A stretch of DNA of 64,000 bases, taken from contig CM020620.1 of NCBI GenBank assembly GCA_009829735.1, forward strand, positions 22,542,020-22,606,019, read 5' to 3'. The number at the start of each line of letters is the position of its first letter. Positions within the stretch are counted from its first letter, which is position 1. Source of the stretch: Pyropia yezoensis (taxonomy: Eukaryota > Rhodophyta > Bangiophyceae > Bangiales > Bangiaceae). The notes under the pieces are model-generated. The model was not told the DNA's origin. It was given only the letters and a program-made list of their open reading frames with translations, and searched no databases. The translations under genes and the position numbers were made by a program. Shown one piece after another: positions 1 to 64,000 of this stretch.

Positions 1-1335
1 CTTCCAGTGAAACTGGCCGTGACTGGACTAAACTGACTAGACTGGCATAAAACTGGGCACGCCCTCCACAGAAGCGGACTTGTCCTTTCAAAACAACGTT
101 TCTGTGATCCGCCACGAGTCTAGGGATGCGGCGTTACAGCCGATGAAAATTGACCCCGATACATTCCCGGTCATCGAGCCGTCAGACGGTCAACAGCTTG
201 TCACGATTCCCTCTTCCTAGGGGCGACTCGGTGTTCCGTGGAGCACTCATTTTATGGGCCTCTCGACTGGAGGAAGCTGAATTGTCGGCACAGCGCCTCC
301 TGGGCGCCTGTACCGGCGCCACAGCGACATTGAGGGGTTTGAGGCTTACGGACGTTGAACGTGCGATCCCAATCCGTCTCCACCATTGCACCAGAACGGC
401 CACATGTCGAAAATATTGCGTCAGAAACGACCTGACCGGTAATCCCCGCGGTCAGACGTAATAAGGGGGGTGGCGAAATGACGGGTAATAGTACGTACTT
501 GGCACGTCATGACCGCATTCCTACACGAAACCTCTCTTGGGACGCCACCTCGCCATGGCTTGGGTTTGTTAGTGGGACTATTCTTGGCTTAGATTGGTCG
601 AGAGGAGCGCCCCCCTATTCTTGACAGCCAACCACATGGAGCTCCTATTGCAGCCGTCCCAATTTTAGCCGAAGTGGACATGAACAACAGTGCCGAACAA
701 GAGTGTCTCAGCCATTGATTTAGGCGTATACTGTCGAACAGCCAATGGGATGCTCTTCAGAGCCACTGTTGTTTCTTGTCCACATCGGCCAAACTTGAGA
801 CGCCTGCAAAACGTGATTGTCTTCGCCATCAAATGTCCACGTGGCGGAACTATATTCAGTGGAATAGAACATACTGTAGCCCCCCGTGAAGAGATTGGCC
901 AGCTATTTTATGGACGTGCCTCGATTCTGGGCCCATCACTTCGTCAGTGCCCGAAGCAGACGGTCCGGGGGACCTGTGAGGGCGCCTTGGAGCGCGGCCG
1001 GCGCTCTGCGAGACTTTTTTCAAGCGGGTTTTCTACCGGGGCTCCCCCTGCCCCCCCCCCGCCCCGCCCCGCTTCTCCCTTCCCTCCCCCCCGCCGATCC
1101 CCCCCGCTGGCATGAAAACTCACCCAGACGCTGAAAGTGGGGCCCGTACTCACTGTACCCCCATCAGGGCAGACGCCGACGGGGAGCCCCCACCCGCCCC
1201 AGCATCCCCAGTTCCCCCATCCCCGCAGGCAGCCGCGGCGGCTACCCCTGCCAGGGCAGGCCCGCGCCCGCCGCGATGCGGGCGAGGGCTTCCAACGCTG
1301 GAGCGCGGGGGAGGGCGGCGCCTAACGTGCACCCG
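1..1335. other. Left flank, no gene called
   Basis: No reading frame here has a credible ATG, a domain or codon-like composition. An imperfect inverted repeat of about 20 bp (667-693 against 761-787, arms around CACTGTTGTT) could fold over a 70-base spacer. 1041-1110 is a C-rich tract. CACTA-like copy A starts at 1336. Confidence 0.5.
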
Positions 1336-1412
1336 CCCTACGAAAAAAAAACACCTCGATATCCAGGTTTTGGTACCTCGATATCAAGGTTTTATCCTCG
1401 ATATCCAGGTTT
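1336..1412 (+). repeat. Terminal sequence and subterminal repeats of CACTA-like copy A (left end)
   Basis: CCCTACG plus an A-run at 1336-1350 forms the tip. The 17-bp motif CCTCGATATCCAGGTTT lies at 1354-1370 and 1396-1412, with a one-base variant (CAAGG) at 1376-1392. The motif is partly palindromic (AAACCT...AGGTTT around GATATC). The same motif and tip recur at 27488-27626. CACTA elements usually carry such arrays as binding sites for the element's second protein; that role is inferred here. Confidence 0.7.
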
Positions 1413-2182
1413 GTGGATCCCATGGCGAGTCTGTGTGTGACAAAGTCTCCGAGGCAGGCTACATATGAACCCTCCAGCGCAGGCTCTGTCCCAACTGACG
1501 TCGATACGTGGCCAATTCAGGCCAGCAAGGGACGTTGTCTGATCGTGGCACACGCCAGACGCTTCTGGATGCTTTCCGCGCTGCTCCGAGCGCACCTATT
1601 GCTCTGACCTCACGTCTGGCACGTGTGGCTCTGAGCTCACGTGTGGCCCTCCCTTCCATCACTCTTGGCCGCACCTCAGTTGCTCAATTTGCCTTCCATG
1701 CGAGCATCCCACGTGCACTCACCCGCCCCTTTAAATGAGGCCCGCGGAACACACGGCCACAACGTCCTCCCACCTCTCCACTACACCCACCGGCCTCACT
1801 TGCTGGTAGCATTTGCCATCGCTGCACCCTTGCACGGCGCTTACTCTCCACTTCGCCCTTGGGCCCTTCGCTTGGCCGCTTCTGTTACTGCCGCACCGCG
1901 TCGGCCAGAGCTACTTTTCTGGTAAGTGTCTGCTCACTCTGACACACAGCCAAACCGCTGTCATCATGCGCCGCAACTCGCTGTTTGGCGCCCCTTTTTC
2001 TCAACCCCTGTGTGCAACTGGTTGCTAACACGTTCTCCCCCGCGTCCATTGCTTTGTACATGTGTTATTGCGCAACCCCCTTCGTGTGCCGTGTCAATAT
2101 CTCCGTGCGTGCGCTTGTGTTGGTCATTCTTCTCCTGTGCGTCTCCCGCTTGATTACCACGGAGGACAGCAGCGGACGCTTG
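1413..2182 (+). promoter_or_regulatory. Putative promoter/leader of CACTA copy A transposase
   Basis: Non-coding leader before the transposase start. Two 19-bp imperfect direct repeats (1604-1622 and 1629-1647; CTCTGA(C/G)CTCACGT(C/G)TGGC) and an isolated AT word TTTAAAT at 1730-1736 stand out. A promoter role is inferred from position only. Confidence 0.25.
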
Positions 2183-5100
2183 ATGTCGGACGATGGCTAC
2201 CGGCCGTGCCCATGCTCCAAGCGCAGTGACAGCATCAAGCGCCGGTGACTCGTAAGCAGGGCTACGTTTTTTCGTCATCAACTGGAGGAGGCCAAGGCGC
2301 GAGTGAGTGCCGGCGGCACCGCCCTACCCCCCCCACCCCCCCCCCCTGCTACAGACTCACCTCTCCCCCCTGCCATCCTTCCCCCTGCCCCCATCCCCCT
2401 CCCCCCCTTCCCGGTCCCCCCTGCTTCTCTTCCGTTCTCCGCTGACAGCCCTCCGGGGGCTGCTCCCGTTCCATCCCCAGGGGGGGTGGGGGGGAGGGGG
2501 GGGCCTGCAAGAAGACGGCGCGACGTTGGATGGGGATGACGAAAGAGGCGCAGGCCGGACGAGCGGGGTGGAGGACTCCAGTGACTCGTCCTCGGCTTAC
2601 AGCGACTGGTTGGACGGCTCGTCAAGCTCAAGCTTTTCATCAATGTCTGAATTTGAGCCTGAAAGTGTGGAGGGACTGGAAAACTTCCCCAACCCGTTGG
2701 TCGACGAGGACGCGTCGTTCGCGCCAGTGAACAAGGTTGTCCTTCCCGTTGACCAGTTTACCAGCCTGGTGGACGACCTTGTCGCCCTCACTTTCGGGAC
2801 CGACCACAACCTGACGGGCGGCGCGGTCCGAGACTACCTCCGCCAGCGCAGTCGCCTCCTTACGTATCGCACACGATACAAACAGGCCGCTTTTATCAAC
2901 GCAAGCGTCGACCTGGACGAACGCCAAGTTCATGCTTTTCCGCAGGGGTGTGTCGCGTTCACGGGGAGCCGGGAAAATTAGCCCTCATGCGACGTGTGCG
3001 GTGCTGGCAGATACAAGAACAGCGGGGCGTCTGCACGCCCAGTGACGTACTGGTCTTTGACGGCATGGCCGACGGCCATGTTGGCCGACCCGGAGCTGGG
3101 CCCCAGTATGGTGGACGCCATGGCCAAGGCCAGACAAGCTGCGACTGAGCCTGTGTCCGGCGTCGAAGACTGGTACGATGGGTCAAATTTTCGTACGGCT
3201 GTGGCAAATGGACTTTTCAATTTGAATACTTCCTTTGCGTTGTCGATTTCCACCGATGGATTCGTGGCGTGGCGCCAATTGGGCTTTCAAGGATGGCCGG
3301 TCGTCGCAATCATTCTGAACTTGGACCCAAGTACACGCACGAGGATTGTGTCTCAGGTGCTGCTGACCATCACGCCGGGCCCCAGGCAACCAGTCGACCT
3401 GGACTCCTTCTTGCGCCCCATCGCTGACGAGCTCAACGTGTTGGCTGCGGGTATCAACGGCGTATCCGTCTGGGGCTCTGACACAAGTCACACGTTGTCG
3501 GCCTTTGTGGTCCAAGTGACGGCCGACATGCCCGGGGGCGACAAGGTTACGAACGCGACGGGTCACAATGGGCGCTGCCTCAACCGCTTCCGCAGCTTCC
3601 ACGGCGTGCACCACGGAAGCCATTACTGTTCCCCCCCTACTCAACCGTCCACCGGCGAAGTTCTTTTATCCCTCTCAAGCCCGTGCAGCTCGCGCCGTCA
3701 GCTGGGAGCTTTCCGCTTGCATGCAGCAGCAGTGGAGCAGGCGCAGATGCACAACCGCAGTGCGCACTACATCGCGGAGCTGGCCAAGCAAACCGGCGTC
3801 AAAGGACCGTCCTTGCTCTTTTCACCAAGTCAAACGGACAAGAGCAAGTACCCCAACCTGAAATACGTTGGGGACTTGGGCCCAAGTCTGGCACCCTACG
3901 ACACAATGCACCTGATTTTGCAGAATGTCGTTCCGTTTTTGTGGAAATTATTTTCCGGCAAGATCGTCATTCAAGAGCACGAGAACGAGCCTTACTGCAT
4001 GTCGATGGCGGACGCCATTACCGTAGGGCAGGAGATCGCCGCAAGCAAGGCGACGGTGCCCGCGTCTCAGGCGCGCGCCCTACGAGATGTGCACGTCCGG
4101 TTCCGCTCTTACAAAGCCGTTGACTGGATGATGTTCATCATGTCCACAGGGGAGGCAGTCTTGGCCGACCGCGTATCGGAGACCGCGTTTTCCATGTTTA
4201 TGGCCCTCTGCCAGGCCTGTCGCCTTCTCTTCCGCCCGCGGGGGCTGACGGAGGAAGACCTTGAAGAGGTTGATGCTCTCCTGAAGCGGTTCTGCGACAT
4301 GTTCTACTCTCATGTGTACAGAGGTGGCTGGAAGCGTGTGTCTCTCTGTCGGCCAACAATCACCGCCCTTCTGGACGTCGTGCCCAACATTCGGGCGTGC
4401 GGTCCGGCTTGGGTGAGCTGGCAGTTTCCAATGGAAAGGTACATTGGCACACTGCCGCGGCTGATCAAGTCGATGAGTCATCCGTACCCAGCGCTGGCCA
4501 ACGCAGTGTCAAGCAAGTACAAATCCGATATTGTGACAAGTTTTGCGAAACGACATTTGGGCGCGGAATGGCGCGCTGCTACCGGCACAGCGGACGCTCC
4601 TAGTGGTGCAATTCCCGCGCGAGTTTTTTTGTTGACCAACGCAGATGAGTCTACAACGGTGCTGTTGCCCCAAGTGACGCGCCAAGGTACCTGGCTGGCT
4701 CTGAGCTGCAAAACCTGAAGGCTACTTTGACCCTCGAAGGAGCGCGAGACGTACCCGATGAAATTTATGCCAAGAAATACTTTCGGCTGCAATTACCTAG
4801 TGGAGTGCTCGTCGGGTCGAGCCGTTCAAGCTCAGATGACGACACGCACAAGAGGCGCAACAACTGCGTGCGCATCCAGTCCACCGCCAGGCGACGGCGG
4901 CAGGACGGGTCTGTGGAGGTGTACGAGCTGAGCACCTACGGGCTGGTGCATCACTTCGCCCTCGTACTTATCGAAGACCAGCCACGATCCTTTGCCTGCA
5001 TTAAGTGCGTCAAGTCTCCGGCTGACCGGGCCGGTCGGTATGGCCAAGCGGAGCGCCGCCGCGAGATGGATTGCTTTTTCAGCTTCGGAGGCTCTCATCG

Positions 5101-5203
5101 CTATGTAGACGTGGCTGCTATTGACTCGGTCGTCGGCACACTGCGGCGAGACGGGCGGCACGTGGTGCTTTTCAACCGAGAGCGGTTTAGCGACGTACCC
5201 TAG
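2183..5203 (+). pseudogene. Tnp2-type (CACTA/EnSpm) transposase, copy A, broken
   Basis: Exon 1 is 2183-2302. A phase-0 intron (2303-2480, GTGAGT...CCCCAG) joins in frame to exon 2 from 2481. Exon 1 has the Cys-rich start (CPCSKRSD) and HQLEEAKAR. Exon 2 has an acidic Ser-rich stretch, the GCVAF...CDVCGAGRYK zinc motif, then the DDE-type core (LSISTDGFVAW, VVAIILNLDPSTRTRI, TPGPRQPVDLDSFL), YDTMHL, and a C-terminal WQFPMERYIGTL block typical of Tnp2/DUF4218 proteins. Three lesions: TGA at 2246-2248, TAG at 2979-2981 between SREN and PSCDVCG, and a one-base frameshift near 4680-4720, after which the frame to 5203 matches copy B. The Cys pair usually following GHNG is absent. It would bind the element ends and catalyse cut-and-paste if repaired. 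Confidence 0.8.
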
Positions 5204-5661
5204 AAGCACTGTTTAAATAGAATTAGACCTGGATTTAATACTTCCTACAGCTTTTCTGTCGGACAGATGTCGCCTTTTTCCATATGTATTTTGAATTATT
5301 TGAATTGTGGCTATGACTGCTCGCTGCTGGAGGACGGGGACAACGCGTGCCGTCGATCCGCGTGCGCCTCGCTGTCGTGGATCGGCTGTCTTGCTCACAC
5401 ATGTGCACGTTCGCACCGTCGTGCATCCCTCGGCGTCCATCAAGCCACCACTATGGCTCGCGTCAAGCGGTCGTCAACCAGCGAGCCCCAACCGCGGAGA
5501 TGTGCGTTGCATCCTACACCGCGGGGGACACGGTGTGCCGGTGTGTGTCTTTTTTGTGGCGCCTTGCGACGTGTCATGCCCACCTTGTGCTGTGCAGTTC
5601 TCTGACGTCCACGTCCTCACCTGCTGTGACGTCGCCTACCCGCACTGTACGCTGCTCTTTG
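5204..5661. other. Spacer between transposase A and ORF2 A
   Basis: A 458-bp interval with an AT-rich patch at 5208-5300 directly after the transposase stop, consistent with a 3' UTR, followed by GC-richer sequence before the ORF2 start. No conserved coding signal was seen. Confidence 0.4.
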
Positions 5662-6605
5662 ATGTCATCTGTTTTGACCGATGCGTATGTAGACTCGCGC
5701 GCCCTCCGCGCGGCCGGCTGTGTCGCTGCCCACCTGCCTGACAGTGCACGCGCTGCACCTCCCCCCCGCCCCCCCCCCTCCCGTCCCCTGTCCCTATCAA
5801 GCCCTGATATGGCCGGCGCTTTGTCAAGCCGCGCCACACCCGCCGCCCCTTCTGCTGCGACCGTCCTCCCGCGACGCTCTGCTGCGGCCGGCACTCCGCC
5901 CGGCCCCGCTACATCAGCTGCCGTCCGATTACCCCCCCTGGCAGAGCCAGCGCCCGCTAGGGCCGGTGCTTCGTCGGGCCGAGAGGCGTGGCGGCGCCTT
6001 CCCCGAGCATCTCCGGCGGTGGCGGCGTCAAGGGCAGCTGATGCGGATCTCGGTCCCAGCGCGAACGTGGGACGGGGGTTTGAGGACGACGAAGAAGCCG
6101 CGGGAAGTGCGCTGGCGGCCGCGGCTGCCGTCCTCGCCGGCCGTCCTAGCAAGCGCCGCACGAACGGGCGGGGGGGCCTTCAAGTTGACAGCGGATTGGC
6201 CCGGACCGTCGAATCACCCGAGAAAACTATTGACAAGATTCGGATTTACAAGAATGGACTTCTCGGATATTCGCTTTCGGATCGGAAACGTGTGCGGAAG
6301 GTGCTACGAGAGGCCTTCAAGAGCAGCGGTTTACAGAGTGGCGTCTCATTTACGCGGCAGTCGGAAGACAACCTGCGCAGCGCCGTGCTGTTTCTGGAGC
6401 AGCCCGAGCCGCGTCTGGCGACCTGTCGCAACAGCTGGGGGGCGTGCTCTTTGCTGTCCCGTGCAACGTCGTACCGCATGGGCACTGGGCGCCACGTCGA
6501 ACCGTCGGGAGCGGCCGAGCGCGGCGGTGGAAACGGCGCGTGGATTGCCGCGGCGCTCCTCACGGCAAGGCGGCAGCTGGACAGCTTGGCGGCAGGTCGT
6601 GTAAC

Positions 6606-6770
6606 GCAGGGGAGAGGGAGGGGCGGTCTTGGGAGGGCGGGAAGCGGTATGGAGAGGGGAAGGGGCGGTGTTGGGAGGGGGGGGGCGGTGTTGGGAGGGG
6701 TGGGGGCGGTTTGGGGAGGGGGGAGGGCGGTATAGGGAGGGGGGCGAGCAGTATGGGCAGAGAAGGGGGC
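6606..6770 (+). repeat. G-rich minisatellite in ORF2 A
   Basis: Irregular tandem units of about 17-20 bp built on GGGCGGTGTTGGGAGGGG. They encode Gly/Arg-rich residues in every frame, so coding status cannot be judged here. Confidence 0.7.
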
Positions 6771-6849
6771 GGGATTGCGACGGGGGGGGGGGCCGAGAGC
6801 ACGTCTTGAGGCGATGGTGGACCGTCGGGGGCGGCGCCAGTTGGCGCTG

Positions 6850-7260
6850 GGCGTACCGGCCGCGGGAGCGGAGCTGCTCAACCTGTTTGGCGCGGCGATG
6901 GCAGAGGCGGACCAGCTGCTGCCGTGCGGCGCGGCGGCGGGAGGGGCGGACCAACTGCAGCCGCGGGGCGCGGTAGAGCGAGAGGCGCGGCAGCTGTAGT
7001 GGGGGGGGATGGCCTCGTGGGTGATTCTGGCGGTGGCACGGCGGCGCCTGGTCCCGCTCGTCCCGGTGGCGGTACTGGAGGAGACTTTGCAGCGTCCGGG
7101 CGCCGCGGCGGCAGGGCAGGAGCTCGTTCTGTCGCCGGGGGGGGTGGCGGCAGCGGCAGTGCACGTGCAGCTACCGAGCGCCGCGGCCGCAGGAGCGGAG
7201 AACGTGCAGCCGCCGGGCGCCGCGGCGGCACTGGCGGAGCACCTGCTGTGGTGGGACGAG
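6850..7260 (+). repeat. Degenerate 39-bp (13-residue) repeat region
   Basis: The plus strand encodes a run of similar segments: AAMAEADQLLPCG, AAAGGADQLQPRG, then after a frame change GAAAAGQELVLSPG, GVAAAAVHVQLPS, AAAAGAENVQPPG, AAAALAEHLLWW. The pattern (A)3-x2-(A/G)-x2-(L/V)-x-P-x-G is kept, but the frame changes near 6997, so it is decayed coding sequence of ORF2 A. Confidence 0.5.
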
Positions 7261-7306
7261 TTCCGCGGAGGGAGGGGGGGGGGGCATGATGGGTGAGAGT
7301 GGCCGA

Positions 7307-7775
7307 TGTGGCAAAAACCACTAGCACACACGGCAACCAGGTTGGGGCGGTGTGCTAGGGCTGCCTCCCGTGTCGGGGGAACCGGAAGAAGTGCAAGTCG
7401 CACACACTCTGTCCCTGTTGTGGGGCAATCCCCCCACGGACAAACAAGAGGATGGTGTGTGGTCCAACAGTTTCTTGGTCGGGACGGGGACGCAGGGCCA
7501 AGCCCCGCTGTCCCTCCCCTTATCCCCCCAGGGTCCACTCAGAATCTCGCCACTCAGAATCTCCCACCCCAGCACCTGCCCACCGGGCCACACGAAAATT
7601 CAAGACGATAAATGCAGAAAACCCTCAAATCCAAGTTGGATTTACTACTAAGCTAACTATCCCAAACTTAGGGAATATGGACCCAAATGCAGGGGGAGGA
7701 ACGGATCAGGCTAGTGGCCTGCCGCCCCTTGCATGGCACGTGTTGCCCCCCTACCTGGGGGTCAATACTGCCACA
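7307..7775 (-). repeat. 3' LTR of E1
   Basis: 469 bp, TGTGGCAAAA...ACTGCCACA on the plus strand. It differs from the 5' LTR at two sites near 7336-7341. It contains the 17-bp odd palindrome AAATCCAAGTTGGATTT at 7627-7643. Confidence 0.95.
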
Positions 7776-7790
7776 CTCCCCTCTCCTCAG
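7776..7790 (-). promoter_or_regulatory. Polypurine tract of E1
   Basis: CTCCCCTCTCCTCAG on the plus strand, a purine run (GAGGAGAGGGGAG) on the element strand, directly abutting the 3' LTR. This is the expected primer position for plus-strand DNA synthesis. Confidence 0.75.
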
Positions 7791-8113
7791 TTCCGACCGA
7801 CCCGGTCGGCCCTGTGAGGGGGTGCGTAAACGCACGTCTCGGCGTTGGGGGCGCGACTTGCTGTCCCCCATCGAGTACGTAACGGGGATGTGGAGGCGGT
7901 CACGTTGACCGCCCCTCTCCTCAAGCTTGCCCACTCGGCAGCTTGCTCTCCTCAGTTCACACTTCACCATCACCACCACCTCCCCTTCACCTTCCACTGG
8001 GCCGCCCCACGCTGGGGAGGCCACCCGAATACCCACGATCCGAGTCCCCCTCAACTCGAGGCGGGTCTCGTGCTGCGATAGCCAGAGCGTCTCTCCCCAA
8101 CTTGGGGAGAGCC

Positions 8114-10057
8114 ATGGCGACCCCGGGAGTGGAGACGGACTCTCTTGACGAGCGCATGGAGGACACCTCCTACGGGGCAGCACCCGCCGGGACTTCCGGC
8201 GGGGGCTCCGCGATCGCTCCGGGGGACGGGACTCCCGCGTCACCCGGCTTTGGGTTGACGGCGGGGTCTCCCCCGGAGGCGGGACAAGTTGTCCCGCGTG
8301 AGGCCTTGGGGCGGTGGTTTTGCCCCGCTTGGCCTCTCTATGAGGAGGGGTTGACTGTTCTTCGCTGTGGCCGACTTGGCGCAGCGATGGGTCGCGTATG
8401 GGACCGCCTACGGGAGAAGTATCCCCGTAGGGTCGGGTTCCCTGCCGGCTTCAGGACGGACCAGTTTGCCTTCCTGGACGATGAGGAGGTTGAGGACGTT
8501 CAGCGTGCCAAGGCCATGGTGGACCGCGGGGGAACTATCCCGGGTCCCGGCGACTTGCCGACCTTCACGTGGGACGCTGTGGCAACTCGCCCACCGTACC
8601 TCCACGAGGCCGATCCGCACACTCATCACTTTGATGTGCGGATGGAGAAAGACTTCCGGCGAGGTCCCTACTTGGTGACCTCGGCTCAACTTGAGTTTCC
8701 TCAACAGTCTGCTGCCAGTAAGGAGCAGTACTATCCGAAGAAGCCCGAGTGGTGGCCTCAAGTTGAGGTCCCCTACGGGTTCCCGGCGTTGTTGCCCCGG
8801 TTGCTTGACCACTTCGGCTCCGTCATGTTGACGGCTGCCCCTGATCACCTGGTGTGGGCCATGTTGGCCACCCAGTGGCTCCTCGAGGTCATGTCGACCT
8901 GGGTGTCCTGTGTTCAGCGGCGGGGGATGCTCTGGCATCTCCCCCTCCGGCTCCTCCAAGGTTTGGAACAGCTCACCCCTCAGCTAGTTGCTGAGGGGTG
9001 CTCATCAGGACAACTCACTCTACTTGAGGAGATGCTCCGGCTCCATAAGTTTATCGAGTGGGAGAGCATTGAGCACAAGTTGCGCCGCCCCACTCGTGGG
9101 CCCAAGGACGATGGCGCACTTCGCCAGTTCGTGTGGGTCGCTCGTGAACTTCACGACGGCCGTGTGGTCCTACGAGAGGGGTTGGGCATCGGGGACTACC
9201 CGTATGCCCCGGGGGTGGATCGCCACACTGCGCCACCCCCGGACAAGCCCATAGTTATGGCCGTGCCGTCCTATGATGACCATATGACTCAACCCACTGC
9301 GGGGGCCCCAAGTCGGGGTCGCAGTTACACCCGGGTACCGCCACCTCGGCGGGCCCCTCCGCTTCCTCCTGTTCCTTTCCAACCTCACGGGAACATCCCG
9401 ATCAGCGTGGCCGTGGAGTCTTCCACCCCGGTGTCCCCCAACTTGGGGGCCACCCTCCTGACGGTATACCCCAAGTTGGTGTTGCCGCCCACGCCTCTAA
9501 CCTCAGAGATGATGATCACCACGTTGGTGCGCACCATTTCCTGGTTGGCCGCGTCGACCGCAACCCTACAGAGTTCCGAGACTCCTCAACTTGAGGAGCG
9601 CGTTCGTACTGCAGTGGCGACCGCGAGTTGCGAGTCGGTGGCGGAGTTTATGACAGCCGAGTTGGCTCGCATTGGGGCTATTATGCCCCAGCCAGCCCCA
9701 CTTGGGCGTGGCAAACGTCGCGCGAGCCGGGCATACTCGCCTCCTCGCCGTCGTCGCCGACACTCGCGGCGCTCTCCTTCCGTATCGGAAGACGAGTTGT
9801 CTTACTCCGTTTCGGAGTCCTCTACCCCGTCGGAGACGGAGTCTGTCCAGCGTCTGCGTCGCAAACTTGCGCGCAAGACCAGGCAGAAGAGTGGTCACGG
9901 TCGGCGCCACTTGCGCGACCGTGAGGGGCGCGACGGTTCCGACTTGGAGCCGCCGCCCCCTCCAACGAGTGGAGACCGTTATCGGCGTGGGTCTCGCCGC
10001 TCGCCTCCACGTGAGGGCGAGGGCCGTGGAGTGGGAGAGTCTAGCATGCGTGCCTAG
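8114..10057 (+). CDS. Antisense third gene of the Ty3/Gypsy element (E1 copy)
   Basis: 647 aa from the first ATG. The frame is open for another 57 codons upstream without a Met. It lies between pol and the 3' LTR on the strand opposite gag-pol; its stop (10057) and pol's stop (10169) face each other 111 bp apart. Residues about 55-330 look globular and Trp/Leu-rich (FCPAWPLYEEGLTVLRCG, PEWWPQVEVPYGFPALL, LVWAMLATQWLLEVMSTW). A Pro-rich linker follows. From about residue 530 the chain is Arg/Ser-rich (SPPRRRRRHSRRSPS, SPPREGEGRG), as in nuclear RNA-binding proteins. No transmembrane segment, so not an envelope. The frame is equally intact in E2 (36691-34748), which argues it is maintained. Family unknown; likely transcribed from the 3' LTR side. 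Confidence 0.75.
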   Translation: MATPGVETDSLDERMEDTSYGAAPAGTSGGGSAIAPGDGTPASPGFGLTAGSPPEAGQVVPREALGRWFCPAWPLYEEGLTVLRCGRLGAAMGRVWDRLREKYPRRVGFPAGFRTDQFAFLDDEEVEDVQRAKAMVDRGGTIPGPGDLPTFTWDAVATRPPYLHEADPHTHHFDVRMEKDFRRGPYLVTSAQLEFPQQSAASKEQYYPKKPEWWPQVEVPYGFPALLPRLLDHFGSVMLTAAPDHLVWAMLATQWLLEVMSTWVSCVQRRGMLWHLPLRLLQGLEQLTPQLVAEGCSSGQLTLLEEMLRLHKFIEWESIEHKLRRPTRGPKDDGALRQFVWVARELHDGRVVLREGLGIGDYPYAPGVDRHTAPPPDKPIVMAVPSYDDHMTQPTAGAPSRGRSYTRVPPPRRAPPLPPVPFQPHGNIPISVAVESSTPVSPNLGATLLTVYPKLVLPPTPLTSEMMITTLVRTISWLAASTATLQSSETPQLEERVRTAVATASCESVAEFMTAELARIGAIMPQPAPLGRGKRRASRAYSPPRRRRRHSRRSPSVSEDELSYSVSESSTPSETESVQRLRRKLARKTRQKSGHGRRHLRDREGRDGSDLEPPPPPTSGDRYRRGSRRSPPREGEGRGVGESSMRA

Positions 10058-13000
10058 TTGGCAGCTGCCTTTGTTGTGAGAGTGTGAGGGTTAGGGCTGT
10101 AGTTAAAAGCCACTCTGCGTACCACTTCGACTCGAAGCACTCTCTTGGCACTGTTGCTCGGCCTTCCCTCACGTTGAGGGAGGGCTGTTAGGGTCTATCT
10201 CATTCCGGGCACAGTACGCCCGGACCTTCTCAGCGGGAAGGTCCTCCACATACTCCCACGTATCATCCTTGGCTTTGTAGCCAAACCAACGCACCCTCAA
10301 CATGAGGCGGTCAGTGTCTTCATCCCATCCGTGGTCGATGAACTTATCGAACACGTACTTCTGCGGGCCCTGTTTGGCCGCAGGCAGTGAGGGGAGGCGC
10401 CACGCTTCCAAAGCACGCGCCCAAGCTGGGTCGCCTGCAGGCGGTGGTGCAACTTTGACCACGTCCTGTCCGTTGACTGTGCGGACCCCATCGTCACTTT
10501 CGATGGTGAAGCGCCGCCCATCAGTACGAAGGACCTGGTACGGTCCCTTCGTCTGGAATACCAGCTTACCCCCAGTTGGGTTGTGCGAGTGTACCAGCAC
10601 CCAGTCACCCTGCTCGGGGACATGTTTAGCATTGCGCACCTTTTTGTCAAAGGTACGCTTGTAGCGCTTTTGTGCTTTGTCCATCTCAGCCCTGACTTTA
10701 GGGATGAGGTTTTCAAGCCTAGCGGCGAACTCCGCCTTACTCTCAGTAGGAGTAGGCGTACTGCCACCATCCTCCCTAGTTGGGAGCGACCGCCGCACGG
10801 CAATAGACCGCACGCGACGGGGGGTCACAAAAGCGAGGGGTACTTCCCCTGTAGATGAGTGAACCTGCGAATTGTAGGCAGTAGTAAGGATAGAAATGTA
10901 TTGGTCCCACGTCTTCACGTGCTCACTCACATAGTGGCGCAGCTGCCTAACAATAGTTTTGTTGAAGCGCTCCACCTGCCCATTAGTTTGTGGGTGGTAG
11001 GGGGTGGCATAGTTTGCCTTAACCCCCAACATATCCAGCACTCCCTGAAACAGTACAGACGCAAATTGCGGTCCATTGTCCGATAGTGTACTATCCGGAA
11101 TGCCATACGCGGCAACCCAGTGATCTAAGAAGGCTGACACGACCGACATGGCCGTGATCTCTGCCAGTGGGATCGCTCGCGTAAGTTTCGTGAAGCGGTC
11201 ACAGATGACCAGGAGGTACTGGTTGCCCTCCTCGGTCACGGGCAGTGGCCCAAGGATGTCCATCGCCAACGCGGCGAAGGGCTCCTTGGCCGGGAACAAT
11301 AGCATAGCCGTAGTAGGCCGCCGTTCCATCAGACGATTCTGTGCACAACTTGTGCAGGCAGCCACCCAACTGTAGATGTCCACCACCATGGACGGCCAGT
11401 AGTACCTGGTCCTCAGGGTCTGGTACAGTTTACTAGACCCCAGGTGTCCACCCGTGGGAGCGTTGTGCTCCCTCTCAAGGATACTGTCCTTGAGGGATGC
11501 GGGGACGACAAGTTGTTCGGTCCCCTGGAATACCCCCCTCCTCATGAGGAGGCCATCGTCTCCCAGAAAGAAACGCGTCTCTACCACTGTATCCAGTATA
11601 TCCCTCTGCGACTTGCAGAAGGGATCCTCGGCCTGGGCCTTCACCACCTCGTCCAGGGACAGGGGCAAATACTTCTTGTTCCCTGGCGCCTCGGGGTTCA
11701 ACGCCTGACCCGAGCGCGTGACTACCCCCACGATGGGGATGTCCTCATCGACTGGGTTAGTGTCCAGCCCCTCGGTAGGTACCCGAGAGAGGCCGTCGGC
11801 AAGGGCATGTTGCCTGCCAGGTCGGTATTCAATGTCAAAGTTGAAGGGTGCCAGTCGCACGCTCCACCGGTTGAGACGAGTGTTCGTACAGTCCGTCTTA
11901 AAGATGAACTGCAACGCGCGGTGGTCACAGCGGATGAGGAACTTCTCACCCTCCAGGTAGTCACGAAGTGACGTCACCGCCCACACCACTGCGAGTCCTT
12001 CCAACTCGGTGACTCCGTAGTTCTTCTCGGCCGAGTTCAGCCCCTTACTAAAGTATCCCACCGGCAAGTACTCCTTGTCCGGCTGCTGCTGAAGCAACAC
12101 ACAACCAAGTTGGTCGTAGCTAGCGTCCACATCCAGGATGTACTGGCCTCCCAACCTGGGAATAGCCAAGATGGGGGGCTTCAGCAGAAGGTCCCGAAGA
12201 GTCTCAAAGGATTCCTGCTCCACCCGACTTGGGGGAGGCAGGTTCCTCGGTAGCGTTGAGCTCACTAGCTCATTCAACGGCTTCGCCACCTTGGCGAAGC
12301 CCTTGGTGAAACGTCGGTACACGTTACACATCCCGAGGAAGCTCCTCATCTGGGTCTGGGTCCGAGGGTACTGAGCCTTACGAATGGCCCTCAAGTTCTT
12401 CTCGTTAACACTGAGACGCCCCGGATGGACAACATGTCCCAAGTACTCCACCTCTTGAGTAAAGAGGTGGCACTTACTCGCCTTCAGTGACACACCGGCG
12501 TCAGCAAGTAGCTTGAACACCTGGCCAAGATGGCCAATGTGTTCCTCCGGACTTCGGGAGAACACAATGATATCGTCTAGGTACACAAGACAGATCTGCC
12601 ACCGTACTCCGGCCAGAATCATGTCCATAGCGCGCTGGAAAGTTGCCGGCGCGTTACACAGACCAAACGGTAGACGCTTGCACTGGTAGGTACCACAGTG
12701 ACAGGTAAAGGTAGTTTTATGCCTGTCCTCCGGGGCAATGGGAATTTGCCAGTACCCCGCGCTACAGTCCAGGGTAGAGAACACGTTTGCCTCCCCCAGA
12801 GAGTCCAGACAGTCATCCATCCTAGGTAGGGGATAACTGTCCTTCACCGTGCTCTCGTTGAGCTTACGGTAGTCGATGCAAAACCGGGGGGTCCCATCAA
12901 CTTTGGGGACGATAACCACCGGACTCGCCCACTCGGCGTTGCTGGCCTCGATCACATCGAGGGCCTCCATGCGAGCAACTTGCTCCTTAACGAGGGCCCT

Positions 13001-13561
13001 TGAACGAGGTCCTCCCCTATACGGTTGTTGGCGTATAGGGGGTGCACCGGGCTTCAACTCGATCCGGTGTTGGGTGGCTCTCATGAGTCCCAATTGACCA
13101 TCCCACAACTTGTGATATTGGTCCAAGAGGCGTTCAACTTGAACCCTCAACCTGGGGGGGACACCCTCCATGTTCACATGGGGTCGAGGAGAGGCGGCCG
13201 ACTTGGCTTGGTGCTTCTCCTTTCCGGACTTCGGGTCGCTACTTGCGCCCGCGTTGAGGGTGACCGCTACTACCGGTCCCTCGTGTTGGTCGATATAGCC
13301 GAACTTGGCTCCCGACTTGAAGTACTTGGGCGTCGGGCTCAGGTTCATCACCTGGATCCTCCACGGGACTCCGGCTTTGGAGTCCATCGTGCCAAGGCAA
13401 CATGCACTTGGTGCTTGCGAGCAAGACCGGGGTGAGGGTGCACCAACCCGTTCCCCGTATAATCAGTTACAACATCAACGTGCGCCACCGAGGTGGGGGG
13501 CAACGTGACTTTGCGGGCTAAACGCAGGGTAGCAGTAAACTTTTCCCCTCACCGAACAAAC
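9379..13561 (-). repeat. Copy 1 of the duplicated block around the N gap
   Basis: Aligns end to end with 14062-18244 (both 4,183 bp). Differences cluster at the two gap-facing ends and are single-base homopolymer indels (for example a missing G near 13399 and an extra C near 13549). Best read as overlapping contig ends that were scaffolded instead of merged. Confidence 0.85.
10169..13561 (-). pseudogene. Partial pol, redundant assembly copy of E1
   Basis: Same protein as pol residues about 255-1327 of 14852-18835 (RT, RNase H, integrase, chromodomain), open from 13387 to the stop at 10169. Upstream of 13387 a one-base loss shifts the frame just before the N gap. It should not be counted as a second gene if the gap overlap is confirmed. 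Confidence 0.85.
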
Positions 13562-14061
13562 NNNNNNNNNNNNNNNNNNNNNNNNNNNNNNNNNNNNNNN
13601 NNNNNNNNNNNNNNNNNNNNNNNNNNNNNNNNNNNNNNNNNNNNNNNNNNNNNNNNNNNNNNNNNNNNNNNNNNNNNNNNNNNNNNNNNNNNNNNNNNNN
13701 NNNNNNNNNNNNNNNNNNNNNNNNNNNNNNNNNNNNNNNNNNNNNNNNNNNNNNNNNNNNNNNNNNNNNNNNNNNNNNNNNNNNNNNNNNNNNNNNNNNN
13801 NNNNNNNNNNNNNNNNNNNNNNNNNNNNNNNNNNNNNNNNNNNNNNNNNNNNNNNNNNNNNNNNNNNNNNNNNNNNNNNNNNNNNNNNNNNNNNNNNNNN
13901 NNNNNNNNNNNNNNNNNNNNNNNNNNNNNNNNNNNNNNNNNNNNNNNNNNNNNNNNNNNNNNNNNNNNNNNNNNNNNNNNNNNNNNNNNNNNNNNNNNNN
14001 NNNNNNNNNNNNNNNNNNNNNNNNNNNNNNNNNNNNNNNNNNNNNNNNNNNNNNNNNNNNN
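13562..14061. other. Assembly gap of exactly 500 N
   Basis: The round length suggests a placeholder rather than a measured distance. It sits inside E1 between two copies of the same element sequence. Confidence 0.98.
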
Positions 14062-17000
14062 CCAACCTCACGGGAACATCCCGATCAGCGTGGGCCGTGG
14101 AGTCTTCCACCCCGGTGTCCCCCAACTTGGGGGCCACCCTCCTGACGGTATACCCCAAGTTGGTGTGCCGCCACGCCTCTAACCTCAGAGATGATGATCA
14201 CCACGTTGGTGCGCACCATTTCCTGGTTGGCCGCGTCGACCGCAACCCTACAGAGTTCCGAGACTCCTCAACTTGAGGAGCGCGTTCGTACTGCAGTGGC
14301 GACCGCGAGTTGCGAGTCGGTGGCGGAGTTTATGACAGCCGAGTTGGCTCGCATTGGGGCTATTATGCCCCAGCCAGCCCCACTTGGGCGTGGCAAACGT
14401 CGCGCGAGCCGGGCATACTCGCCTCCTCGCCGTCGTCGCCGACACTCGCGGCGCTCTCCTTCCGTATCGGAAGACGAGTTGTCTTACTCCGTTTCGGAGT
14501 CCTCTACCCCCGTCGGAGACGGAGTCTGTCCAGCGTCTGCGTCGCAAACTTGCGCGCAAGACCAGGCAGAAGAGTGGTCACGGTCGGCGCCACTTGCGCG
14601 ACCGTGAGGGCGCGACGGTTTCCGACTTGGAGCCGCCGCCCCCTCCAACGAGTGGAGACCGTTATCGGCGTGGGTCTCGCCGCTCGCCTCCACGTGAGGG
14701 CGAGGGCCGTGGAGTGGGAGAGTCTAGCATGCGTGCCTAGTTGGCAGCTGCCTTTGTTGTGAGAGTGTGAGGGTTAGGGCTGTAGTTAAAAGCCACTCTG
14801 CGTACCACTTCGACTCGAAGCACTCTCTTGGCACTGTTGCTCGGCCTTCCCTCACGTTGAGGGAGGGCTGTTAGGGTCTATCTCATTCCGGGCACAGTAC
14901 GCCCGGACCTTCTCAGCGGGAAGGTCCTCCACATACTCCCACGTATCATCCTTGGCTTTGTAGCCAAACCAACGCACCCTCAACATGAGGCGGTCAGTGT
15001 CTTCATCCCATCCGTGGTCGATGAACTTATCGAACACGTACTTCTGCGGGCCCTGTTTGGCCGCAGGCAGTGAGGGGAGGCGCCACGCTTCCAAAGCACG
15101 CGCCCAAGCTGGGTCGCCTGCAGGCGGTGGTGCAACTTTGACCACGTCCTGTCCGTTGACTGTGCGGACCCCATCGTCACTTTCGATGGTGAAGCGCCGC
15201 CCATCAGTACGAAGGACCTGGTACGGTCCCTTCGTCTGGAATACCAGCTTACCCCCAGTTGGGTTGTGCGAGTGTACCAGCACCCAGTCACCCTGCTCGG
15301 GGACATGTTTAGCATTGCGCACCTTTTTGTCAAAGGTACGCTTGTAGCGCTTTTGTGCTTTGTCCATCTCAGCCCTGACTTTAGGGATGAGGTTTTCAAG
15401 CCTAGCGGCGAACTCCGCCTTACTCTCAGTAGGAGTAGGCGTACTGCCACCATCCTCCCTAGTTGGGAGCGACCGCCGCACGGCAATAGACCGCACGCGA
15501 CGGGGGGTCACAAAAGCGAGGGGTACTTCCCCTGTAGATGAGTGAACCTGCGAATTGTAGGCAGTAGTAAGGATAGAAATGTATTGGTCCCACGTCTTCA
15601 CGTGCTCACTCACATAGTGGCGCAGCTGCCTAACAATAGTTTTGTTGAAGCGCTCCACCTGCCCATTAGTTTGTGGGTGGTAGGGGGTGGCATAGTTTGC
15701 CTTAACCCCCAACATATCCAGCACTCCCTGAAACAGTACAGACGCAAATTGCGGTCCATTGTCCGATAGTGTACTATCCGGAATGCCATACGCGGCAACC
15801 CAGTGATCTAAGAAGGCTGACACGACCGACATGGCCGTGATCTCTGCCAGTGGGATCGCTCGCGTAAGTTTCGTGAAGCGGTCACAGATGACCAGGAGGT
15901 ACTGGTTGCCCTCCTCGGTCACGGGCAGTGGCCCAAGGATGTCCATCGCCAACGCGGCGAAGGGCTCCTTGGCCGGGAACAATAGCATAGCCGTAGTAGG
16001 CCGCCGTTCCATCAGACGATTCTGTGCACAACTTGTGCAGGCAGCCACCCAACTGTAGATGTCCACCACCATGGACGGCCAGTAGTACCTGGTCCTCAGG
16101 GTCTGGTACAGTTTACTAGACCCCAGGTGTCCACCCGTGGGAGCGTTGTGCTCCCTCTCAAGGATACTGTCCTTGAGGGATGCGGGGACGACAAGTTGTT
16201 CGGTCCCCTGGAATACCCCCCTCCTCATGAGGAGGCCATCGTCTCCCAGAAAGAAACGCGTCTCTACCACTGTATCCAGTATATCCCTCTGCGACTTGCA
16301 GAAGGGATCCTCGGCCTGGGCCTTCACCACCTCGTCCAGGGACAGGGGCAAATACTTCTTGTTCCCTGGCGCCTCGGGGTTCAACGCCTGACCCGAGCGC
16401 GTGACTACCCCCACGATGGGGATGTCCTCATCGACTGGGTTAGTGTCCAGCCCCTCGGTAGGTACCCGAGAGAGGCCGTCGGCAAGGGCATGTTGCCTGC
16501 CAGGTCGGTATTCAATGTCAAAGTTGAAGGGTGCCAGTCGCACGCTCCACCGGTTGAGACGAGTGTTCGTACAGTCCGTCTTAAAGATGAACTGCAACGC
16601 GCGGTGGTCACAGCGGATGAGGAACTTCTCACCCTCCAGGTAGTCACGAAGTGACGTCACCGCCCACACCACTGCGAGTCCTTCCAACTCGGTGACTCCG
16701 TAGTTCTTCTCGGCCGAGTTCAGCCCCTTACTAAAGTATCCCACCGGCAAGTACTCCTTGTCCGGCTGCTGCTGAAGCAACACACAACCAAGTTGGTCGT
16801 AGCTAGCGTCCACATCCAGGATGTACTGGCCTCCCAACCTGGGAATAGCCAAGATGGGGGGCTTCAGCAGAAGGTCCCGAAGAGTCTCAAAGGATTCCTG
16901 CTCCACCCGACTTGGGGGAGGCAGGTTCCTCGGTAGCGTTGAGCTCACTAGCTCATTCAACGGCTTCGCCACCTTGGCGAAGCCCTTGGTGAAACGTCGG

Positions 17001-18244
17001 TACACGTTACACATCCCGAGGAAGCTCCTCATCTGGGTCTGGGTCCGAGGGTACTGAGCCTTACGAATGGCCCTCAAGTTCTTCTCGTTAACACTGAGAC
17101 GCCCCGGATGGACAACATGTCCCAAGTACTCCACCTCTTGAGTAAAGAGGTGGCACTTACTCGCCTTCAGTGACACACCGGCGTCAGCAAGTAGCTTGAA
17201 CACCTGGCCAAGATGGCCAATGTGTTCCTCCGGACTTCGGGAGAACACAATGATATCGTCTAGGTACACAAGACAGATCTGCCACCGTACTCCGGCCAGA
17301 ATCATGTCCATAGCGCGCTGGAAAGTTGCCGGCGCGTTACACAGACCAAACGGTAGACGCTTGCACTGGTAGGTACCACAGTGACAGGTAAAGGTAGTTT
17401 TATGCCTGTCCTCCGGGGCAATGGGAATTTGCCAGTACCCCGCGCTACAGTCCAGGGTAGAGAACACGTTTGCCTCCCCCAGAGAGTCCAGACAGTCATC
17501 CATCCTAGGTAGGGGATAACTGTCCTTCACCGTGCTCTCGTTGAGCTTACGGTAGTCGATGCAAAACCGGGGGGTCCCATCAACTTTGGGGACGATAACC
17601 ACCGGACTCGCCCACTCGGCGTTGCTGGCCTCGATCACATCGAGGGCCTCCATGCGAGCAACTTGCTCCTTAACGAGGGCCCTTGAACGAGGTCCTCCCC
17701 TATACGGTTGTTGGCGTATAGGGGGTGCACCGGGCTTCAACTCGATCCGGTGTTGGGTGGCTCTCATGAGTCCCAATTGACCATCCCACAACTTGTGATA
17801 TTGGTCCAAGAGGCGTTCAACTTGAACCCTCAACCTGGGGGGGACACCCTCCATGTTCACATGGGGTCGAGGAGAGGCGGCCGACTTGGCTTGGTGCTTC
17901 TCCTTTCCGGACTTCGGGTCGCTACTTGCGCCCGCGTTGAGGGTGACCGCTACTACCGGTCCCTCGTGTTGGTCGATATAGCCGAACTTGGCTCCCGACT
18001 TGAAGTACTTGGGCGTCGGGCTCAGGTTCATCACCTGGATCCTCCACGGGACTCCGGCTTTGGAGTCCATCGTGCCAAGGGCAACATGCACTTGGTGCTT
18101 GCGAGCAAGACCGGGGTGAGGGTGCACCAACCCGTTCCCCGTATAATCAGTTACAACATCAACGTGCGCCACCGAGGTGGGGGGCAACGTGACTTTGCGG
18201 GCTAAACGCAGGGTAGCAGTAAACTTTTCCCTCACCGAACAAAC
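14062..18244 (-). repeat. Copy 2 of the duplicated block around the N gap
   Basis: Counterpart of 9379-13561. The first 600 bases carry homopolymer-type indels relative to E2 and to copy 1 (near 14094, 14164, 14512, 14608) that break the antisense gene. The rest, including pol, is clean. 14062-14740 is therefore a truncated duplicate of the antisense gene's 3' part, not another gene. Confidence 0.85.
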
Positions 18245-18835
18245 AGGCTTCGACTGTGAGACTGTCACAGGAGCCACAGACTTTCCCTTACCAAGGATGG
18301 GGATAGTCTCCCCATTCATCAACTTGACCCAGTACTCAGGGCCACAAATCAAAGGCACTTGTGTGACAACATAAGGGGTACCCAGAAGCAGGGGTACCGA
18401 TATATTCTCAACTACGCCATAGGTCACGTCGACCTCATGGGTCCCCAACCTAGTTGGTAGGGTCACGGCACCAACGATGGGAAGTACCCCACCATTGATG
18501 TCAATCATATGGTCAGCTTTGGACCTCCAGCGTTGGAGCTTCACCTCCTTTGGTAATAGCGACTTGCGTATCAAGGAGGCTCCTGACCCGGTATCAAGTA
18601 CGATACGGGCACAGCAGGCACGGCCGGGGGCTAGTTGCACCCGTCCAGCCACCTGGAAGTTCTCACCCGTCAGCACCGCGATGACCCGACGTGGGTTTAC
18701 GTTCTTGGGGAGTCCTACCCGAGGTGGGCGGACTCCCTTAGGTCGCCGCAGTATCCGGCACGGTTGGTTCGTCCTCCTGGCCGACTTGGCCGAGGCTGCC
18801 GTTGTGAGCTTCGGACGACCAGCCCCAACGGTCAT
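14852..18835 (-). CDS. pol: Pol polyprotein of E1: protease, RT, RNase H, integrase, chromodomain
   Basis: 1,327 aa. Its ATG overlaps the gag stop as ATGA, giving the -1 frame. Order: aspartic protease (LDTGSGAS, D81), reverse transcriptase with YLDD at 524-527, RNase H (ILDVDAS, D674), integrase with an H-x6-H...CTSC zinc finger and catalytic D965, D1025 (LSDNGPQF) and E1061 (NGQVERF; 35 residues between the last two), and a C-terminal chromodomain with WFGYKAKDDTWEYVEDLP. The gag-PR-RT-RH-INT-chromodomain order marks the chromovirus branch of Ty3/Gypsy. About seven residues differ from E2, none in catalytic motifs. It copies element RNA to DNA and integrates it; the chromodomain would guide targeting. 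Confidence 0.97.
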   Translation of the reverse strand: MTVGAGRPKLTTAASAKSARRTNQPCRILRRPKGVRPPRVGLPKNVNPRRVIAVLTGENFQVAGRVQLAPGRACCARIVLDTGSGASLIRKSLLPKEVKLQRWRSKADHMIDINGGVLPIVGAVTLPTRLGTHEVDVTYGVVENISVPLLLGTPYVVTQVPLICGPEYWVKLMNGETIPILGKGKSVAPVTVSQSKPVCSVREKFTATLRLARKVTLPPTSVAHVDVVTDYTGNGLVHPHPGLARKHQVHVALGTMDSKAGVPWRIQVMNLSPTPKYFKSGAKFGYIDQHEGPVVAVTLNAGASSDPKSGKEKHQAKSAASPRPHVNMEGVPPRLRVQVERLLDQYHKLWDGQLGLMRATQHRIELKPGAPPIRQQPYRGGPRSRALVKEQVARMEALDVIEASNAEWASPVVIVPKVDGTPRFCIDYRKLNESTVKDSYPLPRMDDCLDSLGEANVFSTLDCSAGYWQIPIAPEDRHKTTFTCHCGTYQCKRLPFGLCNAPATFQRAMDMILAGVRWQICLVYLDDIIVFSRSPEEHIGHLGQVFKLLADAGVSLKASKCHLFTQEVEYLGHVVHPGRLSVNEKNLRAIRKAQYPRTQTQMRSFLGMCNVYRRFTKGFAKVAKPLNELVSSTLPRNLPPPSRVEQESFETLRDLLLKPPILAIPRLGGQYILDVDASYDQLGCVLLQQQPDKEYLPVGYFSKGLNSAEKNYGVTELEGLAVVWAVTSLRDYLEGEKFLIRCDHRALQFIFKTDCTNTRLNRWSVRLAPFNFDIEYRPGRQHALADGLSRVPTEGLDTNPVDEDIPIVGVVTRSGQALNPEAPGNKKYLPLSLDEVVKAQAEDPFCKSQRDILDTVVETRFFLGDDGLLMRRGVFQGTEQLVVPASLKDSILEREHNAPTGGHLGSSKLYQTLRTRYYWPSMVVDIYSWVAACTSCAQNRLMERRPTTAMLLFPAKEPFAALAMDILGPLPVTEEGNQYLLVICDRFTKLTRAIPLAEITAMSVVSAFLDHWVAAYGIPDSTLSDNGPQFASVLFQGVLDMLGVKANYATPYHPQTNGQVERFNKTIVRQLRHYVSEHVKTWDQYISILTTAYNSQVHSSTGEVPLAFVTPRRVRSIAVRRSLPTREDGGSTPTPTESKAEFAARLENLIPKVRAEMDKAQKRYKRTFDKKVRNAKHVPEQGDWVLVHSHNPTGGKLVFQTKGPYQVLRTDGRRFTIESDDGVRTVNGQDVVKVAPPPAGDPAWARALEAWRLPSLPAAKQGPQKYVFDKFIDHGWDEDTDRLMLRVRWFGYKAKDDTWEYVEDLPAEKVRAYCARNEIDPNSPPST

Positions 18836-20778
18836 TCGTTTCCCGCCGACTTGGCGTCCGAATCTGAGGGCGGGGAGGAAGACGACGAGTCCGAGGACGA
18901 CGTGTCCGCCTCCTCCGCCGAGGGTGTGGCGACCGCAACGACCGGTCGAGACCCACCCTCGCGGCGTGAACGTACTTCGTTCGTAGCCGACTTTTTACTC
19001 GCATTCCTAACAAGTTGTTGGATGCGTTTACTCAACTTGGGGCAATCATATGCCCAGTGACCATCGGAGTTGCAGTTCCAACACCGATGGTCCGTTCCGG
19101 GAGGGGTCTTCCCAACTGGGGAAGACGAAGGGATACCCTGGGAAGTTCCCACGGCAGCTACCACCCGCTCCTTGCGGATTCGGCGTGCCTCTCTCAACTC
19201 TCTGGCCTGGCGCGCCTCCTCCCGTTCCTTGGCCAACTCGGCCTGACGCTCCTGGCGTTGTTCCTCCCGCAACTTGCGGTAGGCCTCGCCTCTGCGATAG
19301 GCGAACCTGGCCAACTCGGCCAGGGTCGCCCGGGCAGTGTTATGCTCCCGGGTCTCCATCCGGACTGACCAATGGAGTCCCTCCACAAACCGACTCTTCA
19401 CCACAGCTTGTGGATGAAGAAACCCACAAAGATTGTTGAGCTTACGGACTCGCTCCGCAAAGGACAACTCGTCCTCCGCCTGTTCCTGATGGGCTTGCGT
19501 AAACTCCTCGACTTGAGAAGCCAACGCTGCCTCATCAACCATGGCTCTCAACAACCAGTTGACGAGCTCCAAATAGGACGTCACCTCCCCAGCGCCTCCA
19601 CTTGAGGAGCTGGGCATGACGGACATAAGTTCTGTCCGTAGGTCGCCCTTCGTAAACTCCTGTAGCATATAGAAACCCATGCCGTCACTTATGGCATTGT
19701 CGTCACAGGCTTTTGTGAAACGACGTAGGAACTCAAAGACACGGAGGGGGGGAGTTCCGTCCCACTCCGCTTTGTGCCCAAAAGAATGAAGTGCATTCTT
19801 CTTGGCACGGCCAATGGCTCGGGCCTGGTCAGGACCATACGCCAGCGACTTGTTCTGGAGGGCGTAGGTCTCACAGTCAAAGATCCTCTGGTAGACCGGG
19901 TTGGCTACCTGGATCTTGGGCGGCACCTCACGTTGAGGGAACAGCCGCTGTGGCACTGGGGTAAGTTCACTCTCAGTGCCTGTAGTCCGGCGCGGCGCGC
20001 TTGGTGTAGCCGCCGGCATTTCCGGGGGGAACTCCTCCGTGAAGGGCGTACGCCCCACCGAGTATGGTGTGACTCCCTCGTTGGGAGTCACAGGTGTCGC
20101 CCCCAGTTCGGGGCGACCGGAGATAGGCGTAAGGGGGGATTCCCCCTGCGCCTGCGGGCTCGAAAGCCCCAATCCGGTTTGGAAATTAAGGCCATCCGGC
20201 AAACTCGCCACAATCTGGTTCAGAATAGTATTCGTCATCGTGACCACCAGGTCCGGCAAAGTCTGCCGCAACACATTGGTCGCCTCCCGACGGACAGTTT
20301 CCGCGAGGAGTGGATTGACGACTCCAGTTGAGTCTCGGTCCGCCTCCGGGAGTCCACCTGAGGGGTAACCACGTTCCTCAGGGGTCTCAACCGGGGGCAT
20401 GGGCGCGAGCCCATCGCCGACCAACGGAGGTCCACCGTCCTCCGAAAGCCTAGTTGGCGACGACTCCAAGCCAAAGTTGGCTCCAACCCGAGTGGAACCC
20501 GCGGGGACAGTCCTCACCCCTTGGGACGTTCCCGTTGAGTATACCACACGGTGGCCAGACTTCGGCCCACCCACATCAGAAGTGTCACCCGAGTGAACTC
20601 CCGACTCAGTCGGGGTGGCCTCTTGCCCGCCCGTACTTCCAGTCCTGCTGGCTTGAGGGACCTCTAGTCCCTCTGCGACCCCAGGTAAACCCACCTGTGT
20701 CTCACCAGTATTCAAAGGCACTGAAGTACGTGCGTCACCCGTGTACTCCCCGGACGACGGGGGGTCCGAACTAGCCAT
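18832..20778 (-). CDS. gag: Gag capsid/nucleocapsid protein of E1
   Basis: 648 aa from ATG 20778; the open frame extends 8 codons further up from a GTG. The N-terminal 250 residues are Pro/Gly/Thr-rich. A retrotransposon-gag helical region follows (FLRRFTKACDDNAIS..., ELVNWLLRAMVDEAAL..., LSFAERVRKLNNLCGFL). Then comes an Arg/Glu coiled-coil-like stretch (KLREEQRQERQAELAKEREE) and a CCHC zinc knuckle, CWNCNSDGHWAYDC (C566 to C579), for RNA packaging. The tail is acidic and Ser-rich. It forms the virus-like particle. Pol starts within its stop codon. Confidence 0.95.
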   Translation of the reverse strand: MASSDPPSSGEYTGDARTSVPLNTGETQVGLPGVAEGLEVPQASRTGSTGGQEATPTESGVHSGDTSDVGGPKSGHRVVYSTGTSQGVRTVPAGSTRVGANFGLESSPTRLSEDGGPPLVGDGLAPMPPVETPEERGYPSGGLPEADRDSTGVVNPLLAETVRREATNVLRQTLPDLVVTMTNTILNQIVASLPDGLNFQTGLGLSSPQAQGESPLTPISGRPELGATPVTPNEGVTPYSVGRTPFTEEFPPEMPAATPSAPRRTTGTESELTPVPQRLFPQREVPPKIQVANPVYQRIFDCETYALQNKSLAYGPDQARAIGRAKKNALHSFGHKAEWDGTPPLRVFEFLRRFTKACDDNAISDGMGFYMLQEFTKGDLRTELMSVMPSSSSGGAGEVTSYLELVNWLLRAMVDEAALASQVEEFTQAHQEQAEDELSFAERVRKLNNLCGFLHPQAVVKSRFVEGLHWSVRMETREHNTARATLAELARFAYRRGEAYRKLREEQRQERQAELAKEREEARQARELREARRIRKERVVAAVGTSQGIPSSSPVGKTPPGTDHRCWNCNSDGHWAYDCPKLSKRIQQLVRNASKKSATNEVRSRREGGSRPVVAVATPSAEEADTSSSDSSSSSPPSDSDAKSAGNE

Positions 20779-20879
20779 GTTGGCTGACGATCCGTATGAC
20801 ACGGTCCAAGACCACCGTTCCTCTGAGACAGAGGGCCCCCTACACCCGGGTGCACCCGGAGGTAAAGTTTACCTCTATC

Positions 20880-20895
20880 CCCTGCTGCTCCACCA
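20880..20895 (-). promoter_or_regulatory. Primer-binding site of E1
   Basis: Element strand TGGTGGAGCAGCAGGG, two bases from the 5' LTR end. It starts with TGG, complementary to a tRNA 3' CCA. The same site is in E3 and, with one change, in E2. The tRNA species is not identifiable by eye. Confidence 0.7.
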
Positions 20896-20897
20896 AA

Positions 20898-21366
20898 TGT
20901 GGCAAAAACCACTAGCACACACGGCACCCAAGTTGGGGCGGTGTGCTAGGGCTGCCTCCCGTGTCGGGGGAACCGGAAGAAGTGCAAGTCGCACACACTC
21001 TGTCCCTGTTGTGGGGCAATCCCCCCACGGACAAACAAGAGGATGGTGTGTGGTCCAACAGTTTCTTGGTCGGGACGGGGACGCAGGGCCAAGCCCCGCT
21101 GTCCCTCCCCTTATCCCCCCAGGGTCCACTCAGAATCTCGCCACTCAGAATCTCCCACCCCAGCACCTGCCCACCGGGCCACACGAAAATTCAAGACGAT
21201 AAATGCAGAAAACCCTCAAATCCAAGTTGGATTTACTACTAAGCTAACTATCCCAAACTTAGGGAATATGGACCCAAATGCAGGGGGAGGAACGGATCAG
21301 GCTAGTGGCCTGCCGCCCCTTGCATGGCACGTGTTGCCCCCCTACCTGGGGGTCAATACTGCCACA
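20898..21366 (-). repeat. 5' LTR of E1
   Basis: 469 bp with TG...CA termini on the plus strand. Two differences from the 3' LTR of E1 and about four from each LTR of E2. The flank immediately outside is the coding sequence of CACTA transposase B. Confidence 0.95.
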
Positions 21367-21368
21367 CA

Positions 21369-23483
21369 TGGCTGACTGCAATGCTTGCTGACCCTGACCT
21401 TGGCCCAGAAATGGTATCCACAATGCGGCTAGCGAGGCAGGCGGCTTCCGAGCCGGTGGACGAGATTCGAGATTGGTACGACGGGACGACATTTCGCAAG
21501 TTGGTCTCTGACGGCTACATTACAGCAGACTCGGATATTGCTCTGAGCATTTCCACGGACGGCTTTGAAGCGTAACGTCAGCAAAGATTCCACTCGTGGC
21601 CTATTATCGTCACTGTGCTCAACCTAGCTCCCAGTCGGCGATCCAGGATCATCTCCCAGCTGCGTCTGTGTGTCACACCTGGACCAGATCAACCGGCCGA
21701 CTTAGAGTCTTTCTTGCACCCCATTGTCGGAGAACTCGATCGGCTGAGCGAGGGCATCCCTGGTGTCAAGGTAGCTGGAGTCCAGGGCGAAGTCACCCTC
21801 AAAGGATTTTTACTGCAACTTACGGCGAATATGCCTGCAGGCGACAAAGTCGTCAACATTACCGGAAACGGGGGGCGAACTCCGGGTCGACAGCGGAAGT
21901 TTCAAGGCATTTACGCTAATTCCAGGTACTACTACCCGCCCAAGGACCCGATAACGAACACGGAGCTATTCTCGTTGACGAGACCATCGCGCAGCCGGAG
22001 GACAGCCGCTGGCTTCGCCGCAGACGCTCGTCGGGTGGCTCTTGCCAGGGAGCAGGGCGCCACTCAGAGCGCTGTGAGCGAGTTGGTGAAGAACTGCGGC
22101 GTGCGCGGCTACTCACTGCTCAGCTGCCCCAGCCCTTCCGATAAACAGCGCTACCCCCACATGACGTACTTGTCATCGATCGGACCTGTTCTGGCCCCGT
22201 ACGACACAATGCATTTGGTCCTGACAAATGTTGTCAAGAGTCTGTGGCAGCTGTTTTCCAGGACTTGGACTGTGCCTGGAGACCCACCTGAGGACTACCA
22301 TCTGACATCCGCGGACGCGGAGGCGATTGGTCGAGAGATTCGTGACGCGCGAGACACAGTGCCAGCCTCGCAGGCCCGGTCGTTACGGGACGTGCGAATT
22401 CACTGGAAGTCCTACAAGGCTGCCGATTGGCTGTACTTCATCGTTAGCTTGGCCGAGACAGCGTTTGCTAGCCGTATTCCGGACGTCTACTACCACATGG
22501 TGATGTTCCTCGTCAGTTCCTGTCGCTTGATGTTCCGTCCATCACCACTTAGCCGAGCAGACGTCACGGCAATTAAGACCGGTCTGGAAAAGTTCTGTGC
22601 AAGCTTCTACGACAATGTCTATCGGCATGACCCTGCCAGACTGAAGCTGTGCCGACTGCCGATAGCGACCCTGCTGGACGTGGTTCCTGGAATTCTTGCT
22701 GGTGGTCCCGTCTGGGTCTGGTGGCAATTTCCAATTGAGCGCGCAATTGGGACGCTAGGTGTCGATATCAAGTCCAGGAGCAAGCCGCACGCCTCTTTAA
22801 TGAATGTCATCTCCTGCAAGTACGAGGCTGAGCTGCTGACAGCGTTTGGTGAGACGTTTTGTCCGAGTGAGCGGGCCCGCGCAACTGGTGTTCCAGTTGC
22901 GTGCGACGATATCCGGGGCAGCTTTGCTTTCCCACCGGGCGAGGACGCCGATGTAATTCTGCTACCCCCTCGCTTGTCAGCGTCGGAGCTATTGTCGCCC
23001 GAGTTGGAGCACCTGAAAACGGCTCTGGGGCTCGAAGGCGTCCTCAATGTTCCCGAGGTCATACTTGCGAAGAAGTACGCTCGGCCGCAGCTCTCTTGCG
23101 GGACTATCGCTGGCTCGGCAAGGGGGGCAGGAGGCATCAAGCGGCGAAACAATCTCCTGCAAATCAACTCCGAGGACTTCGAACGTCGCCCGTCAGGTTC
23201 CGTTGTACGCGTTCCCATGACAACGTACGGTTTGGCGCTGCACTACGCTGTCGTTTACATTGACCAGCCTCAGGCGTTTGTGTACGTGGAAAGTGTCAAG
23301 TCTTCCGTCGATCGCCCTGGGCGTTACGGTCGGCCAGAGCGCAGGCGGCAAATGGACTGCTTCTCATCTTTCGGCGGGCTGCGCAAGTATGTTCCTGTCC
23401 AAGCAGTCGAGGCAGCCGTGGGCACGCTAAGTCGCAACAACCTGCAATTTGTGTTGTTCCCCAGGGAGCCCTTCTCTAATTGA
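21369..23483 (+). pseudogene. Tnp2-type transposase, copy B, 5'-truncated with one stop
   Basis: Begins in mid-protein at WLTAMLADPDLGPEM, the point corresponding to LTAWPTAMLADPELG of copy A, because the retroelement LTR replaces the N-terminus and zinc motif. The frame is interrupted by TAA at 21573-21575, where copy A has Trp (DGF-x-A-W-R), then runs open to 23483. It keeps DLESFLHPIVGELDRLSEG, YDTMHLVLTNVVKSLW, DLRIHW-type and WWQFPIERAIGTLG blocks and a C-terminal RRRQMDCFSSFGG segment also found in copy A. The Cys pair after the GNGG motif is missing in both copies. Without its N-terminus and with the stop it cannot be active. Confidence 0.85.
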
Positions 23484-24761
23484 TTGAATTTTCATGTCGA
23501 GTGCTTGACGCAGATAATAGTCGTCACACTTAACTCATTACACATTGGAACAGGAGGAGGTGTCCTTTGTACATTGGGAGTGTCGCGCCTCGATGGCACT
23601 TCAGTGGTCCCCAAGTGCTGCGCGGTGAGAACGCTGTCGCGCTAGGAAGGCTCTTTTGGCGGCCCGCTCGGTGGTGGGCGCGGCGAGGGCGTGGGATGCA
23701 TGGAAACTGCTCCCGTCGCGCAGTAAGAGCTATGGACCTTAAAGCGCAGCCCAGCGACTGCTGCGGGCAGCACACGTCTTCTTGTCGTGCTTCTGCGCAA
23801 AGCGGCGCAGCTGCACGCACCGCGTTGCAGACGACTCCAAGTGTCGCGAGAATAAGAGATCATCAAAATTTCAGCAAATAGTCAAAAAAAAAAAAAAGAG
23901 ACGGAGGACGTTGTGCCCTGTTCATTGCTTACTCTCGTCAACGCCAGATTACTGTGTCGGTCGAACGTATTAGTTCAACCAGCGTTTCGGATCTTCTGTG
24001 GAGGGTTATGATTGTGAACGTAACAGCATGTACTTGAACATCAGCTCCACCCTTGTGCAATAACTTACACCATCACAGTCAAGTGCGGAGCGAAAAGTAC
24101 GTGTCTGACGGAGATCACATATGCCGTGTCCTTACAGAGAGATGCCTTTGACGGAAGCCGGGGTTGTCAACCCAGTGAAGCAGCTGTCTCGAACCTCCAA
24201 GTTCACGACCGCGCGTCGTGCGCGATACAGCTGAGCCACTGAGACTCCCATGCACGGGCAGACGTACGCAGTATAATATCCCAATTGCGTTTTGCTTTGG
24301 GATTGCTCATGTAAGCACTTGACCTGTGCCCTTTGTGCGATCTCCCTGTTGCTCTGTTCGTGACCACGCATTGGGTGATGCCCCACGAGGCAGGCTGCGG
24401 AGACCACGCATCTCCATATGACGGGCCCAGCCAATCGCATCCCTCCAATCTCCCCACCGAGAGCGTGGAGGGGAATGGGAGGCCGTCGGACGCCCTCAGT
24501 TAGCTGCGCGCTGCTGTCTGCCGGCTAGTTGGGCCGCGGCCGACACGCCGCCGCCGCCGGTATCGCCTGCTGGCGTCCGAGAACCCGTCGGCCGTTCGCC
24601 GTCGTGACCGCACCATTCCCGTGAGCCCACCCGCATCTGCCAGCTCCTCGCCGCCCCATTTCCGTCGACTCACCCACATCACGAGCCGTCCCCCACATCT
24701 TCCCAGCGCATATTCCCTCCCCTTCGTCTTCCACGATCCCGTTTGTTCTTTGCACCACGTT
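23484..24761. other. Spacer between transposase B and ORF2 B
   Basis: 1.28 kb, far longer than the 458 bp in copy A, so it may contain an insertion. It holds an A-run at 23883-23896, and on the minus strand around 24240-24165 an A-box-like word (TGGCTCAGCTG) followed by a B-box-like word (GGTTCGAGAC). No supported coding region. Confidence 0.4.
24165..24243 (-). other. tRNA-like pol III promoter words (possible tRNA-derived SINE relic)
   Basis: Read on the minus strand, TGGCTCAGCTG fits the A-box consensus and GGTTCGAGAC the B-box about 40 bases later, with a CACGA/TCGTG stem between. The T-stem does not pair and the anticodon loop lacks U33, so it is not a working tRNA. A tRNA-derived repeat is possible; no second copy was found. 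Confidence 0.2.
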
Positions 24762-26226
24762 ATGTCGGCATCCATCGCGGGTGGCGGCCACCAGGCACCG
24801 CGACGCGGATCATCGTCGTACAACGGTATGTTATCGAGCGTCGTGCGGGGCGGGGCTTCGAGGACGAGGCATGCGCTCTTCATGGCCTGGAGCGTGTCAG
24901 ATGAGTTTTGGAGATGACGGACCACATCCTGACATGCGTCAACGTGGGCTTTTTTTTTTGTCGTGGTTGCGATTGTTTTTGGGTGTGTCATTCATAAATG
25001 CATGTGGTCTTGTTTCTTTTTTTACCATTGGCAGCCGGTGCGCCTCATCCGCCGCTCCCACCACCCAGTCGTCGAGCGGTCAGGGCGACGCCGGCCGATC
25101 GGTTGGCTGCGCTCCCGCCTTCCCCGGCGCCACCACCTCCGCCGCCCCCCCACCAAGTCGCGCCGCACTCAGGGCGACGCCGAACGGTCGGACGGTTGGG
25201 CCCCCGCCCACCCCGGCACGACCTCCACCGCCGCCGCCCCCACCGCGTCGTCAGACGCTCGGGGACACGCGCGCCGGTCGGTCGGCCGGGCCCGCTGGAG
25301 CCCTGGAGGTGCCGCAACAGCCACCCCCGCCACCAAGTCGGCCACCGCTCGGGGTGGCGCAGCCCGGTGGGCCAGCTGGGCCCCCGCATTCCCCGACACG
25401 TATTCTGCCGGGGCGGAGCGGTGGGTCGAGCGCGGGTGCGGCGCCGAACTTCGTGGCGCCGGAGCTGGTGGCGCCGCCCCGGCCTGCTGGTGGAGACGCC
25501 CATGTCGTGCCGCACAGGGGCGGCAGGCGATGCCGGACGATTGGGCGGGGGGGCTACTTCTGGGCTGGCGGCGTGCGGTCGGTTCCGGCACCAGGGCCAG
25601 TCATCCAAAAGATTTGAATTGCTCGAGACAGTCACCTCGGGTACCATCCCGGTGACAGACTGCGTCTTCTGCAGGCAGCGCGTCGTGCGGCTAAGCACCT
25701 GACACGTGGGATGTCATTCACGCGGCAGACTAACGCCAGGATGGCACGTGCCATCGCGGCGCTGGAGGTGGAGCAGCCTGCGCTGCAGAGGTGCATCGGG
25801 TGTTGGGGGGCCTGTTCTCTTCTGTCCTCTCATTTGCGGAACGTGTCTGGGGATGTGATTGACGGGGGGGGAGGCGGGGAGGGTTCTCGTGACGTGCAAG
25901 ACTTGGGCGTGGGTAACGTCCGCCTTGTGCCCGTGCTGCTGCCCAGCGGGGGGGGGAGTTCTTCGTCGTTGGTGGAGAGGGTCGAAGGTGAGTAAGCGCG
26001 GCGTTTGTCACCGGTGGGGGGTCGTGAGCCGTGTGTGCAGGGGCGAGGGGTTTCGCTGGTTTCAGGGGGGCGGGAGGGAGAGGCCGGGACTGGCAGCGCA
26101 GGCGTCCGGGGACTGCCAGAGGGGGGAAGTCGGACGCGACGTGCGCCGATGGTGCAGGGACGTCTGTCGGCACGAGGCTCGGACGCGGTTGTCAGCCGGC
26201 AAGCCAACTTCTTGAATGCGATATAG
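24762..26226 (+). pseudogene. CACTA-like ORF2, copy B
   Basis: Exon 1 24762-24825 (MSASIAGGGHQAPRR), intron with GTATGT...TTGGCAG (24826-25034), exon 2 25035-25987 (Pro/Arg-rich, then the conserved block), intron 25988-26065 (GTGAGT...TTTCAG) that keeps frame, exon 3 26066-26226 ending QANFLNAI. The conserved block reads DSHLGYHPGDRLRLLQAARR, then KHLTRGMSFTRQ and CWGACSLLS, matching ORF2 A. A TGA at 25615-25617 interrupts it exactly where copy A has Arg (QKI-stop-IAR against DKIRIYK), a CGA-to-TGA type change. Joining exon 1 to exon 2 also needs a one-base correction, so a second lesion or a different start is possible. Probably the CACTA accessory DNA-binding protein. Confidence 0.6.
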
Positions 26227-26620
26227 CAACTTTACCAAATATTGAGCTGCTTCCAAATCGAACTGGGAACTATAACTCTCATTGCACATCAGCGTAATGT
26301 GCGGATAATATAACGTAACAACGCGTTTTACACACTATCACGTGTGATGCTACTGCCCACGCAAAAGCTGTACCATGGTCAACTATCACTCGCTATTTAT
26401 GCGATAACAACCACATGCATAATCTTGATTGTGTAGAGACAACACTTATGTAGATCATTCTTGTCATAATCCGACCGCGTGGTAGTTTTGCTGACCAATA
26501 TTGAATATAAGTGTCTGTGGCATGCTGTTGTTACAACCGTCAGTGGACCTCCAAGTCTCCCCGTGAGAGCGTCTCACAGCCAACCAGAGTCTCATCTGAT
26601 CGCGGTTTCTCCAGGAGGAA
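26227..26620. other. AT-rich 3' region of CACTA copy B
   Basis: AT-rich sequence directly after the ORF2 B stop, probably 3' UTR and subterminal DNA. No open frame of note. Confidence 0.4.
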
Positions 26621-26827
26621 AGCGCGATATCGCGGAAGCAAGAACGCGATATCGCGCTTTCTGACCCCTCCACAGCACCAATCCAGCAGGCTAGGGCCCC
26701 CATGAACCGGGCAGGAGCACACCGAGAAGTGGGTGGGAAGTGCTTCTCTGCTAGTTTTGGGTGTGTCTTGGGGGTGGCCACCAGCCGTCCTGCTTTCCGC
26801 AATATCGCGCTTTTTGTTCCCGTAGGG
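26621..26827 (+). repeat. Right end and subterminal repeats of CACTA copy B
   Basis: Near-palindromic motifs AGCGCGATATCGCGG (26621-26635) and ACGCGATATCGCGCTTT (26644-26660), a partial copy AATATCGCGCTTTTT (26800-26814), then the tip GTTCCCGTAGGG. The central GATATC is shared with copy A, but the arms differ (GCGC instead of CCT...AGG). A second GTAGGG at 26835-26840 is an alternative end. Confidence 0.6.
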
Positions 26828-27487
26828 CTTGGCGGTAGGGCTGGCGTGGCGACAAGTCGCTGCCGCTGCAGCTGCCCCTATGAGTTTGGGTGTGGAGGGG
26901 CGCGCGGGGGGCGCGCCCGGCAAGTGACTGACCCTGGACCGTTGGCTGGTGGGTGGCAGATGAGACCCGATGACCAATGTGGGTGGGGCGGTGGCTGGTG
27001 CCGCACGCGTAGACGGACCCGGCTGTGGCCAGCGGGTGTCTCTCTGTGGAGACCGCGCGTGGTATATCACGCGGGGAGAGGGAGAGACAGGCATCCAGAG
27101 AGGACACCGTCATTCTATTTTGCCCACACCGCCCCTTACGTCGGGCGCACACCCCGCGGTCAGGGGCCTCGGCGGCTACCTCATATTGGGCGGCCGTCGC
27201 GTCGTCGCTGGGGCTGCTGGCGCGGCTTACCGCTGATACCGCCCCCTTGTTTGGGAAGGCGGCGGGCCGGGCAGCGTCACCCGCCGCCCCTCTTCCGCAC
27301 CGCCTTGGCCGTGTTGCTGACGGCGGCGGGGGCGCCCAACGGGGAGCGGTGGTGCGGCGGGGCGAAGGGGGGCGCGGCAGCGGGAGCGGCGACTGCCGCC
27401 GTCGCCGGCTGCCCCTTTGTGCGGTCCTTTTGGGCGGCGCTGTGCCTGGCGCGGGAGGGGACGACCGCCATCCCACCTTCCTGGCGG
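26828..27487. other. DNA between the two CACTA ends, no gene called
   Basis: GC-rich sequence. Overlapping open frames on both strands at 26970-27480 are Gly/Ala/Arg-rich and mirror each other, as expected of biased composition rather than a gene. Confidence 0.4.
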
Positions 27488-28121
27488 CCCTACAAAAAAA
27501 AAGCGTCCCAAAATCTAGGTTTCTGAGACGTCCCGGAAACCTGGACGTCGAGGTCTGGAGAACCGGGATATCGAGGTTCTGGAAACCTCGATATCCAGTT
27601 CCTGGGAACCTCGACGTCGAGGCTGAAGCGCCCTACAGGATGCCACAGGCGCAGAAGCGCAAACCTAGATAATGAGACTTTGAATGGTCCTCAGCCGACG
27701 TCACAACTGATGCGGATCAACCACAGCCTTCCGCAACTTGACGACCTGACCCGTGGTACGTCATCATTTTGGGCCAGCAGCGAATCATACGACGCCATTT
27801 GTCGTCCAAGTTTTGATCTGCACGGTTCCACAATGCTCATTTTGTGAGAACGGGCAATCTTCTTAAAAATTATCAACGTGTTTTACAGCAGGCCGTCGAG
27901 AAAATTCTCCTGCGCCGCCGCTGCTGCCGCGGCCGCCAGCCCAGCTGCCTCTTCTACCGCCGCCGCGCCCTCTCCGCGACCAACACGACGACCTCCTAGC
28001 GCTGCGGAGCCATCACCCCCCGCTCCCCGCCCACCTCTTCCCCCTCGACCAACCGCTGCAGCGGTCCCACCGCTGCCGCCGCCTCGTGCGGCGGCGGCCG
28101 GCCCCAACATCGCCACTCGGC
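27488..28121 (-). mobile_element. Right end of CACTA copy A, displaced and inverted
   Basis: Begins CCCTAC plus nine A (27488-27502), followed by four variants of the copy A subterminal motif (27530-27626, GATATC or GACGTC centres). Further in, on the minus strand, it encodes an Ala-rich segment ending QENFLDGLL with a TAA at 27883-27885, the expected C-terminus of ORF2 A. It stops at the LTR of E2 with TCGGC, the reverse complement of GCCGA at 7302-7306. Joined at that 5-bp site it completes copy A. Confidence 0.7.
27883..28116 (-). pseudogene. 3' part of ORF2 A (separated by retroelement insertion)
   Basis: Minus-strand frame with RGEGAAAVEEAAGL, an eight-Ala run, then QENFLDGLL and stop. 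The last residues match the C-terminus of ORF2 B (QANFLNAI). The 5' part of the same gene is at 5662-7306. The upstream frame through the Gly/Arg-rich part is uncertain. Confidence 0.5.
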
Positions 28122-28590
28122 TGTGGCAGTATTGACCCCCAGGTAGGGGGGCAACACGTGCCATGCAAAGGGCGGCAGGCCACTAGCCTGATCCGTTCCT
28201 CCCCCTGCATTTGGGTCCATATTCCCTAAGTTTGGGATAGTTAGCTTAGTAGTAAATCCAACTTGGATTTGAGGGTTTTGGGCATTTATCGTCTTGAATT
28301 TTCGTGTGGCCCGGTGGGCAGGTGCTGGGGTGGGAGATTCTGAGTGGCGAGATTCTGAGTGGACCCTGGGGGGATAAGGGGAGGGACTGCGGGGCTTGGC
28401 CCTGCGTCCCCGTCCCGACCAAGAAACTGTTGGACCACACACCATCCTCTTGTTTGTCCGTGGGGGGATTGCCCCACAACAGGGACAGAGTGTGTGCGAC
28501 TTGCACTTCTTCCGGTTCCCCCGACACGGGAGGCAGCCCTAGCACACCGCCCCAACTTGGGTGCCGTGTGTGCTAGTGGTTTTTGCCACA
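28122..28590 (+). repeat. 5' LTR of E2
   Basis: 469 bp, TGTGGCAGTA...TTTTGCCACA. Four substitutions relative to the 5' LTR of E1, including GGG for CTG in the GGGTTTT(CT)GCATT context. Confidence 0.95.
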
Positions 28591-28592
28591 TT

Positions 28593-28608
28593 TGGCGGAG
28601 CAGCAGGG
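28593..28608 (+). promoter_or_regulatory. Primer-binding site of E2
   Basis: TGGCGGAGCAGCAGGG, two bases after the LTR. One base differs from the E1 and E3 sites (TGGTGG). The 100 bp from here to gag form the leader. Confidence 0.7.
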
Positions 28609-28709
28609 GATAGAGGTAAACTTTACCTCCGGGTGCACCCGGGTGTAGGGGGCCCTCTGTCTCAGAGGAACGGTGGTCTTGGACCGTGTCATACGGATCG
28701 TCAGCCAAC

Positions 28710-30656
28710 ATGGCTAGTTCGGAGCCCCCGTCGTCCGGGGAGCACACGGGTGACGCACGTACTTCAGTGCCTTTGAATACTGGTGAGACACAGGTGGGTT
28801 TACCTGGGGTCGCAGAGGGACTAGAGGTCCCTCAAGCCAGCAGGACTGGAAGTACGGGCGGGCAAGAGGCCACCCCGACTGAGTCGGGAGTTCACTCGGG
28901 TGACACTTCTGATGTGGGTGGGCCGAAGTCTGGCCACCGTGTGGTATACTCAACGGGAACGTCCCAAGGGGTGAGGACTGTCCCCGCGGGTTCCACTCGG
29001 GTTGGAGCCAACTTTGGCTTGGAGTCGTCGCCAACTAGGCTTTCGGAGGACGGTGGACCTCCGTTGGTCGGCGATGGGCTCGCGCCCATGCCCCCGGTTG
29101 AGACCCCTGAGGAACGTGGTTACCCCTCAGGTGGACTCCCGGAGGCGGACCGAGACTCAACTGGAGTCGTCAATCCACTCCTCGCGGAAACTGTCCGTCG
29201 GGAGGCGACCAATGTGTTGCGGCAGACTTTGCCGGACCTGGTGGTCACGATGACGAATACTATTCTGAACCAGATTGTGGCGAGTTTGCCGGATGGCCTT
29301 AATTTCCAAACCGGATTGGGGCTTTCGAGCCCGCAGGCGCAGGGGGAATCCCCCCTTACGCCTATCTCCGGTCGCCCCGAACCGGGGGCGACCCCTGTGA
29401 CTCCCAACGAGGGAGCCACACCATACTCCGTGGGGCGTACGCCCCTAACGGGGGAGTTCCCCCCGGAAACGCCGGCGGCTACACCAAGCGCGCCGCGCCG
29501 GACTACAGGCACTGAGATTGAACTTACCCCAGTGCCACAGCGGCTGTTCCCTCAACGTGAGGTGCCGCCCAAGATCCAGGTAGCCAACCCGGTCTACCAG
29601 AGGATCTTTGACTGTGAGACCTACGCCCTCCACAACAAGTCGGTGGCGTATGGTCCTGACCAGGCCCGAGCCATGGGCCGGGCCAAGAAGAATGCACTTC
29701 ATTCTTTTGGGCACAAAGCGGAGTGGGACGGAACTCCCCCCCTCCGTGTCTTTGAGTTCCTACGTCGTTTCACAAAAGCCTGTGACGACAATGCCATAAG
29801 TGAAGGCATGGCTTTTTACATGCAACAGGAGTTTACGAAGGGCGACCTACGGACAGAACTTATGTCCGTCATGCCCAGCTCCTCAAGTGGAGGCGCTGGG
29901 GAGGTGACGTCCTATTTGGAGCTCGTCAACTGGTTGTTGAGAGCCATGGTTGATGAGGCAGCGTTGGCTTCTCAAGTCGAGGAGTTTACGCAAGCCCATC
30001 AGGAACAGGCGGAGGACGAGTTGTCCTTTGCGGAGCGAGTTCGTAAGCTCAACAATCTTTGTGGGTTTCTTCATCCACAAGCTGTGGTGAAGAGTCGGTT
30101 TGTGGAGGGACTCCATTGGTCAGTCCGGATGGAGACCCGGGAGCATAACACTGCCCGGGCGACCCTGGCCGAGTTGGCCAGGTTCGCCTATCGCAGAGGC
30201 GAGGCCTACCGCAAGTTGCGGGAGGAACAACGCCAGGAGCGTCAGGCCGAGTTGGCCAAGGAACGGGAGGAGGCGCGCCAGGCCAGAGAGTTGAGAGAGG
30301 CACGCCGAATCCGCAAGGAGAGGGTGGTAGCTGCCGTGGGAACTTCCCAGGGTATCCCTTCGTCTTCCCCAGTTGGGAAGACCCCTCCCGGAACGGACCA
30401 TCGGTGTTGGAACTGCAACTCCGATGGTCACTGGGCATATGATTGCCCCAAGTTGAGTAAACGCATCCAACAACTTGTTAGGAATGCGAGTAAAAAGTCG
30501 GCTACGAACGAAGTACGTTCACGCCGCGAGGGTGGGTCTCGACCGGTCGTTGCGGTCGCCACACCCTCGGCGGAGGAGGCGGACACGTCGTCCTCGGACT
30601 CGTCGTCTTCCTCCCCGCCCTCAGATTCGGACGCCAAGTCGGCGGGAAACGAATGA
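28710..30656 (+). CDS. gag: Gag capsid/nucleocapsid protein of E2
   Basis: 648 aa from ATG 28710 (MASSEPPSSGEHTG). Same layout as the E1 copy: disordered Pro/Gly/Thr-rich N-terminus, retrotransposon-gag helical region about residues 300-480, basic/acidic coiled-coil-like segment, CCHC knuckle at C566-C579, Ser-rich acidic tail. A handful of conservative changes separate it from E1 (for example a Met-to-Gln change in the helical region). The last codon and stop read GAATGA, and pol's ATG is inside it. Confidence 0.96.
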   Translation: MASSEPPSSGEHTGDARTSVPLNTGETQVGLPGVAEGLEVPQASRTGSTGGQEATPTESGVHSGDTSDVGGPKSGHRVVYSTGTSQGVRTVPAGSTRVGANFGLESSPTRLSEDGGPPLVGDGLAPMPPVETPEERGYPSGGLPEADRDSTGVVNPLLAETVRREATNVLRQTLPDLVVTMTNTILNQIVASLPDGLNFQTGLGLSSPQAQGESPLTPISGRPEPGATPVTPNEGATPYSVGRTPLTGEFPPETPAATPSAPRRTTGTEIELTPVPQRLFPQREVPPKIQVANPVYQRIFDCETYALHNKSVAYGPDQARAMGRAKKNALHSFGHKAEWDGTPPLRVFEFLRRFTKACDDNAISEGMAFYMQQEFTKGDLRTELMSVMPSSSSGGAGEVTSYLELVNWLLRAMVDEAALASQVEEFTQAHQEQAEDELSFAERVRKLNNLCGFLHPQAVVKSRFVEGLHWSVRMETREHNTARATLAELARFAYRRGEAYRKLREEQRQERQAELAKEREEARQARELREARRIRKERVVAAVGTSQGIPSSSPVGKTPPGTDHRCWNCNSDGHWAYDCPKLSKRIQQLVRNASKKSATNEVRSRREGGSRPVVAVATPSAEEADTSSSDSSSSSPPSDSDAKSAGNE

Positions 30657-33600
30657 CCGTTGGGGCTGGTCGTCCGAAGCTCACAACGGCAGCCTCGGCC
30701 AAGTCGGCCAGGAGGACGAACCAACCGTGCCGGATACTGCGGCGACCTAAGGGAGTCCGCCCACCTCGGGTAGGACTCCCCAAGAATGTAAACCCACGTC
30801 GGGTCATCGCGGTGCTGACGGGTGAGAACTTCCAGGTGGCTGGACGGGTGCAACTTGCCCCCGGCCGTGCATGCTGTACCCGTATCGTACTTGATACCGG
30901 GTCAGGAGCCTCCTTGATACGCAAGTCGCTATTACCAAAGGAGGTGAAGCTCCAACGCTGGAGGTCCAAAGCTGACCATATGATTGACATCAATGGTGGG
31001 GTACTTCCCATCGTTGGTGCCGTGACCCTACCAACTAGGTTGGGGACCCATGAGGTCGACGTGACCTATGGCGTAGTTGAGAATATATCGGTACCCCTGC
31101 TTCTGGGTACCCCTTATGTTGTTACACAAGTGCCTTTGATTTGTGGCCCTGAGTATTGGGTCAAGTTGATGAATGGGGAGACTATCCCCATCCTTGGTAA
31201 GGGAAAGTCTGTGGCTCCTGTGACAGTCTCACAGTCGAAGCCTGTTTGTTCGGTGAGGGAAAAGTTTACTGCTACCCTGCGTTTAGCCCGCAAAGTCACG
31301 TTGCCCCCCAAATCGGTGGCGCACGTTGACGTTGTAACTGATTATACGGGGAACGGGTTGGTGCACCCTCACCCCCGTCTTGCTCGCAAGCACCAAGTGC
31401 ATGTTGCCCTTGGCACGATGGACTCCAAAGCCGGAGTCCCGTGGAGGATCCAGGTGATGAACCTGAGCCCGACGCCCAAGTACTTCAAGTCGGGAGCCAA
31501 GTTCGGCTATATCGACCAACACGAGGGACCGGTAGTAGCGGTCACCCTCAACGCGGGCGCAAGTAGCGACCCGAAGTCCGGAAAGGAGAAGCACCAAGCC
31601 AAGTCGGCCGCCTCTCCTCGACCCCATGTGAACATGGAGGGTGTCCCCCCCAGGTTGAGGGTTCAAGTTGAACGCCTCTTGGACCAATATCACAAGTTGT
31701 GGGATGGTCAATTGGGACTCATGAGAGCCACCCAACACCGGATCGAGTTGAAGCCCGGTGCACCCCCTATACGCCAACAACCGTATAGGGGAGGACCTCG
31801 TTCAAGGGCCCTCGTTAAGGAGCAAGTTGCTCGCATGGAGGCCCTCGATGTGATCGAGGCCAGCAACGCCGAGTGGGCGAGTCCGGTGGTTATCGTCCCC
31901 AAAATTGATGGGACCCCCCGGTTTTGTATCGACTACCGTAAGCTCAACGAGAGCACGGTGAAGGACAGTTATCCCCTACCTAGGATGGATGACTGTCTGG
32001 ACTCTCTGGGGGAGGCAAACGTGTTCTCTACCCTGGACTGTAGCGCGGGGTACTGGCAAATTCCCATTGCCCCGGAGGACAGGCATAAAACTACCTTTAC
32101 CTGTCACTGTGGTACCTACCAGTGCAAGCGTCTACCGTTTGGTCTGTGTAACGCGCCGGCAACTTTCCAGCGCGCTATGGACATGATTCTGGCCGGAGTA
32201 CGGTGGCAGATCTGTCTTGTGTACCTAGACGATATCATTGTGTTCTCCCGAAGTCCGGAGGAACACATTGGCCATCTTGGCCAGGTGTTCAAGCTACTTG
32301 CTGACGCCGGTGTGTCACTGAAGGCGAGTAAGTGCCACCTCTTTACTCAAGAGGTGGAGTACTTGGGACATGTTGTCCATCCGGGGCGTCTCAGTGTTAA
32401 CGAGAAGAACTTGAGGGCCATTCGTAAGGCTCAGTACCCTCGGACCCAGACCCAGATGAGGAGCTTCCTCGGGATGTGTAACGTGTACCGACGTTTCACC
32501 AAGGGCTTCGCCAAGGTGGCGAAGCCGTTGAATGAGCTAGTGAGCTCAACGCTACCGAGGAACCTGCCTCCCCCAAGTCGGGTGGAGCAGGAATCCTTTG
32601 AGACTCTTCGGGACCTTCTGCTGAAGCCCCCCATCTTGGCTATTCCCAGGTTGGGAGGCCAGTACATCCTGGATGTGGACGCTAGCTACGACCAACTTGG
32701 TTGTGTGTTGCTTCAGCAGCAGCCGGACAAGGAGTACTTGCCGGTGGGATACTTTAGTAAGGGGCTGAACTCGGCCGAGAAGAACTACGGAGTCACCGAG
32801 TTGGAAGGACTCGCAGTGGTATGGGCGGTGACGTCACTTCGTGACTACCTGGAGGGTGAGAAGTTCCTCATCCGCTGTGACCACCGCGCGTTGCAGTTCA
32901 TCTTTAAGACGGACTGTACGAACACTCGTCTCAACCGGTGGAGCGTGCGACTGGCACCCTTCAACTTTGACATTGAATACCGACCTGGCAGGCAACATGC
33001 CCTTGCCGACGGCCTCTCTCGGGTACCTACCGAGGGGCTGGACACTAACCCAGTCGATGAGGACATCCCCATCGTGGGGGTAGTCACGCGCTCGGGTCAG
33101 GCGTTGAACCCCGAGGCGCCAGGGAACAAGAAGTACTTGCCCCTGTCCCTGGACGAGGTGGTGAAGGCCCAGGCCGAGGATCCCTTCTGCAAGTCGCAGA
33201 GGGATATACTGGATACAGTGGTAGAGACGCGTTTCTTTCTGGGAGACGATGGCCTCCTCATGAGGAGGGGGGTATTCCAGGGGACCGAACAACTTGTCGT
33301 CCCCGCATCCCTCAAGGACAGTATCCTTGAGAGGGAGCACAACGCTCCCACGGGTGGACACCTGGGGTCTAGTAAACTGCACCAGACCCTGAGGACCAGG
33401 TACTACTGGCCGTCCATGGTGGTGGACATCTACAGTTGGGTGGCTGCCTGCACAAGTTGTGCACAGAATCGTCTGATGGAACGGCGGCCTACTACGGCTA
33501 TGCTATTGTTCCCGGCCAAGGAGCCCTTCGCCGCGTTGGCGATAGACATCCTTGGGCCACTGCCCGTGACCGAGGAGGGCAACCAGTACCTCCTGGTCAT

Positions 33601-34636
33601 CTGTGACCGCTTCACGAAACTTACGCGAGCGATCCCACTGGCAGAGATCACGGCCATGTCGGTCGTGTCAGCCTTCTTAGATCACTGGGTTGCCGCGTAT
33701 GGCATTCCGGATAGTACACTATCGGACAATGGACCGCAATTTGCGTCTGTACTGTTTCAGGGAGTGCTGGATATGTTGGGGGTTAAGGCAAACTATGCCA
33801 CCCCCTACCACCCACAAACTAATGGGCAGGTGGAGCGCTTCAACAAAACTATTGTTAGGCAGCTGCGCCACTATGTGAGTGAGCACGTGAAGACGTGGGA
33901 CCAATACATTTCTATCCTTACTACTGCCTACAATTCGCAGGTTCACTCATCTACAGGGGAAGTACCCCTCGCTTTTGTGACCCCCCGTCGCGTGCGGTCT
34001 ATTGCCGTGCGGCGGTCGCTCCCAACTAGGGAGGATGGTGGCAGTACGCCTACTCCTACTGAGAGTAAGGCGGAGTTCGCCGCTAGGCTTGAAAACCTCA
34101 TCCCTAAAGTCAGGGCTGAGATGGACAAAGCACAAAAGCGCTACAAGCGTACCTTTGACAAAAAGGTGCGCAATGCTAAACATGTCCCCGAGCAGGGTGA
34201 CTGGGTGCTGGTACACTCGCACACCCCAACTGGGGGTAAGCTGGTATTCCAGACGAAGGGACCGTACCAGGTCCTTCGTACTGATGGGCGGCGCTTCACC
34301 ATCGAAAGTGACGATGGGGTCCGCACAGTCAACGGACAGGACGTGGTCAAAGTTGCACCACCGCCTGCAGGCGACCCAGCTTGGGCGCGTGCTTTGGAAG
34401 CGTGGCGCCTCCCCTCACTGCCTGCGGCCAAACAGGGCCCGCAGAAGTACGTGTTCGATAAGTTCATCGACCACGGATGGGATGAAGACACTGACCGCCT
34501 CATGTTGAGGGTGCGTTGGTTTGGCTACAAAGCCAAGGATGATACGTGGGAGTATGTGGAGGACCTTCCCGCTGAGAAGGTCCGGGCGTACTGTGCCCGG
34601 AATGAGATAGACCCTAACAGCCCTCCCTCAACGTGA
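30653..34636 (+). CDS. pol: Pol polyprotein of E2
   Basis: 1,327 aa, -1 frame relative to gag, starting in the ATGA overlap. Intact protease (D81TG), RT (YLDD 524-527), RNase H, integrase (D965, D1025, E1061; HNAPTGGH and CTSC zinc ligands) and chromodomain near residues 1270-1320. No frameshift or stop, so with gag this is a potentially autonomous copy. Termination-reinitiation at ATGA, or a -1 slip before it, would set the Gag:Pol ratio; no obvious slippery heptamer was noticed at the junction. Confidence 0.97.
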   Translation: MTVGAGRPKLTTAASAKSARRTNQPCRILRRPKGVRPPRVGLPKNVNPRRVIAVLTGENFQVAGRVQLAPGRACCTRIVLDTGSGASLIRKSLLPKEVKLQRWRSKADHMIDINGGVLPIVGAVTLPTRLGTHEVDVTYGVVENISVPLLLGTPYVVTQVPLICGPEYWVKLMNGETIPILGKGKSVAPVTVSQSKPVCSVREKFTATLRLARKVTLPPKSVAHVDVVTDYTGNGLVHPHPRLARKHQVHVALGTMDSKAGVPWRIQVMNLSPTPKYFKSGAKFGYIDQHEGPVVAVTLNAGASSDPKSGKEKHQAKSAASPRPHVNMEGVPPRLRVQVERLLDQYHKLWDGQLGLMRATQHRIELKPGAPPIRQQPYRGGPRSRALVKEQVARMEALDVIEASNAEWASPVVIVPKIDGTPRFCIDYRKLNESTVKDSYPLPRMDDCLDSLGEANVFSTLDCSAGYWQIPIAPEDRHKTTFTCHCGTYQCKRLPFGLCNAPATFQRAMDMILAGVRWQICLVYLDDIIVFSRSPEEHIGHLGQVFKLLADAGVSLKASKCHLFTQEVEYLGHVVHPGRLSVNEKNLRAIRKAQYPRTQTQMRSFLGMCNVYRRFTKGFAKVAKPLNELVSSTLPRNLPPPSRVEQESFETLRDLLLKPPILAIPRLGGQYILDVDASYDQLGCVLLQQQPDKEYLPVGYFSKGLNSAEKNYGVTELEGLAVVWAVTSLRDYLEGEKFLIRCDHRALQFIFKTDCTNTRLNRWSVRLAPFNFDIEYRPGRQHALADGLSRVPTEGLDTNPVDEDIPIVGVVTRSGQALNPEAPGNKKYLPLSLDEVVKAQAEDPFCKSQRDILDTVVETRFFLGDDGLLMRRGVFQGTEQLVVPASLKDSILEREHNAPTGGHLGSSKLHQTLRTRYYWPSMVVDIYSWVAACTSCAQNRLMERRPTTAMLLFPAKEPFAALAIDILGPLPVTEEGNQYLLVICDRFTKLTRAIPLAEITAMSVVSAFLDHWVAAYGIPDSTLSDNGPQFASVLFQGVLDMLGVKANYATPYHPQTNGQVERFNKTIVRQLRHYVSEHVKTWDQYISILTTAYNSQVHSSTGEVPLAFVTPRRVRSIAVRRSLPTREDGGSTPTPTESKAEFAARLENLIPKVRAEMDKAQKRYKRTFDKKVRNAKHVPEQGDWVLVHSHTPTGGKLVFQTKGPYQVLRTDGRRFTIESDDGVRTVNGQDVVKVAPPPAGDPAWARALEAWRLPSLPAAKQGPQKYVFDKFIDHGWDEDTDRLMLRVRWFGYKAKDDTWEYVEDLPAEKVRAYCARNEIDPNSPPST

Positions 34637-34747
34637 GGGAAGGCCGAGCAACAGTGCCAAGAGAGTGCTTCGAGTCGAAGTGGTACGCAGAGTGGCTTTT
34701 AACTACAGCCCTAACCCTCACACTCTCACAACAAAGGCAGCTGCCAA

Positions 34748-36691
34748 CTAGGCACGCATGCTAGACTCTCCCACTCCACGGCCCTCGCCCTCACGTGGAG
34801 GCGAGCGGCGAGACCCACGCCGATAACGGTCTCCACTCGTTGGAGGGGGCGGCGGCTCCAAGTCGGAACCGTCGCGCCCCTCACGGTCGCGCAAGTGGCG
34901 CCGACCGTGACCACTCTTCTGCCTGGTCTTGCGCGCAAGTTTGCGACGCAGACGCTGGACAGACTCCGTCTCCGACGGGGTAGAGGACTCCGAAACGGAG
35001 TAAGACAACTCGTCTTCCGATACGGAAGGAGAGCGCCGCGAGTGTCGGCGACGACGGCGAGGAGGCGAGTATGCCCGGCTCGCGCGACGTTTGCCACGCC
35101 CAAGTGGGGCTGGCTGGGGCATAATAGCCCCAATGCGAGCCAACTCGGCTGTCATAAACTCCGCCACCGACTCGCAACTCGCGGTCGCCACTGCAGTACG
35201 AACGCGCTCCTCAAGTTGAGGAGTCTCGGAACTCTGTAGGGTTGCGGTCGACGCGGCCAACCAGGAAATGGTGCGCACCAACGTGGTGATCATCATCTCT
35301 GAGGTTAGAGGCGTGGGCGGCAGCACCAACTTGGGGTATACCGTCAGGAGGGTGGCCCCCAAGTTGGGGGACACCGGGGTGGAAGACTCCACGGCCACGC
35401 TGATCGGGATGTTCCCGTGAGGTTGGAAAGGAACAGGAGGAAGCGGAGGGGCCCGCCGAGGTGGCGGTACCCGGGTGTAACTGCGACCCCGACTTGGGGC
35501 CCCCGCAGTGGGTTGAGTCATATGGTCATCATAGGACGGCACGGCCATAACTATGGGCTTGTCCGGGGGTGGCGCAGTGTGGCGATCCACCCCCGGGGCA
35601 TACGGGTAGTCCCCGATGCCCAACCCCTCTCGTAGGACCACACGGCCGTCGTGAAGTTCACGAGCGACCCACACGAACTGGCGAAGTGCGCCATCGTCCT
35701 TGGGCCCACGAGTGGGGCGGCGCAACTTGTGCTCAATGCTCTCCCACTCGATAAACTTATGGAGCCGGAGCATCTCCTCAAGTAGAGTGAGTTGTCCTGA
35801 TGAGCACCCCTCAGCAACTAGCTGAGGGGTGAGCTGTTCCAAACCTTGGAGGAGCCGGAGGGGGAGATGCCAGAGCATCCCCCGCCGCTGAACACAGGAC
35901 ACCCAGGTCGACATGACCTCGAGGAGCCACTGGGTGGCCAACATGGCCCACACCAGGTGATCAGGGGCAGCCGTCAACATGACGGAGCCGAAGTGGTCAA
36001 GCAACCGGGGCAACAACGCCGGGAACCCGTAGGGGACCTCAACTTGAGGCCACCACTCGGGCTTCTTCGGATAGTACTGCTCCTTACTGGCAGCAGACTG
36101 TTGAGGAAACTCAAGTTGAGCCGAGGTCACCAAGTAGGGACCTCGCCGGAAGTCTTTCTCCATCCGCACATCAAAGTGATGAGTGTGCGGATCGGCCTCG
36201 TGGAGGTACGGTGGGCGAGTTGCCACAGCGTCCCACGTGAAGGTCGGCAAGTCGCCGGGACCCGGGATAGTTCCCCCGCGGTCCACCATGGCCTTGGCAC
36301 GCTGAACGTCCTCAACCTCCTCATCGTCCAGGAAGGCAAACTGGTCCGTCCTGAAGCCGGCAGGGAACCCGACCCTACGGGGATACTTCTCCCGTAGGCG
36401 GTCCCATACGCGACCCATCGCTGCGCCAAGTCGGCCACAGCGAAGAACAGTCAACCCCTCCTCATAGAGAGGCCAAGCGGGGTAAAACCACCGCCCCAAG
36501 GCCTCACGCGGGACAACTTGTCCCGCCTCCGGGGGAGACCCCGCCGTCAACCCAAAGCCGGGTGACGCGGGAGTCCCATCCCCCGGAGCGATCGCGGAGC
36601 CCCCGCCGGAAGTCCCGGCGGGTGCTGCACCGTAGCTGGTGTCCTCCATACGCTCATCTAGAGAGTCCGTCTCCACTCCCGGGGTCGCCAT
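34748..36691 (-). CDS. Antisense third gene of the Ty3/Gypsy element (E2 copy)
   Basis: 647 aa from the ATG at 36691, the same length as the E1 copy and with few replacements (for example Phe/Tyr near the PAWPLYEEG motif). It runs against pol, with 111 bp between the two stops. Features as in E1: Gly/Pro-rich start, Trp/Leu-rich middle, Pro-rich linker, Arg/Ser-rich C-terminus from about residue 530. Its 338-bp upstream region ends at the purine tract, so a promoter in the 3' LTR or just inside it is likely. Possible roles are nuclear RNA binding or antisense control of gag-pol; neither is proven. Confidence 0.75.
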   Translation of the reverse strand: MATPGVETDSLDERMEDTSYGAAPAGTSGGGSAIAPGDGTPASPGFGLTAGSPPEAGQVVPREALGRWFYPAWPLYEEGLTVLRCGRLGAAMGRVWDRLREKYPRRVGFPAGFRTDQFAFLDDEEVEDVQRAKAMVDRGGTIPGPGDLPTFTWDAVATRPPYLHEADPHTHHFDVRMEKDFRRGPYLVTSAQLEFPQQSAASKEQYYPKKPEWWPQVEVPYGFPALLPRLLDHFGSVMLTAAPDHLVWAMLATQWLLEVMSTWVSCVQRRGMLWHLPLRLLQGLEQLTPQLVAEGCSSGQLTLLEEMLRLHKFIEWESIEHKLRRPTRGPKDDGALRQFVWVARELHDGRVVLREGLGIGDYPYAPGVDRHTAPPPDKPIVMAVPSYDDHMTQPTAGAPSRGRSYTRVPPPRRAPPLPPVPFQPHGNIPISVAVESSTPVSPNLGATLLTVYPKLVLPPTPLTSEMMITTLVRTISWLAASTATLQSSETPQLEERVRTAVATASCESVAEFMTAELARIGAIMPQPAPLGRGKRRASRAYSPPRRRRRHSRRSPSVSEDELSYSVSESSTPSETESVQRLRRKLARKTRQKSGHGRRHLRDREGRDGSDLEPPPPPTSGDRYRRGSRRSPPREGEGRGVGESSMRA

Positions 36692-37016
36692 GGCTCTCCC
36701 CAAGTTGGGGAGACACGCTCTGGCTATCGCGGCACGAGACCCGCCTCGAGTTGAGGGGGACTCGGATCGTGGGTATACGGGTGGCCTCCCCAGCGTGGGG
36801 CGGCCCAGTGGAAGGTGAAGGGGAGGTGGTGGTGATGGTGAAGTGTGAACCGAGGAGAGCAAGCTGCCGAGTGGGCAAGCTTGAGGAGAGGGGCGGTCAA
36901 CGTGACCGCCTCCACATCCCCGTTACGTACTCGATGGGGGACAGCAAGTCGCGCCCCCAACGCCGAGACGTGCGTTTACGCACCCCCTCACAGGGCCGAC
37001 CGGGTCGGTCGGAACT

Positions 37017-37029
37017 GAGGAGAGGGGAG
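37017..37029 (+). promoter_or_regulatory. Polypurine tract of E2
   Basis: GAGGAGAGGGGAG directly before the 3' LTR, identical to E1. Confidence 0.75.
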
Positions 37030-37498
37030 TGTGGCAGTATTGACCCCCAGGTAGGGGGGCAACACGTGCCATGCAAGGGGCGGCAGGCCACTAGCCTGAT
37101 CCGTTCCTCCCCCTGCATTTGGGTCCATATTCCCTAAGTTTGGGATAGTTAGCTTAGTAGTAAATCCAACTTGGATTTGAGGGTTTTCTGCATTTATCGT
37201 CTTGAATTCTCGTGTGGCCCGGTGGGCAGGTGCTGGGGTGGGAGATTCTGAGTGGCGAGATTCTGAGTGGACCCTGGGGGAATAAGGGGAGGGACAACGG
37301 GGCTTGGCCCTGCGTCCCCGTCCCGACCAAGAAACTGTTGGACCACACACCATCCTCTTGTTTGTCCGTGGGGGGTTTGCCCCACAACAGGGACAGAGTG
37401 TGTGCGACTTGCACTTCTTCCGGTTCCCCCGACACGGGAGGCAGCCCTAGCACACCGCCCCAACTTGGGTGCCGTGTGTGCTAGTGGTTTTTGCCACA
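37030..37498 (+). repeat. 3' LTR of E2
   Basis: 469 bp. Private changes include TTCTCG for TTTTCG, GGAATA for GGGATA and GGTTTG for GGATTG. The base after it starts ACAACTTGTGATATTGG, which is E3 pol sequence. Confidence 0.95.
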
Positions 37499-38546
37499 AC
37501 AACTTGTGATATTGGTCCAAGAGGCGTTCAACTTTAACCCTCAACCTGGGTGGAACACTCTCCATGTTCACATGGGGCCGAGGAGAGGCGGCCGACTTGG
37601 CTTGGTGCTTCTCCTTTCTGGACTTCGGGTCGCTACTCGCGCCCGCATTGAGGGTGACCGCTACTATAGGTCCCTCATGTTGGTCGATATAGCCGAACTT
37701 GGCTCCCGACTTGAAGTACTTGGGCGACGAGCTCAGGTTCATAACCTGGATCCTCCACGGGACCCCGGCTTTGGAGTCCATCGTGCCAAGGGCAACATGC
37801 ACTTGGTGCTTGCGAGCAAGACGGGGGTGAGGGTGCACCAACCCGTTCCCCGTATAATCAGTTACAACGTCAACGTGCGCCACCGATTTGGGGGGCAACG
37901 TGACTTTGCGGGCTAAACGCAGGGTAGCAGTAAACTTTTCCCTCACCGAACAAACAGGCTTCGACTGTGAGACTGTCACAGGAGCCACAGACTTTCCCTT
38001 ACCAAGGATGGGGATGGTCTCCCCATTCATCAACTTGACCCAATACTCAGGGCCACAAATCAAAGGCACTTGTGTGACAACATAAGGGGTACCCAGAAGC
38101 AGCGGTACCGATATATTCTCGACTACTCCATAGGTCTCGTCGACCTCACGGGTTCCCAACCTAGTTGGTAGGGTCACGGCACCAACGATGGGAAGTACCC
38201 CACCATTGATGTCGATCATATGGTCAGCTTTAGACTTCCAGCGTTGGAGCTTCATCTCCTTTGGTAATAGCGACTTGCGTATCAAGGAGGCTCCTGACCC
38301 GGTATCAAGTACGATACGGGCACAGCAGGCACGGCCGGGGGCAAGTTGCACCCGTCCAGCCACCTGGAAGTTCTCACCCGTCAGCACCGCGATGACCCGA
38401 CGTGGGTTTACGTTCTTGGGGAGTCCTACCCGAGGTGGGCGGACTCCCTTAGGTCGCCGCAGTATCCGGCACGGTTGGTTCGTCCTCCTGGCCGACTTGG
38501 CCGAGGCTGCCGTTGTGAGCTTCGGACGACCAGCTCCAACGGTCAT
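37499..38546 (-). pseudogene. pol: 5' fragment of pol (protease region) of E3
   Basis: Open for 349 codons from the ATG at 38546: N-terminal region, protease motif LDTGSGAS, up to LLDQYHKL, where it runs into the E2 LTR. The open frame that continues to 37194 is an accidental fusion with antisense LTR sequence. RT and integrase are absent, so it is inactive. Confidence 0.9.
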
Positions 38547-40521
38547 TCGTTTCCCGCCGACTTGGCGTCTGAATCAGAGGGCGAAGGGGAAGACGACGAG
38601 TCCGAGGACAATGTGTCCACCCCCTCCGCCGAGGGTGTGGCGACCGCCACTACCGGTGGAGGTCCACCCTCGCGGCGTGAACGTACTTCGTTCGTAGCCG
38701 ACTTCTTACTCGCATTCTTAACAAGTTGTTGAATGCGTTCACTCAACTTGGGGCACTCTTATGCCCAGTGTCCATCGGAGTTGCAGTTCCAACACCGATT
38801 GTCAGTTTCCGGAGGGGTCTTCCCAACTGGGGAAGACGAAGAGGTACCCTGGGAAGTTCCCACGGCAGCTACTACCCTTTCCTTGCGGATTCGGCGCGCC
38901 TCCCTCAGCTCTCTGGCCTGGCGCGCCTCCTCGCGTTCCTTGGCCAACTCGGCCTGACGCTCCTGGCGTTGTTCCTCCCGCAACTTGCGGTAGGCCTCGC
39001 CTCTGCGGTAGGCGAACCTAGCCAACTCGGCCAGGGTTGCCCCGGCAGTGTTATGCTCCCGGGTCTCCATCCGGACTGACCAATGGAGTCCCTCCACGAA
39101 CCGACTCTTCACCACAGCTTGTGGATGAAGAAACCGGCAAAGATTGTTGAGCTTACGAACTCGCTCCGCAAAGGACAACTCGTCCTCAGCCTCTTCCTGG
39201 TGAGCTTGGGTAAACTCCTGAACTTGAGAAGCCAACGCTGCTTCATCCACCATGGCTCTCAACCACCAGTTGACGAGCTCCAAATAGGACGTCACCTCAC
39301 CAGCGCCTCCACTTGAGGAACTGGGCATAACGGACATAAGTTCTGTCTGCAGGTCGCCCTTCGTAAACTCCTGTAGCATATAGAAAGCCATGCCTTCACT
39401 TATGGCATTGTCGTCACAGGCTTTTGTAAAACGACGTAGAAACTCAAAGACACAGAGGGGGGGAGTTCCATCCCACTCGGCTTTGTGCCCAAAAGAGTGA
39501 AGTGCATTCTGCTTGGCACGGCCCATGGCTCGGGCCTGGACAGGACCATACGCCACCGACTTGTTGTGGAGGGCGTAGGTCTCACAGTCGAAGATACTCT
39601 GATAGACCGGGTTGGCAACCTGGATCTTGGGCGGCACCTCACGTTGAGGGAAAAGCCGCTGAGGCACTGGGGTAAGTTGACCCGCAGTGCCTGTCGTCTG
39701 CCGCGGCGAGCTTGGTGTAGCTGCCGTCGTTTCCGAGGGAAACTTCCCCGTGAAGGGCGTACGCCCCACCGAGAAAGGTGTGGCTCCCTCGTTGGGAGTC
39801 ACAGGGGTCGCCCCCGGTTCGGGGCGACCCGAGATAGGCGTGAGGAGGGATTCCCCCTGCGCCTGCGGGCTCGAAAGCCCCGATCCGGTCTGGACATTAA
39901 GGCCATCTGGCAAACTCGCCACAATCTGATTCAGAATAGTATTCGTCATCGTGAGCACCAGGTCCGGCAAAGTCTGCCGTAACACAGTGGTCGCCTCCCG
40001 ACGGACAGTTTCCGCAAGGAGTGGATTGTCGACTCCAGTTGAGTCTCGGTCCGCCTCCGGGAGTCCACCTGAGGGGTAACCACGATCCTCAGGGGCCTCA
40101 ACCGGGGGCATGGGCGCGAGCCCATCGCCGACCAACGGAGGTCCGCCGTCCTCCGAAAGCCTAGGTGGCGACGGCTCCATGCCAAAGTTGGCTCCAACCC
40201 GGGTGGAACCCGCGGCGACAGTCCTCTCACCTTGGGACGTTCCCGTTGAGTGTACCACACGGTGGCCAGACTTCGGGTTGAGTGTACCACACGGTGGCCA
40301 GACTTCGGCCCACCCACATCAGAAGTGTCACCCGAGTGAACTCCCGACTGAGTCGGGGTGGCCTGTTGCCCGCCCCCACTTCCAGTCCTGCTGGCTTGAG
40401 GGACCTCCAGTCCCTCTGCGACCCCAGGTAAACCTACCTGTGTCTCACCAGTATTCGAAGGCACTGAAGTACGTGCGTCACCCGTGTACTCCCCAGACGA
40501 CGGGGGGTCCGAACCGGCCAT
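38543..40521 (-). pseudogene. gag: Gag of E3, broken
   Basis: Homologous along its length to the 648-aa gag. A 32-bp tandem duplication (40245-40276 repeated at 40277-40308) shifts the frame in the N-terminal third. A TAA at 38759-38761 replaces the Tyr of the zinc knuckle (GHWAY), removing the final Cys and tail. The ATGA overlap with pol is preserved. Confidence 0.9.
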
Positions 40522-40622
40522 GTTGGCTAACGATCCGTATGACACGGTCCAAGTCCACCGCCGCTCTGAGACAGAGGGCCCCCTACACCCGGGTGCACCC
40601 GGAGGTAAAGTTTACCTCTGTC

Positions 40623-40638
40623 CCCTGCTGCTCCACCA
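40623..40638 (-). promoter_or_regulatory. Primer-binding site of E3
   Basis: Element strand TGGTGGAGCAGCAGGG, two bases from the LTR, identical to E1. Confidence 0.65.
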
Positions 40639-40640
40639 AA

Positions 40641-41109
40641 AGTGGCAAAAACCTCTCGCACACGCGACACCCAAGTTGGGGCGGTGTACAAAGGCTGCCT
40701 CCCGTGTCGGGGGAACCGGAAGAAGTGCAAGTCGCACACACTCTATCCCTGTTGTGGGGCAATCCCCCCACGGACAAACAAGAAGATGGTGTGTGGTCCA
40801 ACAGTTTCTTGGTCGAGACGGGGAAGCAGGGCCAAGCCCCGCTGTCCCACCCCTTATCCCCCCAGAATCCCCTCCGAATCTCGCCACTCAGAATCTCCCA
40901 CCCCAGCACCTGCCCACCGGGCCACACGAAAATTCAAGACGATAAATGCAGAAAACCCTCAAATCCAAGTTGGATTTACTACTAAACTAACTATCTCAAA
41001 CTTAGGGAATATGGACCCAAATGCAGGGGGAGGAACGGGTCAGGCTAGTGGCCTGCCGCCCATTGCATGGCACGTGTTGCCCACTTACCTGGGGGTCAAT
41101 ACTGCCACA
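40641..41109 (-). repeat. 5' LTR of E3
   Basis: 469 bp, many substitutions relative to E1/E2, including the terminal base (A where the others have T). Outer flank GTATC. Confidence 0.93.
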
Positions 41110-41805
41110 GTATCTTTGGCGGCGGCTGCGGCCACTGGCCGGGCGATCGCGACCGGGCATCGGCGGTGGCGCGAGCAGCCAATTGCGAAGGTCGAAAGTG
41201 TAGACCGGGAAAGCTAGCAGCGGGGTCGGCCAACGTGAAGCGCCGTCGTTCTAATCGCCAGAAAGCGCGCGGTCGCGAGACCGGATGGTGTTGGTCGGCG
41301 GCGGCGTCAGCGAAAGGGATGAGCCGAATCGGTGAGGCGCACCGACGGTCAGTCGTGCGCAACGCATAAAATTATGGAGTAACTCTCTGGAAAACAAGAA
41401 TCGCCTTCGGGCGAGGAAGCTTGATTATGTGACCCTGTCATATAAGCGAGCCGCATATAACCGCATATGTAATGACTGTATCCTGCGCTGCTGTATTGTT
41501 CAAAAACAGCGTTGGCTGGAGCGTCTTTTTTTTATACACTAGATAGACACAGGGTATTTACGAGACTGTTCGAAAACATTGACTGCCAACGGTTCGTTAA
41601 CTTAAGATAACAAAGAATTGAAGGACCGACTTTTTGTAGATATTGCAGCCTCAATGCAGAAAAGTGTTACCCCAAAATATACTCAGCAAGAGTCTCCAGA
41701 GGGCACAAGAGCAGCTTTTTCAAGATTCTTCAACCCTTCCTTTACCATTCGGCCGTCGCCCCAGGAATGAGCTGACATCAATTGTCAAGAGAGTATCTCG
41801 GATCG

Positions 41806-41840
41806 GTTCTCAGAACAGTTCTCAGAACCGTTCTGAGAAT
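41806..41840. repeat. Three tandem 11-bp palindromes
   Basis: GTTCTCAGAAC at 41806-41816 and 41818-41828, and GTTCTGAGAAT at 41830-41840, period 12. Each is an odd palindrome. Confidence 0.7.
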
Positions 41841-42201
41841 CTGTTGTGTACGGGTTTTGGGATTATTCTGAAGGCACTCCTGCCAAGTCAATTTCAGAGA
41901 GTCTCAGGTATCCGAACCGGTTGACAACGTTCCAAGAAAAGTATGATAGTAATTTCAGAAATTCTTGTCGCAACATTGGTCCTGCTGATGGGGAGGTCTA
42001 AATATTAGAAAAGCTACACCGCTGGTTGTCAACGATGCTCTACGAATTATTTCTGTCTCGCCCAGTGGCGTCGATGATCAAGATGGGCGACAGTCGAGAG
42101 AGGCGTGATATAGATGTATGGATGTGCGTTGCTTCGATCCTTCGACGTGCGATGATCTGCGTATGTACATGCGCATGGAATTGAGTCAATGACATGCATA
42201 G

Positions 42202-42238
42202 AATCAAAGCTCGTCATCAACTGTGATGAGCTTTGATT
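42202..42238. repeat. AT-rich hairpin
   Basis: Arms AATCAAAGC...TCATCA and TGATGAGCTTTGATT pair with a 3-base bulge and a short loop, followed by T residues. It could be a foldback repeat; function unknown. Confidence 0.6.
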
Positions 42239-43602
42239 TTATTCATGTAATTCACTTACACGGTGCGGATCGGTGCGTTGATGCACCTCCTAGTCTCCTC
42301 CACCCTCCCTTCTACCCTGTTGAGATCGCGAGCACCAGCGGTCAGAAGGCTGGGGAGGAAGGGGGACGGGGGGATAGGAGCCGCGTGGTCACAGGCAGCC
42401 GGCTGCCGAGCACTCCGTGGCCGCGGGGGGGGCGGGTAGCACGAGGGAGACGCGCGCCCAAGGCCCCGCCGCCCCCCCACGGGGTGGAGGGGCCGCGGAC
42501 GCCGCAGGCAACAATCAAGTGCACACTTTTTGGCGATGTACAGTGGGGCTGTGTAGGTAGCGTGTGTTGGAGGCGGTACACGCCCATGGAAAACAACAAG
42601 CGATAGGAGGAGTTACTCACGCAAAAGCTTTTACTTGGATCTATCTAGATACATGGAGTGATCGTGTCAAAACATCTTCAGTGGAACTAACAAATAATGT
42701 CGTCGACTCTCCAGATTCGCACACACACTGAGGATTGCAAGAGTATTGCACGTCGACCGAAAGTGATACACAACAGGAATGACCCAGAAAAAAGAAACCA
42801 ATTTAGATTCATCGCCAGCGGCGGGGCACGTGCAACCTAGTCCAGGTCCGGAGACTGAGAGGGTTCATTATCGTGTGATGTTGCCTTGGGGTGTGTGTGA
42901 CGGGGGCTACTGGGCAAGAGAATCTTTAATGAATTCAGCTGATCCTGTCTCTGTGGAGCACTTTGTCCCTCTCGGTGACAGAGAGTTGTCTATTTGGTAC
43001 GTCATGTTGCAATGGATGAGCAGGTCATACCGATTTGCAAGAACGGTGCTCAAGTCAGCGATTCCACAAATCCCGCGAACCACGCAAACCCCTCACGAGC
43101 TCCCTTCCGCTCCTGGACAACACACCAGCACGACAGCGAGGCAGATGCTGTGCGATCCTCTCAAGTATCTGGGGCTGCAGGCCAGTTGATGCAGCGCTTC
43201 TCACCACCATCTCCATTCCTGTTGGTTGACACTCACATTCTGAACGACCCCCCCCTCAGGCCACCCCCCTCGAAGAACCTGTGATGCGTCCAATGGCGCT
43301 TGCGTCGCTCCCTCAGAACGGCCAGGTTAGGATTCGTCAATATAACGTAAATTAACTACACCTACATACTTCACATACAAATTTATGAAATGCTGAACAA
43401 GCCCCTTTGCATGACCCCCTGTCGCCCTTCGGGACAGGCCTCAATTCACGCGTTTTTGAAGCGTCCGTGCCGACCGATCACCATGAACATGCATGGGGCG
43501 TCCAGCCAAGTTTAGTCACGTGGGCCCGTTACGGAAGACCACAGTTTTTCGCTTCACATTATCTTTCATTTAACTGTGCTTGAATCCAATCATGCGCTCT
43601 GA

Positions 43603-43690
43603 GCCCCGGTGTGTCTCAGAGGCCGTTGGACTCACGAAACACTCTTGAAGGATCCAATTCAGATGGCGCTTGTACCGTGCTTCAAGCTCG
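43603..43690 (+). repeat. Dispersed repeat, member 1
   Basis: About 85 bp similar to 45925-46011 in the same orientation. Shared words: GTGTCTCAGAGG, TCAGATGG(C/T)GCTTG and ACCGTG(C/T)TTC. Diverged, so old; family unknown. Confidence 0.6.
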
Positions 43691-44283
43691 TAAGAAAAAC
43701 GCCGGCCTATCAAACATTCAACACATCTGTTTTCGACTGGACGAGCTAGTACGTGAGCATCCACAGGAGCAAACGAACAATGCCTGCTATTCAAGGACTG
43801 CAACCGCGTCATAGATTGTCTGGAACACTTGCTAATGCGCTAGTTTCGTGACAACAAGCAAAGCGCGGTGCATATTGTTTTTTGGGACTGCGTTCGAAGA
43901 ATATACCACTAACTGTTGGGAAGAGAAAATCCCGTCGTCGAAAGTGCACAACCGTAAAAATGGACATCTTACGATGACTCCTTGAAGCGCACTCTCTTCC
44001 GTGACTGACACCTCCGTGGGCTTCTCTAAACATCAATCCCCGCACCATTTCCGACTTCTTTTTCTTTCACATGATTGTTGCTTTCAGCTGGCTTGCCAAC
44101 TATTCTTGGGCTCTCCTTCTGTTCCTCTTGCGCTCCCCTGCTCTTCCGTGAGCTCCTATTCTCCCTCACAATCACGCGCTTCCACAAATACCCCTTTTCT
44201 CCACATTCGGTCTGCACAGAACTGGCGCAAGCCCTTTGAACGTTCCAAGAAGTCCCCAGTTTCAGAGAATGAGTTCGTCATGT

Positions 44284-44330
44284 CCTTGTGGCGAACACGT
44301 TCGCGTTGCCTTGTGGCGAATGCATTCGAA
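44284..44330 (+). repeat. Two 25-bp tandem units, each with a palindrome
   Basis: CCTTGTGGCGAA at 44284 and 44309. Each leads into a palindrome: GCGAACACGTTCGC, and the perfect CGAATGCATTCG. Confidence 0.6.
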
Positions 44331-45924
44331 CAGCAAGAATGCAAGCGCAACAAAATCCTTACTGGTGCCGCGGCTAACTGTCACCATTGGAAGTGTCATT
44401 CTTAACAGATATTGTCCAACAGCAGTTACGTCAAGTTGCACTTCATAATACACACGTATGAAATTCGTATCGGTATTTTCCAAGGGGCGGTCCTACGTAG
44501 CACAGCACTTCTAGTTTTCCATCTCAGGCAGCATTTTGTTGCAGCGGTGGCCTGTTGGGTATACGAAGAGATTTCATTTTATACAACAAGCATTAACGAA
44601 CAGAGAAAGGCGTCAGGGTGTCTCTCTTTGACGTTACTCGTCCGACTTAGCAAAGATCGGTGTCCTTGTTTTAAACAACGGTTGAGCGTTGTTTTCAGAG
44701 TAAACTTTATCAAGATTTTCGTGAATAGTTTGTGAATATCTCTGATGTTGCAAATAATGTCTCGGGAGCGTCACACAGATAGCCTTCATCCCGCTACTGC
44801 ATTTGGTTTACAAAATCGATTACTTGCTCGTACGATTCCATCGTCCTTCTCAGGTTTTCGGAATGATGGCACGAAGTAACAAACAAGGTGTTACCTGGAA
44901 CTGCGTTTGTAACGAGGTTGTACTTGGCTTCGCAGGACCCATCGTCAGATCAAGGACGATATTGTGAAGTCGAAGATACCTCGCTGCTATGCCACGTCGC
45001 TTGCACCCACGTGGCCTACGTTACAGTCAGTATTGCGGCATCCGGCAAGAGGCTACCGATCATGCGAGCCGTGGGTATCTGGAGCTCGCAGCAAAACGTT
45101 CCATTATTGAACGATAACGCATCCTGCTCATCTTCCATAATTCGACCAAAGTATGGAAGCACTGCCTGGCGCGCGCCGGAGATTTTGTTCTCGGGGTAAC
45201 AGCATGACGCAGTCCCATGCGCCTGATCTGTCATACCCATTTCCGGTATGAACGTGCCACGGAAGGCTCGCTCCGCGCATGTGGCGGAGTAATATGGAAC
45301 TCTCGTTTTTCTTGAATTCGGTCGAACGGAGGACGAGGCGTCTGCAGAATGTGTCTCTCAGTGAGCTGGACGCACACGGTACCCTCCCACAAAATGTCTT
45401 TGTGCGCGCTCGCTGCACTATTTGCCGTGAGGAAGGTCTCGCCATTGGCTGGGAGGCGCCAGCCGGCAGCGATCCCGTTTGGAGAAGGTAGCCTGCCTAC
45501 TTCCGAAAGCTTTTGACACTCTCCGACCGTCCGTTGGAAGCTACGAAACAATCTCAGTAATAGAAAAAGGCGTACAGCACAGAAGCACGTGGAGAAGGGA
45601 GAAAACGAAGAGCATGAGAAGAGAGCGCTCGATGAGCTGCTTCGAGCACTGTTCTCAAACGACAAACTTCAAGCGCGTTAAATAATGCAAAGTCTAAAAA
45701 CAGCCGCTACAAATGTTGCTCGTCATGAATTCTTTGCCCTCTACTGACGCACGAAAGTGCTCACAATCTGTTGTGCTTGGAGCTATAAGAACGGTTATCT
45801 TCTGCGTCGTAACGGACGCATTTTAAGTTAAAGAAGAGTTACCGGAACATGCACGAAGGTTGCTCTGCGACGACCGAGGACATAACAAGGAAATAAAGTG
45901 CAGCTTCTAGTTGAGCCCGCATGT

Positions 45925-46011
45925 GCCCCATTGTGTCTCAGAGGAAGTTGGATTCAGGGAATGCTTTTAAAGAGGACAAATCAGATGGTGCTTGCACCGT
46001 GTTTCCAGTCT
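45925..46011 (+). repeat. Dispersed repeat, member 2
   Basis: Partner of 43603-43690, 2.3 kb away, same orientation, with scattered substitutions and small indels. Confidence 0.6.
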
Positions 46012-46966
46012 GAATCTCCCCAGACGGTAATGGGGACTGTTTTTCTTGGAGACATTGAACAAGTCGCGTCGCATACAACCCCATGAAAAATCTGAGCTTC
46101 TTTGTCCTATCCGCCCTGTTCAGTATCCTTCATCTGAGGCTCAACCTGCTTCTCAGTGCATGAGACCAAGTATCATTTCTTTTGACAGGGCGTCCAAATA
46201 GGGGTAGTTGGAATCCTATTTTGTCTCCTCTGAACTGAGTTCTCGGACGTTGCGGAAAAACGGGTCAGAAACCGCCGTACTTGCAATCACAAGGAAGGAT
46301 CCCGAAGACGCGACCGAGTAACATACCGATTCTGATTGAGCACATGATCAGCCTTTCTTGAGTACCCTTAGGACGTAGTGTGTTGGTCAATGCACTTCCC
46401 AACGACGTCTTTCTTGCCAAGGCGTGGGCTGTGAGTCAACGCTCGTTGACTTTCGCGCGGGGTGTGAGTTCTCGATCGCACCCGACTAAAAGTCGTCATT
46501 GAGACCCGTCATGGCGACGCATCTGGGGGGAGAGGTTTTCCAGGTCATTCTCGGCATGTATACTTTTCGGCGGACGTGCAATACGGAGATATAAATCTAT
46601 CTAAATACGCATGTAGGTATATAGGTACCTATGCGGCCGTCTATGACGCTTTAGCCCGAAAAGTGTCATGGAAAACTCGTTTTGTTTCAGACAGCGGACC
46701 AGATTGGCGAAAACACCCCGGCTTTGTGGATCTTCCGAACTTGAACACGAGTCAGTCGTTACCAGAAGTCTCGTGTGTGTGTGTTGCGAGGTGGCCAAGG
46801 CAAGCCTGTCTGGCTCCACACACAACGAGCCCCTTCCCGGCGTCATGCGTCGCCCTCTACCTTACAAGCCCGATCTCCCTTTCTTCCGTTCTGACAACCG
46901 GCCTGTCATTTTGTTCTTTCCTCCTGACCCTGCTGTTGACATTGCTGCATCATCGTGGTGCTGGCA

Positions 46967-47598
46967 ATGGAGGGGAACGGCCGCGCTCTGCCGGGTGATG
47001 GCCGGACGACGCAAACGCCCGAGCACGAGATGCCCGCCTATCGGGTGGCCGCGCGACGTGCCTATCGCGAATACTTGCGGACCCCGCGGGAGTGCTATTA
47101 TTGCGACAAGAAGAAGCGTCTGTACATGAGCCCGAAGGGCTGGTTCACCGCCTGCCGTGGTGCGTTACCTTTGCGCTTTACTGGTGTGTTGTGTGTTTGC
47201 CGTCTTCCTATTGCGCTCTTCACTTGTTGGGCACGGGCACACTGACTCACCTTTCCGTTTTTCCAATGCCTTGGTGCCTCTGTATTCCGCTACGGATTGT
47301 CTATTGTCCTGCACTGTATTGCCTAGCTTGCCACATCTGGTTCTATGGCAAAAACTCCCCGTGGCTGGGCCCGCGTGCCCGAGCAGCAGCGCGTGCAGCA
47401 GCTGGCGGCGGCGCGTCTTCAGTGGAGGTGAATGGTGACAGTGGAGGTGCGCCGGCGGCGGGGGTTGGTGAGGGAGACGCGGCCACCATCGGGGACGAGG
47501 GGGACGCCGCGCCGGTCGCGGTGTCCGAGGCGGGAGGCTCGGGAATCGCGGTAGAAGAGGGGTCGCCCAACGACCCAGTTGCAGTGAGCAACACTTGA
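46967..47598 (+). CDS. GATA-like CX2C...CX2C zinc-finger protein, two exons
   Basis: Exon 1 46967-47159, phase-1 intron 47160-47326 (GTGCGT...GCCTAG), exon 2 47327-47598; 154 aa. Splicing brings together CYYCDKKKRLY in exon 1 and CRACHIWFYGKN across the junction, giving C-x2-C-x16-C-x2-C with a Trp and Gly before the second pair, close to a GATA finger (usually x17-18). Neither exon alone has both Cys pairs, which supports the intron. Upstream is a basic Ala/Arg helix (AYRVAARRAYREYLRTP); the C-terminus is a Gly/Ala/Glu-rich tail ending in SNT. Probably a nuclear DNA-binding protein. It converges on the zinc-finger gene at 47658 with 59 bp between stops. Confidence 0.55.
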
Positions 47599-47657
47599 GG
47601 GGTTCACCGTGGAGGAGGTAGACAACGCGGAAACAGCTCCGTAGCTTTTATTCAGTC

Positions 47658-48467
47658 TCAATTGTCCTCACCATCATCACCTTCATCGTCGTCGTGACCG
47701 TGCTCCTCCCGGGCGTGCAGAAAGAGCGCAGTGAGACTCGTAAACCCTGAGCCAAACATATCCGCCGGCCCACACAGCACACAGAAACACACACTCAGCC
47801 GAGAGTGTTCTGCTACAAAATGGGCCGCCAAGGTGTCCCAGGACCCAACCACTTGACCACATGGGGGGCACGCCCACGACCGCCCGTCCTCGTCCCGCTC
47901 CTCCGCGAAGACACTGCACCCGGGAGCCACCCGCGCGCAAAATGGCACTGCCTCGCCAACAGGTCTGCCAACGCCCTCCACTTCCAGCTCCAAGTCGTCC
48001 ATGTACAGCTCGCGACCTGGCGACGGCGCGATGGGCATGACATCGTCCAGGCCAGCGGTGAGAAGCCTGCCGGTAAGAGCCCTCTGCATAGCGAGAGAAG
48101 GGAACACCAGCGGGGCAAACACGGTGAAACCGTTGGCGGCCGACCTAGCGCCCTTTGGCTGAGGCTGGGCCCTCCCAGGAGGAAGCGCAGGCATCATCGC
48201 AGGGCGCCGAGCAGGGCGCTGAACCACCGGAGGAAGCCGGCCCACCCACACCCGCCGCCCAGCGCGGTCATCGCCGCCCCGCCGGGCCACATCTGTCCCA
48301 CCAGACTGGCGCAGGATACCGCAGTCCGCTGCACTGGCACGAACGGGCAACGCTTGCGCTCGGCCCGCCACCCGGCCTGACCCTGCGTGTGGCGGCGGTC
48401 CTTCTTGGTCACCTTCGCGACGTGTTGCCATCGCCGGCTCGGCCGGGGGCGGTGGGCGGCTGCTCAT
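47658..48467 (-). CDS. Two-finger C2H2-type protein
   Basis: 269 aa from ATG 48467; the frame is open further upstream but low in complexity. The N-terminal half is Pro/Arg/Ala-rich. The C-terminal part has CPPCGQVVGSWDTLAAHFV followed by AEH (C-x2-C-x12-H-x4-H) and CVLCGPADMFGSGF...HAREEH (C-x2-C, longer loop, H-x4-H), then an acidic tail HGHDDDEGDDGEDN. The first matches a classical C2H2 finger; the second is an extended variant. A likely nucleic-acid-binding protein of unknown target. Whether it forms a unit with the neighbouring GATA-like gene is unknown. Confidence 0.5.
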   Translation of the reverse strand: MSSRPPPPAEPAMATRREGDQEGPPPHAGSGRVAGRAQALPVRASAADCGILRQSGGTDVARRGGDDRAGRRVWVGRLPPVVQRPARRPAMMPALPPGRAQPQPKGARSAANGFTVFAPLVFPSLAMQRALTGRLLTAGLDDVMPIAPSPGRELYMDDLELEVEGVGRPVGEAVPFCARVAPGCSVFAEERDEDGRSWACPPCGQVVGSWDTLAAHFVAEHSRLSVCFCVLCGPADMFGSGFTSLTALFLHAREEHGHDDDEGDDGEDN

Positions 48468-49995
48468 GGACCGCCCGACGCCAGCAGACGTCCGCCTTGT
48501 CCGCCTCTCCGCCCCACCGAACCAACGGGACGGCCGCTGGGGAAGAACGCCGCAACCGCCGTGGGCTACCCCTGAGCCACCCCCACCCCCCAGCCCAAGC
48601 ACCCAGCGCCGTAGCCACTCGCGACGATGCCGGGCACAGGCTGCTTAGACCGCCCGCAAGCAGAGAGCCGCGTCGGGGGGGGATGGTGAAGACGGAGGGC
48701 GGCGCGTTCCGCACCTCCGCGGCAGAGCCGTCGCCGCCGTCCCGGGCGTGCCGCTTATCTAGCCGTAGAGCGCAGGGGGCGGGGGGCGGCAACAGGGTCG
48801 GCCATCGGCAGGCCTGCCGATGGGGGCGCCCGCTTGACCCACCAGCTGGCCAGCGTGGCGCCGCGGCGCCACCCAGCCCACGGCGCGACGCATGGCGGGA
48901 ACGTTGGTGGGGTGCGCGGCGGCGGCAGCGAGCGTGTCAGTGGTGATGGCGGGGAGGGAGGGGGGGGTGGGGAGGTTGGAGGCCACGCGGTGAAGGGCAG
49001 AGGGTGGGCAGTGGAGGTGATGGCGGCAGTGGCGGGGGGGGCAGGAGCATTCGAAAAACAAAAGAGCAGCAGCCTCACCGCTGTGGGACGGGGGCAGGCA
49101 CGCACGCGGCACTGCAGTTCCGCGTGCGTGCTGGGGGGAGCGAAACGGTCGGCCGCGGGAGGGGTGCGGGACGAACCTGCCTGGAAGGGCTGGCGCGCCT
49201 GACCAGGATTGGCCTTGCCATTGGTTGCACCCCGCTCACATCGAACGTCCCTGACAGTGAAGTTGTTGAAACGGGTGCACGCTTCCGTTGCGACAGCCGA
49301 GGCCTAGCACGTGCATCATAGCTATGTAGTAGCAAGGAGGGGGACCCGCTGGTTGACCCGCGGGTCGGCCGTGGGTCCTCACGGGCCGTCCCCGCCGGCC
49401 GGCGGGGACGACCCACCGATGCGGCCGCGGCGGTGCTGGCGGCGGTCTGGCAGGCCGACACGGCGCCGGCGCGCACGTTGCGCGGCCGCCCCGCCCGCCC
49501 TTCTAGGCGCGGCGGCCCCTGCCCCGCCGCCGGTGCGTGGGGGAACGCGCCGCCGCCACGCCGCGGCACGTTGGGCCCCGCCGAGGGGCGGCACGGATAC
49601 CTCCGCAGCGGCGTGGCCCCCTCCACAGTCGTCGGCGGCAAGGGGGCGCCCGGCCGCCCCACTGCCTCTGCTGATGGTGGCCCTCAACAGGGGGGGGGGA
49701 GGGGGTTGAGCGACGGCCGCGGCCGGCGGCCGGCGGCCGCAGCGGCGACAACGGGCAAGCACCACCTGTGCGGGTGGCACGGGCGGCACCGCTGCCCCCG
49801 CCGTCTGCGTCTCCCCCGCGCGCCCGCCACTGCATTGGGCAGCAGCCGTACGGACCTTCTCCTCTCCCTGTGTCGGCAACCACCGCACTGGGTGACCAGG
49901 TCCACCAACGCCAAGCCGATGGGCGAGCAACTGGTACGAGTGAGGAGGGGGGGGGGGTGTGTGGAAGGGGAGCACCGCCTGGCCCGGGATAGCGG

Positions 49996-50026
<31 letters not shown>

Positions 50027-51214
50027 GGCGGTGGTGGCGGCGGTGTCGGTGGCGACGGCGGCGGCGGTCGTTGTGGGGCGGGCGGCGGCTGCCGCTGGGC
50101 CGGCAGAGCGCCCGACACGCACCCGCGCAGCGTGGCGGCGGTGCACCGCCGCGCGACTCCGAGTCGCCGCCACCGCCCGCACGGGCGGGGGGGGGGTGGA
50201 GCACGCGCGGGAGAACGACGGCGGACGCGACGACGCGGCGCCAGACGCCGTGCCGCCCATGGGGTGGCCACCTCCCCGCCACAGCGTGGCGGGTGCGGCT
50301 GCAGGCTTGACTTTCAAGGGAGGGGGAGAACATTGGCTGCGGGTTGCGGAGGGGGGCCGGGGAGGGGGGGGAGGGGGGGGTGGGGCTCGGGGGATGGGGG
50401 CTGCCCGCCGTCGCCGCGTCGGCGGCACCTTGCCCCTCACACGGGAGGCGCGCGGGGATGGCCAACGTGGCCGCCGCCGCGGCAGGGAGGACGGGGTGGC
50501 ACGGTCGCTGCGCACCCACCCACGTCACCCCCCCCCCCCCCGCCCCTCTTCTGATTCCTGGGGCGGCGGCGGCGCCCGCCCTCACGCACCAGCCGCGCGC
50601 CGCTGCGGCCGCCGCTGCGAGATCGTCCGCCCCAGCGCGCAGCCGCTGACCGTAGTGGGCACGGTGGGTGCTGTCCAGTCCGCGGCGCCGGCCAGACGTT
50701 GCGGGGGGGCTTGACGCACGGGGCTGGCGTGGAGAGTGGGCGGGGAGGGGGGGGGGTTGGACGGGGGTGGGCACGCGCGGGGGGGCGGGCACGCCACCAC
50801 AAGAGTGGCCGTGTGTACGTGGAGGGAGGGTGGACGGGGGGGGGGGGAGGAGGAGGGGTGGCGGGGGGAGGTCGAGGTGGCCGCTCTCGTCGCTGGTGGC
50901 CACCGCCGATGGCTCGGGGAGGGGGGGGGGGGGGGACGTGGGCGGCGCCCGCACGGGCGCGCGCGTGCTGTGTTGGGGTGAAGGAGGGAAGAGACACGAA
51001 GTACGGCAGAAGGGTGGGCGGGGGTGCGGCGGAGTCCAATATGTAACGCTCACCGTGAGCCCACCCTGGTGAACCAGGGTGCACCCTACCCTCCGGTGGG
51101 TGGCAACACTGACTGGTCACTGGTTCTTGAAGAGGCTTTTGAAAAGGCCGCTGCAGTTCAGTGTCCGCTGTGTCCGTGCCAAACACGCCCTCGCGGCCGA
51201 CGGGCCGCCACCCA

Positions 51215-51215
<1 letters not shown>

Positions 51216-51245
<30 letters not shown>
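51216..51245. repeat. Poly-C homopolymer, 30 bp
   Basis: Uninterrupted C run, continued by further C-rich sequence to 51254. Long G runs follow at 51718-51744 and 51822-51840. Prone to sequencing length error and able to form i-motif/G4 structures. Confidence 0.9.
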
Positions 51246-51246
<1 letters not shown>

Positions 51247-51381
51247 CCCCCCCCTCCTGCCGCTCCCCATCCCCGGCGCTGGCCGCCGCGGTCCACACCC
51301 CACCCGCCACCACCACCACCGGGGGCGGGCGGTGGCGCAGGAGTAGCCGCACAGCGGCGATAGCGGGCGCCGGCCGGCCAC

Positions 51382-51472
51382 CTGCTGCCTGCTGCCTGCC
51401 ACCTGCCGCCTGCCGCCTGCCGTCTGCCGTCTGCCGTCTGCCGCCTGCCGCCTGCCGACTGCCACCTGCCGC
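51382..51472. repeat. 7-bp minisatellite (CTGCCGY)n
   Basis: About 13 consecutive heptamers CTGC(T/C)GC, CTGCCAC, CTGCCGC, CTGCCGT, CTGCCGA, merging into GCC-rich sequence to 51545. The unit is not a multiple of three, so it is unlikely to be coding. Confidence 0.85.
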
Positions 51473-52454
51473 CGCCGCCGCCTGCCACCAGCCGCCGCCG
51501 CCTGCCACCTGCCGCCGCCGCCTGCCGCCGCCTGCCGCCGCCACCGTCACCACCGCCGCGGCGGCCGCTGCCATGGGCGGCGCCGCGTCCTGGCGGCGTG
51601 CCGCGCCGCCGCACGGCATCGGCAGCAGCAGCAGCAGCGGCGGCGGCGGCGGCGGGTGCAGCGGCGGTGACGACAGAGGCGGCCGGAGGGGGAGGGGGAG
51701 GGGGGGGGGAGGGGGGGGGAGGGAGGGGGGGGGGGGGGGGGGGGTGGTGGCAGCGGCGGCGGTGGCGGCGGCGGCCGCAGCAGCAGCGTCTGCGGCCGGT
51801 GGGCATGGAGGGGGGGAGGGAAGGGGGGGGGGGGGGGGGGTTCCCGCCCCCTGGGGCGACGGCCACGCTGGGCACCGCCGCGCAGCCCGCGCAGGCAGGC
51901 AGCCGACGGCCGGGCGCCTGCGGCCGGCCCACCCCGCTGACGCTGTGGGCCCGTGTGGCAGGTCCCTGCCGCCGCCGCCGCCCGTGGTGGTCTGTCCCGG
52001 GAACGTTGCCGCCCGCCGCCAGACCACCCCCCGTCGTGCGCCGCTGTGCTGGTGGCCACCCCCCCCCCCTCCCCTGCCCCTTTAGCTTGCTGCCGCTGCC
52101 GCGTCCGCTGCCGCTGGGGCCCGCCTGTCCCCCTTTTTTTTTGTTTTTTCCCGCCCCGCCCGCCTCCTTGGTTGCCGCGCCCCAGCGGCGACGGGGCCGC
52201 CATTGACGCGGCCGCCGCCGACTGCCGACGCGGCGCGCGCGCGGCGCCGCGGCGGCGGCGTGCGCCGTCGGCGGGGGGGCGGCCGGCGGCCGGCGGCGGT
52301 CACCGACGGGTAGTGTCCCACGCGGCTGCTCGGGGGGGGGGGGGGGGGGAAGGCGCGGGGGGGCCCCCGTGCTCGCCGCGGCGGGCGTGCCGCCGCCGTC
52401 ACCCGCCCGACGCCGACGGCTGGCGGCACGTCATTCTGGGGGAATCCCACGCGG

Positions 52455-52613
52455 CCGCTACCGCTTCCGTCGCCCCTACCGCTGCGACTGTCGCCCAGCT
52501 GCCACTGCCGCTGCCGCTGCTGCTGCCCCTACCGTTCCCGCTACCGCTGACGTTGCCGTTGCCGCTGCCGCCACCGCTGTCGTCACCGCTGCGGCGGTTG
52601 CTGCTGCTGCGTG
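52455..52613. repeat. Imperfect hexanucleotide repeat (CCGCTG/CCGCTA)n
   Basis: Long run of CCGCTG-like units. A complementary-sense (GGCAGC)n run lies at 53563-53626, so the two could pair. Confidence 0.75.
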
Positions 52614-53562
52614 GGCCGCGGAACGCACTGGCGGTTCCGCCGCCCACCTCGCCGCCATGATCACGGCCGCCCGCCGCCGTCGCGGGCGCCTTGACGGCGG
52701 CGCTCGCTGGCAGTTGCGCCGGGAGGGGCGACCTTTCTTCTGTCTGTGGCCCGCACTGCCGCCGTCGACGGCCTCTTTGACGGGCGCATCGACCCGCCCC
52801 GGCCGACGCGTAGGCGCCGTTGCCGCCGTTGCCATTGGCGGCGCCTGCTTGACGTGCCAGCGATACCGGTGGTTTGCCCGGTGCGCGCGTGCGGGCGGCG
52901 GGCGCCCCGCGCGCCGATGAGCAGGCGCCGCGGCATGGCGTTGCCAAGCAGGAGGCACGGTCCTACGGTCGGGGGGCACCGTCCGCTGAGAGGGCGCCGG
53001 CGGGTCTACGCCCGCCGCCGCGCCGCGCCATGCACGTTACTGCGCACGGCGGGCATGTTGCGGTGGCGCCGCGCCGCTGTCTGTCGGGGGGGGTGGCCAG
53101 CGAGCCGGCATCCCGCCTGGCCAAGCCCGCTTCCCCCCCACAGCCGCCTCCATCTCCGCCCCGCCATGCGTGTGGGTGAGCGCCTGCGCCGGCGGTGCCT
53201 GCGGAAGCAAACAAAACTGCCGCGGCGGGGCGGAGGTCGTGGCCCTGCGGTGTTGTGCCACCGCCGCACAGGTGGCCACCTTGGGACGTGCGAGCTGGGT
53301 GTGGACGCGTCGAAAGCCGCGAGAAAAACAGAGAAAAAAAAACGTGCACACACAGAAAAACTCAAGAACAACAGAAAGAACAAACACGCACAGCGCCAAG
53401 CGTCTACCGCGGTGGTCGGGGTGTGAACGTGCCACAGCGGCCGTCGCCGCCCCAGGCCTTCCGTCCCGCCCAGCAGCGCCCCCGTAATGACGCGGCCGTA
53501 GGTCACGAGGCCCCCCAGCGGCCTCCCGCGGGGCCAACCCAGACGACGTCAGCCGCCTCGTC

Positions 53563-53626
53563 GGCGGCAGCGGCAGCAAGGGTAGCGGCAGCGGCAGCGG
53601 CAGCGGCAACGGAAGCGGCAGCGGCG
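53563..53626. repeat. (GGCAGC)n hexanucleotide repeat
   Basis: AGCGGCAGCGGCAGC-type units, reverse complement in sense to 52455-52613. Confidence 0.75.
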
Positions 53627-55281
53627 GCGTAGGGTCCCCCCGGAGCGACGTGCCAGCGGCACACGGTGTGTGTGACGACGGCGGCAGACCCGCCGTCGCA
53701 GCAGACGCCGCCGACGCCGCCTCGGACGCCGCCCCCCGCCCTACATCCGCCCCGAGAAAGCCATGCGGACAGGTCTCCAACGGAGGCCGACGCCTCCCCA
53801 CTGGTGCGGCCGGCCGCCGCCGCCTGACAGGACCTGCGGCCTCAGCACTCGGCGGCGCCAGCATCGGCGCCGCGCACGACAACACCGGAGCAGCAGAGGG
53901 GTCGGCGGTAGGGCCAGCACAGGAAAACGGAGGTGGGGGGCACAGCGGCAGCGGCAGCGGCAACGGGTCCCGTGAGGGGGAGTGGCCACCAACACAGCGG
54001 CGCACGATGGAGGATCTCAGGGAGCAACGGGGTAACTCCGGCGGCAGATGCGGCAGGGACCTGCCACTGGCCCATGACCATAGGGGTGGCCACCCCTGCT
54101 ATAGCTGGGCCATGGCTGTCACGGCCGCGTGGGCCGCCCATCAGTCCGCGGTAAGTGCGGCTGCCCATCACCCCTGACGGACGACCCACTATCCCCTCCA
54201 ACACTCCTAGTTCCCTGGACGCTGCCGCCGCCGCCACCACCGCGGCCGCCGTCGTTGTCGACGCAGCCGCCGCAGCCGCCACCGCCGCTGCTGCCGCCGC
54301 CAACACTGCCGACGACGCCGTGCGCCCTCACGCAACGCTGCAGGGGTGCAACGTCGCAAGGGCAGCGGTAAAACGGCGGTAGGCACCCTTCACGTGCCAC
54401 ATAGCGGCTGCCGCTGGTAGGGCCCGAAGGGGTGCCGTGATGGCCAATGGCGGAGATCGGGGTGAGGCACCGGGTGGCATGGCGGTCGTGGCATCACCGG
54501 GCGACCAGCCGGGCGCCCGCGTCACAACCGCCGGGACGGCCACGCCGCCGGCCAAGACGGCGACCACTGGCGGGCCGTCGTCCGCGTTGGAATTGGGCTG
54601 CGCCAATCGAGGTATCCCACCCCCGCAGGGTGGACGACTAGCGGCAGACGCCCAAGCAGTTGCACGGCACCGCCGCCACCGGAGCCGTCGCATCAGAGTG
54701 TGGTGACCGTGGTGGTGGTTGTTGCCGCTCGGAAAGACCTACCCGCCGTCACCATTGCCCACGCCGCCGCAGCCGCAGCCGCCATCTCAGGCATGGTACT
54801 CCAGGCACAGCAGTGGTGGGATGGGGGTGACAGGATTTGCTGCGGCCGCTACCGCTACCACCCCCAGCGCTGTGGGGACCGCACCAAAAACACCACCTAT
54901 CGCGGGGTCGCGCATCCCCCGCCTATGCGTACGTGCTGAGGATGTCTCCCGACGAGCCCGCCAGCCGGTCCAACGCAGCATCGACGGGGATCGTCTCCCT
55001 CACCAACGCGTCGCCACCATCGTCGGCGTCGACGTTGACGCGGGCGTCCCCTCCACCGCGTAAGGCGGCGTCTTCATGGCAATGCCCATCAAGGACGCCA
55101 CGAACAGCGCCTCGCCTGGCCCCTGCCCGCCCGCTTCGGCGCCGATGGCGGCAAGCTGCGCTGCATCCCCGACCAGCCTTCTCGTCAGTCCCGGCAGTCG
55201 CCGCGGCCGCCACCGCTGGTAGCGGCATCACTCGGTCACGGGGCACCGGCGGCACCAGGATGGCCGGCGAAAAGCTTGCGG

Positions 55282-58200
55282 CTACGGGAGCACGCACCGC
55301 GCGAACACTACCGGGCCGTTTCTGAGTGCCAAACATACACCATCGGCCCCAGTAACGCAAACGTTGAAGACATTCGTCATGGAAGCAAAAGGGTGCACCT
55401 CACCAGAAGCAACATGCACGAGGAAGAGGGAACCGCGCGCGCACTGGACAAAGCAACGACCAGACCGATCCTCAAAAGGAGTCACCTTCGAAACAGCTCT
55501 GCCGAGGTCGAAAACATCTACAGCCCGACAATCACCATCAGTCGCAGGATCCCACAACCGCAGCGTTCCGTCCCACGACCCCGACACCACCCGCTGCACG
55601 GTCCCCCCACTCCCATCCCCGCCACCGCCCCCATCCACCTCCACCACACACACGCAGGTCACCGGACTCGTGTGACCCTCCAGCACCCGCATGCACTCCC
55701 CCCCGTCCACATTCCACACCCGCAGCGTATCGTCGGCTGACCCCGACACCACCCGCTGCACGGTCCCCACACTCCCATCCCCGCCACCGCCCCCATCCAC
55801 CTCCACCACACACACGCAGGTCACCCTACTCGTGTGACCCTCCAGCACCCGCATGCACTCCCCCCCGTCCACATTCCACACCCTCAGCGTACGGTCGGCT
55901 GACCCCGACACCACCCGCTGCACGGTCCCCACACTCCCATCCCCGCCACCGCCCCCATCCACCTCCACCACACACACGCATTGCACCCAATTCGTGTGGC
56001 CCTCGAGCACCCGCATGCACTCCCCCCCGTCCACATTCCACACCCGCAGCGTATGGTCAAAAGACCCCGACACCACCCGCTGCACGGTCCCCACACTCCC
56101 ATCCCCGCCACCGCCCCCATCCACCTCCACCACACTCACGCATTGCACGCTACTCGTGTGACCCTCCAGCACCCGCATGCACTCCCCCCCGTCCACATTC
56201 CACACCCGCAGCTTTCTGTCCCACGACCCCGACACCACCCGCTGCACGGTCCCCCCACTCCCATCCCCGCCACCGCCCCCATCCACCTCCACCACACACA
56301 CGCAGGTCACCTCTCTCGTGTGACCCTCCAGCACCCGCATGCACTCCCCCCCGTCCACATTCCACACCCGCAGCGTATGGTCGTCTGACCCCGACACCAC
56401 CCGCTGCACGGTCCCCACACTCCCATCCCCGCCACCGCCCCCATCCACCTCCACCACACACATGCATTGCACCAAACTCGTGTGACCCTCCAGCACCCGC
56501 ATGCACTCCCCCCCGTCCACATTCCACACCCGCAGCGTATCGTCGGCTGACCCCGACACCACCCGCTGCACGGTCCCCACACTCCCATCCCCGCCACCGC
56601 CCCCATCCACCTCCACCACACACACGCAGATCACCCTACTCGTGTGACCCTCCAGCACCCGCATGCACTCCCCCCCGTCCACATTCCACACCCGCAGCGT
56701 ATGGTCAAAAGACCCCGACACCACCCGCTGCACGGTCCCCACACTCCCATCCCCGCCACCGCCCCCATCCACCTCCACCACACTCACGCATTGCACGCTA
56801 CTCGTGTGACCCTCCAGCACCCGCATGCACTCCCCCCCGTCCACATTCCACACCCGCAGCTTACTGTCCCACGACCCCGACACCACCCGCTGCACGGTCC
56901 CCCCACTCCCATCCCCGCCACCGCCCCCATCCACCTCCACCACACACACGCAGGTCACCGGACTCGTGTGACCCTCCAGCACCCGCATGCACTCCCCCCC
57001 GTCCACATTCCACACCCGCAGCGTATGGTCGTCTGACCCCGACACCACCCGCTGCACGGTCCCCACACTCCCATCCCCGCCACCGCCCCCATCCACCTCC
57101 ACCACACACACGCAGGTCACCCTACTCGTGTGACCCTCCAGCACCCGCATGCACTCCCCCCCGTCCACATTCCACACCCTCAGCGTACGGTCGGCTGACC
57201 CCGACACCACCCGCTGCACGGTCCCCACACTCCCATCCCCGCCACCGCCCCCATCCACCTCCACCACACACACGCAGGTCACCTCTCTCGTGTGCCCCTC
57301 CAGCACCCGCGTGCACTCCCCCCCGTCCACATTCCACACCCTCAGCGTACGGTCGGCTGACCCCGACACCACCCGCTGCACGGTCCCCACACTCCCATCC
57401 CCGCCACCGCCCCCATCCACCTCCACCACACACACGCAGGTCACCTCTCTCGTGTGCCCCTCCAGCACCCGCGTGCACTCCCCCCCGTCCACATTCCACA
57501 CCCGCAGCGTATGGTCGTCTGACCCCGACACCACCCGCTGCACGGTCCCCCCACTCCCATCCCCGCCACTGCCCCCATCCACCTCCACCACACACACGCA
57601 GGTCACCGCACTCGTGTGGCCCTCCAGCACCCGCACACAATCCCACCCGTCAACATTACACACCCGCAGCGTACGGTCCGAGGACCCCGCCACGAGGAGT
57701 GGACGGCCGTTGTCGTCACGCACTACGCAGCTGCAGTACACCGAAGAGCTGTGCCCTGCCAGGATCGCCACTTCCTGCTGCAGCGGTAAGGCCCCGGCAT
57801 GCAGTAGATCCAGATATGGTGCTTCGAAGTCTGCTCGGGCACCTGCCATCAGATGACGTAAGTGGTCGTGCGTGACGTGACCAGCTGGCGCAGCGGCTCG
57901 CAGCCTCTCGGCGATCTCAAACGCCACCACCTGCAGGGCGGGTTGGCCAGTCTCAAACGCGGCCGCGAGACCCCCCTCCACGACCGTGGCGATCCGCATC
58001 AGCAGCGGCTCCCCAGACACCCGACAGTCGGCCCGGTAACCCACTGCCGTGTTCCCGCCGCGGTCGACACGCGACGTAATCCACCGCCAATCGCACAGCA
58101 GCCACACCAGCTCCTGCTGCAGCTGCTGCCCCCCCGCGTGCAGGTGATAGCACATAGCGTGTTCAATGTAGCCGTCGGCCGGCACGTCCCACCACCGCCG

Positions 58201-60624
58201 ACACTGAACGGCGGTCCCTCCACCGGGCGTGGGTGGCAGCGTGCCCCGAAGACGATCTCCGTACCCATCAACCAGCTTCTTGTGATGACCCTGCCGCTCT
58301 TCTAAGATCGGCACAAGACGGGCGTGAACCCAATCGACCACTAGATCGTGAAGGCCGACCACCATCGTGTCAGTCCCATCTCTCTGTCGCACTGTCACCA
58401 GCGATAAATTGGCAATGTCACGAAAATGTAACTCTGCGTCCTTCTCCTCCATATCCCACAAGGCCGCCAGTGCCGACAACGGTAGCCAGTCTTGCTTCCT
58501 TATCACACAAAGCTTCCTGTAGAGGCTAGCGTTCAGGCTCACGCCATCGTTGGGGTCTTCGTCGCAGAGCTGATCGTAGCTGGCTCGAAAGGCCGCCCAC
58601 GGCAAGCCGTCGGCCGAGGAAGACTCGCGCCGCAGCGCATCGCGATATCCCTCGGCAGCGGCCGCCCATCCCTTGGCGCACACCAACGACCCCAGCAGCG
58701 CTAAAGCAAGCGGCAGCCCCGCGGCCGCCTCAACCAGCTCTGCTAGCGCCCTTTCCTCAACCTCATTTCGGGTGCCCTGCAGGGACCCGTCGCGTCTAGC
58801 GTACGCCAGCAGCAACTTCTTCGCGTCCTGTCGCTGCCACTGTTGGACGCGCACGAGGCATTCGGAGCTGGCGCGACGCGCGACGATCCCTGACCTCGTG
58901 GTGAAGAGCAGACAGCAGCGTCCACATCGCGGGTCCCGCACGGCGCTTACACAGTGCCGCGCCAGCTCGTCACTCCAGCAGTCGTCCACGACGACCAAAA
59001 CGCTCTTGTCCGCTAGCGCTTCCCGCAGCCGATCAGCGGCCCTTTCAATGGACGGTGCCGTCACCTTCTCCTCCAATACGCAGGTAGCCACCGCCAGCAT
59101 GCACTCGATTGCACGAGCAGAGTCCGCCTTTCGGCCGAGCCTCACCCAGTACACACCTTCAGGGTAGAGCTTTCCATCGTCCGCGACCCGCGCAGCCACC
59201 AACATAGACACTGTTGTCTTACCGATGCCCCCCATTCCGTGGGTGCTGGCCACAATCGCGCACGTGCCCGTAGACGATGGCGTTGGCTCGCGCACCACAA
59301 CCTGCCATAGCCGAGCCCACGGCTGATGGGCGTCAGCTTCACTCCACGTGGCGATGGTGGGGTCCGACATACGAGGCAGAGCAACCAGGGAGCGCGCGTC
59401 CGCCAAAGCCTGCGCTTGCTCGTCCCGCGCGGTGGTCAAAAGATGGTGCAAGGTCGCGATACCCACGTTCGAGCCAAGACTGTCTCGCAGCTCCCTGACC
59501 GCCAATTTACATGCCGACACCTGTTTCCCCACCTTCAGGTCCGCGTCCCGGCCATGCGCGGGCACCGCTTGGCGCACACGGCCACCCAACGACAGAGACA
59601 GGTGCATCAGCTTCCCGGTCAGCGCGTCCAGGCTTCCAGCCAACGCGCCCATCTCCTTCAGCAGTGGCTCTGCATTGGCTGACTCTAATTCCCGCAGGCA
59701 ACCAATGCCTGGGAGCAGGGTCGAGCGCATCGTCTCCAGCAGGCGCCGGACTTCCTGTCGCAAATCCTCAGCAACGCCCCCCATCGCTGCGATGGACGCA
59801 CACACACGCACGCCTGTCAACAGCGTCCCAGCGACAAACGCCACGCACGCGCCCCCCGACGTAACCGCGTTAAACACATCGTCATTCAGCAAAGCAGTCA
59901 CCACCCCTACAGCCGGTATGAAGATATTCGACTCTTTGAGCCGTCCACCGACGGCGTCGGCCAGCGCCCAAACGCCGCCGACTCGTGGACGAGCAGAGGG
60001 GCTAGCCGCACTGCCCCCCCCCCCGCCACCATCCCCGAGGACTCGCTCCCACACCACCGTCAGGGGCACCGCGCGTATCACCATCTGGCGCTCCCACTCG
60101 TCCGCAACGTTCCGTGTCGCCGCCTCAAAGACGACTGAGTCAAACGCAGGCGGCGACACCGGCGACCGCACCGTGACCCTCCACCCCGCACCGCCCACGG
60201 CGGACGTGCCACTGTCCACGCACTTCACATGCACGTCGAACGAGCGAGTCCCATCGGTCGTGTCGCGGACCAGCGGACAAAAGCTCCAGCCCCGCTGGGC
60301 GCCACCCGTCGTTGGCAATGGGTCCCCCGGCACCGGCGCCTCCTCCCCGTCGACCGCCTCCCGCCAGTACAGGCCGCATTGCAGCCACACGTCGACCAAA
60401 GGCTTGCGGGCCGCACTCCAGGGCAGAATGCGCTTGAATGGGCCCACCATCTTGTCCCTGCGGCTCGGGTTGGCGACCAGACGGAGGCGCCCCGCAAACG
60501 GTAGCTGCAACGCCCGCCACCCCTGCATGTCGTCGTCGTCCGGCAGCCCATAGTCCCGTGGCGCCGCCGCCACGTGAGACGGCCCGCTACCGCCCGTGGA
60601 GAGCGCCTTGGAGCGACGGCCCAT
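55282..60624 (-). CDS. NLR-like protein: PH-like - helical - NB-ARC - 14 WD40 repeats
   Basis: 1,780 aa, one open frame, from ATG 60624. The frame stays open to a GTG at 61215, but that part encodes a poly-Gly tract and may be leader. Residues about 34-185 resemble a PH domain (ending FEAATRNVADEWERQM). 230-310 is helical with a hydrophobic stretch (VFNAVTSGGACVAFVAG), as in HeLo/MLKL-like signalling domains. NB-ARC: P-loop GMGGIGKTT 463-471, kinase-2 LVVVDDCW (D547, D548), LLFTTRSG, GLPL 636-639, LHDL 758-761 in the MHD position. WD40: unit 1 at 957-1001, then 13 near-identical 54-residue units at 1002-1703, and a 77-residue tail. APAF-1/STAND logic would be ligand sensing by the propellers, nucleotide exchange, oligomerisation and N-terminal signalling. 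Likely an innate-immunity or allorecognition receptor; this is inference. Confidence 0.85.
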   Translation of the reverse strand: MGRRSKALSTGGSGPSHVAAAPRDYGLPDDDDMQGWRALQLPFAGRLRLVANPSRRDKMVGPFKRILPWSAARKPLVDVWLQCGLYWREAVDGEEAPVPGDPLPTTGGAQRGWSFCPLVRDTTDGTRSFDVHVKCVDSGTSAVGGAGWRVTVRSPVSPPAFDSVVFEAATRNVADEWERQMVIRAVPLTVVWERVLGDGGGGGGSAASPSARPRVGGVWALADAVGGRLKESNIFIPAVGVVTALLNDDVFNAVTSGGACVAFVAGTLLTGVRVCASIAAMGGVAEDLRQEVRRLLETMRSTLLPGIGCLRELESANAEPLLKEMGALAGSLDALTGKLMHLSLSLGGRVRQAVPAHGRDADLKVGKQVSACKLAVRELRDSLGSNVGIATLHHLLTTARDEQAQALADARSLVALPRMSDPTIATWSEADAHQPWARLWQVVVREPTPSSTGTCAIVASTHGMGGIGKTTVSMLVAARVADDGKLYPEGVYWVRLGRKADSARAIECMLAVATCVLEEKVTAPSIERAADRLREALADKSVLVVVDDCWSDELARHCVSAVRDPRCGRCCLLFTTRSGIVARRASSECLVRVQQWQRQDAKKLLLAYARRDGSLQGTRNEVEERALAELVEAAAGLPLALALLGSLVCAKGWAAAAEGYRDALRRESSSADGLPWAAFRASYDQLCDEDPNDGVSLNASLYRKLCVIRKQDWLPLSALAALWDMEEKDAELHFRDIANLSLVTVRQRDGTDTMVVGLHDLVVDWVHARLVPILEERQGHHKKLVDGYGDRLRGTLPPTPGGGTAVQCRRWWDVPADGYIEHAMCYHLHAGGQQLQQELVWLLCDWRWITSRVDRGGNTAVGYRADCRVSGEPLLMRIATVVEGGLAAAFETGQPALQVVAFEIAERLRAAAPAGHVTHDHLRHLMAGARADFEAPYLDLLHAGALPLQQEVAILAGHSSSVYCSCVVRDDNGRPLLVAGSSDRTLRVCNVDGWDCVRVLEGHTSAVTCVCVVEVDGGSGGDGSGGTVQRVVSGSDDHTLRVWNVDGGECTRVLEGHTREVTCVCVVEVDGGGGGDGSVGTVQRVVSGSADRTLRVWNVDGGECTRVLEGHTREVTCVCVVEVDGGGGGDGSVGTVQRVVSGSADRTLRVWNVDGGECMRVLEGHTSRVTCVCVVEVDGGGGGDGSVGTVQRVVSGSDDHTLRVWNVDGGECMRVLEGHTSPVTCVCVVEVDGGGGGDGSGGTVQRVVSGSWDSKLRVWNVDGGECMRVLEGHTSSVQCVSVVEVDGGGGGDGSVGTVQRVVSGSFDHTLRVWNVDGGECMRVLEGHTSRVICVCVVEVDGGGGGDGSVGTVQRVVSGSADDTLRVWNVDGGECMRVLEGHTSLVQCMCVVEVDGGGGGDGSVGTVQRVVSGSDDHTLRVWNVDGGECMRVLEGHTREVTCVCVVEVDGGGGGDGSGGTVQRVVSGSWDRKLRVWNVDGGECMRVLEGHTSSVQCVSVVEVDGGGGGDGSVGTVQRVVSGSFDHTLRVWNVDGGECMRVLEGHTNWVQCVCVVEVDGGGGGDGSVGTVQRVVSGSADRTLRVWNVDGGECMRVLEGHTSRVTCVCVVEVDGGGGGDGSVGTVQRVVSGSADDTLRVWNVDGGECMRVLEGHTSPVTCVCVVEVDGGGGGDGSGGTVQRVVSGSWDGTLRLWDPATDGDCRAVDVFDLGRAVSKVTPFEDRSGRCFVQCARGSLFLVHVASGEVHPFASMTNVFNVCVTGADGVCLALRNGPVVFARCVLP
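55516..57629 (-). repeat. 13 tandem 162-bp coding repeats (WD40 units 2-14)
   Basis: The word CGTGTG(A/G)CCCTC recurs every 162 bp exactly, from 55669 to 57613, with no indels. Units are almost identical except at two clusters: the residues after GHT (SPV, SRV, NWV, SSV, REV, SLV, SAV), and the SGS-x-D-x-x-L strand (WDGT, ADDT, ADRT, FDHT, WDRK, WDSK, DDHT). Each unit contains a Gly-rich insert (EVDGGGGGDGS) not found in usual 40-43 residue WD40 units. Confidence 0.97.
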
Positions 60625-60908
60625 GGCGCCCGTCGAGCCCAGAAGCGCACGGCCCCACCACCACCAGCGGCACGCGGGCCACGGCCCACGCGCGCACCCC
60701 TCCCGCGTTGCGTCGCACCAGCGACACCGCAAACTGCCGAGCGTCAGCACCGCGCCAAGCACACACAACAGCCGATCCCGGGTGCCGCCGCTGCCGCCGT
60801 ACCGCGCCGCCGCCAAAGGCCGCGGCGGCCACCCCGTCTCCGGGGCCGCCACGCAATGGTCCCCAACTCTGCTCCGCAAGGCACCGCCGCCTTCAACGAC
60901 GGATCCCC

Positions 60909-60988
<80 letters not shown>

Positions 60989-61215
60989 ACGATGACACCG
61001 CCGCCGACGATGACGACGAGTGCACACCCCGCCGCCGCGTCTACCACGCGCGCGTGCACGCCCACGGCCGTCGCGCACACGCACCCGCGCCGAGCGCGAC
61101 GACCGCCACCGTCGCGGGAACGCTTGCGACGCCCACCGCGCGGTGCCACGGGCGCCGAGGGGTGCGCGCTCCAAGTGGCCCTGTGCACGCGACGCGTGGG
61201 CTGGTGGGCCCACAC
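60625..61215 (-). promoter_or_regulatory. Leader or N-terminal extension of the NB-ARC/WD40 gene
   Basis: In frame with the gene but lacking an ATG. It contains the triplet repeat at 60911-60988 and Arg/Trp-rich low-complexity codons. A 5' UTR or promoter is more likely than protein; an upstream exon with its own ATG cannot be excluded. Confidence 0.4.
60911..60988 (-). repeat. (CCG/GGC) triplet repeat, 26 units
   Basis: Perfect run of 78 bp, 287 bp upstream of the preferred ATG of the NB-ARC/WD40 gene. It would encode poly-Gly if translated in the gene's frame. Confidence 0.95.
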
Positions 61216-62973
61216 ACACCCGGCACAGATGGGCGAGCAAAAAGAGACAAGATGGGGGCTCCGTGGCCCTACCCTGGGCCGTGTGCCCCGGGCGGTGGTT
61301 GGCGAGCACTGTCAGCGGCCCACCACCGGAGCGCCCAAGCATCAGAGACTGGCCGTCGCGCAACGCATCCCCCCCCCCCCAGCCGGCAGCAAAGGGTGTG
61401 TCGGCTCCCCACTCGGGCGGGGCGTTGCGGGCCACTTGGAATCAAGACGGGAGAGTCCTTGTTTGTCCTGTAGACGACACGAGCCCCGGCCGTCGCGAAT
61501 CCGGTCAGCGTACTGTACACAGCCATAATCGTCACCTTGTGAGATTTTGACAACGAGGGCCCCCTTTTGTTGACCTGCCGATCAGGCCACGATCGCCCTG
61601 TGAGACCTCAACGAGGTCTGCGTACGTTCGACATTGATGCCTTTTTCGATGTCGTGTGTTTGGAGGCAACGAAGACAACGAGAACACTATTGTGCATCCC
61701 CCAAAAAGTAGACGTGTCGCAGTCGTGAACGTGCAATTCGTGTGCACCACATGCTTGGCACGTGCGTGGAAGCTGTAAATTTTCAAGCAATTCGTGAGCA
61801 CTCGTGCACAATGGGTGACTCTCATTCGCTGCACCATATCGATCGCGAGATGGCTTCTCGTCCCAACCCCGTGTCCCTGCAAGAGCAGCGGAACATTGCC
61901 CAAGAGATGGAAGAATGGGGACCAGATCAGGCGACAGCACACCACCCAGGGAGAGGGGTGCTCTGTTCGTGTCTGGCCCGGAACGAAAAAAACATGAAGA
62001 CCCAGGACGGGCGCGACCCTAGCTCGCTCTGTGTGGCTCAGAACCTTTCTCCGGTCCAGCGGACAGAAAATTCCTTGGCAGGGAGGCCGATCGTGCACCA
62101 GTTCCTGCCGCAGTTGTGCACCCGAGAAAAACCACGTGCCTGCCTGGCCGCCGGGCTTCAGTGATGCCTGTGAGGCCAGCAGGAGCAGAGATGTGTGCTG
62201 ACTGACCGGCAGAAATCAGCCTCGGCTGAGATCGCGCCGTCCACTGCTGTTGCGACTCCAGGCCCTCCAGGGCCGCTGATTGTGCTTGGGATGCACGTGC
62301 TGATGTGGACCTTGCGTGACGCCTCTTAGTCTTTGACTGGTACTAAAAATATATCTTTATATCTCATCTTGCCGATGTACGCATGTACATGCTTTTGAAA
62401 AGAACTAAGCGCGTAGAAAAGGCAGCAAGACTCAAAGCAGTCTTCGTCGCACCAGGCTCACCGGTGCTGATTGGCCACTTGGGCCCGAAATGCGTGTTTG
62501 CATCCAAAACAATCCAAGGCACTGGGCTCAAGCGACCCGCTTCTGCCGCGTCTCTGGGCGCCCTGGGGCAGGCTGCGAAGTGGGCGGCTCAAAGTGCCTG
62601 ACCTGGCGTCAATCCACTCTGTCCGTGAGCAGGATGCTTCATTTCGTGGAGATCGCGCGGCCGGTTCGTCCTTCCACGGAGCCCTTCGTGACCACCCTGG
62701 AAGAGCACTACCTGCGGGTTGGACGTCGGATCCCGTGTGACGCAGCACAGCCTCTGCCAAACCGCGCGCTGGGGCGAGCGCGACGGTTATTAGAATTTAT
62801 TAATATTATGTCGCTGTATATTTTGCAAATTGGAAATTTGAAGAAAATCCGTAGTAGGTCAAGTTCGGTCGCTGGCGGTCGTGGCCGGTTCCTGGCCAAG
62901 TCGCCAGACCAAGTCAACTCGTGGACATTGGGTGTCGGCGCTGACGCGTTCAGCGTCCCTCCTCCATTCAAGC
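61216..62973. other. Intergenic region, no gene called
   Basis: GC-rich to about 61480, then of mixed composition. Overlapping unsupported frames lie on both strands at 61532-62164. An AT-rich segment at 62795-62860 precedes the transposase. No terminal repeat of the DDE element was recognised. Confidence 0.4.
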
Positions 62974-64000
62974 ATGTACCCTATTGCTATCCGATGGCAG
63001 GTCATCGAGAACCGGCGCCAAGGAAAATCATGGGCGTTCATTTTGGAGCACGTCGGGTGCAAGCTTGCAACTGCGAAGCAATGGTGGGCCAATTTCCAGC
63101 GTCACGGCTCCCCGTGGAACGATGATGTCATCCACAACAGGCATGCGGACGCCTCGGTCTTCAATCCAGAGTTTTTGGCGGCGCTGAACACCCTAGTGCG
63201 GTCCCACCCAGAAATGTTTCTTTGGGAAATGGAGGCAATATTCGGGAAGCTGGCGGACCTTCCTGGCTGGGAGCAGAGCTGGCCAGTGTCGACAAGCACT
63301 CTGTCTCGGATGCTGAACAATATCGGATTTTCGGTGAAGCAGGTCGAGCGACTGGCGCTGGAGAGGTCGCAGGCGTTGAGGGTGGCTTTTTGTCGGTTGT
63401 ACCGCCAAGTACCAGATCGTTGCATCGTCGTCCTCGACGAAACGCACGTGGCTGGTCAGGCCATGGTGCGCCGGCGCGGCTGGGCGCCCATTGGTCGACC
63501 TCTGGAAGCGCTTGCGCCGGACCCTCGGGCCCGCGCGCGCTTCTCTTCCACGGTGGCCATATCGTATACTCGTGGTATTTTGGAGCTCTTTGTTAACGAG
63601 GTTCCCCCTGCATTGAATGGTGATGATTTTGTTTTGTTTTGTACCAGCCTTGTGCGGAGAATGAATGCGTATCACCCTGGCTTGCCTTGGTCAGAGCAGC
63701 CCAGTGACTGCGTGGTGGTTTACGATAACGCCTCTGTTCACACTGCGTTTGCGGATGAGATTTTTGAAGAGAACGGGGTCGCTCGTATCCGTCTCTCCCC
63801 TTATTCACCCGACTTCTCTGCCATTGAGCCTGTTTTTAAGGACTACAAGCACGGAGTGCGCAGCTTGGTGTATTGGCATCCGCTGCTGCCTGATCGTATT
63901 GCTCATGTTCTCGCATTTTCTTCTATCTCTTTATCATCTATACAAGGCCATTATCGCGAGGCGCGACGGCAGGTGCTGCGCAACCTCCCCGAGATGACTG
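62974..64000 (+). CDS. Tc1/mariner-IS630-type DDE transposase, 3' end beyond window
   Basis: Open from ATG 62974 (MYPIAIRWQVIENRRQGKSW) through the last base, 342 codons with no stop. The N-terminal helix-turn-helix region (KLATAKQWWANFQRHG, STSTLSRMLNNIGFSVKQ) precedes a DDE_3 core: VVLDETHV (D155), RRRGWAPIGRPLE, VVVYDNASVH (D251), LSPYSPDFSAIEPVFKDY (E285; 33 residues between second D and E). The spacing and SPYSPDxxxIE motif are typical of IS630/Tc1 enzymes. No lesion is visible so far. A cut-and-paste transposase, probably in its own element whose ends are not identified. Confidence 0.85.
   Translation, partial: MYPIAIRWQVIENRRQGKSWAFILEHVGCKLATAKQWWANFQRHGSPWNDDVIHNRHADASVFNPEFLAALNTLVRSHPEMFLWEMEAIFGKLADLPGWEQSWPVSTSTLSRMLNNIGFSVKQVERLALERSQALRVAFCRLYRQVPDRCIVVLDETHVAGQAMVRRRGWAPIGRPLEALAPDPRARARFSSTVAISYTRGILELFVNEVPPALNGDDFVLFCTSLVRRMNAYHPGLPWSEQPSDCVVVYDNASVHTAFADEIFEENGVARIRLSPYSPDFSAIEPVFKDYKHGVRSLVYWHPLLPDRIAHVLAFSSISLSSIQGHYREARRQVLRNLPEMT

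Follow-up and report, generated by a model that had tools for sequence, protein, structure and literature searches.

A red-algal NB-ARC/WD40 gene with near-identical blades that vary at five fixed sites: a probable diversifying STAND receptor of Pyropia yezoensis

The locus and its reading frame

The window, a 64,000-nucleotide stretch of the Pyropia yezoensis genome, carries on its minus strand a gene that runs from ATG to stop at 55282..60624 as one open frame of 1780 aa. The minus-strand frame is free of stops from 61311 to 55285, and the ATG lies at 60624. A GTG start further upstream, at 61215, was rejected, because the intervening stretch holds a poly-Gly run over a CCG microsatellite, and because the NCBI gene model also starts at the ATG. 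The microsatellite (32 copies, window 60911-61006) is located ∼290 bases upstream of the start codon and reads as poly-Gly in the frame of the gene.

The NCBI model, I4F81_012125 (P0134, 804 aa), has the same start Met and is identical to the window protein over residues 1-787. After residue 787 it departs from the frame, re-enters in another frame at ∼57776 and terminates inside the stretch of WD40 unit 1. The intron so implied (approximately 57777..58263, minus strand) is probably spurious, since relatives (Porphyra P0001 and paralogues) stay alignable as protein across it, and it was rejected. P0134 stops ahead of the array of 13 WD40 units, hence the public model is without the sensor. Porphyra umbilicalis BU14_0093s0020 (P0001) is also 1780 aa long and 48% identical to the window protein over residues 1-860, and need not be its orthologue.

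The genome searched comprises 107.5 Mb, with contigs of 43.6, 34.3 and 29.4 Mb, and the database proteins that represent the same genes (P0015, P0016 and P0134) are from P. yezoensis. A search of the protein database for alleles of the window gene yielded two entries only: P0134, which is truncated, and P0135, which is diverged. No match was observed with Rfam at gathering thresholds, or with PADLOC at E 0.01 over residues 1-858.

Two further features of the window concern mobile elements. The stretches 7307-13561 and 14062-21366 are 99.3-99.5% identical, in inverted orientation, to 31244-37498 and 28122-35426, and hold mirrored 1380-aa frames (14855-18994, minus; 30494-34633, plus); the frame at 14855-18994 codes for a reverse transcriptase, RNase H and integrase of the retroelement type. 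A run of 500 N (13562-14061) lies exactly between the repeated stretches 7307-13561 and 14062-21366, and therefore the inverted arrangement may partly be an assembly matter. A DDE_3 transposase frame (62881-63999, plus; Pfam E 1.5e-12), ∼2.3 kb from the receptor start, runs off the end of the window.

N-terminal region and NB-ARC/winged-helix core

Residues 1-230 (59935..60624, minus) appear by eye to be mixed beta/alpha, could be aligned in 7 P. yezoensis sequences including that of the window, and were assigned to no family. The original prediction had placed a PH-like domain ahead of the core. This could not be confirmed: Pfam gave no PH match in the 7 members, the profile found none in the PDB, and hhalign to one PH domain gave 0.2%, in a sequence-only search that a divergent PH domain could escape, since such domains diverge far. 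More generally, the profile of this region returned nothing convincing from the PDB, and the N-terminal 444 residues of the 7 members gave no Pfam match better than E 0.014.

A helical-looking region follows (residues 235-440; 59305..59922, minus) and includes a hydrophobic stretch, residues 260-278 (59791-59847). When residues 1-460 of 10 proteins were scanned for their most hydrophobic 19-mer, it was located in this region in 10/10, with a mean Kyte-Doolittle value of 1.8-2.3. Its profile matched designed helical bundles (E 0.069 and 2.1) and apolipoprotein A-IV (E 7.1) only. A HeLo/RPW8-like output domain was considered in view of the helices and the conserved hydrophobic stretch; this assignment found no support in Pfam or the PDB and was left as a lead. 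We infer that the helical-looking region around the hydrophobic stretch is the likely candidate for the output domain.

The NB-ARC core announced by the original prediction is intact (residues 458-658; 58651..59253, minus; Pfam E 6.7e-24). It shows the motifs GMGGIGKTT, LVVVDDCW, LLFTTR and GLPLA, which we take to be the P-loop, Walker B, TTR and GLPLA motifs, and the winged-helix domain behind it (WHD, residues 700-765; 58330..58527, minus) ends in LHD, taken as MHD-like. Residues G463, K469, T470, D547, D548, R577 and G636 are invariant across 11 aligned sequences, and H759 and D760 are nearly so. As a single sequence the WHD matched the APAF-1-like PF21296 with E 3e-4, which is below the curated Pfam cut-off; with a profile of the 7 P. 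yezoensis sequences from NB-ARC to WHD, the best PDB match was APAF1 (E 4.9e-29), followed by plant NLRs. Taken together, these matches identify both an NB-ARC and an APAF-1-like winged helix.

Between the WHD and the WD40 array lie residues 766-956 (57757..58329, minus), which show conservation in the alignment of 7 P. yezoensis sequences and stand, by position only, in place of the HD2/APAF1_C of Apaf-1. Pfam gave no match in these 191 aa, to HD2/APAF1_C or otherwise. It likewise found no CARD and no TIR.

The WD40 array and its five variable sites

The C-terminal half carries 14 WD40 units. Unit 1 (57622..57756, minus) is diverged, with 45 aa, no Gly-rich loop and a mean core distance of 0.31 to the others. 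Units 2-14 (55516..57621, minus) are near-identical and span 54 aa (162 bp) each, with the similarity of the last one lost after codon 42. Thirteen consecutive near-identical units had been predicted; they were found, each of exactly 54 aa, with the diverged one ahead of them. TRF describes the array as 162 bp x 13.1 copies with 93% matches (55577-57693). A C-terminal tail of ∼77 aa (55285..55515, minus) may hold one or more cryptic closing blades, as judged by eye and by analogy with the cryptic blades of HET-E.

Among the 12 full units, 39/54 codons are identical in DNA and no pair differs at more than 8 of 54 amino acids, a level like the ∼85% internal conservation of HNWD repeats. The internal identity over core columns, unit 1 included, is 0.80 (our own measure, not WDSP), above the 0.7 threshold for highly repetitive WD40 proteins. 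Variation in the 13 units is concentrated at site 4 (S/R/N), site 5 (seven residues), site 7 (T/Q/I), site 35 (A/D/W/F) and site 37 (five residues), and lesser changes occur at sites 9, 10, 18, 24 and 50. The original prediction of a few fixed variable positions thus stands for sites 4, 5, 35 and 37, but site 38, its second residue after the D, varies in only 2/13 units (T to K), and site 7 had been missed.

The seven residues at site 5 derive from seven codons, and the neighbouring V6 codon never changes; D36 is likewise invariant between the variable sites 35 and 37. Constancy in such immediate neighbours speaks against a mutation-prone stretch. In addition, 15/55 informative site pairs show all four combinations (four-gamete test), a pattern that reshuffling of unit parts would produce, although recurrent change could contribute.

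Compared with randomly drawn sets of core columns, the five sites of the window array show the higher variability (p = 5e-5, the lowest value attainable with 20,000 draws; these random-set tests omit loop columns 13-29 and 51-54). Since the five sites were chosen on this very array, the fair test is provided by other arrays. Of 18 arrays collected, 15 have at least 6 units (C2_1.531M, C2_30.282M and C3_16.981M were dropped), which leaves 14 besides that of the window: 9 from this genome, 1 from Porphyra umbilicalis and 4 from database relatives (P0028, P0049, P0074 and P0083). The five sites were more variable than random core columns in 14/14 (p <= 1.7e-3), in a set that is partly related (C2_1.542M/C2_1.925M, C1_32.754M/P0074, C3_15.864M/C3_24.377M and P0028/P0049).

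The same five sites also form the more variable set in 112/112 other WD40 arrays with at least 6 units among 123 database hits, and in 95/112 of them at least 4 of the five are among the top six columns; the named ones of these arrays are, with few exceptions, bacterial or fungal. Variability at these positions alone is therefore a property of WD40 arrays; more informative is how strongly the five sites differ from silent change in the unit and from the remainder of the gene.

Amino-acid change exceeds silent change of the unit

Across the 12 full units, pN at the five sites is 0.51 and pS over the whole unit is 0.058, a ratio of 8.7 (6.7-12.6 in 300 resamples of units), whereas all other unit sites have a pN of 0.015 and a pS of 0.042. 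However, pS at the five variable codons themselves is 0.28, so that their own pN/pS is only 1.8. Because pS is raised at the five codons, the case for selection is strong relative to the silent rate of the unit and weaker site by site. The raised pS could reflect an older age of these codons, a counting bias in codons with multiple changes, or a mutational hotspot. All these estimates come from one genome and from counting methods rather than codon models, with units that are not independent.

The comparison was extended to the 10 of the 15 arrays for which DNA was at hand. The ratio of pN at the five sites to core pS exceeded 1, interval included, in 9/10 (60 resamples each), the exception being C1:32.75M. 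In the nine arrays other than that of the window, the five-codon own pN/pS was 0.7 in C1_32.754M, near 1 in C1_10.310M and C2_1.542M, 1.1-1.2 in C3_15.864M and C3_24.377M, 2.0 in C2_23.630M, 2.4 in C1_37.436M and 13 in C2_1.925M, and far above 13 in C1_36.370M (pS 0.002).

These data bear on the simplest alternative, namely that the array is young and was amplified from one blade, and that near-neutral or mutation-prone codons at free top-face positions have changed with no selection for diversity, while constraint has kept the other WD40 positions fixed. The variability of the five sites in all 112 comparison arrays, the own pN/pS of 1.8 here and of about 1 in four other arrays, and reports that recent blade amplification is common (PMC9218822) are in line with it. 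Against it stand the 8.7-fold excess over unit pS, which reaches 13 times core pS in another array, and the fixed codons 6 and 36 between variable ones, a pattern not expected of a mutation-prone stretch; nor would one amplification event explain why the arrays of young paralogues differ (see below). We therefore regard this alternative as unlikely.

Units are homogenised within several genes, and arrays of young paralogues turn over rapidly

Within-gene homogenisation, which the original prediction implies, was recovered when the nearest neighbour of each unit was determined in 13 of the 15 arrays (P0074 and P0083 were omitted as near copies of P. yezoensis genes), with the five sites and the loop left out. 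The nearest neighbours lay within the own gene for 121.3/172 units, against a shuffled mean of 12.7. Homogenisation is not general across arrays, since own-gene neighbours were few at C1:32.75M (3.5/13), C3:24.38M (1.5/13) and C3:15.86M (0.9/12).

At the DNA level, the window unit matches 12 places of its own array with 93-100% identity; at the two array ends the identity is 90% (105 bases) and 85% (96 bases). Outside the gene, no full-length match in the genome exceeds 78%, and shorter pieces reach up to 89% over 54 bases. Unit exchange between the window gene and its paralogues was sought in this genome and not found, and older exchange is possible. The Porphyra array has a consensus of its own: the mean distance is 0.07 and 0.09 within the two arrays and 0.23 between them.

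Three young paralogues on C2 (1.53, 1.54 and 1.93 Mb), taken here in place of alleles from different strains, are 87-93% identical ahead of the array, with a pairwise pre-array dS of 0.077, 0.104 and 0.116, and share 0, 1 and 0 five-site combinations. They carry 4, 13 and 13 near-identical units, where the count for the middle one includes one more diverged unit. Unless several of them are misassembled, the arrays therefore outpace the rest of the gene in turnover. Two of these genes (C2:1.53-1.54M) form a tandem NB-ARC/WD40 pair ∼10 kb apart, with 93% identity ahead of the array and 4 versus 13 near-identical units.

Turnover is not the only regime. When C1:32.75M was compared in register with P0074, the five sites differed at 6/65 positions and the core at 51/357, hence the sites are the more conserved. 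Fast turnover and conserved contact sites thus coexist among arrays. The reference differs from P0083 by 20 residues over 1730 aa at the same length; that array is not homogenised and is hence uninformative.

A housekeeping role would be compatible with part of these results: the protein could be a cell-death scaffold like Apaf-1 whose endogenous ligand is fixed, with each blade touching another part of one large partner. The NB-ARC/WHD is closest to APAF1, the 1780-aa Porphyra protein likewise has 14 units, and the contact sites of C1:32.75M are conserved relative to a relative. Yet the nearest paralogue compared, C1:37.44M, shares 0 site combinations with the window gene (12 and 9 combinations), and among the 32 NB-ARC places listed in the genome at least about 16, as counted by eye, show matches to WD40 units within the frame or next to it. 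A scaffold of this kind appears quite improbable to us.

The number or order of units in the reference could also have been collapsed or expanded during assembly. P0004 (source 'lgn') agrees with P0016, the protein of the C2:23.63M gene, at 667/667 aligned residues and has 2 units in place of 13, which is either a short-read collapse or a real short allele. The paralogue arrays could contain assembly errors. However, the assembly was built from PacBio long reads, BioNano and Hi-C data (PMC7423979), the window array, 2.1 kb long, keeps its frame open through every unit, and DNA identity over codons 1-42 is limited to two pairs of units (3/4 and 7/11). We judge an artefact of this kind very improbable for the window array.

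Comparison with known receptors

The genome proved to be that of a red alga, in agreement with the prediction that it was not fungal, and the closest counterpart of the array is fungal. As in HET-D, HET-E and HET-R of Podospora (HNWD proteins), a STAND core is joined to near-identical WD40 repeats (PMC1805685, PMC12222747, PMC4986451). In HET-D/HET-E the positively selected codons 7, 9, 25 and 27 occupy the propeller's top face on either side of consensus codons 8 and 26 (PMC1805685). If numbering on the HET-E-1 unit (P0050) starts two residues before GH, so that the consensus V and D become codons 8 and 26, the four selected codons correspond to columns 5, 7, 35 and 37. The HET-D/HET-E-like regime that had been proposed, high internal repeat identity with a few over-dispersed sites, therefore holds for the window gene down to the positions involved. 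For the HNWD proteins, too, over-dispersed codons at the same four blade positions and a proposed double propeller are described, and arrays were not recovered from short reads; a model of HET-E has two propellers clamped around the ligand (PMC12222747).

The window protein is nevertheless not an HNWD protein, because core and N-terminus differ: it has an NB-ARC instead of a NACHT, and no HET domain was found, as no Pfam family matched in the N-terminus. Its 13 units measure 54 aa each and include a Gly-rich loop, versus ∼11 units of 42 aa in the fungal proteins, and whereas the fungal genes are described as exchanging repeats, the window gene shows no between-gene unit exchange in this genome.

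With Apaf-1 and algal NB-ARC proteins the window protein shares an NB-ARC and WHD nearest to APAF1 and C-terminal WD40 propellers, which are predicted here; unlike Apaf-1, it has no CARD or HD2 detectable by Pfam. The blades of Apaf-1 are diverged, unlike the near-identical ones of the window protein. Among red algae, rhodophyte proteins with NB-ARC, WH, APAF1_C and WD40 have been reported (PMC8891106), and in Chondrus crispus 58 of 61 NB genes are NB-WD40 (PMC7145615). The latter share the red-algal architecture with the window gene; the portion of that report available to us does not mention near-identical repeats or selection, and 23/58 carry a TIR, which was not found in the window protein (PMC7145615).

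Repetitive propellers on a STAND ATPase are also known from cyanobacteria. Npun_R6612 (WRAP) has, like the window protein, 14 blades, all near-identical, which form two 7-bladed propellers in 2YMU (PMC6805158); it differs in having only 10 point mutations over the 14 blades, 6 of them at one position. Variable hotspot sites are described for highly repetitive WD40 proteins as a group (PMC5587647; also PMC6805158 and PMC9218822). The brown-algal LRR-ROCO and NB-ARC-TPR proteins are likewise candidate receptors with shuffled repeats, the LRRs with positively selected contact sites, but have one repeat per exon and alternative splicing, whereas the window repeats lie in one uninterrupted frame (PMC11378527). 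In the open-licence papers searched, we found neither homogenised repeats nor selected contact sites described for receptors of red algae. Both red-algal NB-ARC-WD40 genes and the fungal regime are known, and their union appears to be unreported in that literature.

A proposed model of a diversifying double propeller

In other STAND proteins the repeat domain keeps the core shut, and ligand binding leads to nucleotide exchange at the NB-ARC and to oligomerisation. We propose that the window gene probably encodes a red-algal STAND receptor (NLR/Apaf-1-type) with a diversifying double propeller. The 14 WD40 units would fold into a pair of propellers that hold the NB-ARC/WHD core closed at rest, probably as 7+7 blades, or as 7+8 if the tail is counted. 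Each blade would present about five residues (sites 4, 5, 7, 35 and 37) on the top face, as judged from fungal and solved WD40 proteins, and the five-residue sets of all 14 blades would together make up the ligand surface. Binding of a ligand would free the core, ADP would be exchanged for ATP, and the core would oligomerise and gather the N-terminal helical domains for signalling or killing. The similarity of the blades may be maintained by intragenic unequal crossing-over and gene conversion, which would also redistribute the variable codons; differences at these codons may be sustained by selection for new contacts, so that new specificities could arise fast.

Multicellular red algae hence show a regime known from fungal incompatibility receptors; it involves the same positions of the blade and was met in several genes and two genera. 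For a farmed seaweed this yields a defined list of candidate recognition genes, and it makes testable the proposal that repeat shuffling under selection is a general route of STAND-receptor diversification. The informative part of such genes is hidden by the public gene model, which cuts the array off, and probably by short reads, which shorten it. With respect to function, three P. yezoensis genes with NB-ARC and WD40, which have not been matched to the window gene, are up 1.5- to 2.2-fold in red rot (PMC6928737), and this rise points to a role in defence.

A bolder reading, which we offer as speculation and do not expect to hold, is that Bangiales own a generator of recognition repertoires independent of that of fungi, in which per-gene blade shuffling swaps the whole ligand surface within ∼0.1 synonymous changes per site of the switch half. 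The surfaces might then vary from strain to strain, or even among the cell lineages of a single thallus, and serve anti-oomycete immunity or self/non-self recognition.

The WD40 array is also met in another protein context. L033 (C1:36369697-36372954), an ankyrin-repeat protein with no match to NB-ARC, has a WD40 array behind its ankyrin block; the profile detects 7 near-identical units in this array, an eighth was recognised by eye, and further ankyrin-like sequence, also judged by eye, follows it. It shows the strongest excess at the five sites, with pN 13 times core pS, and the sensor cassette seems to exist outside NLRs.
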